64,000 nucleotides of DNA, from assembly GCA_037176725.1 (NCBI GenBank), contig JAZBRS010000020.1, positions 59,114,001-59,178,000 of the forward strand, written 5' to 3'. Origin of the DNA: Posidonia oceanica (Eukaryota; Streptophyta; Magnoliopsida; Alismatales; Posidoniaceae). Shown one piece after another: positions 1 to 64,000 of the stretch. A program made the position numbers and the translations under genes. The notes beneath the pieces are model-generated. The model was not told the origin of the DNA, did not search any database, and saw nothing but the letters and a program-made list of their open reading frames with translations. Within the stretch, counting starts at the first letter, position 1. Each line of letters opens with the position of its first letter.

Positions 1-862
1 TGAAGAAAGAAGGCGCTCATGAGAGGAGTGATTCAGACGAGTGTCAAAGCCCCCTCAACTTCCAACTTCAAGCGCCACACTAGCAACTGCACGGGACATC
101 ATATCTGGAGGACCTGGCCCCACCCTCCAAGCGCAGCAGCATGCTCCAATCCCTTGTGTAGACAACACTTACTCCCCTAGCAAGCTAGATGCAGATTCGG
201 TCACTCATGAAGGGAAAAGAAACATCATTCTGTGAGCGTCAAAAGCGGTAGTCAGTCCCCGAGGAATTAAGACAAAGGCTGTGAAGCTACATCCAACGCT
301 TCTGCTACCTATCTGCAGCCAAAGGCTATACTCTGCGAAGCTAAGGCCTCATGCCGAGCCAAGAGTGAGAAAGAGAGCCACCGACCACAGTTCGGCATGG
401 CGTTGCTCGAGGATCGAGTCTCCTGAGTTAGAAAGTGCAGAAGCACCCTCTTAGCAGCTGTTTTTGAGTCCAAAGCCACCAAAACATGCATGCTGTAATA
501 TATTGTTATCTTCTTCCCTTCTCCCTGTTTTTGAAAATTGGAGCCAAGGATGAGCATCTTTTGCCTACCTCGCTCAGAGGCTCCTCACTTTTCAAAGTTT
601 TGTCACTCACCACGTTGGGTAGGTCCTTGATGACCGGCATGTCCCTCGTTTGTCACCTCGTGACGCCACGAAGCATGCCCGTGCTGAGACCATTGCACAC
701 TCACCACGGGGGGTTTCCTGTTTTCTCTGTATCCTTTTGCATTCCTCATTCTTTGCATTCGGGCTGGCACCCCTAACTGCTCAGCGATAGGTCCGTCAAG
801 CTATCATCCATTCACCCATTCATCCATCTTTTGCATTTTGGTGCCAGGGGCGCTTCGGCTGT

Positions 863-890
863 CCCCTGGTATCATCCTTGATACCAGGGG
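863..890. repeat. Conserved 12-bp-stem hairpin, copy 1
   Basis: CCCCTGGTATCA, a 4-nt loop, then its exact reverse complement TGATACCAGGGG. It is preceded by a GGGGCGCTTCGGCTGT-like string and followed by CATCTTTTTT. The same module recurs at 1045-1069, 38769-38796 and 58254-58281, with a degenerate copy near 38530, always in the 3' internal part of an element. It may be an RNA structure or a DNA cruciform; the function is unknown. Confidence 0.75.
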
Positions 891-1044
891 CATCTTTTTT
901 GCTACCCTATGGTATCGTCTCCCTTTTCTCATCGAGCTAGCAGCCCTAACTAATTGGCGATGGGTCCATCAACCTATCACCTCGCATCCATGCCTCCATT
1001 CATTCATCCACCTTGCATTTCGGTGCCAGGGGCGCTTCGGATGT

Positions 1045-1069
1045 CCCTGGTATCATCCTGATACCAGGG
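1045..1069. repeat. Conserved hairpin, copy 2
   Basis: Second copy of the CCTGGTATCA...TGATACCAGG hairpin inside element D, with the same flanks (GGGGCGCTTCGG upstream, CATCTTTTTT downstream). The spacing from copy 1 is about 180 bp, so the segment 838-1100 is a local duplication. Confidence 0.7.
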
Positions 1070-1198
1070 GCATCTTTTTTGCTGCCCCATGGTATCCCAT
1101 TTCCATCTGCATTGGGCTGACATCCCCAACTGTTGTGGGAGCGTCTACAGACCCTTGCCACACCTTCTGGTTCGGTATCCCGCCCCCTTTCCACCATC

Positions 1199-1400
1199 AT
1201 TCGGGCTGATAGCCCTAACTATCCTGTGATGAGTCCGTTAACTCCTCATCGGACTGATAGCCCTAACTATCCGGCGAAGAGTCCGTTAACTCCTCATCGG
1301 GCTAATAGCCCTAACTATCCGGTGATGAGTCCGTCAACTCCTCAGAGGGCTGATAGCCCCAACTATCCGGCGATAGGTCCGTTAACTTATCACCCCTTTC
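1199..1400. repeat. ~48-bp tandem array with internal hairpins (element D)
   Basis: About four units, each reading roughly GGGCTGATAGCCC, TAACTATCCGG, then GATGAGT-CCGTTA-ACTC. The first part is a small hairpin (GGGCT/AGCCC). The second is a 7-bp stem with a six-base loop. The last unit uses GATAGGT paired with ACTTATC. Similar arrays occur at 12404-12800, 38205-38330, 38925-39210, 58165-58200 and 60245-60340. Confidence 0.75.
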
Positions 1401-1439
1401 GTCGTAGTGTAATAGCATTGTGTTGCATGGCATTAGCGT

Positions 1440-2260
1440 TTCATCATCACCTGAGCATCGCGCGCCTAGGATTCGAACCCCTGGCTCGCGTATTGCCTAA
1501 GGTATCATCCTCGGCACCCACAAGACTTTCGCAGCTTGTCGGCTTTGGATGATACTCGCAGTAATGGGTGGCCTCGGGATCGTCTTCTCGGTTTCGCGTG
1601 CCCAGCGCTCCATTGTCTATTCACTACATTCCACTACATCTTCATTGCATAACATCATGTAACTTTCTTGTATCCTCCGTAGAGTCAATCCTAGTATTGC
1701 ATTTCATCATTACACGAACATGGCATGCTTAGGATCCGAACCCCTGGTTCGTGTATTGCTTAAGGTACCATTCTCGGCGCCTGCAAGACTTTCGCAGCTT
1801 GCCTGCTTCGGATGGCACTTGCAGCAGTTCGCGGCCTTGGGATCGTTTTCTCAGTTCTGCGTGCCTGGCGTTCCACTGTTTGTACTCTGCATTTCACTGC
1901 ATAGCATCGCGCGCTTAGGATTCGAACCCGTGGTTCGCGTACTACCTAAGGTAGCATCCTCAGCACCCGCAAGATTTTCGCAGCTTGCCGGCTTTGGATG
2001 ATACTCGCAGTAGTGCGCGGCCTGGGACCATTTTTTCGGTTTCGTGTGCCCCATTGCATAACATTTGCACTCTTATTGCGCTATTACTCCTCTGTAGTCA
2101 TTATACCAACTTCCACATCCCATTTCCATGTCATGGCGTGCTTAGGAAATCGAACCCCTGATCGCGCATTGCTAAAAGTGACATCCTCGGCACCCGCAAG
2201 ACTTTCGCAGCTTGCCGGCTTAAGATGACACCCGCAGCAATGCATGGCCAGGATCGCTTC
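1440..2260. repeat. Four diverged copies of a ~190-260-bp module with a tRNA B-box-like core on the minus strand
   Basis: Copies start near 1459, 1722, 1908 and 2135. Each contains CTTAGGATTCGAACCCC-type sequence, whose reverse complement GGGTTCGAATCC resembles the pol III B box, and then CAAGACTTTCGCAGCTTGCCGGC-like sequence. Two further copies are at about 39340 and 39604 in element C. I cannot fold a full tRNA, so this is a repeat with a tRNA-like core, possibly SINE- or tRNA-derived. Confidence 0.5.
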
Positions 2261-2720
2261 CTTGGCATTACATGCCCACCATCGCAGCACATCCACTGTA
2301 CCCTTACTTTCAGCATCTTTACTTTCAGCCTTTTACTTTCAGCACTTGCATCGCCTATGCCTACAGCAGAAGCTTGGCAAATGGCACCCCCGCGCTAGAG
2401 CTCTACATCGCTCAGCACACCCATCACCTAGCTCTCCCGAAGTATTGCCCGACGATATTGCATTGCATTTCCCGCCTTTTCGCGTGCATGCATCACCCGC
2501 TTTCCCTAGAGGAGTATAGCGCAATGAGCATTAGCATAGGCATCACATTTGCAATAGCGTAAGCATTACATCTACATTCATCTGCATTCGGCGACGAGCC
2601 ATGAATTTCGATGCATCCATCGAATAAGTGACTCACGTCTACAGTAACATTTGGCTCTCTGGTCAAATGGGGTGTCTTGTCAACCCTGAGCAGTGACCTC
2701 GGTCCCCTTGACCTCGTTCA

Positions 2721-2728
2721 GGGAGGGG
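2721..2728 (+). other. Polypurine tract of element D
   Basis: GGGAGGGG four bases before the LTR start at 2733. The same core precedes the 3' LTRs of C (40183-40191), A (35865-35873, AAGGAGGGG) and B (60632-60640, AAAGAGGGG). It primes plus-strand DNA synthesis in this lineage. Confidence 0.8.
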
Positions 2729-2852
2729 CATCTATTGACACCCCATTTTGACAGGCTGAATTGGTGGAATCTCCCTCTGGTGGCTTCTAAACCAACACCT
2801 AAACCAAACCCAAAATCACACCCATTTTCTAAACCAGAACCACATCAAAACC

Positions 2853-3035
2853 AACATTTCTTCAACCTAGAAAACTACACAAAAACCCTAGGAAAACCAA
2901 CACTTCTTCAACCTAGAAAACTACACAAAAACCCTAGGAAAACCAACATTTCTTCAACCTAGTAAACTACACAAAAACCCTAGGAAAACCCATCCTTCCT
3001 TCAACCTAGAAAACCATCCAAAAACCCTAGAAAAC
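2853..3035. repeat. 46-bp tandem array with AAACCCTAGG
   Basis: Four units (near 2855, 2901, 2947, 2993), each containing TTCTTCAACCTAGAAAACTA and then AAAAACCCTAGG. The following 150 bp hold scattered AAACCCTA strings. They resemble the plant telomere motif but are not a pure telomeric array. Confidence 0.75.
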
Positions 3036-3359
3036 CTAGGTAAAGCAATCTAGAAATCCATTCCAAACCCTAAGCCAAAACCACATCAAAACTCTCTCAA
3101 AACCCTAAACCCTAAACCTTCCAAAAACCCTAGGAAATCCCATTTAAAATCATAGAAAACCCTAGATCACATCCCTCTAAACCCTAGGAACACACTTGCT
3201 CAAAATTCCTCCAAATTCAGGTCATTATCCTCCCTATCTCTCCTGATTATCCTTTTCTCTCTCCTGATTATTCTTTTTCCCTCTCCCGATTATCCTTTTC
3301 TCTTTCTTCACTATTCTCCTCCTTTCTTCTTCTCACTTCTTCTCTGGACTCATCATCAG

Positions 3360-4300
3360 CCCAATTTAACACTTCTTAAAACAACTAAAGAGAAAAATCC
3401 AACCAGAAAAATAAGTCAAACACCTAAAATTAATTCAAAAGAAAATCTAATTAAAAACGAATCAAAACAACCCAAAAACAGTTAAAACTAATTAAAAACA
3501 AACTAAAACAAACTAAAAAACTTAAAAACAATTTAAAACAATTAAAAAAACAAATTTCAAGACTTAAAACAATTAAAAAACAAATTTCAAAACTTAAAGA
3601 CAATTAAAACAAATCAAAACCCAGTAAAAACAATTAAAGAAGTAAACACGAGAAAAACCACTCAAAACTCTTTAAAAACAATCTAAAAATCCAATCAAAA
3701 ATCTTAAAACCATCAAAAGAAAATTATAACAACTAACAAACTTAAAATCAAAAGGAACAAACCTAAATAATCAAAACAATTAAGACACTCTAAGAAAACA
3801 ATTAAAAGAGAAAACTTAAACAATTAACAATTAAAAGGAAGACAAAAACCTAAGAACAATTAACAATTAACAATTAAAATTCAATTAAAAAGCTTAAACA
3901 AATTAACAAACCCAAGAACAATTAACAATTAAAATTCAATTAAAAGACTTAAGCAATTAAAATAAAACTTAAAAGCAATCAACAATTAAAGTCAAAAAGA
4001 GAAAACTTAAACAATTAACAACTAAAAAGAAGACAAATTTAAAAACAATTAATAATTAAAATCAAAGGGGAAAAACTTAATCAAATTAAAAACTTAAAAA
4101 CAATTAACAAACTTAAAACTGAAAAGAAAAACTTAAAATCAATTAACAAACTTAAATCAAGAAGAAAATTCAAACAATTAAAACAATCAAGGAAAAAACT
4201 TAAGAAAACTATTAATGAACTTAAAAGAATAATTAAAAGGAAAACCTAAACAAAATTACTCAAAACTCTAAAACAAATCCAACTTAAAAAACCAAAATCC
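3360..4300. repeat. A-rich, T-poor tract built on (A)CAATTAAAA
   Basis: About 940 bp on this strand is dominated by AAAACAATTAAAAAC, AACTTAAAA and similar words, with almost no coding capacity. It lies in the U3 part of the D LTR. A short pyrimidine-rich stretch (CTTTTTCTTCTCC type) follows at 4300-4440. Confidence 0.8.
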
Positions 4301-4539
4301 AAATTCATTTTCTTTTTCTTCTCCTTATTCTTCTTTTTCTCCTTCCTTCCCTCCTTCTTTAATTTCTTTTTTATTTCCTTTCTACATCAAGCCCATTCCT
4401 CTCCTTCCTCTTCTTTTTCCTTTTTTTTTTCTTTTTACTGTGCTCTTGGTCCGGCCCAACCCAACTCGTTCACTCCTTCTTCCTCCTCTTCTTCTTTTTC
4501 TTCCACCTCCTCTCACAGTCAACAACAGAATCCTCCTCT

Positions 4540-5357
4540 CCCGTGATCTCCCCCCATTTTCAAACCTCACCTGACATCCCAAGACTTCTAGCCTTCACCA
4601 CCATGCCCTGTGGCCGAAGACCAAGCCCTCCATGCCCTACCAACACCCATTCCTTGACCCTTGACCACATTCAAATCAGAGAGAAAGGGAGGGGATCAAA
4701 ACCAGTTTTTTTGACTCCAGAACGGACGGATGCTCATACACCTTCCAACACCAAACAACCAGCTTCACTTGTGTACTTCTAGATCCAGAAACCACCCCGA
4801 ATTCCCCCCGGAATCCCCCTCCAAAACCTTCAACGCCAAACTCCCACAAACCGACCTTCTCCACTGCAAACCCATCACCACAGCCACCAGAATTCTCCCA
4901 AAACCTCACCACTCTACTCACCAAGCCACCACCTTCATGACCCAACCCTCGCTTCAGCCAGAAACCCCTCACAGCCACAGCACTCCACTACAAACACTTG
5001 CATCCAGAAATTGTCCAGAAACTCCAAACCTTCACACCACCCTCCACAGACCCCGAAACACCAATCAGATCATCCCACCACGTTCTTGGAAGCTCCAGCA
5101 ACCCGAAGCCACCTTCCCTTCAGCCCGGAGTGCCGTACACCGCCGGAACGACCTCGGCCACCTCTGTCTCCACCCAAAAAAGCCAGATCCTCCTCCGGCC
5201 ACTGCAACCCACTTCTGAGGCCACCTGGAGCACCACCAGCACACGTGGAGCACACCGACGTCGCCCGCTAGCCCCCAGACCCCTCCGAGCGCCGCAGCCA
5301 CCCCTCGCCGGCCAGCCTCAACCCATCGACCTCGGGGGAGCAATCCAGCCACCGTAA
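4540..5357 (+). other. C-rich, pseudo-coding U3 segment of the D LTR
   Basis: Long overlapping open frames rich in Pro, Ser, Thr and His arise from base composition. The block corresponds in position to 40400-41060 (C LTR), 42370-42960 and 60880-61530 (B LTRs), all ending near a splice-donor-like GT (here TAATAG|GTATTT). I see no recognisable domain. It is more likely a compositional feature of U3 than a gene. Confidence 0.5.
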
Positions 5358-5699
5358 TAGGTATTTTAGCATACCATTATGTTCCTTGCATGAATGTCGT
5401 CATTTCCCCTATTTTTCCGGATTTTTTGGGATTTTGTGCACGTTTCTGGGCCTCGTCGGAGCTCAGTCCTCCTCCGGTCGCTTCCGCCGCCGCTCGCCGC
5501 GCCCTCCAGACTGCCGTGCCGCCTCCACGCGCCTCCGGGCTACCGCACCATGCACCCAGCTCGCCCCCAGGTCCCTCCCCGCCACTGCGCCGTCGCGTGC
5601 TACCACTGCTCCATCGCTGCTCTGCCAGCTGCACTGTGCTGCGTGCGGGAGGAGGAAGACGAAGACTGTAGCAAAATTTAGTTTTTTTAAAACTTGAAT

Positions 5700-7310
5700 A
5701 TAGTTTAGGTGGTTGCATTGCGTTTAATTCTGTTAAGTTTTGTTTATTGCGTTTAGGTCCTGCTTTCGTTTAGATTTCATTTAAATCTGAATAAAAACTA
5801 TATTGCATTGCGTTAAATATCTATTGTTTCTTTTTATTACGTTTTAGTCCTTTTGTAGTTCAAATAACTTTAGTTTCATTTTCTTTTGGTCCAGTAGTTT
5901 AACTTATTTAATTTTAAGTCCTGCAATTGATGAATGTCATTTAAATGCTTGTTTTTTATCTTATTACATTACAATTTAATCCTCTAATTTATTATATTTA
6001 CACTTAGGTCCTCTGTTGATTTATCATGTCATTTAATTCACATTTTATCATACTACATTCCATTAATATCCTCTGTTCATTTTAAATTGCATCTAGGTCC
6101 TATCCCAGTTCATGAAAATCATTTAAATCTGCATTTTACCATATCACATTGCATTTTAGTCCCTATATTTTCTTTATTTGCATTTTAGTCCTCCACAATT
6201 CATGCATTTCATTTAATCATCGTTTAAAACCATATTACATTACTGAAAAGTCCAGATATTTGCTCTATTTGCATTTTGGTCCCTCTGAGTTTCTCTGTGT
6301 TTTGTGTTTGTTGCTTTTAAGCCCATGACTTTATTTTATTTGCATTTTGGTCCCTCTGTGTTGTGCTGTGCTTGTGTTTTCTTTTTTTTCAGTTTGCAGT
6401 TAGGCCCAAGACTTTGTTTTTATTGCACAGGGGTCCTCCCTTTGTATTTCTGTGTCTGTGTGATTTCTTTTTGGTTTGCAAATCAGTCCCTAGGTTTTCT
6501 TTATTTGCAGATGGGTCCTTCCTTTTGTTTTACAGGAGGTTTTGGTTTCTTTTTGGCCTTGCCTTTTGGCCCTGAACTTTGTTTTAATCACATCTAGGTC
6601 CTTCTGAGCTTCAATATGCCCCTCACGTTTTCTGTTTTCCTTGCAGTTAACCCCTTAACTTTTTAAAAAGGTTGCATGTAGGTCCTTCCAATGCTTTGTG
6701 ATTTCCTTGTGGTTTTCTTCTAGCTTTGCTTTCAAACCTAGAGCCTGTTTAAGTTGCACCTAGGTTTTTTGAACATCACTGTGGCTGTGCATGCTTGATC
6801 TTTTTTGGACTTGCTGTTTAGTCGTGGTTTTCCTGGAAATTGCATTTGGGTCCCTAGGACCATCTTTTGTGGTTTTTAAATGCTTCTTGGCTTTGTTTTT
6901 CTTGCCCAAGTTTTTCCAAAGTTGCATGAGGATCCCCTGCAGGTTTTCTTTTTGGGATTTGCGCCTGTTTGCTAGCTTTGCGTTTTAGTCCATAAGTTTT
7001 CAAAAATTGCATTTAGGTCCTTTTCTTGCATTTTTGCATACATTCATCCTAATTAACATTGCATTTAGCCCATGCACCCCTGCATTAGCATCCTTGCATA
7101 CATTTCCACTCTTTTGCATACATCTAGGGTTAATTTGCACATAAGCCCCTACACTTCTCCCTATTTGCACTTAGACCCCCACCTTTGCATTTTTATATGC
7201 ATTGCACCCATACATCTCTGCACTTAGCATCTTAGCACACTTTCAAGCACATTTAGCTCCCATGTATGTGGGAGGACCTGTTCTGAACACCCCTAGGACC
7301 TTTTTACACT
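5700..7310. repeat. T-rich degenerate ~60-70-bp repeats carrying TTGCATTTAGGTCC
   Basis: More than 15 irregular copies of a unit of the form (A/T)TTGCATTTTAGTCC(C/T)TCTG followed by T-rich filler, from about 5750 to 7300. It contains no coding sequence. It looks like an old tandem array that has expanded the D LTR. Confidence 0.65.
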
Positions 7311-7599
7311 TAGATCCCTTCTCCTCCCCTGGTTCTTAGATCTTCTGCTTTGAGGCCTGTGCAACGCCCGATCGGACCGCCGGATCTTCGCGACCAAGCT
7401 ACCCGGACCATCCTAGTGGAGTGGACTTCCATGCAGACCAAGTTTACCTTAGATCAGGCCTCAGATCTCCAAGGTAAGTCCTTTTGAACTCCTGCATAGT
7501 ACTTTATTACATATCACTTGCATTGCATGCATTGTTTTCGCTCCGCGTTTTCCGTGCATGTAGATTAGGCCTCCCCACTTGCCTATCTATTCTACTTCC

Positions 7600-7765
7600 T
7601 CTTTTCGCGTACTCTTAGTGTCTTTGGGTTGAGTTTTTCTTGGATTCACTACTGATTGCGGCCTTCTTCCCCCTTTTCCACGATCCGATTGCACCGCGAG
7701 CTTTAGGCAGCGTGCAAGACACATCGTGGGATGGTTTAGTGGGAAACAGTCACAGGATAGTGGTG
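7600..7765 (+). other. Extra LTR-end-like segment inside the D LTR
   Basis: TTGGATTCACTACTGATTGC..., a GCACCGCGAGCTTTAGGCAGCGTGC-like part and TCACAGGATAGTGGTGATCC align by eye with the end of the C 5' LTR plus PBS at 9600-9748. So a second LTR end with a degraded PBS sits inside the D LTR, probably from an older rearrangement or nested fragment. Confidence 0.45.
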
Positions 7766-7894
7766 ATCCTTCTACTTGCTTTCTTTCCCCTTGCGGGTCT
7801 TCACACCTGCATTGCATAGTCCTTAAGTGGTGTTTGTCTTCACACTTACATCGCTTGCCTCTTTATTTGTTTGATTCGTCCCCTTTGCGTATTT

Positions 7895-8165
7895 TCGCAT
7901 CATTTTGCGCGCCTATATCTGTTTTTGCTTGTTTTCGCACCGTTTTACGTGCTAGCATCTGCTTTCGCCTATTTTCGCACCGTTATGTGGGCCTGATTTG
8001 TTTCTTGCACTATTTTGCGTGCCTGCTTTGTTTCTTGCACAGTTTTGCATGTCTGCTTTGTTTCTTGCATCGTTTTACGTGCCTGCTTTGTTTCTTGTAC
8101 CGTTTTGCGTGTCTGCTTTGTTTCTTGCACCGTTTTGTGTGCCTGCTTTCGTTTATCGCACCGTT
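7895..8165. repeat. 30-bp tandem array (GTTTTGCGTGCCTGCTTTG type)
   Basis: Eight or so units of CGTTTTGCGTGCCTGCTTTG plus TTTCTTGCAC. The unit length is divisible by three, which keeps several frames open on both strands and creates Cys/Phe/Leu-rich and Lys/Gln-rich spurious proteins. A shorter relative (TTTTCCGCACTTTCGC type) lies at 44740-44790 and 63320-63400 in the B LTRs. Confidence 0.8.
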
Positions 8166-8460
8166 TTGCGTGTTTGCTCCTGTTTCTCTTGCATGTCGCT
8201 TGCATTGCCTGGTTTTACCGCTGTTTTGTTTTATCGCCTGCGTTTGCATTTAGGACAGTGATGCTTACTGCCTAGAGTTCTCACGAACCAGGGTTTGCCT
8301 GGTTCGGAACACAGACAGCGTTGCTGGGCACTTAGATTGCACGTTTAATTCCTTGCACGCATTTCTATCACTTAGAGCACACCTTTGAGCATTTAATTAG
8401 GCATTCATGGCACTTAGGCCTTCAAAATATGCATTTCCTTGCGTATGTGAGCGTAAGCCT

Positions 8461-8580
8461 AGAAAGACTGATTCTCGGGCGTATCGGGGGTGCCTAACAC
8501 CTTCCCCGCACGTAACTGGAGTCCTTGCCCTTTCTCTTGGCCCGCAATGACCATATTGCCCTTATCCTAGGCACGAGCCA
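8461..8580 (+). other. Conserved LTR block, copy in D
   Basis: AGAAAGACTGATTCTCGGGC, then GGGTGCCTAACACCTTCCC, then a GGAGTCCTTGCCCTTTCTC segment. Nearly the same 110-bp block is at 9343-9460 (C), 45040-45155 (B 5' LTR) and, inverted, 63765-63890 (E), although the surrounding LTR sequence has diverged. It lies about 250-400 bp before the LTR end, in R or U5. Confidence 0.75.
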
Positions 8581-8869
8581 CATCATTTGCCTCTCATTGC
8601 ATCTCATTTCTTTTGCATTGCATCCTTTGCTTGGTTTTGCGTGTTTATTCGCGCATTCCCCCGGTTTTCCTTGTCTCCTGACTTAATAGACACAATGGCG
8701 ACTCTGAATTGTCTTATCTTCTTCTTTTCTTTCCTTTTTTCCCTTTTTTAAGTGTTTTCGAGTTAAGTCATCCTTCTCGGACACAGCTGCTAATAGTGAA
8801 CCTGATTCCGATCGGTGCACGCGAGCTTTGGCATCGTGCATGGACGATCTGAATACCGGGATTACTACA

Positions 8870-9730
8870 TATTGCCTCTAATACATGCTTTGACAACTGT
8901 GCATGCTACCAGACCCTTGTTTTCAGTTTTCGCCTTGCATCGCACGCTTTTCCCGTAGTTTTCTACGTCGACCTTCTTTCCCTTTGCATGTCGCTTGCAT
9001 CGTGTGGTTTTATTTGGCTTTCTCGCCCTTGTTCGCTTTCCCCTGTGCATGTCGACATGCATTGCGCGGTTTTACCGGCATTTTGTTTTATCGCCTGCAT
9101 CTTGCATTTAGGCAGTGATGCTTACTATCTGGAGTTCTCACAAACCAGGGTTCGCCCGGTTCGGAACACAGACAGCGCTACTGAGCACATAAGATGCACA
9201 TTTAATTCCCCATACATGGCATTTAGGCATTCAGGCACACCTTTCAGCAATCATAGCATGGCATTAGCATTCCTCGTCCCTTGGACGTGCAGTTAAAGGC
9301 AATCACTAGCCGAAATTCCTGCAAATGCGAGCATTTAGCCAAGAAAGACCGATTCCTTGGGCGTGGCAAGGGTGCCTAACACCTTCCCCGCATGTAATAG
9401 GAGTCCTTACCCTTTCTCTGGCCCACAATGACCATTTTGCCCTCGTCCTTGGCACGAGTCATCTATTTTGCATAGCATTGCATTCATCTGCATGTTTTTC
9501 TATGCTTTACCTTGGTTTTCCTCGTCTTCCCAATAATAGACTAGGTGGCGACTCCCTTTTGTCTTATCTTTATTTTATTCGCGTTTTCCCGATGTTTTCG
9601 AGTCGAGTTTCTCCTTGGATTCACTGCTGACCGCAACTTCCCTCCCTCTCTCACGGTACGATCGCATCGCGAGCTATGGCAGCGTTGCGAGGACCGCCGT
9701 GGGCCCGAGCGGCGGACGATCACAGGAAAG
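8870..9730 (+). mobile_element. Right end of the element C 5' LTR (remainder lies beyond inserted element D)
   Basis: From 8895 the sequence aligns with the B LTR from 44690 onwards (GCATGCT...CCTTGTTTT, GTTTTATCGCCTGC, GAGTTCTCACAAACCAGGG, then the conserved GGTGCCTAACACC block). It continues to a PBS at 9731. Hence it is the right part of a 5' LTR interrupted at 8869/8870 by D. The first five bases, TATTG, are the expected target-site copy; the other copy lies outside the window. The exact LTR end (about 9724-9730) is blurred. Confidence 0.65.
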
Positions 9731-9748
9731 TGGCTACTCCACTGGGGA
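9731..9748 (+). other. Element C primer binding site (tRNA-Arg type)
   Basis: TGGCTACTCCACTGGGGA matches the B element PBS (TGGCGACTCCACTGGGGA, 45449-45466) with one mismatch. The latter is nearly complementary to the 3' end of plant tRNA-Arg(ACG) as I recall it (CCCCAGCGGAGTCGCCA). Confidence 0.7.
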
Positions 9749-10413
9749 TTCAGACTCTGGCTTTCGTCTTTGGCTTTTCACTTGCATTGTTTTTGCTTGT
9801 GCTTGCCCTGCCTTTCTTTATTGCTTGCTTTATGCTTGCTTCTTTGCTTTATTGCTTGCCATGTGCCTGTTTACTTGCCTTATCACTTACATTGCCTTTA
9901 CTTGCTTCATTTATGCACTATACATGCCTAAATACTTGCTTGTCGCACTCTACATGCCTTTTGAGTGGTAAATGCTTTGTTTTACATAATTGCTATGCCA
10001 CTACACATGCACATACCATGCGTACTTGCTTTTTGACATGCTGAGTGTTTCCCTTTCACTATCATGTCCACACACACATGCACATGCCATGTATATCTGC
10101 TTTTTGACATGTTGAGGGTTTTCTTTTTCACTATCATGTCCACATACACATGCACATGCCATGCACATGCCTTTTGCCTTCCTGTGTGATTGTTTGCATG
10201 CCATGACTTCTGGTTTCTTTCTCCTTCATGCTTTTGCCATGTTTAGGATACTAGAAACCTGTTTGCTCCCTTTTGGCTTAATTTAAAAAACAACAAAGCC
10301 AACACTTAAACTTTAAGTACAACTAAAGCTAAACTTGCAATTTCTCCCCCTCGGTTAAATAAAACACAAGTAAAATACTCTAATGCATATCGCATGACTG
10401 ATCATTTTAGAAA
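9749..10413 (+). other. Element C 5' leader, first part
   Basis: T/C-rich leader without a convincing gene. Near 9990-10170 there are about two and a half ~70-bp repeats containing CACATGCACATGCCATG and TTTCACTATCATGTCCACA. A matching, more diverged pair is at 45690-45800 in the B leader, so this is a conserved leader feature and not random sequence. Confidence 0.6.
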
Positions 10414-10690
10414 GCATGCATCTTCTCATCCCTGAGTCCACCCACTTAATTTGAGAAGGATAGCCTCGGTCTCTCGTTCAGCTGCTTTGGCATAGGGCGA
10501 GCAGGTCGGTCTGTCCCCCCTTGTCTGGGGTCGTGTCGGTGCTACTAGAGGGTACAACCCATGCTTCGGCAGGGTCAAGGCCACTAATGCACCACCCGTT
10601 ATACTTGAGCTCTGGCCAGGGTCTAGACATGAGCCTTACTTTCTGACCTAGAGTCAATAAATCCCATACCCATGAGTGAGTCCGAGTAGG
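10414..10690 (+). promoter_or_regulatory. Conserved leader block shared by elements C and B (possible packaging or dimer region)
   Basis: About 270 bp (GAGAAGGATAGCCTCGGTCT, GTCGGTCTGTCCCCC, GGCAGGGTCAAGGCCAC and flanks) is strongly conserved with 46018-46330 in element B, while neighbouring leader sequence is not. It lies between the PBS and gag. Position and conservation suggest an RNA cis element, such as a packaging or dimerisation signal; this is inference. Confidence 0.55.
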
Positions 10691-10922
10691 CCATCTACTC
10701 AGGACATGCATGGTGAGAGAGCGCATTTTAGGGCATTCATTTGCATGTGTGCCATTCATGCCACAATTAAACAACTTTGCAGCTACCTAACTATTTTGTT
10801 TGTTTTTTCAATTCTCGAGCCACGCCCAATTGTGCGTCTTCGAGTCATACCTGCTCCCTATCCTTGCATACAGTTTCTGACTATCCTGCTCCCTCTTGCC
10901 TATCCAGATCTTCTCTATTGCC

Positions 10923-12248
10923 ATGGGGGATCCATCCTTTGGCTCTTTGCCTCCCGTAGATTCCGGGGTTGATGATCAGTCCTCCCTCTTTCTCCTAGCT
11001 GGCATCGGCCCGTTTCTCCAAGCACCTCCCCCAGGAGCGCTCCATGGTCCAGCTACCCTTGCCTTCCCTCTGCCTGTGGCACCTCGTGCTGAGGCGTAAG
11101 ATCCGTCCCCGCTTTCGCCCGGCACTGGTGGACCGAGCTATCCGGTGCCTCCCTTCATTGTGGGCCAGCTCCTTTGTCCTTCAATTGTGCCTTCTGAGCC
11201 TGCAGCTGTTACCCTTCTGCCTGGCCAGTCTACTCCCCTACCTCAGGAATCATCTGCGGTATCCCACATCGAGGTATCGCCTCTCTCCCCCGCTGTGGCA
11301 TTGCGTCCACTGTCGGATGTACCTTCATCCCCTTCGCGTCTAGTCTTGGGTCCTCGTGCTGAGGCGTCCCCCTTTACCTCATCAAGTTCCCCTGCCTTGC
11401 CACCTTTGTTGGGCCTACCTGACCTGCCTTTGCCCGCCTTAGAGTCCTCTGTGTCCCCTGCAACCCTTGACTCCTCTACCTTGGCAGCCCTAGCCCAGTA
11501 GGTCCAATCCATCTCCCGGCTGGCTCAGGAAATGCAGGCCTTAGCTCAGGCCATGCAGAGTCAGTTATCCACTCTTGCACCCTCTGCCCCTGCCCCTTTG
11601 GCACCTTTTCCGGTCGTGCCCCCTAGCCGCCTTGCACCGCCTACACTCCCTACTCCTCAGGAGTCACAACTAGAGGGGAAGCGCGCCCAACACTGGCTTT
11701 CTAACTTCACTCCCTTGGGCAAGTGTCTTGGTTCCTTTTTCCCCAAGGTTGTTCATCTCTTGACGCTGCCTGAGATTCATCCACCGCCGAATCCACTCCC
11801 GGCGTGGTATCAAGCTCATCTGTTCTACAGTTTCCACCGAGCTCCGGGGCACTCGACTGGTCACTGCCACACCTTGCGGGACACCATCCAGCGCCTCGTT
11901 AACCGAGGGATTCTTCGCTTCGACGTGCAGGAGGCAGACCCGACACCTCCACCATCACCGGTGCACTTTGGTCTACTCAGCCATCCCTCGCTTAGGTTTG
12001 CGAGCTTCAAGGATGCTGGGTCCTCGGGAGCCAATCGTAGCGCTCCCGACTTTAACTCTCCCCCGATGGATCCCTCTGGCCTCATCGGATTCGCTCCAGC
12101 CCCCTTTGCCATCCCATATCCTGAGCCTCCCATTTTCGTAGGTCAGTCAGAATGGCCATGCCAGGGTAGGAGAGCATGCGGCCAGAGGCGCCAGGGTAGC
12201 ACCAGCGGTGTAGGAGCGGGCCTAGCACCTCCCTCCCGAGGTTGGTGA
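10923..12248 (+). pseudogene. Element C gag-like ORF lacking the capsid core (non-autonomous element)
   Basis: One frame runs from ATG 10923 to TGA 12246-12248, about 441 codons, broken by TAA 11097 and TAG 11499. The N-terminal half is Pro/Ser/Ala-rich, followed by a short Gln-rich helix (around 11500-11570). The C-terminal part aligns with the B gag end: both have PKV...LP...P.PNPLP and then FHRAPGHSTGHC, a CxxH...GH....C zinc-knuckle-like motif. The first Cys is Tyr here. The Retrotrans_gag core present in B (about 47600-48060) is missing, and no protease, RT or integrase follows before the 3' region. C was therefore probably mobilised in trans. A splice-donor-like AG|GTAAGT (12252) follows directly after the stop. 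Confidence 0.7.
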
Positions 12249-12403
12249 CAGGTAAGTCCCTCTTACCCTCTCTTTTATTTCTTGTTTTGTCTTTTCGTTT
12301 TTTGTCATTTTGTTTTTGCATTTTCTCGTTTGTCAGGAAACCCATAAAAAATACAAAACACTTGAAAAACTTAAAAAACATGCATTCCCCTTTTGCATAC
12401 ACC

Positions 12404-12800
12404 GGGCTAGCAGCCCTAACTGCTTGGCGATAAGTCCGTCAACTTATCATCCGAGCTGGTATCCCCAACTATCCAGTGATGGGTCTGTCAACTCATCACC
12501 GGGCTGGCAGCCCTAACTGCCCGATTGACGCCCGTCACGTCGTCTACCCCCTTTTCTTGCACACCGGGCTGGCAACCCTAACTGCCCGGCGGTAGGTTCG
12601 TCAACCTATCATCCTGCTCATACATGTCACCTCACATGCACATATCCCTTCTTGCATGTACATCCCATCTCACACTCCGGGCTGGCAGCCCTAACTGCTC
12701 GACGATGGGTCCATCAACCTATCATTTTGCATTTCCACGCCTCGAGCTGATATCCCTAACTATTCGGTGATAGGTCCGTCAACTTATCACCTAGCACATA
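12404..12800. repeat. Hairpin array in element C, upstream of the A insertion
   Basis: Seven or so dispersed units. They combine GGGCTGGCAGCCC-type hairpins with GATAAGT-CCGTCA-ACTTATC, GATGGGT-CTGTCA-ACTCATC and GGTAGGT-TCGTCA-ACCTATC stems. The two arms change together between units while the loop stays CCGTYA-like. A variant second half is TTGACGCCCGTCA. Confidence 0.75.
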
Positions 12801-13231
12801 TCAATCATCTTGCACATATCTGTCATCATGCATTGTCATTTACTGCATGTACATATCATTTCATACATCCTGAAAAAGACAAAAGCATCAAAAAATAAAA
12901 AAAGCCAAAAAACTACAAAAACATGCTTTCCCTTGCCGCTGGTTTCGATTTTATGTTTTTCTAAAAAAGCAAAAACCATAAAAATCACAAAACTCACAAA
13001 GCCAAAAACATGTGTAAAATCTACAAAACACATAAACATTTGCATAACCCAAAAACTTGGCTTTGGACCAACGAGCAGTGCCGAGAGGGTGTCAAGCATC
13101 AACCACCTCAGGCGGAACTCACCCGAGCAGCGCCATCTCTTGCATGTGGCCACAGTGTGAGACTAAGAGCAAAATAGAGCATCTCGCTGAGCTAAAAACT
13201 CCCAGAAGCGAGATCCACCTTATCAAGAGAG

Positions 13232-13236
13232 TCCAC
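13232..13236 (+). repeat. Target site duplication of element A, left copy (TCCAC)
   Basis: TCCAC directly before the LTR start at 13237, repeated exactly at 37209-37213 directly after the 3' LTR. A 5-bp duplication is the standard length for Ty3/gypsy integrases. Confidence 0.95.
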
Positions 13237-13447
13237 TGTAGATACCCCGTTTTGGCACTCCCTTCATGTTAGTATATTCCATTACATTAGGTCGCTCCTA
13301 GAAGCCCTTTGCTCAACCCAGGACGTCTCACTCAAGCCAAACACCTTCTCTCCGGTTCAAAATGTTATCCCTATCTATGCCCCAAGTGTCGGCAACTTGA
13401 ATGCTCTTCATGTCTTAACCAAATTTGGAGATGGACTGACTAAGGGT

Positions 13448-13531
13448 GTTGTATGCTGGATTCCCAGCTTACAACGTTGGCCGCAGTTTTCCCAGCGGCT
13501 AACATTGGCCGCTAGTTGTCTAGCGTCCAAC
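13448..13531. repeat. Three tandem 28-nt hairpin modules in the A 5' LTR
   Basis: Units 13448-13475, 13476-13503 and 13504-13531, each exactly 28 nt, each starting GTT/ATT and ending AAC. The arms are GTTGTATGCTGG/CCAGCTTACAAC, GTTGGCCGC/GCGGCTAAC and TTGGCCGCTAG/CTAGCGTCCAA. The bases differ between units but the pairing is largely kept. The same array is at 36090-36173. Confidence 0.9.
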
Positions 13532-13705
13532 GTGGGAACCCAGTCAGCCCCCAAACTTTCTTTATTTGGCCAAATACAAAATCCGTGTTTTTGCCTTCTT
13601 TAGACGTTGTTGACCAGTCAAAGCAATTAACACCAGCTTAATGACATTTAATCATGTTTTAATTAGGGGATATTCCTTGTTCCTGGTAGCTGTGCTTCGG
13701 AGGCC

Positions 13706-13761
13706 GTTATCCGCTGGAATCCCAGCGTATAATGTTATCCGCTGGTTTTCCAGCGTATAAC
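13706..13761. repeat. Two tandem 28-nt hairpin modules in the A 5' LTR
   Basis: Units 13706-13733 and 13734-13761 with arms GTTATCCGCTGG and CCAGCGTATAAC (or AAT), 11 of 12 positions paired. They lie 64 bp upstream of the LTR TATA box. The 3' LTR copy is at 36348-36403. Confidence 0.9.
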
Positions 13762-13825
13762 ACCCCTGAATTGGAAAGTTGGCAGGTCTATTCATTCCAT
13801 TCCTTTCTTGTTCCTCCCCCACTTC

Positions 13826-13832
13826 TATAAAA
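13826..13832 (+). promoter_or_regulatory. LTR TATA box of element A
   Basis: TATAAAA in CTTCTATAAAATCAAGGG. In the 3' LTR the same position reads CTACAAAAGC, so the TATA is lost there. It would drive the genomic RNA of element A from the 5' LTR. Confidence 0.75.
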
Positions 13833-14569
13833 TCAAGGGTACCCTCACAGGGTCGGAGGGACGGTTTTTGGGATTAAAAAGGGATTTCTAGAGAGAAGTG
13901 AGATCCTTGAGAATTGAAATAGTGAAGAGAAATTTTGAAAGGTGGAGAGTCTTTGCAAGAGCTTGAGTTTCCCTTTGTCGTCAGTAACATCATGTCGACA
14001 TGTCTTGCACTTCGTGCATAGATAAAAGGGGACTCTATTTATTGTTTTCTTTTCTTTTTTTTTCATACCACATATTTAATTCCGTAGCATAATCAAGCAT
14101 ATTGAGTTCATATATTGTTGTAGCTAAGCATACATTTTCATCAGTTGCAACCGGGGGGATCAAACCCCTCGGGTACGTATTTCATTGTGTTTCTCCATTC
14201 TCTATTTATTCTGAATAAGTTACTATACCATATTGATCCATATTTGCATTATTTTTGTTTGTTTTGCTAATATTTGTCATACGAGGAGGAAGAAGAAAGA
14301 AGAAGAAACTCACCAAGCATGGGCACCCTTGGGCAACGCGGGCGTTGTCCCAAGGTAGCTGAACCCACAACCATCACACATCTCCCCAAGGCATCTCGAG
14401 GGCCAGCGAAAGCAAACCAAGAGTGGCGATCACACTGACTTCAACACACGTGAAGTAGAGAAGTTATATACAACAAAAAGAGGGACCCCAAGAAGGAGCA
14501 AACAGAAACAAAGGTGAAGCGAAGGCTTTCCCCTCCTCCTAACCTTCCCAAAATCCCATATCCACAGTC

Positions 14570-14586
14570 TGGCGATCACGGTGGGA
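14570..14586 (+). other. Element A primer binding site (probably tRNA-Arg)
   Basis: TGGCGATCACGGTGGGA starts three bases after the LTR end. The initial TGG pairs with CCA of a tRNA. The rest resembles the complement of a plant tRNA-Arg 3' end (TGGCGACCACAGTGGGA, from memory) with two mismatches. Confidence 0.7.
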
Positions 14587-14857
14587 TGGCTAAAAGTGCC
14601 CCCGTGCAAGGTAAGTAAGCCCTTCTTTCTTCTTCCTCCTCATTATTGACATTCTTAGTTTTAGTTTTAGTTTCTTAATTTCTCGTATGTTTTAAAGAAG
14701 CAGCGAAATTCCTCGTAGTGTTTTGAGGCGTCGTGATCTTTTTCGTTTGTTTTCTATATTTGAATAACTGAAATCACCTCCCCCTCCTCTCTGGATTCTT
14801 GAGCGTGGGTGTGATATGTAAAAATTACTATTTTTCTAAAAAAAAAACTGTCAGTAC

Positions 14858-14913
14858 GTTATATGCGCAATCTGGTGCGTCCAACATTGGACGCTCCAGT
14901 ATACACGTCCAAC
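14858..14913. repeat. Two hairpin modules in the A leader
   Basis: Units of exactly 28 nt (14858-14885 and 14886-14913), starting GTTATATGCG and ATTGGACGCT and both ending CGTCCAAC. Confidence 0.8.
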
Positions 14914-15619
14914 GACTACTGAACAACATACTCTTCTGTTTTAATTTTCTCTTAGTTTTCTTGTTATAACTGGCCCAAAGGATTGAGATGTGAGGTAATC
15001 GGCTTTGCCGTAGGGACCGGAACTTCAGTTTCCTCGAGTGCTTTACAAAAAGAAACAAAAAAAAATCGAATCTTTTTATATGACTTGCATGGCCCTTATT
15101 GGGAACTAATTGCTTGTATCATTTCTTAAGTTATATAAGTAACCGTCTAGGTCCCAAGCACCTTTGTTGCAAAGGGCTTAGGAAAGGTACTTGTATTGTC
15201 ATTTTCTTTCACAAGGGGCCTTTCTTCTTCCTTGGCTTTTTGTGAAAGATAATTAGAACCTCAAGCTTTGATTTGTATTCCTCCCTCCCCCTTTCGGTGG
15301 TTTGATTGTGCTTGGTGTGTTGATACGTGAGTGACCCAATCAATCCTGAGTACGCTGGGCTCTACCTCTACGGGGTAGGGACCTAAGTGTATTCAAGCTC
15401 CCCCTAACATCCTCAGGAGTTGAGGTAAGGGGCAGTACCAAAAAAATATTCACCCATTTTGTGAGGAGCCATAGAAATCCCAGAAAAGAAGCCATACCTA
15501 AGCCTTAAGAAACCCTGAGAGCTACGAAGGTTTAAAACACTAATCTCAAAGCGAAAACAGAAATTAAAACTTTAAATCGCTGTTTGAAAGTGTTTCTGTG
15601 CAGTTCCCTGCAGCAGGGT

Positions 15620-15675
15620 GTTAGACGTTGGAATCTCTGCGCCTAACGTTGGATGCTGCAGATACCACGTCTAAC
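15620..15675. repeat. Two hairpin modules in the A leader
   Basis: 28-nt units 15620-15647 (GTTAGACGTT...CGCCTAAC) and 15648-15675 (GTTGGATGCT...CGTCTAAC). Confidence 0.8.
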
Positions 15676-16019
15676 GCATTCTTTACTTGGCTGTTTATTT
15701 TCTAAGTTTTTCTGTGGTGGATTAATTGCAGGGCAAAACATTTCAAAGCAAAACAGTGATAGTCAGTTTTATATTCTATTTTTTTTAGGAACCTGTATTA
15801 AATTCCAAAAGTCCCTATAATTTCTTTGTTTTTGTAAGCACTTGTAACCTTTCATTTATATATAAAAAAAAAGAGGGAAAAAAATCAGAAAAAAGGAAAA
15901 AAAGAAAAAAAAAGAGAAAAAAAAAAAGAAAAAAAAAAGAGAGGAAAAAAGGAGAGAAAGAAAAACAAAGGAAGAAAACAATGAAGACAGGGGAAGAACA
16001 AGGGAATACAGCTGAGGGC

Positions 16020-16076
16020 GTTGAACGCGGAGTTTACTGCGTCCAACGTTGTACACTACATTTTGAGGCGTATTAC
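16020..16076. repeat. Two hairpin modules just before element A gag
   Basis: Unit 16020-16047 (28 nt, GTTGAACGCG...CGTCCAAC) and 16048-16076 (29 nt, GTTGTACACT...GCGTATTAC). They end about 40 bp before the gag ATG. Confidence 0.8.
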
Positions 16077-16117
16077 ACCCTGAAGTCAAATTTCATCTCA
16101 TTATCTTGGTTGCTACA

Positions 16118-18030
16118 ATGATGAACCACCAAGTCTTTAAAGCTAAACAACTAGAAAGAGAGAGGTCAGACTCAGCAAGTACGGCGGAAGAGGAGCCTAT
16201 AATCTACCATCCGACCACCGGAGTAGCCTTGGATCCAGATTCGATCCAGTATAAAGCCATGTATCTGTTCTTAAATGAAGAGACATCAACCCCTACGGGG
16301 CTATGTCAGAACAACCTCCAGCAGCCACCCCACCTCGGTGAAGGACAACGAAGGCCAGTTGCGGACCATACCCTGACGATCTATACCAGGGACAAAATAG
16401 CAACCCACCGCCGGATACGAACCACCCAGAACATGGTACAGCGCTCAACGGAGCTTATAACTCAAGGGCAAACCCCTTGATCCAAGAACAAAATCACATG
16501 CCACATGGCGAATACAAGGAAAGAGTCTATCCGCCCTACAGGCATCAAGGACAGCATCTCCAAGCACCTACGGCGGGCAATCAGCCTCAACCGGATTATC
16601 ACTACCACCAGGCATCTCCTCTGCGATATGAGCCAGTCGCACCTTAGCACTTCTACAATAGCTATCCTCATTAGCAGCAGAACCACCAGTCCTTCAATTC
16701 ACATATCCTGACCCCATCAATCGAGATAACAAATCTAGATGAGATGAGAAAAATGCCCAGCGCAATAGGGGTACATACCCAAGCTCCGGCAAACTTTGAT
16801 ATGAGCCGGTTTCCTCCATTCAGACTACCCTCGGGCTTCAAGTAACCGAAGACTCCCAAGTTCAACATGACCACCAACCCACTCAGTCACCTAGTGCGGT
16901 TCCAAATGGAGTCAGCCCCCTACTTCCATGACTTGGGGCTTGTCGTACACTTGTTCTTCTACTCGCTTGAAGGAGTGCCCATGGATTGGTTTCTCACTCT
17001 CTCCAAGGAAGACCCCAGCAGCTTTGATAAAATTAGAAAGAGCTTCCTCACAAAATACCAGCACAAGATAGATCCTAAATCGACCTTCCACGACCTAAGC
17101 ACGGAGGTCATAAAGCAAGGCAAAAGCTGGGTAACATTCGCCAACAGATGGCGAGAAATGGCAGTCAGATCAAGCTTGACCATTCCAGAGAGACAAGTGG
17201 TCCAAACCCTCATTGCAAACACCACTGGATCGATGAAGAAGGGACTTGTGAATGCCTACTGTCCCAATGTGACGACTTTATATGAAGTGGTAGCCTCTGT
17301 TAAAGAAAATCTGCATGAATTCATGGAGGAGCCCAAGAAGAGCTCGAAAACACAGATAGTAGAGGGCGTGACCGAAGTCATCAACAAAATGAGCTCTGCA
17401 CCCAGACCATCCAAAAAAAAGGCCATACTAGCTTCACAGCAGCCAACCTGGAGCCACCCTCCTCAGCAACAGCAAGCATGGAGCCGCCCTCCTCAGCAAC
17501 AGTAGGCATGGAACCCTCCTCAGCAACAGCAGGCATGGAATAACCCTCCTCCTCAGCAGTAGATCCACCCTATGTGGAATGCTCCCCGGCCACAATAGAA
17601 TAAGGGCAATCAAAATGACCAAGTCAACACCGAAAATCCCCACAACAACAGTGGGAACGGGGGCAGTTATCACAATGTTCCCCCTCCACAACTATTGCCA
17701 CGCAAAAGGGGAAGGAGAGACCATTACCCTCCTCTATCGATCACACTGGCAGATATGTTCATAGAGCTAGAAGATGCAAAAGCAATTGAACTCCCGCCAG
17801 CTAGGCCTGAATTACCTAGTGACCAGAGCAAATACTGCCCGTTCCATAGAATACATGGTCACAACATTAATGACTGTTGGACTTTCAGAGACACAGTCTA
17901 TGACATGGTAGAGGCAGATGTGTTCGAGTGGGACATCCTAGTAAAAAGAGCCAAACAGAAGAAACAGACAGGGACGTCTCAACAGGTCTACAATGATCCT
18001 CTCCCTAAGCATCAAATCATGGCATTCTAG
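16118..18030 (+). pseudogene. gag: Element A gag (capsid and zinc-knuckle-like region), broken
   Basis: The likely start is ATG 16118, following the hairpin pair. The N-terminal part (to 16480) has IIYHPTTGVALDPDS. A +/-1 frame change near 16470 leads into a Gln/Pro-rich stretch with TAG stops. The Retrotrans_gag core is open from 16867 to 17505: LVRF near its start, then HLFFYSLEGVPMDWF and a FLTKYQHKIDPKS segment. After Gln-rich repeats (17440-17580, several TAG), the frame resumes at 17695 and contains YCPFHRIHGHNINDC, a CxxH...GH....C zinc-knuckle variant common in Tat gag. It would form virus-like particles around the genomic RNA. It is not functional as it stands. Confidence 0.85.
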
Positions 18031-18081
18031 GACGAACAGCTCCCTAATCCGTTAACATCAAAAGACTGGGACAACCATGCC

Positions 18082-19332
18082 ATGCCAGAAGTAAACTGGG
18101 GCGGCCAAGCTGATAATGAGGGAATGATCTTAGATGATGACTGGGACAGTGAGGCAAACAAGGGGCTAACAATGGAAGATCTCCTTAGCCAATTCAACCT
18201 CACAGCAGTAGTGGAGAGACCACAAGATAATATAGAGGAAGAAAGCACTCTTGCCAAAGTTCAAAAGGCCAATCGGCAATTTGAATGAGAAAATATAGTC
18301 TTCAAAGATTCTGAGCTTCCGTCTCCACATAAGCAAGAGCTGCCGCTCGCCATCACAGTGGGCATCAATGACCATGTGCTGCAAGGAGTATTAGTTGACA
18401 CTAGAGCAAGCCGAAGCCTCAGTTCTCTCTCCACACTCCGGAGCTTAGGACTAGACGAAGATGAGCTAGACAAAACCCCCTTCATGTGCACTGGGTTTGA
18501 CCAGAACGAGAAACTAGCACTAGGGACAATGCCTATGGAAATCACAGTCGGTCCTTTGACCAATATCACTTCGGTGATCATCATGAAAGAGGAAGTCCTA
18601 GAACCCCTCATCCTTGGGAGATCTTGGCTAGCAGAGGTCGAGGCTGTAGCATCTCTAGTTCATCAAATGCTAAAGTTCAAATACCAAGGAGCGGTCATTA
18701 GCATTCCTGCTAATCGTCCGGGGATTCTATGCACATTCAATATGTCCGAGCCACAAATTGCAACCCTTTGGGAAAAGGAGGAATCACAACGTCTGCCATG
18801 GAGAAAATCATCACTATGGGCTCCCAAGCCGCTGTCACCACCGGTCTCACCAATCTTTAGAGCAGCTAGGCCACCGTCAAGTCAGTTGCCGACCCTCAAC
18901 ACTTCAGTATTCCAGAGCACTACTACTCCATCATCCCCAATCTTTCGAGTGCTAACAGAGCAGCTAGCTAGGGCCACAAAGCCACTAGAGCTTGGCGGAC
19001 CTGTACGAAAGGAGCCCATCTTCACTTGGCCATACAAGAAAGGAGCATCAAGCGGTCAAAGCAAAGGAAATGAGGCCGTGGCACCCATCACCAAAGGAGG
19101 AAGGTTATCAAATCGGATCATGCTACCAATAGAGCAAACAGAGCCAGTTAGACCTCAAGAAGGAATCAAGTCAGTAGAATATGACATCCTAGAGCAATTA
19201 AAGAAAACACAAGCCAGGATCTCAATCTATGATCTCATAAACAGCTCGATTCAACACCGGAATGCTGTGCAGGGAGTGCTAGAGAAGGCCAAGTTGCTCC
19301 AGATATGTCAGCAGAACAACTCCATGTTATAG
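18082..19332 (+). pseudogene. Element A first protease-like (retropepsin) domain plus linker
   Basis: The frame continues from gag. ITVGINDHVLQGVLVDTRAS (near 18351-18412) has the retropepsin pattern, but the glycine of the catalytic DTGAS is Arg. About 200 bp later LILGRSWL matches the hydrophobic-hydrophobic-GR pattern that closes a retropepsin. A Ser/Pro-rich linker follows (18780-19190). It ends with ARISIYDLINSS..HR (about 19210-19260), the motif that normally precedes the protease in Tat elements. A second, standard protease follows at once, so this one is an extra or duplicated domain. Confidence 0.7.
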
Positions 19333-19755
19333 CTACAGCAGCCTTTGTAGAACCTATCATCACATTTGCTGATAGTGAGTTGGCGCCAATAAAGAGGAGA
19401 AAAGCACCTTTAATTGTAACCATTTCTATAAACAATCAGTTGATTTCTGAAGTGCTCATAGACACTGGTGCATCCATGAACATTTGCTCTCTAAGCACAA
19501 TACAAGCCCTGGGTGTTAAAGAGGCCTCCTTAACTGCCATTGATATGACGATTGCCGAATATGATGACAGTAAAAGAAAAGTACACGGCAAATGGACTAC
19601 AAAGATCGGGATAGGACCAGCCCAGGTTCTAGCCCAACTAATCGTCATAGATATGAATGTCCCATAACAAATCATCCTCGGGAGGCAGTGGCTTGACAGT
19701 CTAAGAGGAGTATCATCCCCCAGGCACCAATGTCTGAAATTCCCCACAATGGGAA
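19305..19755 (+). pseudogene. pro: Element A protease (second retropepsin domain)
   Basis: APLIVTISINNQLISEVLID, then TGAS: catalytic DTGAS is intact at about 19461-19475. IILGRQWLDSL and HQCLKFPT follow, the usual C-terminal landmarks. A TAA at 19665 splits the domain just before IILGRQW. The frame differs from gag (shift near 19305) and from the next segment (shift near 19750). It would process the Gag-Pol polyprotein. Confidence 0.8.
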
Positions 19756-20737
19756 AATTATAAAGATATTAGAGGACATACTAGGCAGAGATGCAGAGGC
19801 CAATGTAATATACCTACCGCACCCGTTCAGCCTGCGAGAAAAGCCGACCTGCGCCGAAAAAGGCAAGAACATAGTATCCATGGTCGAGCTAAGGGACAAA
19901 TGGGCTAAGCCCAAGTTATTTCACAAAAAGAAGGGACCCTCCCAAAACAGAAGACCCTCCATGAATGTGGGATGGGAGATCATGAGGAGGATTGGCTACA
20001 AGGAAGGCTGGGGCTTAGGCCCAGGAGGGAAAGGAACGAAGGAGCCAGTAAAGGCTAGCGACAAGGAAGGGAAGGGAGGACTCGGTTTCAACCAGTTCCC
20101 CGACGGACGACCATTACAGTGGAATCTACAAGAACATTTCACCAGTGTAGGGATCTTCGATCCGAATTCATCTCCACTGGGAAATATTATTTTGGTGCAA
20201 TCAACCAAACACACTCTCCAAAGTGTAGAGGACACAGCCGACGAAAACATTTCCGGTTTATTCCAAATGCTTGAATTGCCTGTAGAGCCTCACGAAGGTC
20301 AGACTGCAAGGGAGTTGACAGTAGAGCCTCACGAAGGTCAAACTGTAGCAGCAGAGCCTCACGAAGGTCAGACTGCAGTAGAGTTGCCAACAGAGCCTCA
20401 CGAAGGTCAAACTGCAACATTGCAGCCACCACTGTTAGGCGCACCAGCCCCCAAACCTCCGAACAAGCCACCTCTTTCTCCTTCTTCTCCCTCTTCTTCC
20501 AACACCGCCACTTCCAAGCCTCCGCTTCCTCCTGCTCCGGACATCTCTTCCTCTTTGGTGCAAAGGCCGGGGCAAACTCTACGCAAGTTGCAACGACTCG
20601 TAGATAGGGTTCGCCGCCTCACAGCAAATCTCTCGGAAGGTCTGCAGCCTCAAAGGCCTGAAATTGACCCTGACCCAGGGCCACATCATGAGCTTTTCAA
20701 AGATGGTGGGAATATCGACCATGACAAGCCCGCCTAG
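19730..20737 (+). pseudogene. Element A G-patch region and Pro/Ser-rich linker
   Basis: A G-patch domain at 19967-20089 (residues about 80-120) shows GWEIMRRIGYKEGWGLGPGG, then a PVKA turn and GGLGF. G-patch domains follow the protease in many plant Tat polyproteins and in some retroviruses, where they bind nucleic acid. Four repeats of EPHEGQT come next (20282-20416), then a Pro/Ser-rich spacer to TAG 20735. The reading frame differs from both neighbours. Confidence 0.75.
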
Positions 20738-22157
20738 AAAGGCTCCTACCTCTACTAATGGAGGTAACTCTAGGGGCATCCCCCTAGATTCTGTAAATAA
20801 CACTTTGTTTAATTCTACATTGTTTTCATTTCCTAGGAATAAAAATGATTTACTTTCTATTTTCAATAAGGGAGAGGATCACCTTGTTAGTTCTAGCAGC
20901 TCGCGGTCGACTTCGACCACCGCTTCCAAGACTGTGCGCGTGTGTCAATACATGGAGACATTGCCTCAGAAGCTAGCTACTGCTAACATGGTCTTCCTAG
21001 AAGAAGAATTTGACTAGTTTGGGAAGTGTGCAGGGATAGAGGCATACGAGCTGGTTAGCTACAGTGATGAGGAAGAAGATTAGGAAGCCGACTCAGACCT
21101 CCTTAAGCACCTCATGGTCAAATATGATGAGCAAACAAAGGCAGCTGAAGAGGAGACCGTGGAGGTCAATCTGGGAACTACAGAAGAGCCAAAACCAATA
21201 CTCATAAGTGCAAGTTTGAGCCCGAACGAATGGGAGGAAATGGTACAAATCTTGAAGGAATTTGTGGATGTGCTAACCTTCAAGTACGAAGACATGCTTG
21301 GCCTACAATCAGCTCTAGTGGAACACCTGCTTCCACTAAACTCTGGAGCCAAATCCGTCAAGCAGAAACTGAGGCGATTAAGGCCGAAGCTCGCGCTTAA
21401 AGTCAAAGAAGAATTTGACAAGCTCCACAAGGTAAAGTTCATTAGGGTGGTTGTGTACCCCAGTTGGGTCTCAAATATAGTGCCAGTGGCCAAGAAGGAT
21501 GGGAAAGTTCAGGTTTGCATTGACTATCGCAACCTCAACGCCGCTTGTCCCAAGGACGACTTCCCTTTGCCACATATTGACTTGCTAGTGGAAAATACAG
21601 CAGGATTTGAGATGCTATCTTTCATGGATGGTTTCTCCGGTTACAACCAGATCAAACTAGCAGAGGAAGACCAAGAGAAGACGTCGTTCATCACGCCATG
21701 GGGGACATATTGCTATGTAGTCATGCCATTTGGTCTCAAGAACGCCGGTGCAACATATCAGAGAGCAATGATGGCCATCTTCCACGACATGATGCACGAT
21801 TGCATGGAAGTGTATGTTGATGACATCTTGGTCAAATCAAGGACAAGGAAAGGACACTTTGAAGCTCCGAGAAGGGTACTAAGCAAAGCAAGGCAATATC
21901 AGCTAAAAATGAACCCGAAGAAGTGCGTGTTTGGGGTAACTACCGGGAAGCTACTGAGCTTCATCATCAGTAAAAGAGGAATCGTGGTGGACCCACAGAA
22001 GACTAGAGCAATAGCACAGATGCCCCCACCCCAAAACATCAAGGAGCTCAAAGGACTTATCGGCTGCTTGCAGTTCATCAGAAGATTTATCTCACAACAT
22101 GCTGATCGATATAAGCCGTTTTATGAGCTATTGAAAGGAGGGAGGGAATTTACCTAG
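20664..22157 (+). pseudogene. pol (RT): Element A reverse transcriptase
   Basis: The frame runs 20664-22157 with TAG at about 21015 and 21080, and ends in TAG 22155. The RT core starts about 21350. Landmarks: PSWVSNIVPVAKKDG, VCIDYRNLNAACPKDDFPLP, FMDGFSGYNQIKLAEEDQEK, then FGLKNAGATYQRAM. The catalytic YVDD is intact at 21813-21824. It copies genomic RNA into cDNA in the particle. The catalytic residues I can see are present, but the downstream frame is broken. Confidence 0.9.
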
Positions 22158-22700
22158 GATGAGAAATGCTAGAAAGCTTTTGATGAGCTCAAAGCATACC
22201 TCATGAATCCCCTAGTCTTATCAGCGCCTATATCAGGAAAGCCTTTGTTGCTCTATGTGGCAGTTACCGCATCATCAATAGGAGTAGTGCCAACGCAACA
22301 TGGTGAGGATGGAAAGAAGGAGAAAGCTATCTACTACCTGAGTAGAACCTTCCTGGATTATTAAGAGAAATATACAGCCATAGAAAAGCACTGCTTGGCC
22401 TTGGTATGGGCATCTCAAAAGCTGAGACACTACTTCTTAGCCCATAAAGTCTGTTACATAGCCAAGATGGACCCAATCAAATACATGTTCGAGAAGCCAG
22501 CCCTCTCTGAAAGATTAGCAAGATGGCAACTCCTCCTCACTGAATTTGACCTACAATATGTACCTCAGAAAGTAGTCAAGGGGCAAGCCATTGTAGATCA
22601 CTTGGCGGAATTACCAATAGAAGATTATCAACCAGTCCAAACAGACTTCCCCAATGAGGAAATACTGGAAATACAAGCTACAGAGTCTCCCACTCGATAG
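22158..22700 (+). pseudogene. pol (RNH): Element A RNase H (retroviral-type, likely degenerate)
   Basis: Same frame as RT, broken by TAG 22170 and TAA 22362, ending TAG 22698. AFDELKAYLMNPLVLSAP, AIYYLSRTF, then YTAIEKHCLALVWASQKLRH and KGQAIVDHLAELP are the usual connection/RNH landmarks. Where Ty3 elements have an active-site Asp (LYTDAS type) this reads LLYVAVTASS. This fits the rule that the first RNH of Tat elements has lost catalysis. Confidence 0.8.
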
Positions 22701-23165
22701 TGGACTCTCTACTTTGATGGAGCACTCAACAGACAAGGGGCAGGCATCGGAGTAGCACTTCTCACTCTAGAAGGAGTTCTCATCCCCCGAGCTGTACAGC
22801 TAAACTTCACCGCAAATACCAACAATGTTGTAGAGTACAAGGCCTTGATCCTCGGACTACGCCTAGCACTGGAGCTAGGGGCAAAGCGGCTAAAACTCAT
22901 CGGAGACTCCTAGTTGGTTCCAAGGCAAATTTTGAACAAGTATAGAACCCTCAACCCAAGGCTTGAAGAGTACAAAGGCATTGCTCGCCTCCTATTGGCC
23001 CAGTTTCAGCAAGTGGTGTATGTCCATACCGTCCGGAGTCATAACCTGCTAGCAGATGCTCTCGCTTCATTGGCTTACTCAATCAAGTTCCCCATCAATG
23101 TCCAGGAGCAAACAATAATGGTACAGCAACACGGGACACCTGCCATTGACTCAACTGAGCCATAG
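22701..23165 (+). pseudogene. pol (aRNH): Element A second, archaeal-type RNase H (aRNH)
   Basis: WTLYFDGALNRQGAGIG starts the domain. The acidic residues fit an active enzyme: Asp in YFDGA, Glu in NNVVEYKAL, Asp in KLIGDS, and Asp in LLADALASLA. TAG 22911-22913 stands where the family has Gln (GDSQLV). A dual RNH is the diagnostic mark of the Tat lineage and is thought to supply the working RNA-DNA hybrid degradation. Confidence 0.85.
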
Positions 23166-24488
23166 GCCGTGGAGCTTAGATAGAAAGCTGGGGAATCAAA
23201 GGCAGCCAAGTTTGAAGTTTGCTACAACATAGAGGATGATGGGAACCCATGGTTCTTTGACATCCAGAACTACATTCAAGACGGGATCTTCCCCAACTAT
23301 GCAACTTCACAAGACAGAGAGGCAATTAGGAGAATGGCCACAAGATACTTTATGAGAGCCAGAGTCCTTTTCAAAAGGTCTTTCAGCGGAATAGAGCTGC
23401 ACTGCGTCACTTACAAGGAGGTTGAAGTTATCACTGGAGAAATGCATGAAGGCATATGTGGAGGACACATCAGTTCTCAGTTCATGGCAAAAACGATACT
23501 GTGTCGAGGGTACTACTGGCCCACAATGGAGCCAGATTGTACAAACAAGGTGAGAAAGTGTAGGCAATGCCAGATCCTTGCAGACAGAATACATGCACCA
23601 ACATCAGAGTTAAATCCGACTCAAGCAGTATGGCCTTTCTCCATGTGGGCGTTTGACGTTGTAGGACCCTTCGACACCGAAAAGCAGAATAGGTTCATAC
23701 TCACAGCCACTGAGTACTTCACCAAATGGGCTGAAGCAGAAGCGTTCACTGAAATCAAAGCTTCAAATCTTTGCAAGTTTGTGTGGAAAAATATCCTTTC
23801 ATGGTTCAGGATCCCAAAGAAACTAGTAGCAGACAATGGCGCAATCTTCGTATCCCAAGACTTCAAAAAGCTCTATAAGAAGTTTAAGATTGAATTGCAT
23901 TATTCATCGCCATATTACCGCCAAGGTAATGGGCAAGTTGAAGCTACTAATAAAACATTAATCCAAATCCTTAAGAAAACGGTAGAAGGAGCCAAGGGAC
24001 ATGATTGGACAAATAAGTTAATTGATACCTTATGGGCCTATCGAACCTCCATAAGAACACCTACGGGTCAAACCCCGTTCGCGCTTACTTATGGTATGGA
24101 GACAATAGTCCCATTTGAGATCATGGTCCCCTCATCTAGGGTACAACTTGATGATGAGATAAATACCAAGGATAAGAGGCAATTATTAAGTCTACAGTTG
24201 GATTTGCTAAATGAGAAGCGGTTGCAAGCAGCTGAGCATGCACGCCTCTACCAAGAACGACTTGCAAGAGCATATAAGAAGAAAGTAATTGAACGTAAAT
24301 TCAATGTTGGTGAATGAGTGCTTAAAGAAATCCTTCCTCGCAAGCATGGGAAACTGAGACCAAATTGGGAAGGACCATACTTGGTGGTTGAGGCATATCC
24401 AGGTAATGCCTATTGTTTGGCCAGAGAGGATGGCACTAGGCTTGAATATCCCTAGAATGCACTGCACCTCAAGAGGTACTACCCTTGA
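23166..24488 (+). pseudogene. pol (INT): Element A integrase
   Basis: After TAG 23163 and 23181, the frame is open 23334-24317. A zinc-binding HHCC domain is visible: MHEGICGGH and KVRKCRQCQ. The DDE core has Asp in MWAFDVVGPF, Asp in LVADNGAIF and Glu in GNGQVEATNK, all intact. Then WAYRTSIRTPTGQTPF and the C-terminal GKLRPNWEGPYLV. Later breaks are TGA 24315 and TAG 24453; the natural end is TGA 24486-24488 after LKRYYP. It inserts the cDNA with a 5-bp stagger, in agreement with the TCCAC duplication. Confidence 0.9.
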
Positions 24489-25257
24489 CATGCACACTGA
24501 GCCATTAGACTACTCGTGCTTGAGAACCTACTATTCCCGAAGCCTAAGAATCATACCCTAACCTCACCTCACAAACACCTTGTGGGAGAAGGAGGGAAAA
24601 TGGACCAACACTGAGATAGAGGCAAATCATAAGGAACCCCCTCCCAGTTCATGAACAACAAGTCTACACACATCCCTTGAGTCAGACATGTTACCCTAGT
24701 ACAAATTGGGTAGGCGTCTAAAGCCAAAACTTAGAAGCGTAAAAAAGAGGAGAGTGTACCAAATAGAAGAGTGTCTCAGTCCGCCAAGGAACGAATATCC
24801 ATTGGCCAAGCGCTCAAACGGGATGAGACTACTTGCCAAAGTACCCAAAAAGGAAAAAGAAAAAGGGGAAGAAAAGAAGGCAGCAAAGAAGCTGTCCATG
24901 TGCAAGAAAAGAAAGAGAATGGAAAAGAAGGCAACAAAGAAGCTGTCTAGGAGTCAAAACTAAAAAAATTGGGAAAATACTGAGACATAGTAGGAATCAA
25001 CCTTGAACTAGGAGGGATATAGGCTTCAAATCTTCAGCTGACATCTTAGGATAGGACATTGACCTTCCTTCCACCTACATCCTACACCGTACACATTAGA
25101 GGCAAGGGGCAGAAGCCTGGGTCTAGGGGCAGTCAAGTGCCAAAACAAGCCAGAAGTATTCATGGCTTTGGGATGCACAAGGGACCAAATTATCAAGGTT
25201 TTCCAACCATGAGGTCTTCTGTTTTCCAACTTCTTGAACGATTCTTCTTTCCCTATG

Positions 25258-25460
25258 AAAAAACCAAAAAATCCAAAAAAAAATGATAAAATCAAAAATC
25301 CACAAAAATGATAAAACCAAAAATCCAAAAAAAATGATAAAATCCAAAAAAAAAATGATGATCCAAAAAAAATGATAAAATCAAAATTCCAAAAAATGAT
25401 AAAACCAAAAAAATCCAAAAAAATGATAAAGTCAAAAATCAAAAAAAAGGATAAAATCTT
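25258..25460. repeat. A-rich array (CCAAAAAAAATGATAAAATC type, ~20-25 bp)
   Basis: About nine units of a TGATAAAATCAAAAATCC-like word with variable A runs. It gives Phe/Ile-rich spurious frames on the minus strand. Confidence 0.8.
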
Positions 25461-25926
25461 CCCAACCAACATCACCTCATGAAACTAATAACAAGTAAGG
25501 CCAATGATGCAAAAATTTAGGAAATTTTACAACTCCGCATCATACTTGACCCCTCCTATTCAGGACGGTCACTTGGTATTCACCTACGAGCCAAGACTGG
25601 ATTCTCGAGAAGAGACAATCCCTCATCTGCCATATCATCTTTAGACAACAAAGCTAAGGCCAATGCTTGTTATTCAAAACCTTAGTTTCCCTTAACTTTT
25701 CAATACATTAAGACCTTTTTCTTTTCATAGCATTAGGTTGGTTTAAAGCATGCATTGTACAGATGTTGTTCCTAAGTTTTCTGAAGCCATGTTAGGAACG
25801 TGTCTGAGTTTTCAGAGGTCACTTTGGACTAGGGGCAACAATACCCCTAGATGGAATAACAAATTTGCCAAGATTGTGTAGAAGAACAGTTCAGGGGTGC
25901 TAAACGAGCAAATATCAGCATCCAAC

Positions 25927-25997
25927 GTTGGACGCGCTATCTGAAGCGTATAACGACCAACAGAGGAATATTGGACGCATGCTATTACGCCTCTTAC
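25927..25997. repeat. Hairpin modules downstream of PMD1
   Basis: 28-nt unit 25927-25954 (GTTGGACGCG...CGTATAAC) and 25970-25997 (ATTGGACGCA...CCTCTTAC), with a degenerate unit just before (ending GCATCCAAC at 25926). Confidence 0.75.
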
Positions 25998-26190
25998 ATT
26001 TTAACAGTGACTTAAACTGCAGAATTCTGACAAAGGACTCTTGATCAAATATCAAAGCCACCAGGGAGTATTTCTAAACTCAGAACAGTCCAAAGCACAT
26101 GAACAAGGATGAAAAATAAAAGATATATTTATTTCCTTAAAAAGATAAAGATACATGGTCCCAAAAGTAAAAAAAAAATGCAATAATTGC

Positions 26191-27536
26191 CTATCTAATT
26201 GTCTTCTTCCTTTTCTTGCACAGCATGCTGGTCGCTTCAACCCACTCCTCGGGTTTGGGTAGTAGCTTTGAATACCGCCTCCAGTGCGCATCCTCCCGTA
26301 GTAGGTAGCAAGTCAAGGGAGCAGCTGATGTCCCATCTGAATCATCAAGGTGGTCCAGAGACGACGAAAGAGCTCAAATGTAGTACACCATCACTGCATC
26401 GGATGGAAGACTGCGCTCCCGAACCCGAATACGAGGAATAGAACTCAGCCGAGGCGGCACCCCTTTCTTCTGCCCCACCATCTCGAAGCAGCGATGGGAG
26501 TTTTACACCACAAAGTGAGCGGGTCCTTTCAACTCCAACTCAACTGAAGAACCTCACGCCTGGTGCTTATGATAGAAGGGTGTGGAAGGTGCAAAGATAT
26601 CGATAGGGGTAGAAGCCAAAGAGCAAACCCTTTCCTCGATCAAATCAGTCCTCGCAGGCCCGAGCCTCAGGAAATGGACCTGTAGCCACCTGGAAAGAAG
26701 AAAAGGAGAGCCTACAAAATCCCCTCCAGTTAAGACACTGGTCAGACCAAGGTATGTAGTTGCAAGGATGGCGACTGAAGGAGAATGCCAAAAATGTTCA
26801 GTAAGGCCTATTGGGAACTCAATGTGATAGACATCCAAAGAGAAGTCTCTAGAGGCAAACACAGTAAGGCCCCCTATCAGCAAGTGTAGACACATCAGCA
26901 ACTGATCCTGGGAAGCAGAGTCCTCGATCCGCCGGAAGCTGTAGTACAAATGTGCCAAGTTGAGTCGGCGACCTCTGGTCATAGGGAAAGTAGGCGAAGT
27001 AGTGAAGATACGGTCTATGAATGTCTGCATATCCGCTGTCCCGCATAGCAATGGAAAATCAATATCTGACCGTGCCGCTCCAATCTGAGTCACACCAAGC
27101 AGGCCATGAACATCCTCCACTAGGATTGTCATCTCATAGCCCCCGAAGAAGAAAGTATGAGTCTCAGAACTCCAGAAGGCGCATGAGGCATGAAGTAGAG
27201 GCCAGTCCAAGGGGGTGTCCAATAAATCTAGAAGTCCACCAAAGTGTGAACGGGTCAAGACAGACTTCCTTTCCTGAGCCCAAAGTACAAAGTCTTTCAC
27301 CCATGGAGAATAGTAAGGGAAGTCATTATCAAAGCAAGGTGTTTTTGTGAAATTGAGGATTTCCTGCAAACAATGTTAAAAGCATGAGGAATAAGAGAGA
27401 ATAGAAGGACCAATGGAAAAAATCATACCTTCCCCTCTTTGATATGGGACATCATATGCCCTTCAATCTCCTCTAGTGGTTTTGCAACTCCCTTCTTGTT
27501 GTGCATGAAAACGTTGGGGACTGAAGCAGAAGCCAT
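26191..27536 (-). pseudogene. PMD1: antisense plant-mobile-domain gene, two exons
   Basis: I infer exon 1 at 27536-27429 (ATG, 36 codons) and exon 2 at 27363-26191 (390 codons plus TAG). The 65-nt intron (27428-27364) has AAG|GTATGA and TTTGCAG|GAA borders and is phase 0. The predicted length is 426 aa, the same as PMD3. PMD landmarks: LDTPLDWPLLHASCAFW, ETHTFFFGGYEMTILVEDVH, GLLGV, LLIGGLTVF, YLGLTSVLTGGDFVGSPFL. The C-terminus has KKRKK, a possible nuclear localisation signal. In-frame stops TGA 26556, TAA 26505 and TGA 26376 break the end of exon 2; the first 305 codons are open. TATAAAA lies at 27639-27633. PMD proteins of the MAIN/MAIL type are nuclear factors; a role for this copy is unknown. 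Confidence 0.85.
27364..27428 (-). other. Spliceosomal intron of PMD1 (minus-strand only)
   Basis: Read on the minus strand the segment starts GTATGATTT and ends TTGTTTGCAG. It interrupts the PMD1 frame between two codons. On the plus strand it has no GT-AG borders. Confidence 0.8.
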
Positions 27537-27632
27537 TAGAGCAAAGAGGAAGAGAGGAACAAGCAAAAGGCAAGAGAAAATCAGCAAGGATGTAAGGGGC
27601 AAGTGTGCACAAGTCCCAAGGGGTGGCCAGGC

Positions 27633-27639
27633 TTTTATA
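27633..27639 (-). promoter_or_regulatory. TATA box of PMD1
   Basis: TATAAAA on the minus strand, about 97 bp before the inferred ATG at 27536. PMD2 and PMD3 have TATA-like boxes at nearly the same distance. Confidence 0.7.
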
Positions 27640-27750
27640 AGCACAGGAAGACCATTGGAGATCCTCCACGCGGGCATTGAGAAAATTTCACAGCATTCTG
27701 AAAGATTAGTCAAGAACAGGAAAGGAAAGAAAAGATTCTGGGCTCGCTTC

Positions 27751-27882
27751 GTTGTACACGGTCGATACTACGTCTTATGTTAGCCGCGCCATATCAGGTG
27801 CATAACGTTCAAATCAGCTTTCTGACGTTGGACGCAGAAAATCAAGCGGATAACGCTGTCCGCACCAGCATACACGTACAAC
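27751..27882. repeat. Five hairpin modules upstream of the PMD1 promoter
   Basis: Units 27751-27778, 27779-27806, 27807-27826 (truncated), 27827-27854 and 27855-27882. The full ones are 28 nt, with GTTGTACACG, GTTAGCCGCG and GTTGGACGCA starts and ATAAC or ACAAC-like ends. In the transcription direction of PMD1 they lie 112 bp upstream of its TATA. Confidence 0.8.
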
Positions 27883-28363
27883 ATTTTATCAGTGACTTAA
27901 GTCACTGAACTTGGCTGTGGCTCCCTCTAATCCATGATTAAGTGGCATAAACCTTTTTTATCAGTCCCAGAGGTTTGTTTAAGTTGAAATACTCATGTGA
28001 GTAGTGGTTTCATATTTCTTGGACGTCCAGGCCATTCAGAATCACTGGTTATTCATTTCATCAAGTTAATGGCTCGCTTGAGCATCGAGGACTTCAGAAC
28101 TCAATTTTAAAGCTTCCAGGTGAAATCATTCTTTATAACTATGTCATTTACATCTCATTTCACGTGAATAAGCTGGTTTCGAGTTATTTTAAATTAAAGG
28201 CCATTATTTTGCTATATTGGTCACTTAAGTTCATTTTAACTCCGAGAAAGGTATTTTAAAAGAGACATTTGACTAGTTTTGCTGAGTGCGCAGAAATCTA
28301 TATCATTTAAAAATATAACTGTTCTACAAGATCACCGAGGCATACCCTTGAAGTACAAGAAAG
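27883..28363. other. Spacer between PMD2 and the PMD1 upstream region
   Basis: AT-rich sequence with no ORF and no repeat that I can recognise. It would hold the 3' UTR of PMD2 (minus strand, downstream of 28364) and distal PMD1 promoter sequence. Confidence 0.5.
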
Positions 28364-31300
28364 CTAAGGTGCACTCTCTCCCTCACCCTCGGGAACTGAA
28401 GGAGGAACCAGAGAAGGAGCGGTAGGAGGCTGAGGCGACTGGCGAACAGGAACACCCGACGGAGCCCTGGAGACAGACCGAGAGCGATGGCTACCCGACT
28501 GGTGGCTCGGTACAAGAGGAACAGGCACCCCAAACCTGGCACCAGTCATAAAAGCAAACCTTCGGTAATGTCCTAGCTCAGACTCAAGCTGAGAGGTGAC
28601 CCCCGCCGTGCCCTGCAAAAGAAGCAACCAGAATATTAAACACAAGCATAGAGGACATAAAGGAGCATTGAATCAAATCATACCGCCTGAGCCAGAGCAA
28701 CCTCGGTATCCCTGTCAGCAACCTGCTACCCTAGCTCCCGAATCCGAGCGTCCCTAGCAGCAACAGTCCCCTCCAGCTCCTCCAACCTCCCAATAGAGCT
28801 AGCAGCAATGAAGTCACCAACCTGCTCCTTTAGCTCACTCCCCAGATAGGCAACCTACAAGCAGTAATGTCAAAACCAAGAAGGATTTAGCTAAAAGCAA
28901 GAAGGAAAAGTAATAAAGGCATTTATACCTTATCTTGGAGACGGGAGATCTCCTATGAATGGCCCGAAGGAGGGGCAGTGCTAGTTGAGGGCTGCAAAGA
29001 AAGGAGATACAGTCAGCTACAGTTCATGATCAAACTACGAAAGCTACATGAAATATAAAGATACTTGAGAGGCGGAAGCGCGCAGGTGCTCGATCTCTCC
29101 GAACAGAACAGAGAGCTGTTGAGTCAGACTACGCTCCCACTGAGCCCACTCATCTGCTGCTTTGAGCTGCGAAGGAAGGAAAGCAAGTTAGTAAATCATC
29201 AAATGTGGATCAGCAATTTACAAAATAAAATTCAAAAGCTCATCGCTATCTCCAGCTGGGCTCGGTAAGACTGGGCCTCCCCTAGTAGGGCCGCTCGAGA
29301 CATCACGGCCTCCCCGGGATCTGTGTCCCCCAAAGGAAGGTTCCTGCGCCTGAGGAAGTGGGACCGGTGGAAGACCATCAAAGAGGAGAACTCCTGGTCC
29401 ATCCACTCGGCCCACACCACCTCATCCTCCTCTGTCGTGTCTGTCAGAGCGAGAGAACCACGGCGAGCCCAGTCCAGGAGCTGCGGACCGTAGACGTCCA
29501 TCCAATGGTGAGCACGGCTCCCCCCACCGCGTGTCTCTCACCAAACCCTATGAGGAGGTGGTAGAGGCTGAATCTGCCAGCACCCCAGCTACCGTAGTGT
29601 CCTGCCTATCTGCTGAAAATGGCAATGGTTCCAGTAATGGATCCACACATCTTGGTCAAAACTTGCCTGGTCACGGGCAATCTCAGGAATGTCCGCATGC
29701 TCTCCCTCAACATATGGACGCCAGATTACCTGAAGAGAGCAATACATGTCAGCAAATAGCATAAATAAATAAACAGAAGCTGAAAAGTCGAAAGAGGGCA
29801 AATTACTTGAGTTGGAACCAGCAACTCGAAAAGAAGGCGACCAACATAGCGGTTGTCATTCGCAGGCTCGAGGGCTTGCTCAACATCAGCCCAGAACAAT
29901 CCTCGAGGGAAAGGAACGCCGGTAGAAGGAACTGGAGGAGGGGCAGGGCGCAAGAAAGCAAAGTGGTCTCATGCCCACATCTGCACAAAAATGAGGAAGC
30001 TTTCAGTAACACATAATATTCAGCAATATTTCTGAAAGTTACAAATTTAAGCATGCATCTTACCTAAAGAAAAGGCAGATTCCCACCTAACTGGTGAGAA
30101 CTATCATCTGTAAAGCAGAAGAGTGTGGAGTACAGGTGTGCCAAGCTGGCCGCACCCCAAGCATACTCCCCCACTCGACCCAAATCAGCTAGAAGAGGCA
30201 AGAAGACGACAGACAGCTTGGAAGAAGCATGAGAGAAGAGGACCTCCCCGAACAACACCAACAGGAAAGCCCTGAGCTGCTGGTCAGCCTCTGCACCTGG
30301 CCTAGCCACCGTCGCTGTCAACTCCTCAACTCGGCGGATCACAGAAGAAATAAATACAAGTTGGTGCCCATGCATGGTCACCTGCCTGTCTACCAACTCC
30401 CTCACCATACCGGTGTAATCTGAGCAAACCTACCCAGCCACCGGGCGGCCTATCACCCATAGGCCAGTCAGCTGGGCCATGTCCGCCAGTGAAAGTACGA
30501 ACTCACCCACCCTCGTGACAATAGAGCTAGTACAGAAGTTGTACCGCTCCGGCACTGCCTCCAGGAACATGGGATGAAGGGGAAAGTCGAGAATAGACAG
30601 GAAAGGTCCAAATCCCATCTCCCCTTGGCACTCCTGCTGAAAGGGAGCCAGCATGTCGTAGGACCCGCGGACCAGCCCCCAGTAGCACTGAATCACCGTC
30701 GGGGCCCAACTCTGCAAAAGAAAAGAAAAGAATTGTCAAGTAGGTAGATATAATCAAACTAAATGAGGAAAAGATTAAAAGGAAGGTTACCTGTCCTTTC
30801 AAGGCCAAAGTGGCAGTGGCATACTCCAGCCGAGACGCGTCCCTACATGATCCCGATACCTGAACCTCGTCACAGGGTATCTGGGCCTGCCAAAAGTCTG
30901 GGGGATCCATGGCACCACCCTCCTCTTGCTGGACGAAGTCTAGAATATTGCGGTACCACCCGTCGTCCTCGCCAAACTAGGCAACTAAAGGATCGACAGG
31001 CGCCGCCTCGGGCACCTCCTCCTCGGAAACCGTCTCCTCTGAGTCCTCCTCCTCAGAACAAGTGGGATCACCGGAATCCGTGCTCGAAACTACCCTGATC
31101 TCGGCAGCACCATCGCCGATAGCCCCCGTTTCTGTTTCTGCAGCCACTGTGCTTACAACCGCCGCCTCGACCTCCGTGGCATCGTCACCCGCTACCCCAG
31201 TAGTCACCTCAACCTCTGCGGCATCACCGTCGGCCACCACCGCAGCCTCTGCGACATCACCATCGGTCACCACCTCGGTCACCACAGCCATCACCTCCAC

Positions 31301-31573
31301 AGCAGCTGGGCCCCCCTCCACAGCCTCCCCAGACGCCGTCCCAGCTTCCGTAGCCATGGCCACCACTTCCGCAGCCGGAATGCCGGCCTCCACGGTCGCA
31401 GCTCTGCCTACCGCAACCCCAACAGCAGCCTCTACAACCTTTGCCACCGTCTCCTCTACAGTCAGGGCGGCTACCGGGACCTCCGATGTAGGCTCGCCGG
31501 GAGTCGAAGGCCCGAGTCCCGTTCGGGCACGTTTTGCCGTCTGAGAGTAGAAATGAGAAATCCGTTTCTCCAT
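28364..31573 (-). pseudogene. PMD2: antisense plant-mobile-domain gene with about eight exons and a coiled-coil tail
   Basis: Inferred exons on the minus strand: 31573-30791, 30711-30064, 29980-29807, 29729 to about 29230, 29166-29065, 28991-28929, 28854-28684, 28612-28364. Six of the seven introns have clear GT-AG borders, lengths 71-83 nt, all phase 0; the donor after exon 4 is unclear. Exon 1 is a Glu/Val/Ala-rich acidic region. Exon 2 carries the PMD core (SSIVTRVGEFVLSLADMAQL, TGLWVIGRPV). Exon 3 begins with MWA-stop-DHF, the WAWEH-like motif of the family, and exon 4 with VIWRPY. Exons 5-7 look like coiled coil. Eight in-frame stops are present (30979, 30432, 30066, 29971, 29591, 29540, 28955, 28728). 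Predicted length is about 890 residues. TATAAAA at 31668-31662. Confidence 0.8.
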
Positions 31574-31661
31574 TTGGAACGACTTCGCTGGAATCAAAAA
31601 AATGTCGCTGGAGAAGAGGAGAAGAGAAGGAAAGATGCCCACCCGCAGTGTAAGACGAAGG

Positions 31662-31668
31662 TTTTATA
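31662..31668 (-). promoter_or_regulatory. TATA box of PMD2
   Basis: TATAAAA on the minus strand, about 90 bp before the inferred ATG at 31573 and directly downstream of hairpin modules. Confidence 0.7.
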
Positions 31669-31677
31669 CTAATCAAC

Positions 31678-31813
31678 ATTATATGCGTGTACTGGGACGT
31701 CCAACGCATCGGAGGCATTGAAACGTTGTCCACATAAACTAACGCGGCTAACGCCCCAAAGAAGGGAGATCGTTATACACAGGAACGGTTGCAGAGAACA
31801 TTGGACGCAGCAG
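31678..31813. repeat. Hairpin modules between PMD3 and the PMD2 promoter
   Basis: Full 28-nt units at 31678-31705 (ATTATATGCG...CGTCCAAC), 31725-31752 (GTTGTCCACA...CGGCTAAC) and 31772-31799 (GTTATACACA...CAGAGAAC), a 19-nt truncated unit between the first two, and a partial unit from 31800 (ATTGGACGCAGCAG). Confidence 0.75.
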
Positions 31814-31915
31814 TTCACTTTGATAAAGAAGCCATGGAAACATGCCAGAAGGAAGGGGAAGTAGGCAAAGGAAAATAAAAAACAACTTTATTAATGATTA
31901 AAAATAAAATACTGA

Positions 31916-33273
31916 TTACAACTTTCGCTTCTTTGCAGGGGACTCAATAAATAATTTGGGCCTCACGCTCTCATACCAAGCGTCATGAGTGGTAAGGGAA
32001 ATCGCTTCGCGGTCTGCATTTGCATTTTCCCACAAAGAGAGGACTCGGTTCCGCCCCTTCCCATCCCAAGCACCAGCCTAATAGAAAACCTGAATGACGT
32101 CCCCAAGGGTGTCTCTCAAGCATGGAAGAATCATGTCAGAGAAACGAGGCAAGGGAGGTATGGCTCGGGGAATGCCCAGCATCGAGAAGCATCGTTGGGG
32201 GTTGTACCTCACAAAGTCGGTCGTCCCAATCAGCGGCAGGAAGTACTCTAGGTCAGACACTGTCCTGAAAGACAAAGGAGGACTGAAGGAGTCCATCTGG
32301 GGCTTGACCTCACAGGCACATAGACGGCGAATGTACTCCTCCAGGGGAAGGCTAGCATCAAAAGCAAACAGAAGAAAATGCTCCTCCAACTAGCGCAGAA
32401 CTAGGAAAGGCGAGCCGAAGAACGGTCCCCCAAGGTAGGCACTGGATAAGCCCCGGATAGTAAAAGCCAACACAGATTGACTCAGGCATTTCTCTGGATT
32501 GCGAACGCAGATGCACATGAGCTCAGCATGATAGGCGCTGATGGTTAGAGTTTCATTGGGGAAGAATACCAGCCCTCCTATCAGAATGAAGACACACTCC
32601 ATGCAAGAAGCCTCAGAGCGGATGCTATCGCATTGCTTCCAGAAAAACTTCCACAAGGAGGAGAGATTGATACAACCGTCTAGCACCAGGTCCTCTGGCA
32701 CAACAACAGGGCTGAAGATGCGCGTTAAGAGGGAGAAAGAGCCTACCACCCCGATTGGCAAAAGATAGGCATCCCTGTAGTAAATGGTTGGGTCGACTTG
32801 TCAAGTGCCTAAAAGGATGCTCACCTCCTCCAAAAGAATGGTCAAGTCCCCTGAAGAGGTAAAAAATGTCTGGGTCAAAGGATTCCACAGCCCGTAGAGG
32901 CCAAAAAGCACCTTCCAGTCAACAGGCTGTCGTAATTGACGGAGAGCTTGACAAAGGCCAGCCTCCTCCAAGCACTCCCGATACTTTTTCAATGCCCATG
33001 AGCGGAATTGCTGAACCCAGTCCAACTGGTAGGCTTTCGAGTCACATTTGTTGTTGGCAGAGGCCAAGGGCTATGAAGTAGAAAAATCAGCATAGATAAA
33101 AGAATACAAGAATGGGAGCATGAAGTAATAACGAAAGTGGAAAATACCTTCTCAGGCACCAGAAGGTTCGCCAAGTGATTAGGTATAGCCTCCAGCCGAA
33201 GTTGCATCGTGTCGGAAGGAGAAGAAAAGACAGCCACCTGGAAGGCATGATGGGGGATATCTTTCAAATCCAT
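31916..33273 (-). pseudogene. PMD3: antisense plant-mobile-domain gene, two exons
   Basis: Inferred exon 1 33273-33148 (ATG, 42 codons), intron 33147-33071 (77 nt; GAG AAG|GTATTT and TTCATAG|CCC; phase 0), exon 2 33070-31916 (384 codons plus TAA). Total 426 aa, equal to PMD1. Shared landmarks: LRQPVDWKVLFGLYGLW, LTQTFFTSSGDLTILLEEVS, LIGGLVFF, SAYLGGPFFGSPFLVLR. The protein ends PAKKRKL, very like a monopartite nuclear localisation signal. Stops at 32803, 32392 and 32080 break exon 2. AATAAA follows the stop by about 25 bp on the minus strand. TATATTA at 33372-33366 is about 95 bp before the ATG. It is a diverged paralogue of PMD1 inside one element. Confidence 0.82.
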
Positions 33274-33365
33274 GAGAAGAAGCGTAATTCTGTGCAAATG
33301 CAAAAAAATCAATAAAGAAAGAAAGATTAGTGTTTGTACTACAGGATCCATGCCAAGATGGGGTC

Positions 33366-33372
33366 TAATATA
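33366..33372 (-). promoter_or_regulatory. TATA-like box of PMD3
   Basis: CTATATTAG on the minus strand, about 95 bp before ATG 33273; spacing equals that of PMD1 and PMD2. Confidence 0.5.
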
Positions 33373-33474
33373 GGCCGTGGAGCCTTCATCGAAATGGAAA
33401 CACAAAGAAAATCGGAGATTTACTGCCAAAATGGCGGTACCCGAACAGGAAAGACAGGCAGTCTGTCTCGCAAC

Positions 33475-33558
33475 GTTATACGCAGCTGTCTTGCCGTCCA
33501 ACGTTAGCCACGGCTTTTAGTCCGTCCAACGTTGAACGCTAAAAATCCAGCATCCAAC
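33475..33558. repeat. Three tandem 28-nt hairpin modules upstream of PMD3
   Basis: Units 33475-33502, 33503-33530 and 33531-33558, starting GTTATACGCA, GTTAGCCACG and GTTGAACGCT, all ending TCCAAC. They lie about 100 bp upstream of the PMD3 TATA-like box. Confidence 0.88.
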
Positions 33559-33639
33559 AAATCAAAGCAGAACTAAGAGCAAATCAAAGAGACCCCGGAG
33601 CACAACCGGGTCAACAAAGCAAACAAAGCCAAAGAAATA

Positions 33640-34772
33640 TCCTTTCGACCCCCTTGGGCAATCCCCTTGGCACATCATGCTTTTATTTTCGACCCCCTTG
33701 GGCAATCCCCTCGGCATGTCATGTTTCTATTTTCGACCCCCTTCGGCAATCCCCTTGGCACGTCATGCTTTTATTTTCGACTCCCTTGGGCAATCCCCTT
33801 GGCATGTCATGTTTTTATTTTCAACCCCCTTGGGCAATCCCCTTGGCAAGTCATGTTTTTGTTTTCGACCCCCTTGGGCAATCCCCTTGGCAAGTCATGT
33901 TTCTTTTTCGACCCCCTTAGGCAATCCCCTTGGCAAGTCATATTTTTATTTTTGACCCCCTTGGGCAATCCCCTTGACACATCATGCTCTTATTTCCGAC
34001 CCCATTGGACAATCCCCATGGCACGTCATGCTCTTATTCCTGACCCTCTTAGGCAATCCCCTTGGCACATCATGTTTTTATTTTCGACCTCCTTGGGCAA
34101 TCCCCTTGGCACGTCATGTTTTTGTTTTCGACCCCCTTGGGCAATCTCCTTGGCAAGTCATGTTTTTTGTTTTCGACCCCCTTGGGCAATCTCCTTGGCA
34201 AGTCATGTTTTTATTTTCGACCCCCTTGGGCAATCCCCTTGGCAAGTCATATTTTTATTTTCGACCCCCTTGGGCAATCCGTTTGGCACGTCATGCTCTT
34301 ACTCCCGACCCCCTTGGGCAATCCCCTTGGCATGTCATGCTTTTATTTTTGACCCCCATGGGCAATCCCCTTGGCATGTCATGCTCTTATTCCCGACCCC
34401 CTTGGGCAATCCCCTTGGCACGTCATGCTCTTATTCCCGACCCCCTTGGGCAATCCCCTTAGCACGTCATGTTTTTATTTTCGACCCCCTTGGGCAATTC
34501 CATTGGCAAGTCATGTTTTTATTTTCGACCCCCTTGGGCAATCCCCTTGGCACATCATGTTTTTGTTCCTGACCCCCTTGGGCAATCCCCTTGGCACGTC
34601 ATGTTTTCGACCTCCTTTGGCAATCCCCTTGGCAAGTCATATTTTTATTTTCAACTCTCTTGGGCAATTCTTTTGGCAAGTCATGTTTTTATTTTCAACC
34701 CCCTTGGACAATCCCCTTGGCACGTCATGTTTTTATTCCCGACTCCCTTGGGCAATCCCCTTGGCAAGTCTT
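33640..34772. repeat. 44-bp minisatellite, about 26 copies (element A 3' region)
   Basis: Unit: GACCCCCTTGGGCAATCCCC, TTGGCACGTCATG, TTTTTATTTTC. Copies vary at the CACGTC/CAAGTC/CATGTC position. The unit has no stop in any forward frame, so three overlapping spurious proteins appear. A related ~41-bp array is at 35575-35730. Position just upstream of the PPT matches the minisatellites of B. Confidence 0.92.
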
Positions 34773-34789
34773 TTAAAGAACCCCGGAGC

Positions 34790-35350
34790 ACAACCCAGTT
34801 AGCAAAGCAAATAATCCAAAAGCAGGTACCCCAGAGCACCACCGGGTCAACAAAGTAAAGCCAACGGTATTAGTGGACTCATCGCTCACTAACTCCCGGG
34901 TCAAAAGATGACGGTCTCTGTCAAGAATGTAGGCAACATTCGATGAAAAGACACCTGATTTTGGCAAATCAAACCAACGGTATTAGCAGACCCAATGTTC
35001 GCTAACTCCGGGTCAGAAGATGATGGTCCCCGACAAGAATGTAGGTAACATTCAATGAAAGGACACTTGATTCTGTCGAATAAAGCCAACGGTATTAATA
35101 GACTCATCGTTCATTGATTCTGGGTCACGAGACGACAGTCTCTGTCGAGAATGTAGGCAACATTCAATGAAAGGACACCTAATTGTGACAAATAGAGCCA
35201 ACACGGCTAGTAGAGAAGAGATCAATCCCCTTTTTCCTGGGAGCATCATAGACCTCTCACTCACTAACCTGCGGGTCATAAAACGACGGTCCCCATGAAA
35301 AGTGTAGGCTACGCTCGAGGAAAGGGCACCTGATTATGACGAACTGCATT
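34790..35350. repeat. ~112-bp tandem repeats, four copies
   Basis: The landmark GAATGTAGGCAACATTC recurs near 34927, 35039, 35151 and, changed, 35300. Each unit also holds AGCCAACGGTATTA and AAAGGACACCTGATT. The last unit carries about 38 extra bases. No coding sequence. Confidence 0.8.
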
Positions 35351-35574
35351 CATGCATGTGTCAGTCTGCCTTAGGTGGTGAGAAAAATTCCTGAGCCAAC
35401 CCGGTATACAAATTAAAGCCGGGAGGAACCTCATTACCTAGGGTCATGCATTGCATATCATGACCCCCTCTTTTGCATTCCCATCAACATGCATCCATGC
35501 ATAGTACATTGTATTGCATTCGCATTGTATTGCATTCGCATTGAATGGTCGTCGGAAACATTAGCTATCAGTCA

Positions 35575-35730
35575 TTTAGTCTGACCCCCGCGGGCAATCC
35601 TCGTGGCAAGTCTTTTAGTTTGACCCCCGCGGGCAATCCCTATGGCAAGTCTTTTAGTTTGACCCCCGTGGGCAACCCCCACGGTCATGTCGTTAGTTTG
35701 TTCCCCTTGGGCAATCCACTTGGCCGTGTT
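35575..35730. repeat. ~41-bp repeats related to the 44-bp minisatellite
   Basis: Four units: GACCCCCGCGGGCAATCC, TCGTGGCAAGTC, TTTTAGTTT. One unit reads CCGTGGG-caacc-CCCACGG, a perfect hairpin, suggesting the ancestral unit was palindromic. Confidence 0.8.
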
Positions 35731-35864
35731 TTTCTAGCCGACCCTCTTTGTGTCTCGTCCAAGTCTAGTAGCAGCAGGCATTGGATTTCATTTAGGATCT
35801 ATAGGTAGCACTACACGGGGGTATCGTCTCGCCTTGTAGATAGCTTCGTGCCGAAGCCATCTTC

Positions 35865-35873
35865 AAGGAGGGG
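35865..35873 (+). other. Polypurine tract of element A
   Basis: AAGGAGGGG, five bases before the 3' LTR start at 35879. Confidence 0.88.
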
Positions 35874-35878
35874 CAATC

Positions 35879-37208
35879 TGTAGATACCCTGTTTTGGCAC
35901 TCCCTTCATGTTAGTATAGTCCATTACATTAGGTCACTCCTAGAAGCCCTTTGATCAACCCAGGACGTCTCACTCGAGCCAAACACCTTCTCTCCGGTTC
36001 AAAATGTTATCCCTATCTATGCCCCAAGTGTCGGCAACTTGAATGCTCTTCATGTCTTAACCAAATTTGGAGATGGACTGACTAAGGGTGTTGTATGCTA
36101 GATTCCCAGCTTACAACGTTGGCCGCAGTTTTCCCAGCGGCTAACATTGGCCGCTAGTTGTCTAGCGTCCAACGTGGGAACCCAGTCAGCCCCCAAACTT
36201 TCTTTATTTGGCCAAATACAAAATCCGTGTTTTTGCCTTCTTTAGACGTTGTTGACCAGTCAAAGCAATTAACACCAGCTTAATGACATTTAATCATGTT
36301 TTAATTAGGGGATATTCCTTGTTCCTGGTAGCTGTGCTTCGGAGGCCGTTATCCGATGGAATCCCAGCGTATAATGTTATCCGCTGGTTTTCCAGCATAT
36401 AACACCCCTGAATTGGAAAGTTGGCGGGTCTATTCATTCCATTCCTTTCTTGTTCCTCCCCTGCTTCTACAAAAGCAAGGGTTCCCCCATAGGTTCGGAG
36501 GAACGGTTTTTGGGATTAAAAAGGGATTTCTAGAGAGAAGTGAGATCCTTGAGAATTGAAATAGTGAAGAGAAATTTTGAAAGGTGGAGAGTCTTTGAAA
36601 GAACTTGAGTTTCCTTTTGTCGTCGGTAACATCATGTCAATATGTCTTGCACTTCGTGCATAGATAAAAGGGGACTCTATTTATTGTTTTCTTTTCTTTT
36701 TTTTTCATACCACATATTTAATTCTGTAGCATAACCAAGCATATTGAGTTCATATATTGTTGTAGCTAAGCATACATTTTCATCAGTTGCAACCAAGGGG
36801 ATCAAACCCCTCAGGTACGTATTTCATTGTGTTTCTCCATTCTCTATTTATTCTGAATAAGTTACTACACCATATTGATCCATATTTGCATTATTTTTGT
36901 TTGTTTTGCTAACATTTGTCATACGAGGAGGAAGAAAAAAGAAGAAGAAACTCACCAAGCATGGGCACCCTTGGGCAACGCAGGCGTTGTCCCAATGTAG
37001 CTGAACCCACAACCATCACACATCTCCCCAAGGCGTCTCGAGGGCCAACGAAAGCAAACTGAGAGTGGCGATCACACTGACTTCAACACACGTGGAGTAG
37101 AGAAATTAGATACAACAAAAAGGGGGACCCCAAGAAGGAGCAAACAAAAACAAAGGTGAAGCAAAGGCTTTCCCCTCCTCCTAACCTTCCCAAAACCCCA
37201 TATCCACA
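35879..37208 (+). repeat. Element A 3' LTR
   Basis: 1330 bp, TGTAGATACCCTG to ATATCCACA. Colinear with 13237-14566 (offset 22642) with about 45 substitutions and no net length change. The TATA is changed to TACAAAA (near 36468). It is followed by TCCAC. Confidence 0.95.
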
Positions 37209-37213
37209 TCCAC
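37209..37213 (+). repeat. Target site duplication of element A, right copy (TCCAC)
   Basis: Exact match to 13232-13236. Confidence 0.95.
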
Positions 37214-38204
37214 CAGACATGGAGAGGACCAAAGCAGAGTAAAACATAGCCAGAAGCTACCTGTACACATTGCAGAGGCTGAAGGTGTACGCCGGTCAGC
37301 CAAACTCTTAACGCCTCACCCGGGACCTCTACCCCAAGAGGGCGAAGACATGCATATCCAAAAGAATAGAGATCATGTGAAAAAAAGAAATATATGATAA
37401 CAAGATATGCATGCTGGGCATTAAAGAAAAATGAAGACAGAAGTCGAAGAAAGAAGACGCCCACGAGAGGAGTGACTTGGACAAGCATCGAAGCCACCTC
37501 AACTTTCAACTGCAAACACTACGTTGTCAACTACACGGGAAACCTTATCAGGAGGACCTGGCCCCACCCTCCGAGCGAAGTAGCACGCTCCCTCCCTTGT
37601 GCAGACAATAACTATCTCCTTGGCAGATTAGATGCAACTCCAGTCATTCATGAGGGGAAAAAGAAAAATCAATCCGAGAGCGTTAAAAGCGGTAGTCGGT
37701 CCCCGAGGATTTAAGACGGAGGCTATGAAGCTACACCCAACGCTCCTACTGCCAACATGCAGCCAAAGGCTATACTCTGCAAAGTTGAGGCCTCATCCCG
37801 AACCAAGAGTGAGAATGAGAGCCACCGACCACAACTCGGCTTGGCATTACGCAAGGATCGGGAATCCACTAAGTCAGAAAATGCAGAAGCGTCCTCTCGA
37901 CATCAGCTGCTTTTAATCCAAGGCCACAAAAAAAAACAAAAGCATGCATGCATAATAACCTATCTTCCCCTTCTTTTGTTTTCGAAAATCGGAGTCAAGG
38001 ACGAGCACTTTTGCCTAACCTCGCTCAGATGCTCTGCGCTTTTCAAATTTTGTCACCCACCACGTTGGATAGGTCTGTGATGACCGACATGTCCCTTGTT
38101 TGTCACCCTGTGACGCCACGAAGAATGCCCGCACTGAGACCATTGCACACCCACCACGATGGGTCTCCTGTTTTCTCCTCTGCATCATCGTGCATTCCTA
38201 TGCA

Positions 38205-38330
38205 CTGGGCTAGCAGCCCTAACTGCTCGGTTGACGCCTGTCAAAATGTCTTTATCGGGTTGATAGCCCTAACTATCCGGCGATGAGTCTGTTAACTCCT
38301 CACCTGGCTGGCAGCCCTAACTGCTCGGTT
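38205..38330. repeat. Hairpin array in C (variant with TTGAC...GTCAA stem)
   Basis: GGGCTAGCAGCCC, then TTGACGCCTGTCAA (5-bp stem, 4-nt loop), then GGGTTGATAGCCC, the CCGGCGATGAGTC unit, and a TTGACACCCGTTAA copy whose stem keeps pairing through a G-T wobble. Confidence 0.65.
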
Positions 38331-38768
38331 GACACCCGTTAAAATGTCACCCTACATTTCCCCTTGCATTATCCCATTGCATTCCCCACCGGCATTGCAC
38401 CTCGCACGGTGAGCCCTTACATCCCTCTCACTGCATCCAGGCTGGTACCCCTAACTACTCGACTAGCAAACTCGTTAATTGTATCTCCACTTTGCATTTC
38501 GATGCTAAGGGTGCTTCGGCTATCTCCTGGTATCTCCATCGATATCTGGGGCATCTTTTTTTGGCTGCTCTCTGGTATCACATTTCCATCTGCATACTGG
38601 GCTGACACCCCCAACTATCGCAAGAGCGTCTACGGACCTCTACCACACCTTCGGGTATGGTATTCCTGTTGCATTCGTGGTTACAAGTCATCCCACTTGT
38701 GATCGCTTCTCTTGCCTAACAGACTCGCTGGCCTGTCACCGCCTTTGATGCCAAGGACGCTTCGGCTA

Positions 38769-38796
38769 CCCCTGGTATCATTCCTGATACCAGGGG
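38769..38796. repeat. Conserved 12-bp-stem hairpin, copy in C
   Basis: CCCCTGGTATCA, TTCC, TGATACCAGGGG: a perfect stem, with the same flanks as in D and B. Confidence 0.75.
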
Positions 38797-38924
38797 CATC
38801 ACTTTTTGCTGCCTTTTGGTATTGCCTCACCCTCATTTGGGCTGACATCCCCAACTGTCACGGGAGCTTCTACGGACCTCTGCCGCACCTTCTGGTTTGG
38901 TATCCCCGTCCCTTTCCACCCTCA

Positions 38925-39210
38925 TCCGGGCTGATAGCCCTAACTATCCGATGATGAGTCCGTCAACTCCTCATCCGGGCTGATAGCCCTAACTATCCGG
39001 TGATGAATCTGTCAACTCCTCATTGAGCCGATAGCCCTAACTATCCGGTGATGAGTCCGTTAACTCCTTGCGGGCTGATAGCCTTAACTATCCGATGATG
39101 AGTCCGTCAACTCCTCGTGGGCCGATACTCCCCAACTATCCGGTGATGTGTCCGTCAACTCCTCACGGGCTGATAATCCCCAACTGTCCGGCGATAGGTC
39201 CGTTAACCTA
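38925..39210. repeat. ~48-bp hairpin array in C, six units
   Basis: GGGCTGATAGCCC, TAACTATCC, GGTGATGAGTCCGTTAACTC, with the last unit switching to GATAGGT-CCGTTA-ACCTATA. The array is colinear with 1199-1400 in D but has more units. Confidence 0.8.
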
Positions 39211-40182
39211 TAACCCTTTCATCATAATGTAATAGCATTCTGTTGCATATCATGGCATATCATTGCATATCATCATGTAGCTTCCTTGTATCCTCAGCAG
39301 AGTCAGTCCTAGTATTGCATTTCATCATTACACGGACATCGTGTGCTTAGGATCCGAACCCTTGGTTCGCGTATTGCTTAAGGTTCCATCCTTAGCGACG
39401 AAGGAAAAACTTTCTACAGTTTAGCCAGCTGTTGGACACCAGCAGTAGTGCACGGTCCAGGATCGTTTCCTTAGTTTCACGTGCCCGGTGTCCCATTGTA
39501 TACACTGCATTTCACTGCATAGCATCTCATACATCGCATTCTTATTGCACTGCTACTCCTCTGTAGTCATTACACTAGCTTCCACCTTCCGTTTTCCCGG
39601 ACATGGCATACTTAGGAAATCGAACCCCTGGTACGCACATTGCTAAGAGGCGTCCTCTGCAATGCAAAAACTTCCTAACAGTTTTGCCTGCTTTGATTGA
39701 TGCCCGTGGTAATGCACGGCCCCAGATCGCTTCCTTGGCGTTACGTGCCCGCCACCGCATGCACACCCACAACACCTTACATTTGACGACAAGTCCACGT
39801 TGAGGCTTCTTTGGCCCAGCGCACTTTCGCCGAATGGCCACTAGGCCCGGTGATCTTGTCTTTCCCCTGCGCTGAGGCCACTTGGCCCAGCACACTTAAA
39901 ATTGTCTGGCTTTCCCGAAGTACTACCCGACGGTGCCCCCCCACACCACGTGCATGCATCACCCGTTTATCCCCCAGTGGAGTACAGCACAATGAGCGTT
40001 AGTGTAAGCATCACATTAGCGTAAGCATTGGATTTGCATCATCATTGCGGCGGCGAGTCATGATTTTCGGTGTACCCATCAAATAAGTGACCCAGGCCTA
40101 CAGCAACTTTGCACTCCTGCCGGCGACAGGAGGGGTGTCTAGTCTACCCTAAGCAGCAGCCTCGGTCCTCTTGACCTCACTC

Positions 40183-40191
40183 AGGGAGGGG
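40183..40191 (+). other. Polypurine tract of element C
   Basis: AGGGAGGGG-type tract just before the LTR start TGTTGACACCCC at 40196. Confidence 0.8.
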
Positions 40192-40195
40192 CATT

Positions 40196-42067
40196 TGTTG
40201 ACACCCCATTTTGACTGCCTGGAAGATGGTGGACTCTCCTGCAAGCTTGCTCGGGCTCAGGGATGGCTCTCTTTTTTCAAACCAACCCTAAAACCTCACT
40301 AAACCCCAAAATCTTCACCCTAAAACCCAAAACCATTGCCCAACTTAAACCTAAGCCCAGTAGCCCACATTTAGCCAAGGCCCAAGCCCATTTCAGCCTT
40401 TGGCCTCCTGCGTTCATTGGATGCAGGCATGGGTTGCGTCTAATGTTGGACGCAACCTATGCTGGCGTCCAATGTGCTGGGAGTTGTAGCAGTAGCTTCG
40501 CCACCTCTGGCTCACCTCTCGTCCCCTCCGCCGCTCGTACACCACTTTCTAGCCATCCCCTCACCTCACTGTAGCCACCCACTAGCGGCCAAAGCCAAGT
40601 TACTCGGCCTGCCACCTCATCTTTTCCTCCCCGGTGCAATTCCCGCTCACCTAGCTGCTCACTGCCGTTGCCACCCAACCTCTGCCACCACCAAGACTTC
40701 GGCGACCTTCCTGACATCCACACTTACTTCCTCGACATGCCTGCATGGCCTCCCACTCACACCCATGCCTGCCACAGCCCTGCCACGGCCTGCAACGCCG
40801 GTGCCAATGTGAGGAACCCAACACCCAAACCCAACAAAACCATGCCAAACAGCCGACTTCACCACGACACAGAGCTTCCCACACTTGTGCTCCGGAGAAT
40901 TGAGCGACACCCAGAGCTTGAGTGAACTCCCACGTCCACCCCCAAGCCCTCAGCCAAGCCTCCTGACCTTCCAGCACCTCCTAGGAGCTCGCCGGAGTCC
41001 AACGATCACCACCTTCCATGTCGCTGGCCGCAGCTACAAACACCCCATCCGAGCTGCAACCAGGTAGGTTCTCGCTTCCCTTAGCTCGTGCACATGTATA
41101 GTAACATGCCTAGATAGCTTTCATGCACTCTAGCACAATACACACCCCTCCCCGGCTTGATTTTCCGACCACGAGGAGGAGGAGGTGGGTGGAGCAATCC
41201 ACCCACCTATTTTTTGCACCGAGCATACCAACATGCTCGTCGTCACCCACTCTTGCTTCCCAGCAAGTCACTTCGAGGTTTTCGGCCACTTTGGCCACTG
41301 ATCTTGGCCGGGAAAGCTCCCGACTTATTGGATGCACCAACTGGTGCGTCCAACGTTGGACATGCCCTGTGGTAGCGTCCAACATCTCTACTGGTATTTT
41401 AGTTCATTTTTCTCTATTTTGCTCTATTGTTAATATGCTTTAGTTGCAACTCTGTGAGCTTATTCTACATGCTTCCCTCAATGCTTCCAGTTGTTATTGT
41501 GCTTATACCATGTTTCGATCCAAGCTTGGATCCATGTTTTTACCTCTGGTTGCCTTTGCTATTCTTCAAGGTTGGACGTAGGTACACTCTACGTCCTATG
41601 TTGGACGCAGATGTGCTCTGCGTCCTACACCTCTGTTAGCTTACATGTGTTTTAGTGCTTGAATATTGCATCTATTTTTGACACATGTTTGATCTATGCT
41701 GCATGCCTTGGTTTACCTTGCTTTTAGTAGCTTGCATGCATGTTTTAATAGTTTTTTAAGCTTGGATCCCCCTTGCAGTTTGGTTTGCGTGTTTCAGGTG
41801 TTGGACGCAGGTACACTCCGCGTCCTATGTTGGACGCAGATGTCCTCTACATCCTACGTTTTTGCTCATCTACATTTGCTTAAACGCTTGCATGGTATTT
41901 TTATCCTTATGTTTGGTTGACCCATGTTTGCATGCCTTGGACTCTCTTGCTCTCAGTAGCTTGCATGCATATTTTAGTGGTTTTTAAGCTCAGATCCCCT
42001 TGTTGCAGTTTGCTGTGCCTCCTTTCTGTGTTGGACGCACCTGTTTGCTGCGTCCTATGTTGGACGC
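40196..42067 (+). mobile_element. Element C 3' LTR, left part, cut by element B
   Basis: It begins TGTTGACACCCCATTTTGAC after a PPT. It has the C-rich pseudo-coding U3 segment (40400-41060) ending GCAACCAG|GTAGGTTC and hairpin modules at about 40440, 41340, 41571-41629, 41800-41860 and 42030-42067. A GGTGGGTGGA...TCCACCCACC inverted repeat is near 41187. It aligns with the B LTR. The sequence stops at 42067, in the middle of a hairpin module, where the B LTR starts. Confidence 0.75.
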
Positions 42068-42287
42068 TGTAGACACCCCATTCTGACAGCCTAGAAGTTG
42101 GTTGTTTTCTCCTGCAGGCTCGTGTGGACTCTGGGATGGCACTCCTTTTGACTAACCCATTTCTAGCCCAAAACCAAGCCCAAAACCTTACCTAAACCCC
42201 AAACCCTCAACCCAAGCCCTTTTGCATATTTTTAAACCTTTCTAAAGCCCAAGCCCAAGCCCATTACAACTTTTGCCAACTAGGTGT

Positions 42288-42374
42288 GTTGTACGCTGGA
42301 ATAGGCAGCGTCCAACGTTGGACATGCCCTTTGCTAGTGTCCAACGTTGGACGCCTTCTGCTCCAGCATCCAAC
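42288..42374. repeat. Three tandem 29-nt hairpin modules in the B 5' LTR
   Basis: Units start GTTGTACGCTGG, GTTGGACATG and GTTGGACGCC, each 29 nt and ending TCCAAC. The 3' LTR has only one unit at the matching place (60859-60887). Confidence 0.88.
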
Positions 42375-43220
42375 GACTCGGTTGCAGCAGCGGCTGCTCC
42401 GCCCCCTTCGGCTCACCTCCCGTCCACTCCACCGCCTCCCCGCACTTACTACCCATCCCCTCTTGCACTCCAGCCCATCCACTACCTTCCAAGGCCGAGT
42501 TACTACACTTACTACCCATCTTTTCTTCCTCAGCCCCATTTCTGCTCTCTCCGCCCTCACTGCCAATAGCCACTCCTATCAGCCACTACTGTGACTTTGC
42601 CGGCCGTCTGACAAGCCCCTGCCCCTCGCTTGACATCCCTTATGCCTCCCCTTCAACCACAACCTCTGCCACTGCCTGCAAAGCCCGCAATTTCGCCTGC
42701 AACCCACTACCAATGCACTTGAACCCATGCACCATTGCAACAAAACAGCCCCCTTCTTCTCATTCCAGCAATGACCACACTTGCGAGAGAAAGAATTCAA
42801 CCACTCCAGAGCGAAGAGTGAAGATCCATCTCCGTCCTCGACCTTTCGTCGACCTCTCCGATGCCTCCAGCTGGCCGTGCGACCTCGCCGGAGTGAGCTC
42901 TGCCACTACTTCCGCAGCGCCGGTGATGAAGGTCAAACCGCTGTTCCAGGCCGCGAAAAGGTTAGCCACCCATCCCTTAGGCTCATGCATGTTAGTGTGA
43001 TTGTTTCCCCATGCTTTCCATGTGCTTTTGCACTGCACACACCCCTCCATTTCTTGGTTTTCCGGCGGTGAGGAGGAGGTGGGTGGAGCTATCCACCTGG
43101 CTAATCTTGGCACCAAGCATACCACCATGCTTGTTGTCAACCACTCTTGCTTATTAGCAAGCTTTCTTGGAGTTTTGGATCGTTTTGACAGCCTTGCTTG
43201 GCTGGAATGATCTTTAGTGT

Positions 43221-44590
43221 GTTGGACGCCCAAGCTGGTGTGTCCAACGTTGGACGCGGCAATGGCCAACGTCCAACACCCTGTTTTGCCTCCTTTTCTT
43301 TTGCTTTTGCTTTGATGCTTTCCATGCTCTACTGTGGTTTGTTTCTGTGAGTCTGTGCTACATGCCTCCTTTACACGCTTTCAAATGCTATGCCATGCCT
43401 GCTCCTTGGTTTTGATCCTAGTTTAGACTATTTTTGCATGCTTTAGGTCTGTTTGTTATCTGCCTGCGTTGGACGCCTGGGTGAGCCGCGTCCAACGTTG
43501 GACGCATGTCTGTTGGTCCTATCTTGCTGCCATGCTTGTACCTTGCCTCTTTTTGATGTCCATGCATGATCTGTGTATGCTTAGAGATGCCTGGCCCCTA
43601 TGGCAGCCATGCTTAGGCTTGCTAATGCCCTCTTAAGTTGCATGCTTTCCTTTTCTTGGGTTTTTATCTTTTATTCCTATGCATGCTCTTACCTTTTTGT
43701 TTCTCATGGATTAAATGCTTGGTGAATGCTTCTTTCCTGTTCAGGCATGTCTTCAGTAGTTTGCATGCATGTTAATGGGGTTTAGAGCTGAGCTCCCCCT
43801 TTAGTGCAGGTGAGTTTGCATGCTGCAAGTGTTGGACGCCGAGGACTTCAGCGTCCAATGTTGGACACTGCTGTCTCCGGCGTCTAATGGCCCTGCTCCT
43901 CTGTCTTGTTTCTTTTAGCTTGCACGACGCTCTGATCTTTCTTGTTTACATGATTCCTGCGTTTATATGCTTGCTTAGCTTCCTTTGCAATTGCTCCATA
44001 GCTTTCTTAGATCATATGCTTTTTTTATGCAAGCTCTTGTGTGTTTGTGCCTCCCAGGGTGTTGTACGTTGCTGTTCCAAGCGTCCAACATTGGACGCCG
44101 GTTCAGCTCACGTCCAACGCTCTGGTTGAGCTTTATGCCTGGCACAAGTTGCAGATGGTAAGTTTCTTGGTTTCTTATGCCTCCTATGCTTGCATGCTCA
44201 GTCTATGCTTATCCCCAGTAGCCCAAATGCATGTTCCTAATTTTTAATTATCTTCTGTATGCTTATTTCTCTTGTTTTCCTCTGGCTTGTGTTGGATGCC
44301 AGCCTCTCTAGCGTCTAATGTTGGATGCCATGCTCACGGGCGTCCAACACCCTGCTTGCTTTGATTCTTGATCTTAGCTTGCCCCTCTGCTCTGAATCTG
44401 CTTTTGTTCTTCTGCCCTATTAGCCCTACATGTCATGCACCCATTTAGCTGTATTTCTGCATCTGCATTGCATCCATATAGCTAGAATGCATTCTTGTTC
44501 AAAAGTTGCATGTTGTCTACCTCCAGCAGGTGTTGGACGCCAGCAATGGCAGCGTCCAACGTTGGACGCCGCTGTGGCCAGCGTCCAATG
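43221..44590. repeat. Five further paired modules plus one shortened pair along the B 5' LTR
   Basis: Pairs at 43221-43277, 43829-43888, 44060-44119, 44290-44352 and 44531-44590, and a shortened one at 43467-43505. Each is GTTGGACGC..GCGTCCAAC repeated twice back to back (stem 9-11 bp, loop 7-11 nt), spaced about 220-380 bp apart by T-rich sequence. Confidence 0.85.
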
Positions 44591-45039
44591 CTTGCAGTTG
44601 GCAAGATTTGATTTTTAAAACGCTGACTTGATTTCGTTCGCCGTTTTCTGTATTTTATTACTCCTAGTACCTACTGCAACTCCCATGCATGCTGCCTGAC
44701 CCCTGTTTTGGCTTTGCACCTCGCCTTTGCATCGTTTTCTACACTTTCGCCACATTTTCCGCACTTTTGCACCATTTTCCGCACCTGCTTTGGTTTATAT
44801 CTTGCATGTCATTTGCATTGCCTGGTTTTCCCTGCAGTTTTGTTTTATCGCCTACATCTGCATTAGGGCTGTGATGTTTACTGCCTAGGAGTTCTCACGA
44901 ACCAGGTTTCGCCCAGTTCGAAACACTAGCAGCGTTGCTGAGCACATAGATAGCACGTTTATTTCCCATGCATAGCAAGCAGACATTCCTTGCATTTAGG
45001 CATTAGACTAGCACTTCCCTGCATTAGCGCACGAGATTG

Positions 45040-45155
45040 CCTAAGAAAGACCGACTCTCGGACGTATCGGGGGTGCCTAACACCTTCCCCGTGCGTAATA
45101 GGAGTCCTTGCCCTTTCTCTTAGCCCACATCGACCTTTCCCTCATCCTAGGCTCG
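45040..45155 (+). other. Conserved LTR block, copy in B
   Basis: AAGAAAGACCGACTCTCGG, GGGTGCCTAACACCTTCCC and GGAGTCCTTGCCC, as in C, D and E. Confidence 0.75.
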
Positions 45156-45448
45156 AGTCATAGCATAGTATAGCATTAGCATCACATCGCATTGCATCCC
45201 TTTGCCCCCTCTTTGCATCAGGTTTTGCATGTCTTTTCATGCTTTACCCTTGGTTTTCCCTGTCTCCCAATTCAATAGACCTGGTGGCGACTCCGATTTG
45301 TCTTATCTTCTCTTTTTTCTTCTTTTGCCAGTGTTTCCTAGTCGAGTTTCTTCCCTCGGATCCTGCCGCATATAGTGAGCCTATTTCGATCAGTGCACGC
45401 GAGCTTTTGGCATCGTGCATGGACGATTAGAATTCAGGATTACTACAG

Positions 45449-45466
45449 TGGCGACTCCACTGGGGA
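45449..45466 (+). other. Element B primer binding site (tRNA-Arg)
   Basis: TGGCGACTCCACTGGGGA, one base after the LTR end. It differs at one position from the complement of plant tRNA-Arg(ACG) as I recall it. Confidence 0.8.
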
Positions 45467-46617
45467 GCTTGTACTCGGGCTTTCGTCTTGGCCTTCTCGC
45501 CGCTTGCTTTCGTGTTTTGCTTGCCTTTTGCTTCCGCTTGCCTTACCTGCTTACCTGCCTGCTTGTTTATTTACCTGCTTTATGCCATGATTGCTTGAGC
45601 TGCTTTATTTACCTGCATCACATGTCTAAATACTTGCTTGGCACACCATGCATGCCTTTTGAATGATGAATGCTCTCTTTTACACCAATGCAATGCCACT
45701 ACACATGCTATGCATACTTGCCTTTTGCTATGATAAGTGTTTTTTCCTTCACTATCATGCTCACAGCACTAGCACATACTATGCGCATGCCTTTTGCAAT
45801 GATTTGTGCTGCTTGCTTCCCATGTTTGGGTGATTTTCTTCCCCTTTTGCATTAAGCCTAAGGACAATTAGAGACTGATTGCTTCCCCCATGGCTAACTA
45901 AAAACAGCAAGTAAAAAGAACCTCTAGGAGCAACTAGAGACTGCAACACATCTGCACCCCTTTGAGTTAATAAAATGCGCAAGATAAACGCGAAGCATTT
46001 GCATAAAGCATCATGTAGGGCATGCATTCTTCTCATCTAAGTCCACCTACAGTTTGAGAAGGATAATCCCGGTCTCTTGCCCCCAATGCTTTGGCAAGGT
46101 GTAAGTAGATCGGTCTGTCCCCCTTTGTCAGGGGGTCGCGTCGGTGTTAGTGGAGGGTACCACCCATGCTTCTGGCAGGGTCAAGGCCACCTACGCACCA
46201 CTACGTCACCACCTGAGCTTTGGGCCAGGATTAAGACATGGGGCCTACTTTTTCTAGCCTGAGTCAGTGACCCATACACCCATGAGCATTCGAAGTAGAC
46301 TACCTACTAGGACACCCTAGAATGGTGAGGGAGAGCATGCTAGAAAGCATACGTCTGCATTCATGTCATACATCAAAGCACTTGCATTTTTACTTTCGGG
46401 TTCTAATCCCTTGTTATTTGCTTGCCTTTCACGCAGAGGTCAGTAAGCGAGTTCCTTAGCTAGAACTTGAGTGCCTTCTCTTACTGACACCCCTGTTGCG
46501 ACCCCTACTTCCGATCATCCCCTTCCGAGCTACTTCGCCTTAGCAAATATAGCTTTTCCTAGGATTCGCCCTCTTGCCCCCTCTCGTAGCCCTGTGATCA
46601 CCCATTCTCGGTCAGCG
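45467..46617 (+). other. Element B leader with conserved block at 46018-46330
   Basis: T/C-rich leader, a diverged pair of ~70-bp repeats (45690-45800), then the ~300-bp block strongly conserved with 10414-10690 of element C (GAGAAGGATAATCCCGGTCT, ATCGGTCTGTCCCCC, GGCAGGGTCAAGGCCAC). No gene. Confidence 0.65.
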
Positions 46618-48828
46618 ATGGCCCAGTTTGTTGGTGATTCCCAGGTCCTTGTTGCCCCAGAGGTGACCCCTCTTTCGGTCCCTTCGGCTCCCGCATTGAC
46701 CCCCACTGTGCCAACGTCTCCTTCTCTGGTACAGCTGCCTCTCCTATTTTGTGGGGCAGTGGCAGGCTCCGCCGGACCCGATTGCCGAGACTATCTTGGT
46801 AACCGCCGCCCGCACTCTTGAAACACCACTGACTCCTCCTTCTCAGGGTAATGTCACTTTTGACACCCACCCTACTGTGGCGAATCTTGCCTTAGGACCT
46901 TCGCCTCATGGACAATCTATGTCCCAACCGCTTGATTCTGCTCCCCCGCCGATCCTGCAACTCAGCATACCTACTGACGAGTCCCTTGAGATGCAGTATC
47001 AACAGCTGATGGAGACTGCCCAGAGACTACAGGGTATGGCTTTATCTCTTCGCCCATCATTCACTCCTGTTGCTCTCAAGGCTTTGCTGCGACTTGCTCT
47101 CACGTCGCCGGCATTCCCTTCTGCTCCTCGCCTAGACCATTGCCTCAGCTACTCACTGCTCAGGCGATGGGGGCTCAGCTTCCGCCTCTTGCATATGCAC
47201 AACACCCTGCACAGCATCCTCCTCTAGCACCTGGTGGCCAATCCTTGGGACTGGTCAGAGCGCAATATCCCTCTGACCCATAGCCCGGCACCATGCCGGT
47301 GCAGCAGCTGACGCTCTAGCACTCTGCATCACCTATCACTCAACATGCTAGTTATTCCTACCCCCTGCATCAGCAATACCCTACCCCTGCATACATGCCA
47401 GCACACACAACACACCTGCATGGATACGCCACCCATCCCGTCGCTCCACCAGGCGATGTGATGGTAGACCCACAGGAGCACCTTGGTGCGTCCTATACGG
47501 TGTATGTGGCCCCTGCCCCTGCTGTACCACCTCCTTTGGCAGCAGCTCCAGAATCCAACGATGACAAGTTCGCCGTTCTGGAGAAAGCGCTTTGACATGT
47601 GCAGGGTACAGACCACCAGTCTTACCAGTTCCGGGACCTCTATTACTTCCCAAAGGCGGTGCTCCCACCGAGGTTCCGCATCCCAATTTTTGAGAAATAC
47701 AATAGTAGAGGCTGTCCAATAGCACACCTAAAGGCATACTACGAAGATCTCGCTCAGCTCCAGGCTGACGAGAGGTTGCTAATCTGCTTGTTCTAGAAAA
47801 GTCTAAGCGGCCCTGCGCTCAAGTGGTTCACCTCACTTGATATGGCCAGCATCAAGACATGGAACGACCTCAACCAGGTGTTCCTGGGACAATATTCCTT
47901 CAACCTGGACCTGGTCCCTAAGTGTGCGGACCTGGTCGCAACAAAGCAGAACCTTGGCGAGCCGTTTGGGGAGTATGTCGGCCACTGGCGTGCACTCGCT
48001 TCGCAGGTTCGAGACGGACCCTCTGATGAGGAGTCCCTCGAGATTGTGATCGGGGGTGCGCGACCCGCTGTCGGGGCTCTACTCAGCATTCAACCTGTCA
48101 CAACCTTCACTGCACTGATTCGAGCTGGCACAAGCGTGGAGAGTTCGCTACGGAGTGGCAACTTCCAGGTGCTCTCTGCGTTTGCCAAGCAAGCCACCAC
48201 CAGTAGCAACAGCAACAACACCAGCAGCAATACCAGTGGTACCACCAGCAGCAATACCAGTGGTACCACCAGCAGCCAGCCCAAGAAGAAAGACACGCCG
48301 AAGCCCGCTGTTGCTTACGTCGACCCCGCGCCCGTGCCTGTTCAGCTGGCGGTTCGGCTTCCCCCGAATCAAGTAGTATACGCACCAGCACCTAGGGCAT
48401 CTCCTACACCACAAATCACCACCACCGCCCAACCAGTGTATCCTGCCGCACCGGTCCTGCAAGCGCAGCCCCTGGGCCAAAGGCGACTGCGGTGTCAATT
48501 CACCCCACTGGTGGAGCCATTGAGCGCCGTCCTCCCCAAGGTTGCAACATTTCTAAGGTTTCCCGAGGCTCGCCCGCTACCAAATCCACTTCCGCATTGG
48601 CTTAAGGTGCACCTTTTTTGCGACTTTCATCGAGCCGTAGGGCACTCGACGAACAGTTGCCTCACTTTGCGGGACGCCATCCAGAATCTGATCGAATCGG
48701 AAACGATTACGATCCACACGCATGAGGCACTTGCATCTGCTCCTTCATCAGCATCAGCCCCTGCACAAGCTTTAGCCCCCCTCATCCCAGCATCATCCAC
48801 CAGCCCCTCCCGGAGCATCGCAATCTAG
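46618..48828 (+). pseudogene. gag: Element B gag
   Basis: The likely start is ATG 46618, two bases after GCG; I find no better one. The N-terminal Pro/Ser-rich segment changes frame near 46750 and again near 47110. From there one frame (with TGA 47593 and TAG 47794) carries the Retrotrans_gag core: PPRFRIPIFEKYNSRGCP, HLKAYYEDLAQL, then LSGPALKWFTSL and WNDLNQVFLGQYSFN. An Asn/Ser/Thr repeat (48200-48280) and PKK spacer follow. At about 48618 comes CDFHRAVGHSTNSCLTLRD, a CxxH...GH....C zinc-knuckle-like motif. The frame ends TAG 48826. It would be the capsid/nucleocapsid precursor. Confidence 0.85.
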
Positions 48829-48884
48829 AAGGCACGGGGACCTCGGGAATCTACTCTCTCTCCCGCTTCGGGCCTGCTACGTCT

Positions 48885-50330
48885 TTGGTAGACCCCTCCG
48901 AGCTCATTCATGATGTCTCGGAGCCCTTTCCACTCTCTCCTTATCGTGCGGCTATTGCCAGCTCTGAGTCGAGAGTCCATATGATCCGACCGCGTGCCAG
49001 GCCGGGGCGCTCTACCACTTGCCCTACCATGCATCCTCATGCCCCTGCCCCTGTACACCTTCAAGCTAGACCGCAGACCCAAACCCCTGCCTCCTATTTA
49101 GGTAGGCCCCCAGTCAGCCTGTTAGCTAGGTCTCAGCCAGGGCCCCCAACAACCTACTAGCATCAGCACCCTTCTCCCTATCACCCAGCCAATCCCACTG
49201 TAGCCCCTCTTGTGCTCACAACACAGGCCCCTGCAGTTATTGATTTAACCCGGGACCCCCATCGCGTGCCCTACAACTATGCCATGGAAACGTGCGCTGA
49301 AGTCACGCGATCGGGGAGGGTATACCAGCCTGTAGCATCGGTGGTAAGGCTCAGCCGTCCAGCACTCGCAGCACCCCCACTAGCAAGCTAACCCGCAGCA
49401 CCCCCAGCATCAAGCCAACCCCCTGCACCTTGCCCGGTAGAGCCAACTCCCAAAGCACCCCCTCCTATCACCAGAAAGCCGCACCACAAAACCAACATTA
49501 CCTCCCAGCTTAGGAGGGTTAAAGTCGATATTTCCATTTGGGACCTTATACATTCCTCTTCTGAACACCATGAGGCTTTTCTCCGAGTGTTCCAAGCAGC
49601 TTGTGTGTCCCAAGCTATAGAACCCGCGGCCCTGGAAACCATGGTTGGCGTCATCGTGGATCCTCAAATCATCTCTTTCACGAGCGATGAACTACCTCCG
49701 GCGAGGATTAATCATAACCAACCCTTGTTTGTCACGGTGCAATACAAAAACTTTCGCATTCCCCTATCGCTGGTTGATAACAGGTCAGACCTTAAGGTCT
49801 GTCCGTTGCGCACTGCAACCAGGCTCGGATTCAAAGCCGAGGATATCACCCCGGCGATAAAGGGAATGACAGCTTTTGACAATACTCACCATGACACTCT
49901 AGGGATTTTGATTATTCCTCTGATCATTGGCCTGGTCACGTTCGATGTGGAATTCTACATTGTTGACTTGGAGCCAAACTTTAACTTCTTGCTTGGGCGC
50001 CCTTGGCTCCACAAGCATCAGGCCATCCCCTCGACCTTCCACCGCATGATCAAGTTTCTCCACGGCGATGATGTTATCCTTGTAATGGCAGAAAACTTCG
50101 AGAAGGAGCAGATTGAGGCGGTTGCACCCATCTCTTCGCAGACTGTCCCATTTGACCCTAAGCTTTCAGCTACCTTGTATCGAGTTAATCAGTGTGAGCT
50201 GGTTAGCTTTATACCTGATCTTGAACGTGTCAACTCCTTGGCCGTCCACAGTAACCCCTTCCAGATGGTCGAAAATGTCTGTCACAGGTGGGGCTATGTC
50301 AAGGGAACGCCGCTTGGGCGATACGGCTAG
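48885..50330 (+). pseudogene. pro: Element B protease with its upstream linker
   Basis: The frame differs from gag. The linker includes a VTRSGRVYQP motif and VDISIWDLIHSSSEHHEALF, the segment that normally precedes Tat protease. The protease core (49587-50330) has FVTVQYKNFRIPLSLV, then DNRS where the active site is DNGS or DTGA: the glycine is Arg (near 49776-49787). FNFLLGRPWLHKHQAIPST and FHRMIKF close the domain. TAG 49159, TAG 49390 and TAG 50328 break the frame. With Gly to Arg next to the catalytic Asp it is probably inactive. Confidence 0.8.
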
Positions 50331-50420
50331 GGAATCGCTGAGCCGATCAGAGCAGCAGAGCGAAGAGATTCTGAAGGTCTCGGATATGACCTACAGTCCA
50401 ACAAAGACAGTTGCATGCAG
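50262..50420 (+). pseudogene. Element B G-patch region
   Basis: Same frame as the protease: HRWGYVKGTPLGRYG, a TAG at 50328, then GIAEPIRAAERRDSEGLGYD. The GY..G..LG...G...P......GLGY spacing is that of G-patch domains and matches element A (19967-20089). Confidence 0.65.
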
Positions 50421-51911
50421 CTTAAGGATCAGAGGATGGCTATCCCACAGGACCTCACTAATTTCACCAATGTAGGTATCCTGGATTCAGGTAGCAGTGA
50501 GGCCCCAGCACAGCAGGCGTTATGCCCAAGCTCTCCGCTGTCGGCAGAAGAATGGGTCTGCATTGAGGACTACTACACAAATGAGAAGGAGTCTGGCATA
50601 GTTGAGGCAGCCCCAACCAGCAATAAGGATCAGCTCAGCGTGGCAACGTCTCGGTCAGTTTGCTCGGCACTCACTAGTACAGTAGCAGAATTGGTAGGCC
50701 CTAGGGTGGGGTTGACTGTTTCTCCACTTCCTGCAGCTTCACCAAAGTCACCAACAACCGCAGCTGCAGCGCCAGTGTAAAAAGCATGCCCTCCGGAGTC
50801 ATCCAACAGTCAGCTTGTGGCTGCAGCCACGCTAGCATGGAAGTCACCTTCTCTGACGGCACAATCAGTCGGATCAGACGACAACGTGACTCGGCCCACA
50901 TCATCGACAACGCCACAAGCAAGCCAGGCGGCTCTGTCAGGCACACCGCTGTCAGCTTCAGTAGATCTTGCTATGCGGAAGATTCTCGCCGCTACTACTG
51001 GGAGACCACCACTGTCACCCACGGGCACCGGTGCTTCATTCCCAAGCATGGCGGCCCAACCATTGGCCCCACAGAAGAGCAGTTGTACCTCCCTTCCAGT
51101 AGCAGCAGTGACCCTGGCAACCTACCCAGCAGCAGCGAAACAAGTACCCCAAGCAGCAGAAAGCCCAGCAGTCGAGCCAAGACTGGCTGCAAGGCCGGCA
51201 GTCGCTTATTACATCGACTCACCCTCGGATGAGGAGGGAGGAGCGGCTGTAGATGCTCAGATTGATTTCTCAATGGGAGACTTGGAGTAGTTGTTCCAGG
51301 AGCAGCTTGCGTCGCTGGTGCAGGACGTTGCAGAGCATGAGACTACATAGAAGAAGGGGAAGGCCGTGGCCACAGATCCCTCTATCATGGTCCTAGATGA
51401 AGATCTAGCGGTCGAGGCACCCACTAGACCAGATGAGCTGATCACCCTGCAGCCAGAGGGTGGGTCTAGATGGTTTGTGCAGTGCATGCCACACTTAGGC
51501 AATGCGGCAGGCGGTAGTACCCTGATTAGCCACCAACCTGATATATCCTTGGCGAGCACACCGGAACATGCAGAGGAAGTGACAGCGCAGCAGATACCAA
51601 TGGTATTAGCACCACAAGCAGCACCAGTAGCACCGCAAGTAGTAGCATTAGCACAACATGCACCAGTAGCAGCACAACATGCACAAGCAATAGCCCAGCA
51701 GGCACCAACAGCATAGCAGCAAGCAGTAGCACATGCAACCCCTGCACAGTAAGTAGTAGCACAGTTAGCCTCGGCACAGGCAGCAGTAGAGTCAGAGCAG
51801 GCCGAGCCAACCGAGGAGTTTGCCAGGACAGAGGTCGCGCATCGAGGGTATAAAAACACTCGGGTAAGCGTGACCATCCTGAAGCGTCACTAGGGCCAAG
51901 CAGCGGAACAC
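50421..51911 (+). pseudogene. Element B linker between protease and RT
   Basis: In the RT frame (50415-50780, 50817-51290, 51366-51716 open) with several TAG/TAA stops. It is Ala/Ser/Pro-rich, with a Gln/Ala-rich run (AQHAPVAAQHAQAIAQQAP) where CAG codons have repeatedly become TAG (51714, 51750). No domain recognised; probably a disordered spacer of the polyprotein. Confidence 0.6.
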
Positions 51912-53196
51912 TTGCACTCCTTCGATATCTTAGACCCCACCTTTAAGAAAGAGATCCTCTCGGAGCTTATTGCATACGGAGAAGAGGATGATGCAGGCGA
52001 AGATGAGAATGATGAACCATCGCCTAAGTTCCGGCCCCACGACGATGATCCAGAAGGCCCCAACCTTTGTGTCGAAGAGGAGACAGAGGTTGTCAACATC
52101 GGCACAGCAGAAGAAGTCAGAGAGGTCCGCATTAGCGCACTTCTGTCGCCCCAGGCTAGAGCAGAATTCATCGCATTCTTGATGGAGTATGCGGATGTCT
52201 TCGCCTGGAGCTACGAGGATATGGTTGGCCTCGACATTGAGATAGTTGTGCACAACCTGCCTTTGGACCCAGACGCAAAGCCAGTAAAGCAAGAGTTGAG
52301 GCGATGGCGACCGCAGTGGCTACTCATGATCAAGGAGGAGATCATGAAGCAGCACAATGTCAATTTCCTCAAGGTCATCCTTTACCCTGAGTGGCTTGCA
52401 AACATTGTGCCAGTGACCAAGAAGGATGGACGAGTCCGCATGTGCATCGACTACCAGAACCTGAACAAGGCGAGTCCCAAGGATGACTTCCCATTGCCTC
52501 ACATTGACATCCTAGTCGACAACACTGCAGGGCACAAGATGCTCTCCTTTATGGACGGCTTCTCTGGCTATAACTAGATTAGAATGGCAGAGGAGGATAT
52601 GGAGAAAACATCCTTCATCACCCCTTAGAGTGTCTTCTGCTACCAAGTTATGCCATTTGGGTTGAAAAATGCTGGCGCAACCTATCAGAGGGCCATGACT
52701 GCACTTTTCCACGACCTCATGCATCAAGAAGTTGAGGTCTACGTAAATGATATGATTGCCAAGACCAAAGAGCCTGAGGATCGCCTTGCCTGTTTAAGGA
52801 AGCTCTTTGACCGCTTGCGAAAGTACAAGCTGCGCATTAACCCCAGCAAATGCGTATTCAGGGTATCTTCTGGCAAGCTCCTGGGCTACATCGTTAGCCA
52901 AAGGGGGATTGAAGTGGACCCGATGAAGGCAAAAGCCATCGTGGACATGCCACCGCCCAGGACAAAGAAAGAAGTCCAAGGCCTGCTCGGACGCCTGTAG
53001 TATATCAGTCGGTTCATTGCACAGCTCACGCCTATATGCGAACTGATCTTCAAGCTCCTAAAGAAAAATGCACAGATTAACTGGAGCGATGAGTGCCAAG
53101 CTGCCTTTGACAAGATCAAACAGCATCTGACCAAGCCTCCTGTTTTGGTCCCTCCCACGCTAGGAAGACCTCTACTTCTCTACCACGCAGCATTCC
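51912..53196 (+). pseudogene. pol (RT): Element B reverse transcriptase (catalytic Asp to Asn)
   Basis: YPEWLANIVPVTKKDG, CIDYQNLNKASPKDDFPLP, FMDGFSGYN, FGLKNAGATYQRAM and LGYIVSQRGIEVDP mark the RT. The catalytic YVDD reads YVND at 52740-52751 (GAT to AAT), which removes a metal-binding Asp. TAG replaces Gln or Trp at 52575 (GYN-stop-IRM), 52626 (TP-stop) and 52998 (GRL-stop-YIS). A frameshift near 53180 leads to the RNaseH frame. Confidence 0.88.
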
Positions 53197-54055
53197 ATGG
53201 GCGCCGTCCTGGGTCAGCATGATGAATCTGGTAGAAAGGAGCATGCAATTTACTACCTGAGCAAGAAATTTAATGATTGCGAAGCCAGGTATAGCACAAT
53301 GGAGAAGACCTGCTTATCCCTCTTCTGGGCTGCACAGAAGCTGAGGCACTACATGATGGCATACCCAGTCCGGCTTCTATGCCGACATGATCCCATCAAG
53401 TTCTTCTTCCAGAAGCCAGCAATGGTAGGTAGATGCATCAAGTGGCAGGTACTGTTGTCTCAGTACGACATCACCTTTGTCACGCAGCGAGCCATGAAGG
53501 GCCAAGCCATGGCAGATCACCTTGCAGACTTCCCTTTGCCTGAATACCAGCCTCTCCAGACGCAGTTCCTGGATGAGGACATCCTCTTTGCAATGGAAGA
53601 CTTTGAGGGAGACCCTGAAGACTTAGAGCATTGGCAGTTGTATTTTGATGGCGCTGTCAACAAGAAGGGTCGAGGCATAGGCGCAGTACTGACCATGCCA
53701 CAGGGGCAGATGATCCCCTTTGCAAGGAAGCTGACCTTCAAATGCACTAATAATGAAGCAGAGTATGCAGCATGCATTCTGGGATTGAAGGTCGCGCTCG
53801 AACATGAGGCGCAGAAGCTACATGTGCACGACGATGCGATGCTGGTGATTTCCCAAGTGAATGGCAACTAGAGAACAAAGGATCCAAAGCTTGTGCCATA
53901 TCACGAACACCTGCTGAAGCTAATAGAAGCAAGCATCCACTTCTCGTACATGAATAGGGCAAGGAATGCATACGTAGATGCACTAGCAACCTTGGCATCC
54001 TGGCTCAGTATACCTGAAGACCGAGCAGTGGACAGCCTGCGCATTGCATGAGCAT
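53197..54055 (+). pseudogene. pol (RNH-aRNH): Element B RNase H and archaeal-type RNase H
   Basis: The first RNH has MGAVLGQHDESG, AIYYLSKKFNDCEARYS, FWAAQKLRHYMMAYPV and KGQAMADHLADFPLP. The second begins WQLYFDGAVNKKGRGIGAVL, followed by CTNNEAEYAACILGLKVALE. The third acidic position reads VHDDAMLVISQVNG (GDS in relatives), so Ser may be lost. TAG 53869 splits it before NAYVDALATLA, the last acidic motif. A dual RNH places B in Tat, like A. Confidence 0.82.
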
Positions 54056-55341
54056 AGAGGAGGCAGATCCAATGGAAGTGCAACCTTGGTACTGTGACAT
54101 CAAAGCCTTCCTGGAGTCTGGCAGCCACCCACCTGGCACCTCAGCAGCAGATAGAAGAACTTAGATAGAAGAACTTTGGCGCGTCTGGCGTCGAAGTATG
54201 TGTTAAAGGCAGGGCAGTTATACAGAAGGTCATACAGTCGATGCTCCTGCGCTGCTTGAGCAAGCAAGAGGTCGACACACTTATGCTCCAAGTTCATGTA
54301 GGGACTTGTGGTCCGCATATGAATGGTGTACTACTGGCCAAGAAAATCATGTTGCAAAGCTATTTCTGGTCAACCATGGAGGCAAACTGCTACCAGTTTG
54401 TGCGTAGATGCCACAACTGCCAAATCCATGGTAACCTTATGCACGCTCCCCCACAGGAATTGCATAGCATGTCCTCGCCATGGCCCTTCTCCACCTGGGG
54501 CATTGATGTCATCGGTGCTATACACCCTGCTGCATCGAATGGTCATCGCTTCATTCTGGTAGCGATAGACTATTTCACTAAGTGGGTGGAAGCAGCCTCC
54601 TACAAGGCAGTCACAGCTGCAGTGACAGAGAGGTTTATTAGAAATAACATTGTCACCCAGTATGGGGTCCCGCATGCAATCATCTCTGACAACAGCTCGA
54701 ACTTCATTGCAAAGAGGATCGAGGAATACCTGCAGAAGCACCAGATCAAGCATCATAGATCCTCACCATATCGGCCGCAGATGAATGGAGCAGTGGAGTC
54801 TGCCAACAAAAATATTGTGAAAATAAAGAAGAAGATGGCAAAAACCTACAAAGACTGGCACGACAAGCTCCCATACGCACTCTAGGCATACAGGACATTA
54901 GTGCGGACCTCGACAGGAACCACCCCGTACTCGCTGGCGTACAGCATGGAGGCAGTGCTGTCTATTAAAGTAGAGATCCCTTCACTGCGAGTCCTGCGAG
55001 AAGTAGAGCTAGAAGAACCATAATGGGTCGAGGACCGCTGCGCCCAGCTCAACCTGATTGATGAGCATAGATTGCAAGCAATGCACAACGCTCGCTACTA
55101 CCAGAAGTGGATGGCAAGAGCATACCTGAAGATGGTACGGCCCAGGAGCTTCCAGCCAGGAGACCTCGTCTTGCAAGCCATCCGCCTGCCAAACGGTCGA
55201 GGCAAATTCCGACCCAACTAGCGTGGCCCCTTTGTGGTCAAGCAGGCATTCTCAGGCGACGCAGCAATTCTTGAGGACATGAACCAGACTAGGCAGTCAG
55301 AGCCGGTCAATGCATGCTACCTCAAGAAGTACTATAAGTAG
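54056..55341 (+). pseudogene. pol (INT): Element B integrase
   Basis: Several frameshifts occur at 54050-54240. Then the frame 54241-54885 is open: a zinc-binding VHVGTCGPHMNG and RRCHNCQ, and the DDE core with Asp in TWGIDVIGA, Asp in IISDNSSNF and Glu in MNGAVESANK. The C-terminal part continues in frame after TAG 54883 (YAL-stop-AYRT), TAA 55021 and TAG 55219 (PN-stop-RGPF), and ends LKKYYK-TAG at 55339-55341. Catalytic residues are intact but the frame is not. Confidence 0.86.
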
Positions 55342-56584
55342 ACCGGTCCTTGCCTTGCTGAGCGTTCTTTCCCATCCCGTCCTTTGCATCCTCTTTTCCT
55401 TTGTACATCCCAAGGGAGATAAAATGCTAAGGTGTAAGCAAGAGTGTGAGCCATAAAAGAATATGTCTGAGCATGGGCATAAAGGAAAAGGCAAAATAGA
55501 AGGTGAAGGCAGAAGCAGGCCCTAGAGATAGAGGCGTGTAGCATAACCCTGTCCCTCTGAACTGCTTTGGAGATGGTCCACCATTTCACACCTGGGAGCC
55601 CCAAACCCACTTCAAAACCCCGGCACCCATTACCTCTAAGCCAGGGATAGCGGAAGCCTGCAAAAAAAAAAGAAGAGAAAAGAAAAAAAAAGAAGAACAA
55701 CAAAAAAGAAAAAAGAAGCAAGAAAAAAGGAGGAAAGACAAAAGTCGACTCCATAAAAAGAAAAAGCAAGCAGCGCAATCCCGTCCCTTTACCTATCTTA
55801 GAGAGAGACAAAAGTTTACGCCTGGGGAATACACAAGCCCTGCAGAGCCTGCAAACCTAGCAAGACCTAGCAAACAGCTCCCCAGCTTCAACCAGGTGCC
55901 CATTACCTCCAAGTTAGGGATAGGAAAAACCTACATGCCTATGAGGGAGCAAAAAGAAGCAAAAAGAGTAGGTGTAGGTCCTTGGGAGTTTGGCCTGGAG
56001 CCTGTCCTCACCACCTACCACCCACGCAGTACAAATAACCCTTTCCTGAGCACCACCAGCATGTTAAGAGTTTGAGTAGAGTCTAGTGAGTCAGGGACCC
56101 CTCCTTTCCTCTACAGCAGGCGCTAAGCACTCTGTATGCTGAGGGCTACAGCATATAAGCAAGAATCATGCATACATCTACAGCATCTATTGTAAACCAC
56201 GCACATATCTATGCATAACAATCGCAAACCATGCATGCATGCACAGCATCAGTCACTCCCCTCCTTTCAATCCTCCCGCTCTGCAAAACTTGGCTCGGCG
56301 TTGAGATAGTACTTCTATCAAGCATGCGTCGACCTTCTTCGAGCTGCATCGGTTCAGAGCTCCGACCAACCACTTTCTGCAGCAGAGCTGCCTTTGTCTG
56401 AATATGCTTAATGCCCGCACTTTGAATGCTAACTGTTGAACATGCTAAACTGCTTTGCTAGCTTTGAAATCTGCTCCTTTATTAGCTAGTGGTTACATGC
56501 TTGTGTCTGATCTGATAAACTGCATCCTTGGCTGCAGGTACCTGAGGTTTCTGCACCAGCAGCCTGCACTTTCCCTCCTGCACG
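55342..56584 (+). other. Element B spacer between integrase and the PMD gene
   Basis: No gene is recognised. Purine-rich AAAAGAAGAAAA stretches (55660-55740) give basic spurious frames on one strand. GGCTGCAG at 56529-56536 is a splice-acceptor-like site shortly before the PMD ATG (56585). The layout mirrors 24489-26190 of element A. Confidence 0.55.
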
Positions 56585-57786
56585 ATGGGTTATCCTACTC
56601 TGGTCACCCCCATGCACTGCTCGGATGCCCTGCGAGAGTGGGTTGGCAAACTCACTGAAGCCGATCGTGAGAAGCTGCGCACATGGGGTATCCCTTCCAA
56701 GCTTCTGAAGGCAGTAGACGTTGAAGTAAACCAGCATCTCTTATGCACTGCAGCAAGGTTCTGGAAGCCAGCCATCATGTCTTCCGCTTCAGCAGGATAG
56801 AGCTGACTCCCACGCTGGAGGAAGTGCACCGGATCTGCAGCTTCTCCAAGATCATGGGACCTACAGTCTTCATGAGGCACGATGGATACACTACGGTCCT
56901 GAGCCAGCTAACTGGGCTCTCCACCAAAGGCTGCCAGCAAAGATTAATCTGCACCAGTGGGCCCACACCCCTGCTTCACCTAGCCTACTTTGATACAGTT
57001 ATGGAAAAGCGTGCTGAACTCGGAGACGAGCTGTGGCTCCAGGGATTCGTCACCCGCTTTCGGGGCGAACTCATCTTCTCGCATGGCTGGATGACAGTTG
57101 CAATCGAGATTGCTGAGATTGCACTTGCAGTGGTGATCTAGTAGATTGACCTGGCACTAGTCATCCTTGCAGAAACATACCGTAGGCTGGACCGCGTCAT
57201 ACACCGCTGCCGCCAATTCCACGGCTGCGGAGCACTTATGCAGATCTGGCTAGCTGCACACCTAGAGATGGACCTTCTGTGCCCTCAGAGGCATGCCATT
57301 GAAACATACTATAGCAGTGGTCATGCAAGAACCATCAAGAGCATACCAGAAGAGTACCAGAAGCTGTCTGAGCTGACGGATGATACAGTAACTTGGCGAA
57401 TCATCCCATCCGCAGCTGAACCCTTCACCGTCTTCTTCGATGCTCGTGATACGCGACTCGTGGTGCTGCCAGGGTTCACCGGGGGTGTGGAGTACCACCC
57501 TATCCGGGTCATGCGACAGTTTGGCTTCCGATAGGGCACCTTTATTGTTAGCACTGCGCCTAGGCTCATGCAAACCTATCCCCTTAGTACAACAGCAGCC
57601 ACAGCAGAACTAGCAGACCTGATGCGGCATGGAGTCAAGTCTACAAACATCGCAGCTGTGAAGGGCTCAAGATGCACTTCTGAGTATGTCACTGAGGTTC
57701 AAGGACTCTGGCCCCTCAACGAGATTCCTCCTGGCACCTCCTAGTTCCCTGACTCCCACAAAGCAAAGAAGGCTCGACTTGACTAG
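56585..57786 (+). pseudogene. Sense-oriented, intronless plant-mobile-domain gene of element B
   Basis: It runs from ATG 56585 to TAG 57784, about 400 codons, in the same direction as gag-pol. A one-base frameshift near 56762 separates the N-terminus (REWVGKLTEADREKLRTWGI, ARFWKP) from the PMD core (HHVFRFSRIELTPTLEEVHR, RLDRVIHRCRQFHGCGALMQ, YHPIRVMRQFGF). Stops: TAG 57139, 57142, 57532 and 57742. The C-terminus is basic (KAKKARLD). ARFW..A.HVFRF..IELTPTLEE and RVMRQFG are typical of the PMD (aminotransferase-like, plant) family. No GT-AG intron is needed to read it through, unlike the antisense PMD genes of element A. It may be an accessory nuclear factor of the element; function unknown. 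Confidence 0.82.
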
Positions 57787-58340
57787 GCATCTGTGCAGTT
57801 GCTTGTTTGTATAGCTTTTCTTGAATCATGCTGTATCTTTTTTGGCCTACCAGAGGCATGTAACAAGAGATTCACTCAATACAAAGAAGTTTCACGCCAT
57901 TTGTTTGTGTTGCATGCCTTGCCTATTGCATATCTGTTCCTGCCAGATTGTTACAGGACCTGCATCAAGCACCCCAAAGCGTTGGCCCATGCAAGCAGCC
58001 TAGAGCAGCCCCGCAAGAGATCTAGAGCAGTTCCCTCCGCAAGCACCATGCAACCCGCAGCCTCAGCAAGGGAGTTGCAGCAAAGCACCCCTGCGATCAA
58101 CATGCACGCAAGAACCTCTGTAGACCCATGCATCGTCGTAACCGCCTCTGCCCAGATCGCTTCGGGCTGGTATCCCTAACTGCTCGTTTGGCAAACACGT
58201 AAGTTTTGTCTGCATTTCCTTGCTTTTTTTTATACTAGGGGCGCTTCGGCTGTCCCCTGGTATCATCCCTGATACCAGGGGCATCTTTTAGCAGCTCCCT
58301 AGTATCGCTCCCTCTCCCCTTTTCCTTCTTCTTGCCTGAC
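57787..58340 (+). other. Element B spacer with hairpins, downstream of PMD
   Basis: It contains one GGGCTGGTATCCC-type unit (about 58165) and the perfect CCCCTGGTATCA hairpin at 58254-58281. No gene. Confidence 0.6.
58254..58281. repeat. Conserved 12-bp-stem hairpin, copy in B
   Basis: CCCCTGGTATCA, TCCC, TGATACCAGGGG with GGGGCGCTTCGGCTGT before and CATCTTTT after, almost identical to the copies in C and D. Confidence 0.78.
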
Positions 58341-58349
58341 TTCGCTCCA

Positions 58350-59345
58350 TACGGACGAAGTCTTTCGCCTGTTTCCTCAGGCAAGGATCAGGCCCACTTG
58401 CTTCCTCGGGCAAGGACAAGCCCAGCTTGGCTCTGTGTGGACAGAGCCCCTGTCTGTTTCCTCGGGCAAGGATCAAACCCGCTTGCTTCCTCGTGCGAGG
58501 ACAAGCCTTGCGCAGCTCTGTGCGGATGGAGTTTCCCTATTTCCTCGGGCGAGGATCAGGCCCGCTTATTCCCCGACCAAGGATAAGCGTATGCGCGCCC
58601 TGCTTGCTTCCTCAGGCGAGGACAAGCCTTTTCGCTTTCTTGCTTACTTCCTCGGGTGAGGACAAGTCTTTTTCTCTTAGCGTGACTTCACCCCGTGCGG
58701 ACGAGGTCCCGCCTACTTGCTTCCTCGGGCGAGGACAAGCCTCTTTCTTCTTGCCTTTTGCGTAACTCCGCTCCGTGCAGACGGGGTCCCGCCTGCTTGC
58801 TTCCTCAAGTGAGAACAAGCCTTTTTTCCTTTCTTGCTTCCTTCCTCAGGCGAGGACAAGCCTTTTTCTTTTCGCGTGACTTCGCTCCGTGCGGACGGGG
58901 TCCCGCCTGCTTGCTTCCTCGAGCAAGGACAAGCCTCTTTCTTCTTGCCTTCTACCTGACTCCGCTCCGTGCGGACAGGGTCCCGCCTACTTGCTTCCTC
59001 GGGCGAGGACAAGTCATTTTCCTTTTTTTGCATGCTTCCTCGTGCGAGGACAAGCCCCCCTGTGACTTCACTCCGTGTGGATGAAGTCCTTCCTGTTTCC
59101 TCGGGCGAGGATCAGGCCTGCTTGCTTCCCCGACCAGGGACGAGCCCCCTGGGTGACTTCGCTTTGAGCGGACAAAGTCCCCTGTCTGTTTCCTCAAGCG
59201 AGGGTCAGACTGCTGCTTGCTTCCTCGGGCAAGGACAAGCCACCTTTGGATTCCATCCACGTAGAATCCCCTGCTTGCTTCCTCGGGCGAGGACAAGCCT
59301 TTGCCATCTCCATCCGCATGGAGATCGCGCTTGCTTCCTCGAGCG
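58350..59345. repeat. Minisatellite with core CTTGCTTCCTCGGGCGAGGA (element B 3' region)
   Basis: Around 20 copies of the core GCTTCCTCGGGCGAGGACAA, spaced irregularly (about 25-125 bp) by segments such as CTCCGTGCGGACGGGGTCC. The core is itself palindromic (CCTC gggc GAGG within CTTG...CAAG). Confidence 0.85.
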
Positions 59346-60240
59346 AGGACAAGCTCTTATCGGACCCCATATGCTCGGAGTCCTGCCCTGTATCCTCGTG
59401 CGAGGATCAGCCCTTGTGTGGCTTCGCTCCATGCGGACGATGCCCACGCTTGCCTGCCCCCTTTCCCTTTCTTGCTTGCTTCCTCAGGTGAGGACAAGCT
59501 CTTCTCGGACCCCGTATGCTCGGAGTCCTGCCCTGTATCCTCGTGCGAGGATCAGCCCTTGCGTGGCTTCGCTTCGTGCAGACGATGCCCACGCTTGCCT
59601 ACCTCCTTTATTTCTTTCTTGATTACTTCCTCGGGCGAGGACAAGCTCTTCTTGGACCCCGTATGCTCAAAGTCTTGCCCTGTATCCTCGTGCGAGGATC
59701 AGCCCTTGCGTGGCTTCACTCCGTGCAGACAATACCCACGCTTGCCTACCTCCTTTCTTTCTTTCTTACTTGCTTCCTCGGGCGAGGACAAGCTCTTCTC
59801 AGACCCCGTATGCTCGGAGTCCAGCCCAGTATCCTCGTGCGAGGATCAGCCCTTGCATGGCTTCACTCCGTGCGGACGATGCCCACGCTTGCCTACCTCC
59901 TTTCTTTCTTTCTTGCTTGCTTCCTCGGGCGAGGACAAGCTCTTCTCGGACCCCATATGCTCGGAGTCCTGCCCTATATCCTCATGCACGGATCAGCCCT
60001 TGCGTGGCTTCGCTCCGTGCGGACGATGCCCACACTTGCCTGCCCCCTTTCTTTTTCTTGCTTGCTTCCTCGGGTGAGGACAAGCTCTTCTCAGACCCCG
60101 TATGCTCGGAGTCCTGCTCTGTATCCTCGTGTGAGGATCAGCCCTTGCGTGGCGTCGCTCCATGCGAACGATGCCCATGCTTGCCTTCCCCTTTTCTCTT
60201 TCTTGCTTGTTTCCTCGAGCGAGGACAAGCTGCTTCTGTT
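59346..60240. repeat. ~146-bp higher-order repeat, six copies
   Basis: GAGGACAAGCTCTT(C/A)TCGG recurs near 59346, 59490, 59637, 59783, 59930 and 60076. Each unit holds two palindromic cores, CCTCGGGCGAGG and CCTCGTGCGAGG, plus CATGCGGACGATGCCCACG. It supports spurious open frames on both strands. Confidence 0.88.
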
Positions 60241-60631
60241 ACCCTGAGGGCTGGCAGCCCTAACTGCTCGATCGACAACCGTCAGATTGTCTAACCCTTT
60301 TGCATGTTGGGCTAGCAGCCCTAACTACTCAGATGCCAAGCCCGTCAGTCTTGTCAGGCATCCTTTTTTGTGAGCTCGGACTAATCCCCGAACTCAAGCG
60401 TTGCATTGCAGCTTTCTTTGCATCCCTTCTACATCAGCACTGCATTCTTTTACTAACAACATTGCTCGACAAATAGCTGCATCGGCATGCATTGCATCTG
60501 CATTGGCACGCATTGCATTAGCAACAGCACTCGCATCTGCATCTGCATAGCTGCATTTTGTGCTCTTGCCAGCGTCAGGTAGGGTGTCTTGTCTACCCTG
60601 AGCAGCGGTCTCGCTATGCTTGACCTCGCTC
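60241..60631 (+). other. Element B 3' end before the PPT, with hairpin units
   Basis: GGGCTGGCAGCCC and GGGCTAGCAGCCC units (60245-60340), a GCATTGCATCTGCATTGG-rich stretch (60475-60550) and a segment like 2640-2720 and 40100-40180 leading to the PPT. Confidence 0.6.
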
Positions 60632-60640
60632 AAAGAGGGG
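60632..60640 (+). other. Polypurine tract of element B
   Basis: AAAGAGGGG, four bases before LTR start TGTAGACACCCC at 60645. Confidence 0.85.
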
Positions 60641-60644
60641 CACC

Positions 60645-63471
60645 TGTAGACACCCCATTCTGACAGCCTGGAAGTTGGTGGTTTTCTCCTGCAGGCTCGT
60701 GTGGACTCTGGGATGGCACTCCTTTTGACTAACCCATTTCTAGCCCAAAACCAAGCCCAAAACCTTACCTAAACCCCAAACCCTCAACCCAAGCCCTTTT
60801 GCATACTGTTAAACCTTTCTAAAGCCCAAGCCCATTACAGCTTTTGCCAACTGGGTGTGTTGTACGCTGGAATAGGCAGCGTCCAACGACTCGGTTGCAG
60901 TAGCAGCTGCTCCGCCTCCTTCGGCTCACCTCCCGTCCACTCCACTACCTCCCCGCACTTACTACCCATCCCCTCTTGCACTCCAGGCCATCCACTACCT
61001 TCCAAGGCCGAGTTACTACACTTACTACCCATCTTTTCTTCCTCAGCCCCATTTCCGCTCTCTCCGCCCTCACTACCAACAGCGCATCTTTTCTTCCTCA
61101 GCCCCATTTCCGCTCTCTCCGCCCTCACTACCAACAGCCGCTCCGGTCAGCCACCGCCGCGACTTTGCCGGCCGTCTGACACGCCCCTGCCCCTCGCCTA
61201 ACATCCCTCGTGCCTCCCCCTCACCCACAGCCTCTGCCATTGCCTGCAAAGCCCACAATTTCGCCTGCAACCCACTGCCAATGCACTTGAACCCATGCAC
61301 CATTGCAACAAAATAGCCCCCTTCTCCTCATTCCAGCAGTGACCACACTTGCGAGAGAAAGAATTCAACCACTCCAGAGCGAAAAGCCAAGATACATCTC
61401 CGTCCTTGACCTTTCACCGACCTCTCCGGTGCCTCCAACTAGCCGTGCGACCTCACCGGAGTGAGCTCTACCGCTACTTCTGCAGCGCTGGTGAAGAAGG
61501 TCAAATCGCCATTCCAGGCCGTGAAAAGGTTAGCCACCCATCCCTTAGGCTCATGCATGTTAGTGTGAGTGTTTCCCCATGCTTTCCATGTGCTTTTGCA
61601 CTGTACACACCCCTCCATTGCTTGGTTTTCCGGCGGTGAGGAGGAGGAGGTGGGTGGAGCTATCCACCTGCCTAATCTTGGCACCAAGCATACCACCATA
61701 CTTGTTGTCAACCACTCCTGCATATTAGCAAGCTTTCTTGGTGTTTTGGATCGTTTTGACAGCCTCGCTTGGCTAGAACGATCTTTAGTGTGTTGGACGC
61801 CCAAGCTGGTGTGTCCAACGTTGGACGCGGCAGTGGCCAGCGTCCAACACCCTGTTTTGCCTCCTTTTCTTTTGCTTTTGCTTTGAAGCTTTCCATGCTC
61901 AACTGTGGTTTGTTTCTGTGAGTCTGTGCTGCATGCCTCCTTTACACGCTTTCAGATGCTATGCCATGCCTGCTCCTTGGTTTTGATCCTAGTTTAGACT
62001 ATTTTTGCATGCTTTAGGTCTGTTTGTTATCTGCCTGCGTTGGACGACTGGGTGAGCCGCGTCCAACGTTGGACGCTGGTTCATCCAGCGTCCAACATGT
62101 CTGTTGGTCCTATCTTGCTGCCATGCTTGCACCTTGCCTCTTTTTGATGTCCATGCATGATCTGTGTATGCTTAGAGATGCCTGGCCCCTATGGCAGCCA
62201 TGCTTAGGCTTGCTAATGCCCTCTTAAGTTGCATGCTTTCCTTTTCTTGGGTTTTTATCTTTTATTCCTATGCATGCTCTTGCCTTTTTGTTTCTCATGG
62301 ATTAAATGCTTGGTGAATGCTTCTTTCCTGTTCTGGCATGTCTTCAGTAGCTTGCATGCATGTTAATGGGGTTTAGAGCTGAGCTCCCCCTTTAGTGCAG
62401 GTGAGTTTGCATGCTGCAGGTGTTGGACGCTGGGGACTTCAGCGTCCAACGTTGGACGCTGCTGTTTCCAGCGTCTAACGGCCCTGCTCCTCTGTCTTGT
62501 TTCTTTTAGCTTGCACGATGTTCTGATCTTTCTTGTTTAGTTGGTTCCTGCGTTTATATGCTTGCTTAGCTTCCTTTGCAATTGCTCCATAGCTTTCTTA
62601 GATCATATGCTTTTTTTATGCAAGCTCTTGTGTGTTTGTGCCTCCCAGGGCGTTGTACGCTGCTGTTCCAGGCGTCCAACATTGGACGCCGGTTCTGCTC
62701 GCGTCCAATGCTCTGGTTGAGCTTTATGCCTGGCACAAGTTGCAGATGGTAAGTTTCTTGGTTTCTTATGCCTCCTATGCTTGCATGCTCAGTCTGTGCT
62801 TATCCCCAGTAGCCCAAATGCATGTTCCTAATTTTTAGTTAACATCTATATGCTTATTTCTCTTGTTTTCCTCTGGCCTGTGTTGGACGCCAACCTCTCC
62901 GGCATCTAACGTTGGACGCCATGCTCACGGGCGTCCAACACCCTGCTTGCTTTGATTCTTGATCTTAGCTTGCCCCTCTGCTCTGAATCTGCTTCTGTTC
63001 GTCTACCCTGTTAGCCCTGCATGTCATGCACCCATTTAGCTGCATTTCTGCATCTACATTGCATCCATATTGCTAGAATGCATTCTTTTTCAAAAGTTGC
63101 ATGCTGTCTGCCTCCAGCAGGTGTTGGACACCAGCAATGGCAGCGTCCAATGCTGGACACCGCTGTTGCCAGCGTCCAATGCTTGCAGTTGGCTAGATTT
63201 GATTTTTAAAATGCTGACTTGATTTCGTTCGCCGTTTTCCACATTTTATTGCTCCTAGTACCTACTGCAACCCCCATGCATGCTGCCTAACCCCTGTTTT
63301 GGCTTTGCACCTCGCCTTTGCATCGTTTTTCGCACTTTCGCCTCGTTTTCCACACTTTCGCCTCGTTTTCCGTGCTTTCGCACCATTTTCCGTGCCTGCT
63401 TTGGTTTATATCTTGCTTGTCGTTTGCATTGCCTAGTTTTCCCTGCAGTTTTGTTTTATCGCCTGTGTAGT
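60645..63471 (+). repeat. Element B 3' LTR, left 2.8 kb, interrupted by element E
   Basis: Colinear with 42068 to about 44857 of the 5' LTR. Differences: one module at 60859-60887 instead of three, a 56-bp duplication at about 61083-61138, and a complete module pair at 62038-62096 where the 5' LTR lost half of one. Other pairs: 61793-61849, 62421-62480, 62650-62708, 62880-62940, 63122-63180. It stops after TTATCGCCTG at 63471. Confidence 0.88.
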
Positions 63472-64000
63472 AATCCCGGTGTTCAGATCGTCCATGCACA
63501 CTGCCAAAGCTCGCGTGCACCGATCAAAATCAGGCTCACTATTAGCGGCTATGTCCGAGAAGGAAGACTTAACTCGAAAACATTAAAAAAAGGAAAAAAG
63601 GGGAAAAAAGAAGAAGATAAGACAAAATCGAAGTCGCCACCAAGTCTATTACATCGGGAGACAAGGAAAACTAGGGAAATGCGTGAATAATCATGCAAAA
63701 CCAAGCAAAAGATGCAATGCAAGGCAATGTAGAAGAAATGGGATGCAAATGAATGCAAATGATGTGACTCGTGCCTAAGCTAAGGGCGATATGGTCATTG
63801 CGGGCCAAGAGAGAGGGCAAGGACTCCTGTTATGTGCGGGGAAGGTGTTAGGCACCCCCGACACGCCCGAGAATCAGTCTTTCTAGGCTTACGCTCGCAT
63901 ACGCAGGGAAATGCAGACTTTGAATGCCTAAGTGCCATTGAATGCCTATCTAAATGCTCAAAGGTGTGCTCTAAGTGAGGGAATGCAATGCAAGAAAGTA
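63472..64000 (-). mobile_element. Element E: end of an LTR in antisense orientation (partial)
   Basis: TGTAGTAATCCCGG is the exact reverse complement of the D LTR end CCGGGATTACTACA (8856-8869). The following 500 bp is the reverse complement of the D LTR end, including the conserved GGTGCCTAACACC block (63765-63890). It directly follows B LTR sequence, so an element of the D family is inserted here in the opposite orientation. Its other end lies outside the window. Confidence 0.85.

Follow-up and report, generated by a model that had tools for sequence, protein, structure and literature searches.

Extra open reading frames (ORFs) bearing the plant mobile domain (PMD) in Tat/Ogre retrotransposons were reportedly dealt with by Steinbauerova in 2011. 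In the consulted parts of the literature, such ORFs are found in 57% of Ogre elements (PMC6317226, PMC5418596), which agrees with the statement, in an original prediction made from the present sequence alone, that PMD sequences occur in Ty3/gypsy elements, and the retroelement PMD clades are named PMD-A1/A2 (PMC5418596). For gene23 of maize Grande, transcription from a promoter of its own and a nuclear protein product are described (PMC11963269, PMC7264820), and the antisense ORFs of Retand are TRP28 (PF04195) ORFs. Both PMD genes and antisense ORFs are already known from elements of this kind. The Posidonia oceanica element described below (element A) resembles the Tat/Ogre elements in bearing the PMD in extra ORFs of a Ty3/gypsy element. 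It differs from them, as described in the sections seen, by its introns, its three-gene set, the promoters of these genes and a common dyad; from Retand and Grande, as described there, by intron-bearing gene sets and LTR-shared dyads; and from Retand also in that the antisense pieces scanned gave no match to TRP28.

VANDALs are DNA transposons. In the available parts of the VANC/VANDAL papers (PMC5735166, PMC10398659), a transposon-encoded protein is paired with arrays of 9-base motifs that lie in the non-coding stretches of the same family: VANC21, which carries the DUF1985 domain, binds such arrays in its own non-coding DNA (PMC5735166), and related families use different motifs, another point of likeness to the elements studied here. 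Element A shares the trait of short-motif arrays in its own non-coding DNA, but the VANC21 motifs lie in one orientation, whereas the units of element A are dyads of fixed spacing. DUF1985, the VANC domain, was matched only weakly by PMD proteins of the element A type (18.2 bits for a gene 2 piece of element A, far under the cut-off of 35.1; 11 of the 26 PMD proteins of our alignment A2, with a best E of 3e-4). In the sections consulted, MAIN and MAIL1 are PMD proteins that affect transcription and transposable-element silencing and are linked to a promoter motif (PMC7156037, PMC9899485); they are host genes, and this DOWN motif differs in sequence from the dyad (PMC9899485). Intron-marked retrotransposition reporters (PMC12786077), as far as the text seen goes, likewise depend on the orientation of an intron relative to the copied RNA, but there splicing of the sense RNA removes the intron for good, whereas those of element A could be spliced from antisense RNA only and are hence kept. 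Our literature search, within the text it returned, found no report of introns in antisense PMD genes or of a dyad common to them and the LTR, and no paper on plant elements was among the matches listed for the dyad 9-mers and 14-mer.

Element A and its antisense genes

The window is the whole 64-kb stretch of Posidonia oceanica DNA that was analysed; coordinates are positions within it, and minus-strand genes are given from high to low. Element A (13237-37209) has a TCCAC target-site duplication and an LTR pair 96.6% identical in an ungapped LTR alignment.

13237-14567, plus strand: 5' LTR (LTR alignment), with a TATA box at 13826
16067-24490, plus strand: gag-pol region (Pfam matches and ORFs)
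35879-37209, plus strand: 3' LTR (LTR alignment)

The LTRs, the target-site duplication and the gypsy domain order are all present. The gag-pol region comprises gag-like, protease-like, G-patch, reverse transcriptase, two RNase H and integrase domains, the gag-like and protease-like Pfam matches being below cut-off and the reading being split across several ORFs. The second RNase H precedes the integrase (Pfam RT_RNaseH at 22365-22700, RVT_3 at 22701-22913), and we take RVT_3, an archaeal-type RNase H, to be a Tat-specific domain. A PMD extra ORF, a trait of the Ogre lineage though not exclusive to it, is also present. On these features, element A is classified as a Tat-like Ty3/gypsy LTR retrotransposon and, with the copies described below, as a member of a large Tat-like family with a three-gene antisense accessory set.

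Three minus-strand PMD genes with 2, 8 and 2 exons occupy the interval between the integrase and the 3' LTR.

26128-26133, minus strand: AATAAA past gene 1, kept in 28 of 30 loci
26191-27536, minus strand: gene 1, PMD (exons 27536-27429 and 27363-26191; C-terminus KKRKKTIR)
27364-27428, minus strand: intron of gene 1 (65 bp, GT-AG)
27633-27639, minus strand: TATA box of gene 1, beginning 103 bp before the ATG
28364-31573, minus strand: gene 2, PMD, eight exons
31573-30791, 30711-30064, 29980-29807, 29729-29244, minus strand: gene 2 exons 1-4
29166-29065, 28991-28929, 28854-28684, 28612-28364, minus strand: gene 2 exons 5-8
31662-31668, minus strand: TATA box of gene 2, beginning 95 bp before the ATG
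31916-33273, minus strand: gene 3, PMD (exons 33273-33148 and 33070-31916; C-terminus SPAKKRKL)
33071-33147, minus strand: intron of gene 3 (77 bp)
33366-33372, minus strand: TATA-like box (TATATTA) of gene 3, beginning 99 bp before the ATG

These gene models, their PMD homology, the persistence of the gene 1 intron among the copies and the frame-specific selection described below confirm that the three intron-containing antisense PMD genes, as originally predicted, are real. All nine introns (65-83 bp; 48% T versus 27% in the exons) are in phase 0, as had been claimed, and eight of them have the claimed GT-AG borders, the element A copy having lost the donor site of intron 4 in gene 2. The expected TATA-like boxes were found for all three genes, at 95-103 bp from the ATG instead of 90-97 bp. 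With the PF10536 profile, the PMD match lay above the Pfam cut-off of 34.9 bits for one piece of gene 2 (E 1.1e-12, 48.3 bits) and below it for gene 1 exon 2 (E 6.6e-8, 32.5 bits), a gene 3 piece (E 2.3e-5, 24.2 bits) and a second gene 2 piece (E 5.2e-4), all of these queries coming from broken genes. Gene 1 exon 2 also matched DUF7745 at 26.2 bits, just above the family cut-off of 26.

Gene 2 exon 2 has 16 close relatives, 56-86% identical, in short public contigs; gene 3 had no relative among the public proteins searched, none was found in the viral contigs searched, and a PDB sequence search with alignment A2 returned no match. An AlphaFold model of gene 1 exon 2 was discarded (mean pLDDT 39). 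The C-termini of genes 1 and 3, two of the three, are rich in lysine and arginine, and in sequence they look like nuclear signals.

The element A copy carries in-frame stops ahead of the terminal stop in gene 1 (3), gene 2 (8) and gene 3 (3), and because of these early stops it is unable to make full-length PMD proteins. The early stops in all three genes, like the dyad common to the antisense promoters and the LTR, came in addition to what had been predicted.

Intron retention and selection among genomic copies

Gene 1 scored at least 143 matches in its own genome, each at least 86% identical, of which 29 were compared with the window copy (30 loci); genes 2 and 3 were compared in nine aligned clusters. 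The full set of genes 2 and 3 was absent from 12 of 20 other gene 1 copies (5.1 kb examined). The gene 1 antisense intron was kept in all 30 loci (GT donor in 28, AG acceptor in 27), the gene 3 intron had its GT in 9/9 and its AG in 8/9 clusters, and the lengths of the gene 3 intron and of gene 2 introns 1, 2, 3, 5 and 6 were near-constant in the nine clusters, intron 7 lying outside their coverage. The antisense introns, whose retention through copying had been anticipated, survive because the element copies via sense RNA, where they are reversed and unspliceable. Ahead of gene 1, TATAAA was counted by eye in 27/30 loci, and the boxes of genes 2 and 3 were present in 7/9 and 8/9 clusters, respectively.

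Variants shared by several copies gave a pN/pS of 0.45 for transitions and 0.06 for transversions in gene 1 exon 2 (n = 30, p 2e-9), 0.46 and 0.28 in gene 3 (n = 9, p 6e-4), and 0.61 and 0.56 in gene 2 exons 2-4 (n = 9, p 3e-4), versus 0.83-1.28 for the private variants of the three genes. When the wrong frames were used, shared variants did not differ from private ones (six Fisher tests, p 0.42-1). No selection signal was seen in gene 1 exon 1 (36 codons, p 0.53), nor in exons 1 and 5-7 of gene 2 among the nine clusters. This pattern indicates frame-specific purifying selection on the variants common to several copies in all three genes, and in this pre-set check against neutrality it supports the earlier idea that the genes are useful to the element.

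The divergence of introns versus exons was rejected as a proof of coding, the introns being the more conserved (0.93-0.99 versus 0.87-0.92 in six clusters), perhaps owing to their having few cytosines to lose. A second element, B, has an intronless sense PMD-like ORF, which was not used to gauge intron loss (n = 1, and at that place genes 1 and 3 lack an intron as well).

A dyad common to the antisense promoters and the LTRs

A 28-bp dyad, GTTN3CGC-N10-GCGN3AAC, occurs at each antisense promoter, in the LTRs and in the 5' leader of element A.

13448-13531: three head-to-tail 28-bp units, 5' LTR
13706-13761: two 28-bp units, 5' LTR, ending 65 bp before the LTR TATA box
14858-14913: two units, 5' leader, with more at 15620-15675 and 16020-16047
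25927-25954: exact dyad between the integrase and gene 1, plus, at 25899 and 25970, weaker units with 3 mismatches
27779-27882: three units upstream of gene 1
31725-31799: two units upstream of gene 2, with a weaker unit at 31678
33475-33558: three head-to-tail units upstream of gene 3
36090-36173: three units, 3' LTR, with two more at 36348-36403

Element A has 24 dyads with at most two anchor mismatches (200 Markov runs gave 0.28 on average and never more than 3), all of them in the LTRs, the leader or the antisense intergenic stretches, and none in its coding stretches. A matrix trained only on 40 sites outside element A placed 23 of its 24 top matches in these stretches, and when gapped trimer pairs were scanned without guidance, CGC-N10-GCG ranked top. 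At least one dyad was found upstream of gene 1 in 29/30 loci (99 dyads in total) and within about 1.1 kb downstream of it in 29/30, upstream of gene 2 in 9/9 clusters and upstream of gene 3 in 8/9. The idea that the antisense promoters inherited the dyads as LTR pieces is not favoured, there being little likeness between the two beyond the units; the best match, between the stretch upstream of gene 3 and the LTR (65 bp at 72%), spans dyad units.

In the genome, exact dyads numbered 307, 65,123, 123,619 and 110 at spacings 9, 10, 11 and 12 (backwards controls: 71, 5, 117 and 21), so that spacings 10 and 11 outnumber 9 and 12 by factors of some 200 to 1100. Among 12 dyad loci chosen on the pattern alone, nine lie clearly inside A- or B-like elements, two (L047 and L048) match B-like DNA over short stretches only, and L049 matched none of the element sequences compared. 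Conservation of the anchors does not exceed that of the intergenic bases around them (0.805 versus 0.847 in 30 loci); by base class, A/T (0.91 versus 0.88) and CpG anchors (0.72 versus 0.68) are slightly above their surroundings and other C/G anchors below (0.80 versus 0.84).

A promoter pattern common to the antisense genes and the LTR points to a control system that the element itself may encode. Genes 1-3 would encode PMD proteins that enter the nucleus as regulators, each gene being presumably transcribed from its own TATA promoter and its transcripts spliced. A dimeric DNA-binding factor, most probably at least one of the PMD proteins, would bind the dyads at the sense (LTR) and antisense promoters alike, and we propose that sense transcription and regulator expression would therefore be jointly controlled. 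The outcome would probably be activation or un-silencing of the family, as with VANC for VANDAL. We give this reading, a PMD-encoded dimeric factor coupling the two kinds of promoter, a probability of roughly 0.45. Its more specific form is tentative and, as a whole, doubtful: the LTR retrotransposon would have a regulon of its own, its antisense, intron-keeping PMD genes encoding anti-silencing factors that bind DNA sequence-specifically and use as operators the dyads of the LTR and of the antisense promoters, and related families would have partly separated their control through changes in spacing (10 or 11 bp) and in the middle bases of the half-sites.

It is also possible, though we think it rather unlikely, that a host transcription factor acting on the dyads drives both the LTR and the antisense promoters, the PMD proteins having another nuclear role, for instance in aiding integration or in escape from silencing. 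No element-encoded protein is then needed, and the dyads are indeed common to element types with different extra genes (element B has only a sense PMD/DUF7745-like ORF); moreover, spacing is not strictly tied to element type, B-like LTRs having spacing-10 units (41327, 43221, 61792; also L057 and L058). But eight PMD loci of other types are without dyads at spacings 7-13, spacing is mostly 10 in element A but mostly 11 in element B and the two differ in their tolerance of the middle bases, which fits specialised factors better, and a host factor with so many dyads, mostly within transposons as sampled, would be unusual.

Other readings fare worse. That the dyads fold as hairpins of RNA or DNA, with a 9-bp stem and a loop of 10-11 nt, and serve RNA processing or packaging instead of being protein operators, appears improbable: internal dyads would be part of the full-length sense RNA, and the middle three bases of the arms are complementary in 32 of 98 distinct dyads versus 13.8 in shuffles (to which family structure may add), but loops of 9 or 12 would fold equally and are so much rarer, the middles do not match in many element A dyads, and the arrays sit upstream of TATA boxes, both in the LTR and at the antisense genes. 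Slightly less credible still is regulation by double-stranded RNA from antisense transcripts with irrelevant proteins, as proposed, in the parts seen, for antisense ORFs (PMC7264820) and in keeping with phased siRNAs from PMD loci in tea (PMC10673657); the coding-frame constraint on shared variants in all three genes has already weakened it. The passenger explanation, in which the genes were taken up from the host or belong to a nested DNA transposon and are useless to the element, can draw on the PMD of host genes and MULE transposons (PMC5418596, as far as seen); with at least 143 gene 1 matches, purifying selection and dyads at like places in the 30 read, and no transposase seen in the minus-strand pieces scanned, this already weakened explanation strikes us as very improbable.

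For the family, the antisense introns show a way in which an RNA-copied element can carry multi-exon genes over many rounds. The dyad offers a defined DNA target of strict spacing, present in some 190,000 copies in one genome. Should PMD proteins prove to bind it, this would give LTR elements an equivalent of VANC anti-silencing. Retrotransposon-encoded PMD proteins are also the kind from which MAIN and MAIL1, silencing proteins of the host, may derive.

Three antisense PMD genes in element A

Element A, a Tat-like Ty3/gypsy retrotransposon in a 2.96-Gb genome of 80 contigs, carries on its sense strand gag-like, protease-like, G-patch, RT, two RNase H and integrase regions, i.e., the Tat layout, and this coding region is split into several broken ORFs.

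13237-37209: element A, with LTRs of 1331 bp (96.6% identity, gapless) and the target-site duplication TCCAC at both ends
19697-20737, plus strand: G-patch domain, part of element A's polyprotein region
33643-34770: array of a 44-bp unit in 25.8 tandem copies, located upstream of gene 3; many units contain AATAAA on the minus strand

Between the integrase and the 3' LTR, the minus strand of element A bears three plant-mobile-domain (PMD) genes comprising two (gene 1), eight (gene 2) and two (gene 3) exons, genes 1 and 3 being distant paralogues (~30% identity). Their nine introns are all in phase 0, 65-83 bp long and, taken together, T-rich. In all three genes a TATA-like box lies 95-103 bp upstream of the ATG. 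Two of the four TATAAA occurring on the minus strand of 24491-35878 are those of genes 1 and 2, and gene 3 has the sole TATATTA of the same stretch. AATAAA stands 3' of genes 1 and 3, while the remaining 13 minus-strand AATAAA all lie within the 44-bp array. The C-termini of genes 1 (KKRKKTIR) and 3 (SPAKKRKL) presumably resemble nuclear signals, a prediction resting on their general pattern, and a similar basic C-terminus occurs in most of the 30 gene 1 loci considered below. The window copy has early stops in gene 1 (three), gene 2 (eight) and gene 3 (three).

PMD in extra ORFs of Ogre elements is already known (PMC6317226), as are PMD clades found only in Gypsy elements (PMC5418596) and accessory ORFs in antisense orientation (PMC11963269, PMC7264820). 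In a literature search that left subscription papers mostly outside, we found no description of antisense PMD gene sets with introns, nor of a dyad common to LTR and antisense promoters.

Copies, relatives and selective constraint

Gene 1 exon 2 has at least 143 scored matches in the Posidonia oceanica assembly, the window copy counted, with at least 86% identity. In the best 30 of these 143 matches, window included, the gene 1 intron has the same position and near-equal length (30/30), with GT in 28 and AG in 27; TATAAA occurs in 27 loci and AATAAA in 28. Over the 269 codons searched, 18 loci contain at least one stop and 12 are stop-free, so copies open across that stretch exist.

For 20 of the other 29 copies, genes 2 and 3 were looked for in a 5.1-kb stretch upstream of gene 1, presence meaning coverage of >80% of gene 3 and >80% of gene 2 exons 2-4. 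Both were covered in eight of the 20; the remaining copies had deletions, other DNA or just one of the two genes. Gene 3 was present and no gene 2 was found in L062 and L063, and in L042 a deletion fuses gene 3 with exon 7 of gene 2. The arrangements of these three loci indicate that family members do not hold the three-gene cluster as a fixed set.

In nine aligned clusters, the window among them, the gene 3 intron had GT in nine and AG in eight. For gene 2 introns 1, 2, 3, 5 and 6, the GT/AG counts were 9/8, 9/9, 9/9, 7/9 and 9/9; intron 4 had AG in 9/9 and its GT donor in five out of eight listed copies other than the window, which lacks it, and intron 7 fell outside the aligned stretch. In six clusters, the introns of genes 2 and 3 showed higher conservation than the exons; a possible reason is that loss of cytosines following insertion is the dominant change.

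Public contigs provided three relatives of gene 1 and, for gene 2 exon 2, 16 close relatives (56-86% identity) plus one further short one; ten taro proteins came in addition. Nine of the 16 read in frame beyond the exon end, with V (GT) immediately after it in 9/9, and P0007, P0009 and P0011 have different ends.

Variants were classed by the number of copies sharing them, using the window's codons as context (pN/pS values are given as transitions/transversions). In gene 1 exon 2, private variants gave 1.28/0.83 and shared ones 0.45/0.06 (Fisher p 2e-9), while shared variants in the wrong frames gave 1.16/0.84 and 1.43/1.95 (p 0.91 and 0.72) and control intergenic DNA translated as codons gave 0.94/0.70 (p 0.07). 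Shared variants gave 0.46/0.28 in gene 3 (p 6e-4) and 0.61/0.56 in gene 2 exons 2-4 (p 3e-4); in the wrong frames of both, transitions gave 0.92-1.33 (p 0.42-1), and transversions, at most nine per case, were scattered, down to 0.21. Gene 2 showed no selection signal in exon 1 or in exons 5-7 (nine clusters), and the contrast was not significant in the 36 codons of gene 1 exon 1. As shared variants are constrained and private ones are not, we conclude that the proteins mattered during the spread of the family, and that single copies decay after insertion.

A dyad with strict spacing

The 9-mer GTTGGACGC and its variants are concentrated in the LTRs, 5' leader and antisense intergenic stretches of element A, where they build 28-bp units, GTTN3CGC-N10-GCGN3AAC (the dyad; N10 length is termed spacing), frequently head to tail. 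Allowing up to two mismatches in the fixed anchor bases, element A has 24 units versus a Markov expectation of 0.28: ten in the LTRs, five in the leader and nine in four antisense intergenic stretches, with none in its coding DNA or the 44-bp array.

25899-25997: cluster of dyads separating integrase from gene 1, with no adjoining gene or TATA box seen

Because the dyad had originally been spotted by eye, two additional tests were run. A matrix built from 40 training sites, none of them in element A, placed 23 of its 24 top hits within element A in the same non-coding stretches, the other lying inside gene 2. An unguided gapped trimer-pair scan of five non-coding stretches (leader left out) against coding DNA ranked CGC-N10-GCG first (12 on two strands of 4.6 kb versus 0 in 14.3 kb coding).

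Upstream of gene 1, the 30 loci hold 99 dyads at spacing 10 and none at 8, 9, 11 or 12; downstream they hold 61, with at least one within ~1.1 kb in 29/30. In the nine clusters, 20 dyads precede gene 3 and 26 precede gene 2, with one at spacing 9. Genome-wide, exact dyads at spacings 9, 10, 11 and 12 number 307, 65,123, 123,619 and 110, the backwards controls giving 71, 5, 117 and 21.

Element B has the following features.

About 42067-44853 and 60644-63464: LTRs of element B
56546-57534, plus strand (sense): PMD/DUF7745-like ORF after pol
59329-60237: 147-bp tandem repeat array preceding the 3' LTR

The intronless piece 57145-57534 matched PMD positions 149-287, under both cut-offs. Of the 29 spacing-11 units of the window, 28 lie in LTRs, those of element B and of the element next to it, which also hold three spacing-10 units. 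The first 12 spacing-10 loci listed, all from the start of one contig, fell in A-like LTRs (two), B-like LTRs (two clearly, two by short matches only), the leader (two), and upstream of gene 1, downstream of gene 1 and upstream of gene 3 (one each); L049 matched no compared sequence. Eight PMD loci of other kinds had no dyads at spacings 7-13. Contig C62 has ~20 or more strong PMD matches at 0.37-1.86 Mb, many ~25.4 kb apart, an arrangement that resembles tandem repetition of one PMD-bearing unit; the five of these loci that were read had no dyads.

Proposed common control and a putative dyad-binding factor

The strict spacing of two inverted half-sites around a spacer of free sequence is the kind of trace expected from a dimeric DNA-binding protein. 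Since the same dyad precedes the LTR TATA box and the three antisense TATA boxes, it points to their common control. The PMD proteins, being co-inherited, constrained and probably nuclear, would be the best candidates for the factor. Two observations argue against this reading: across copies, the anchors show no higher conservation than the bases around them, and B-like elements, whose extra gene is a different one, carry related dyads. For dyad-binding PMD proteins, the VANC anti-silencing proteins of VANDAL transposons offer a working precedent (PMC5735166), the link between PMD and the VANC domain DUF1985 being weak, yet repeated.
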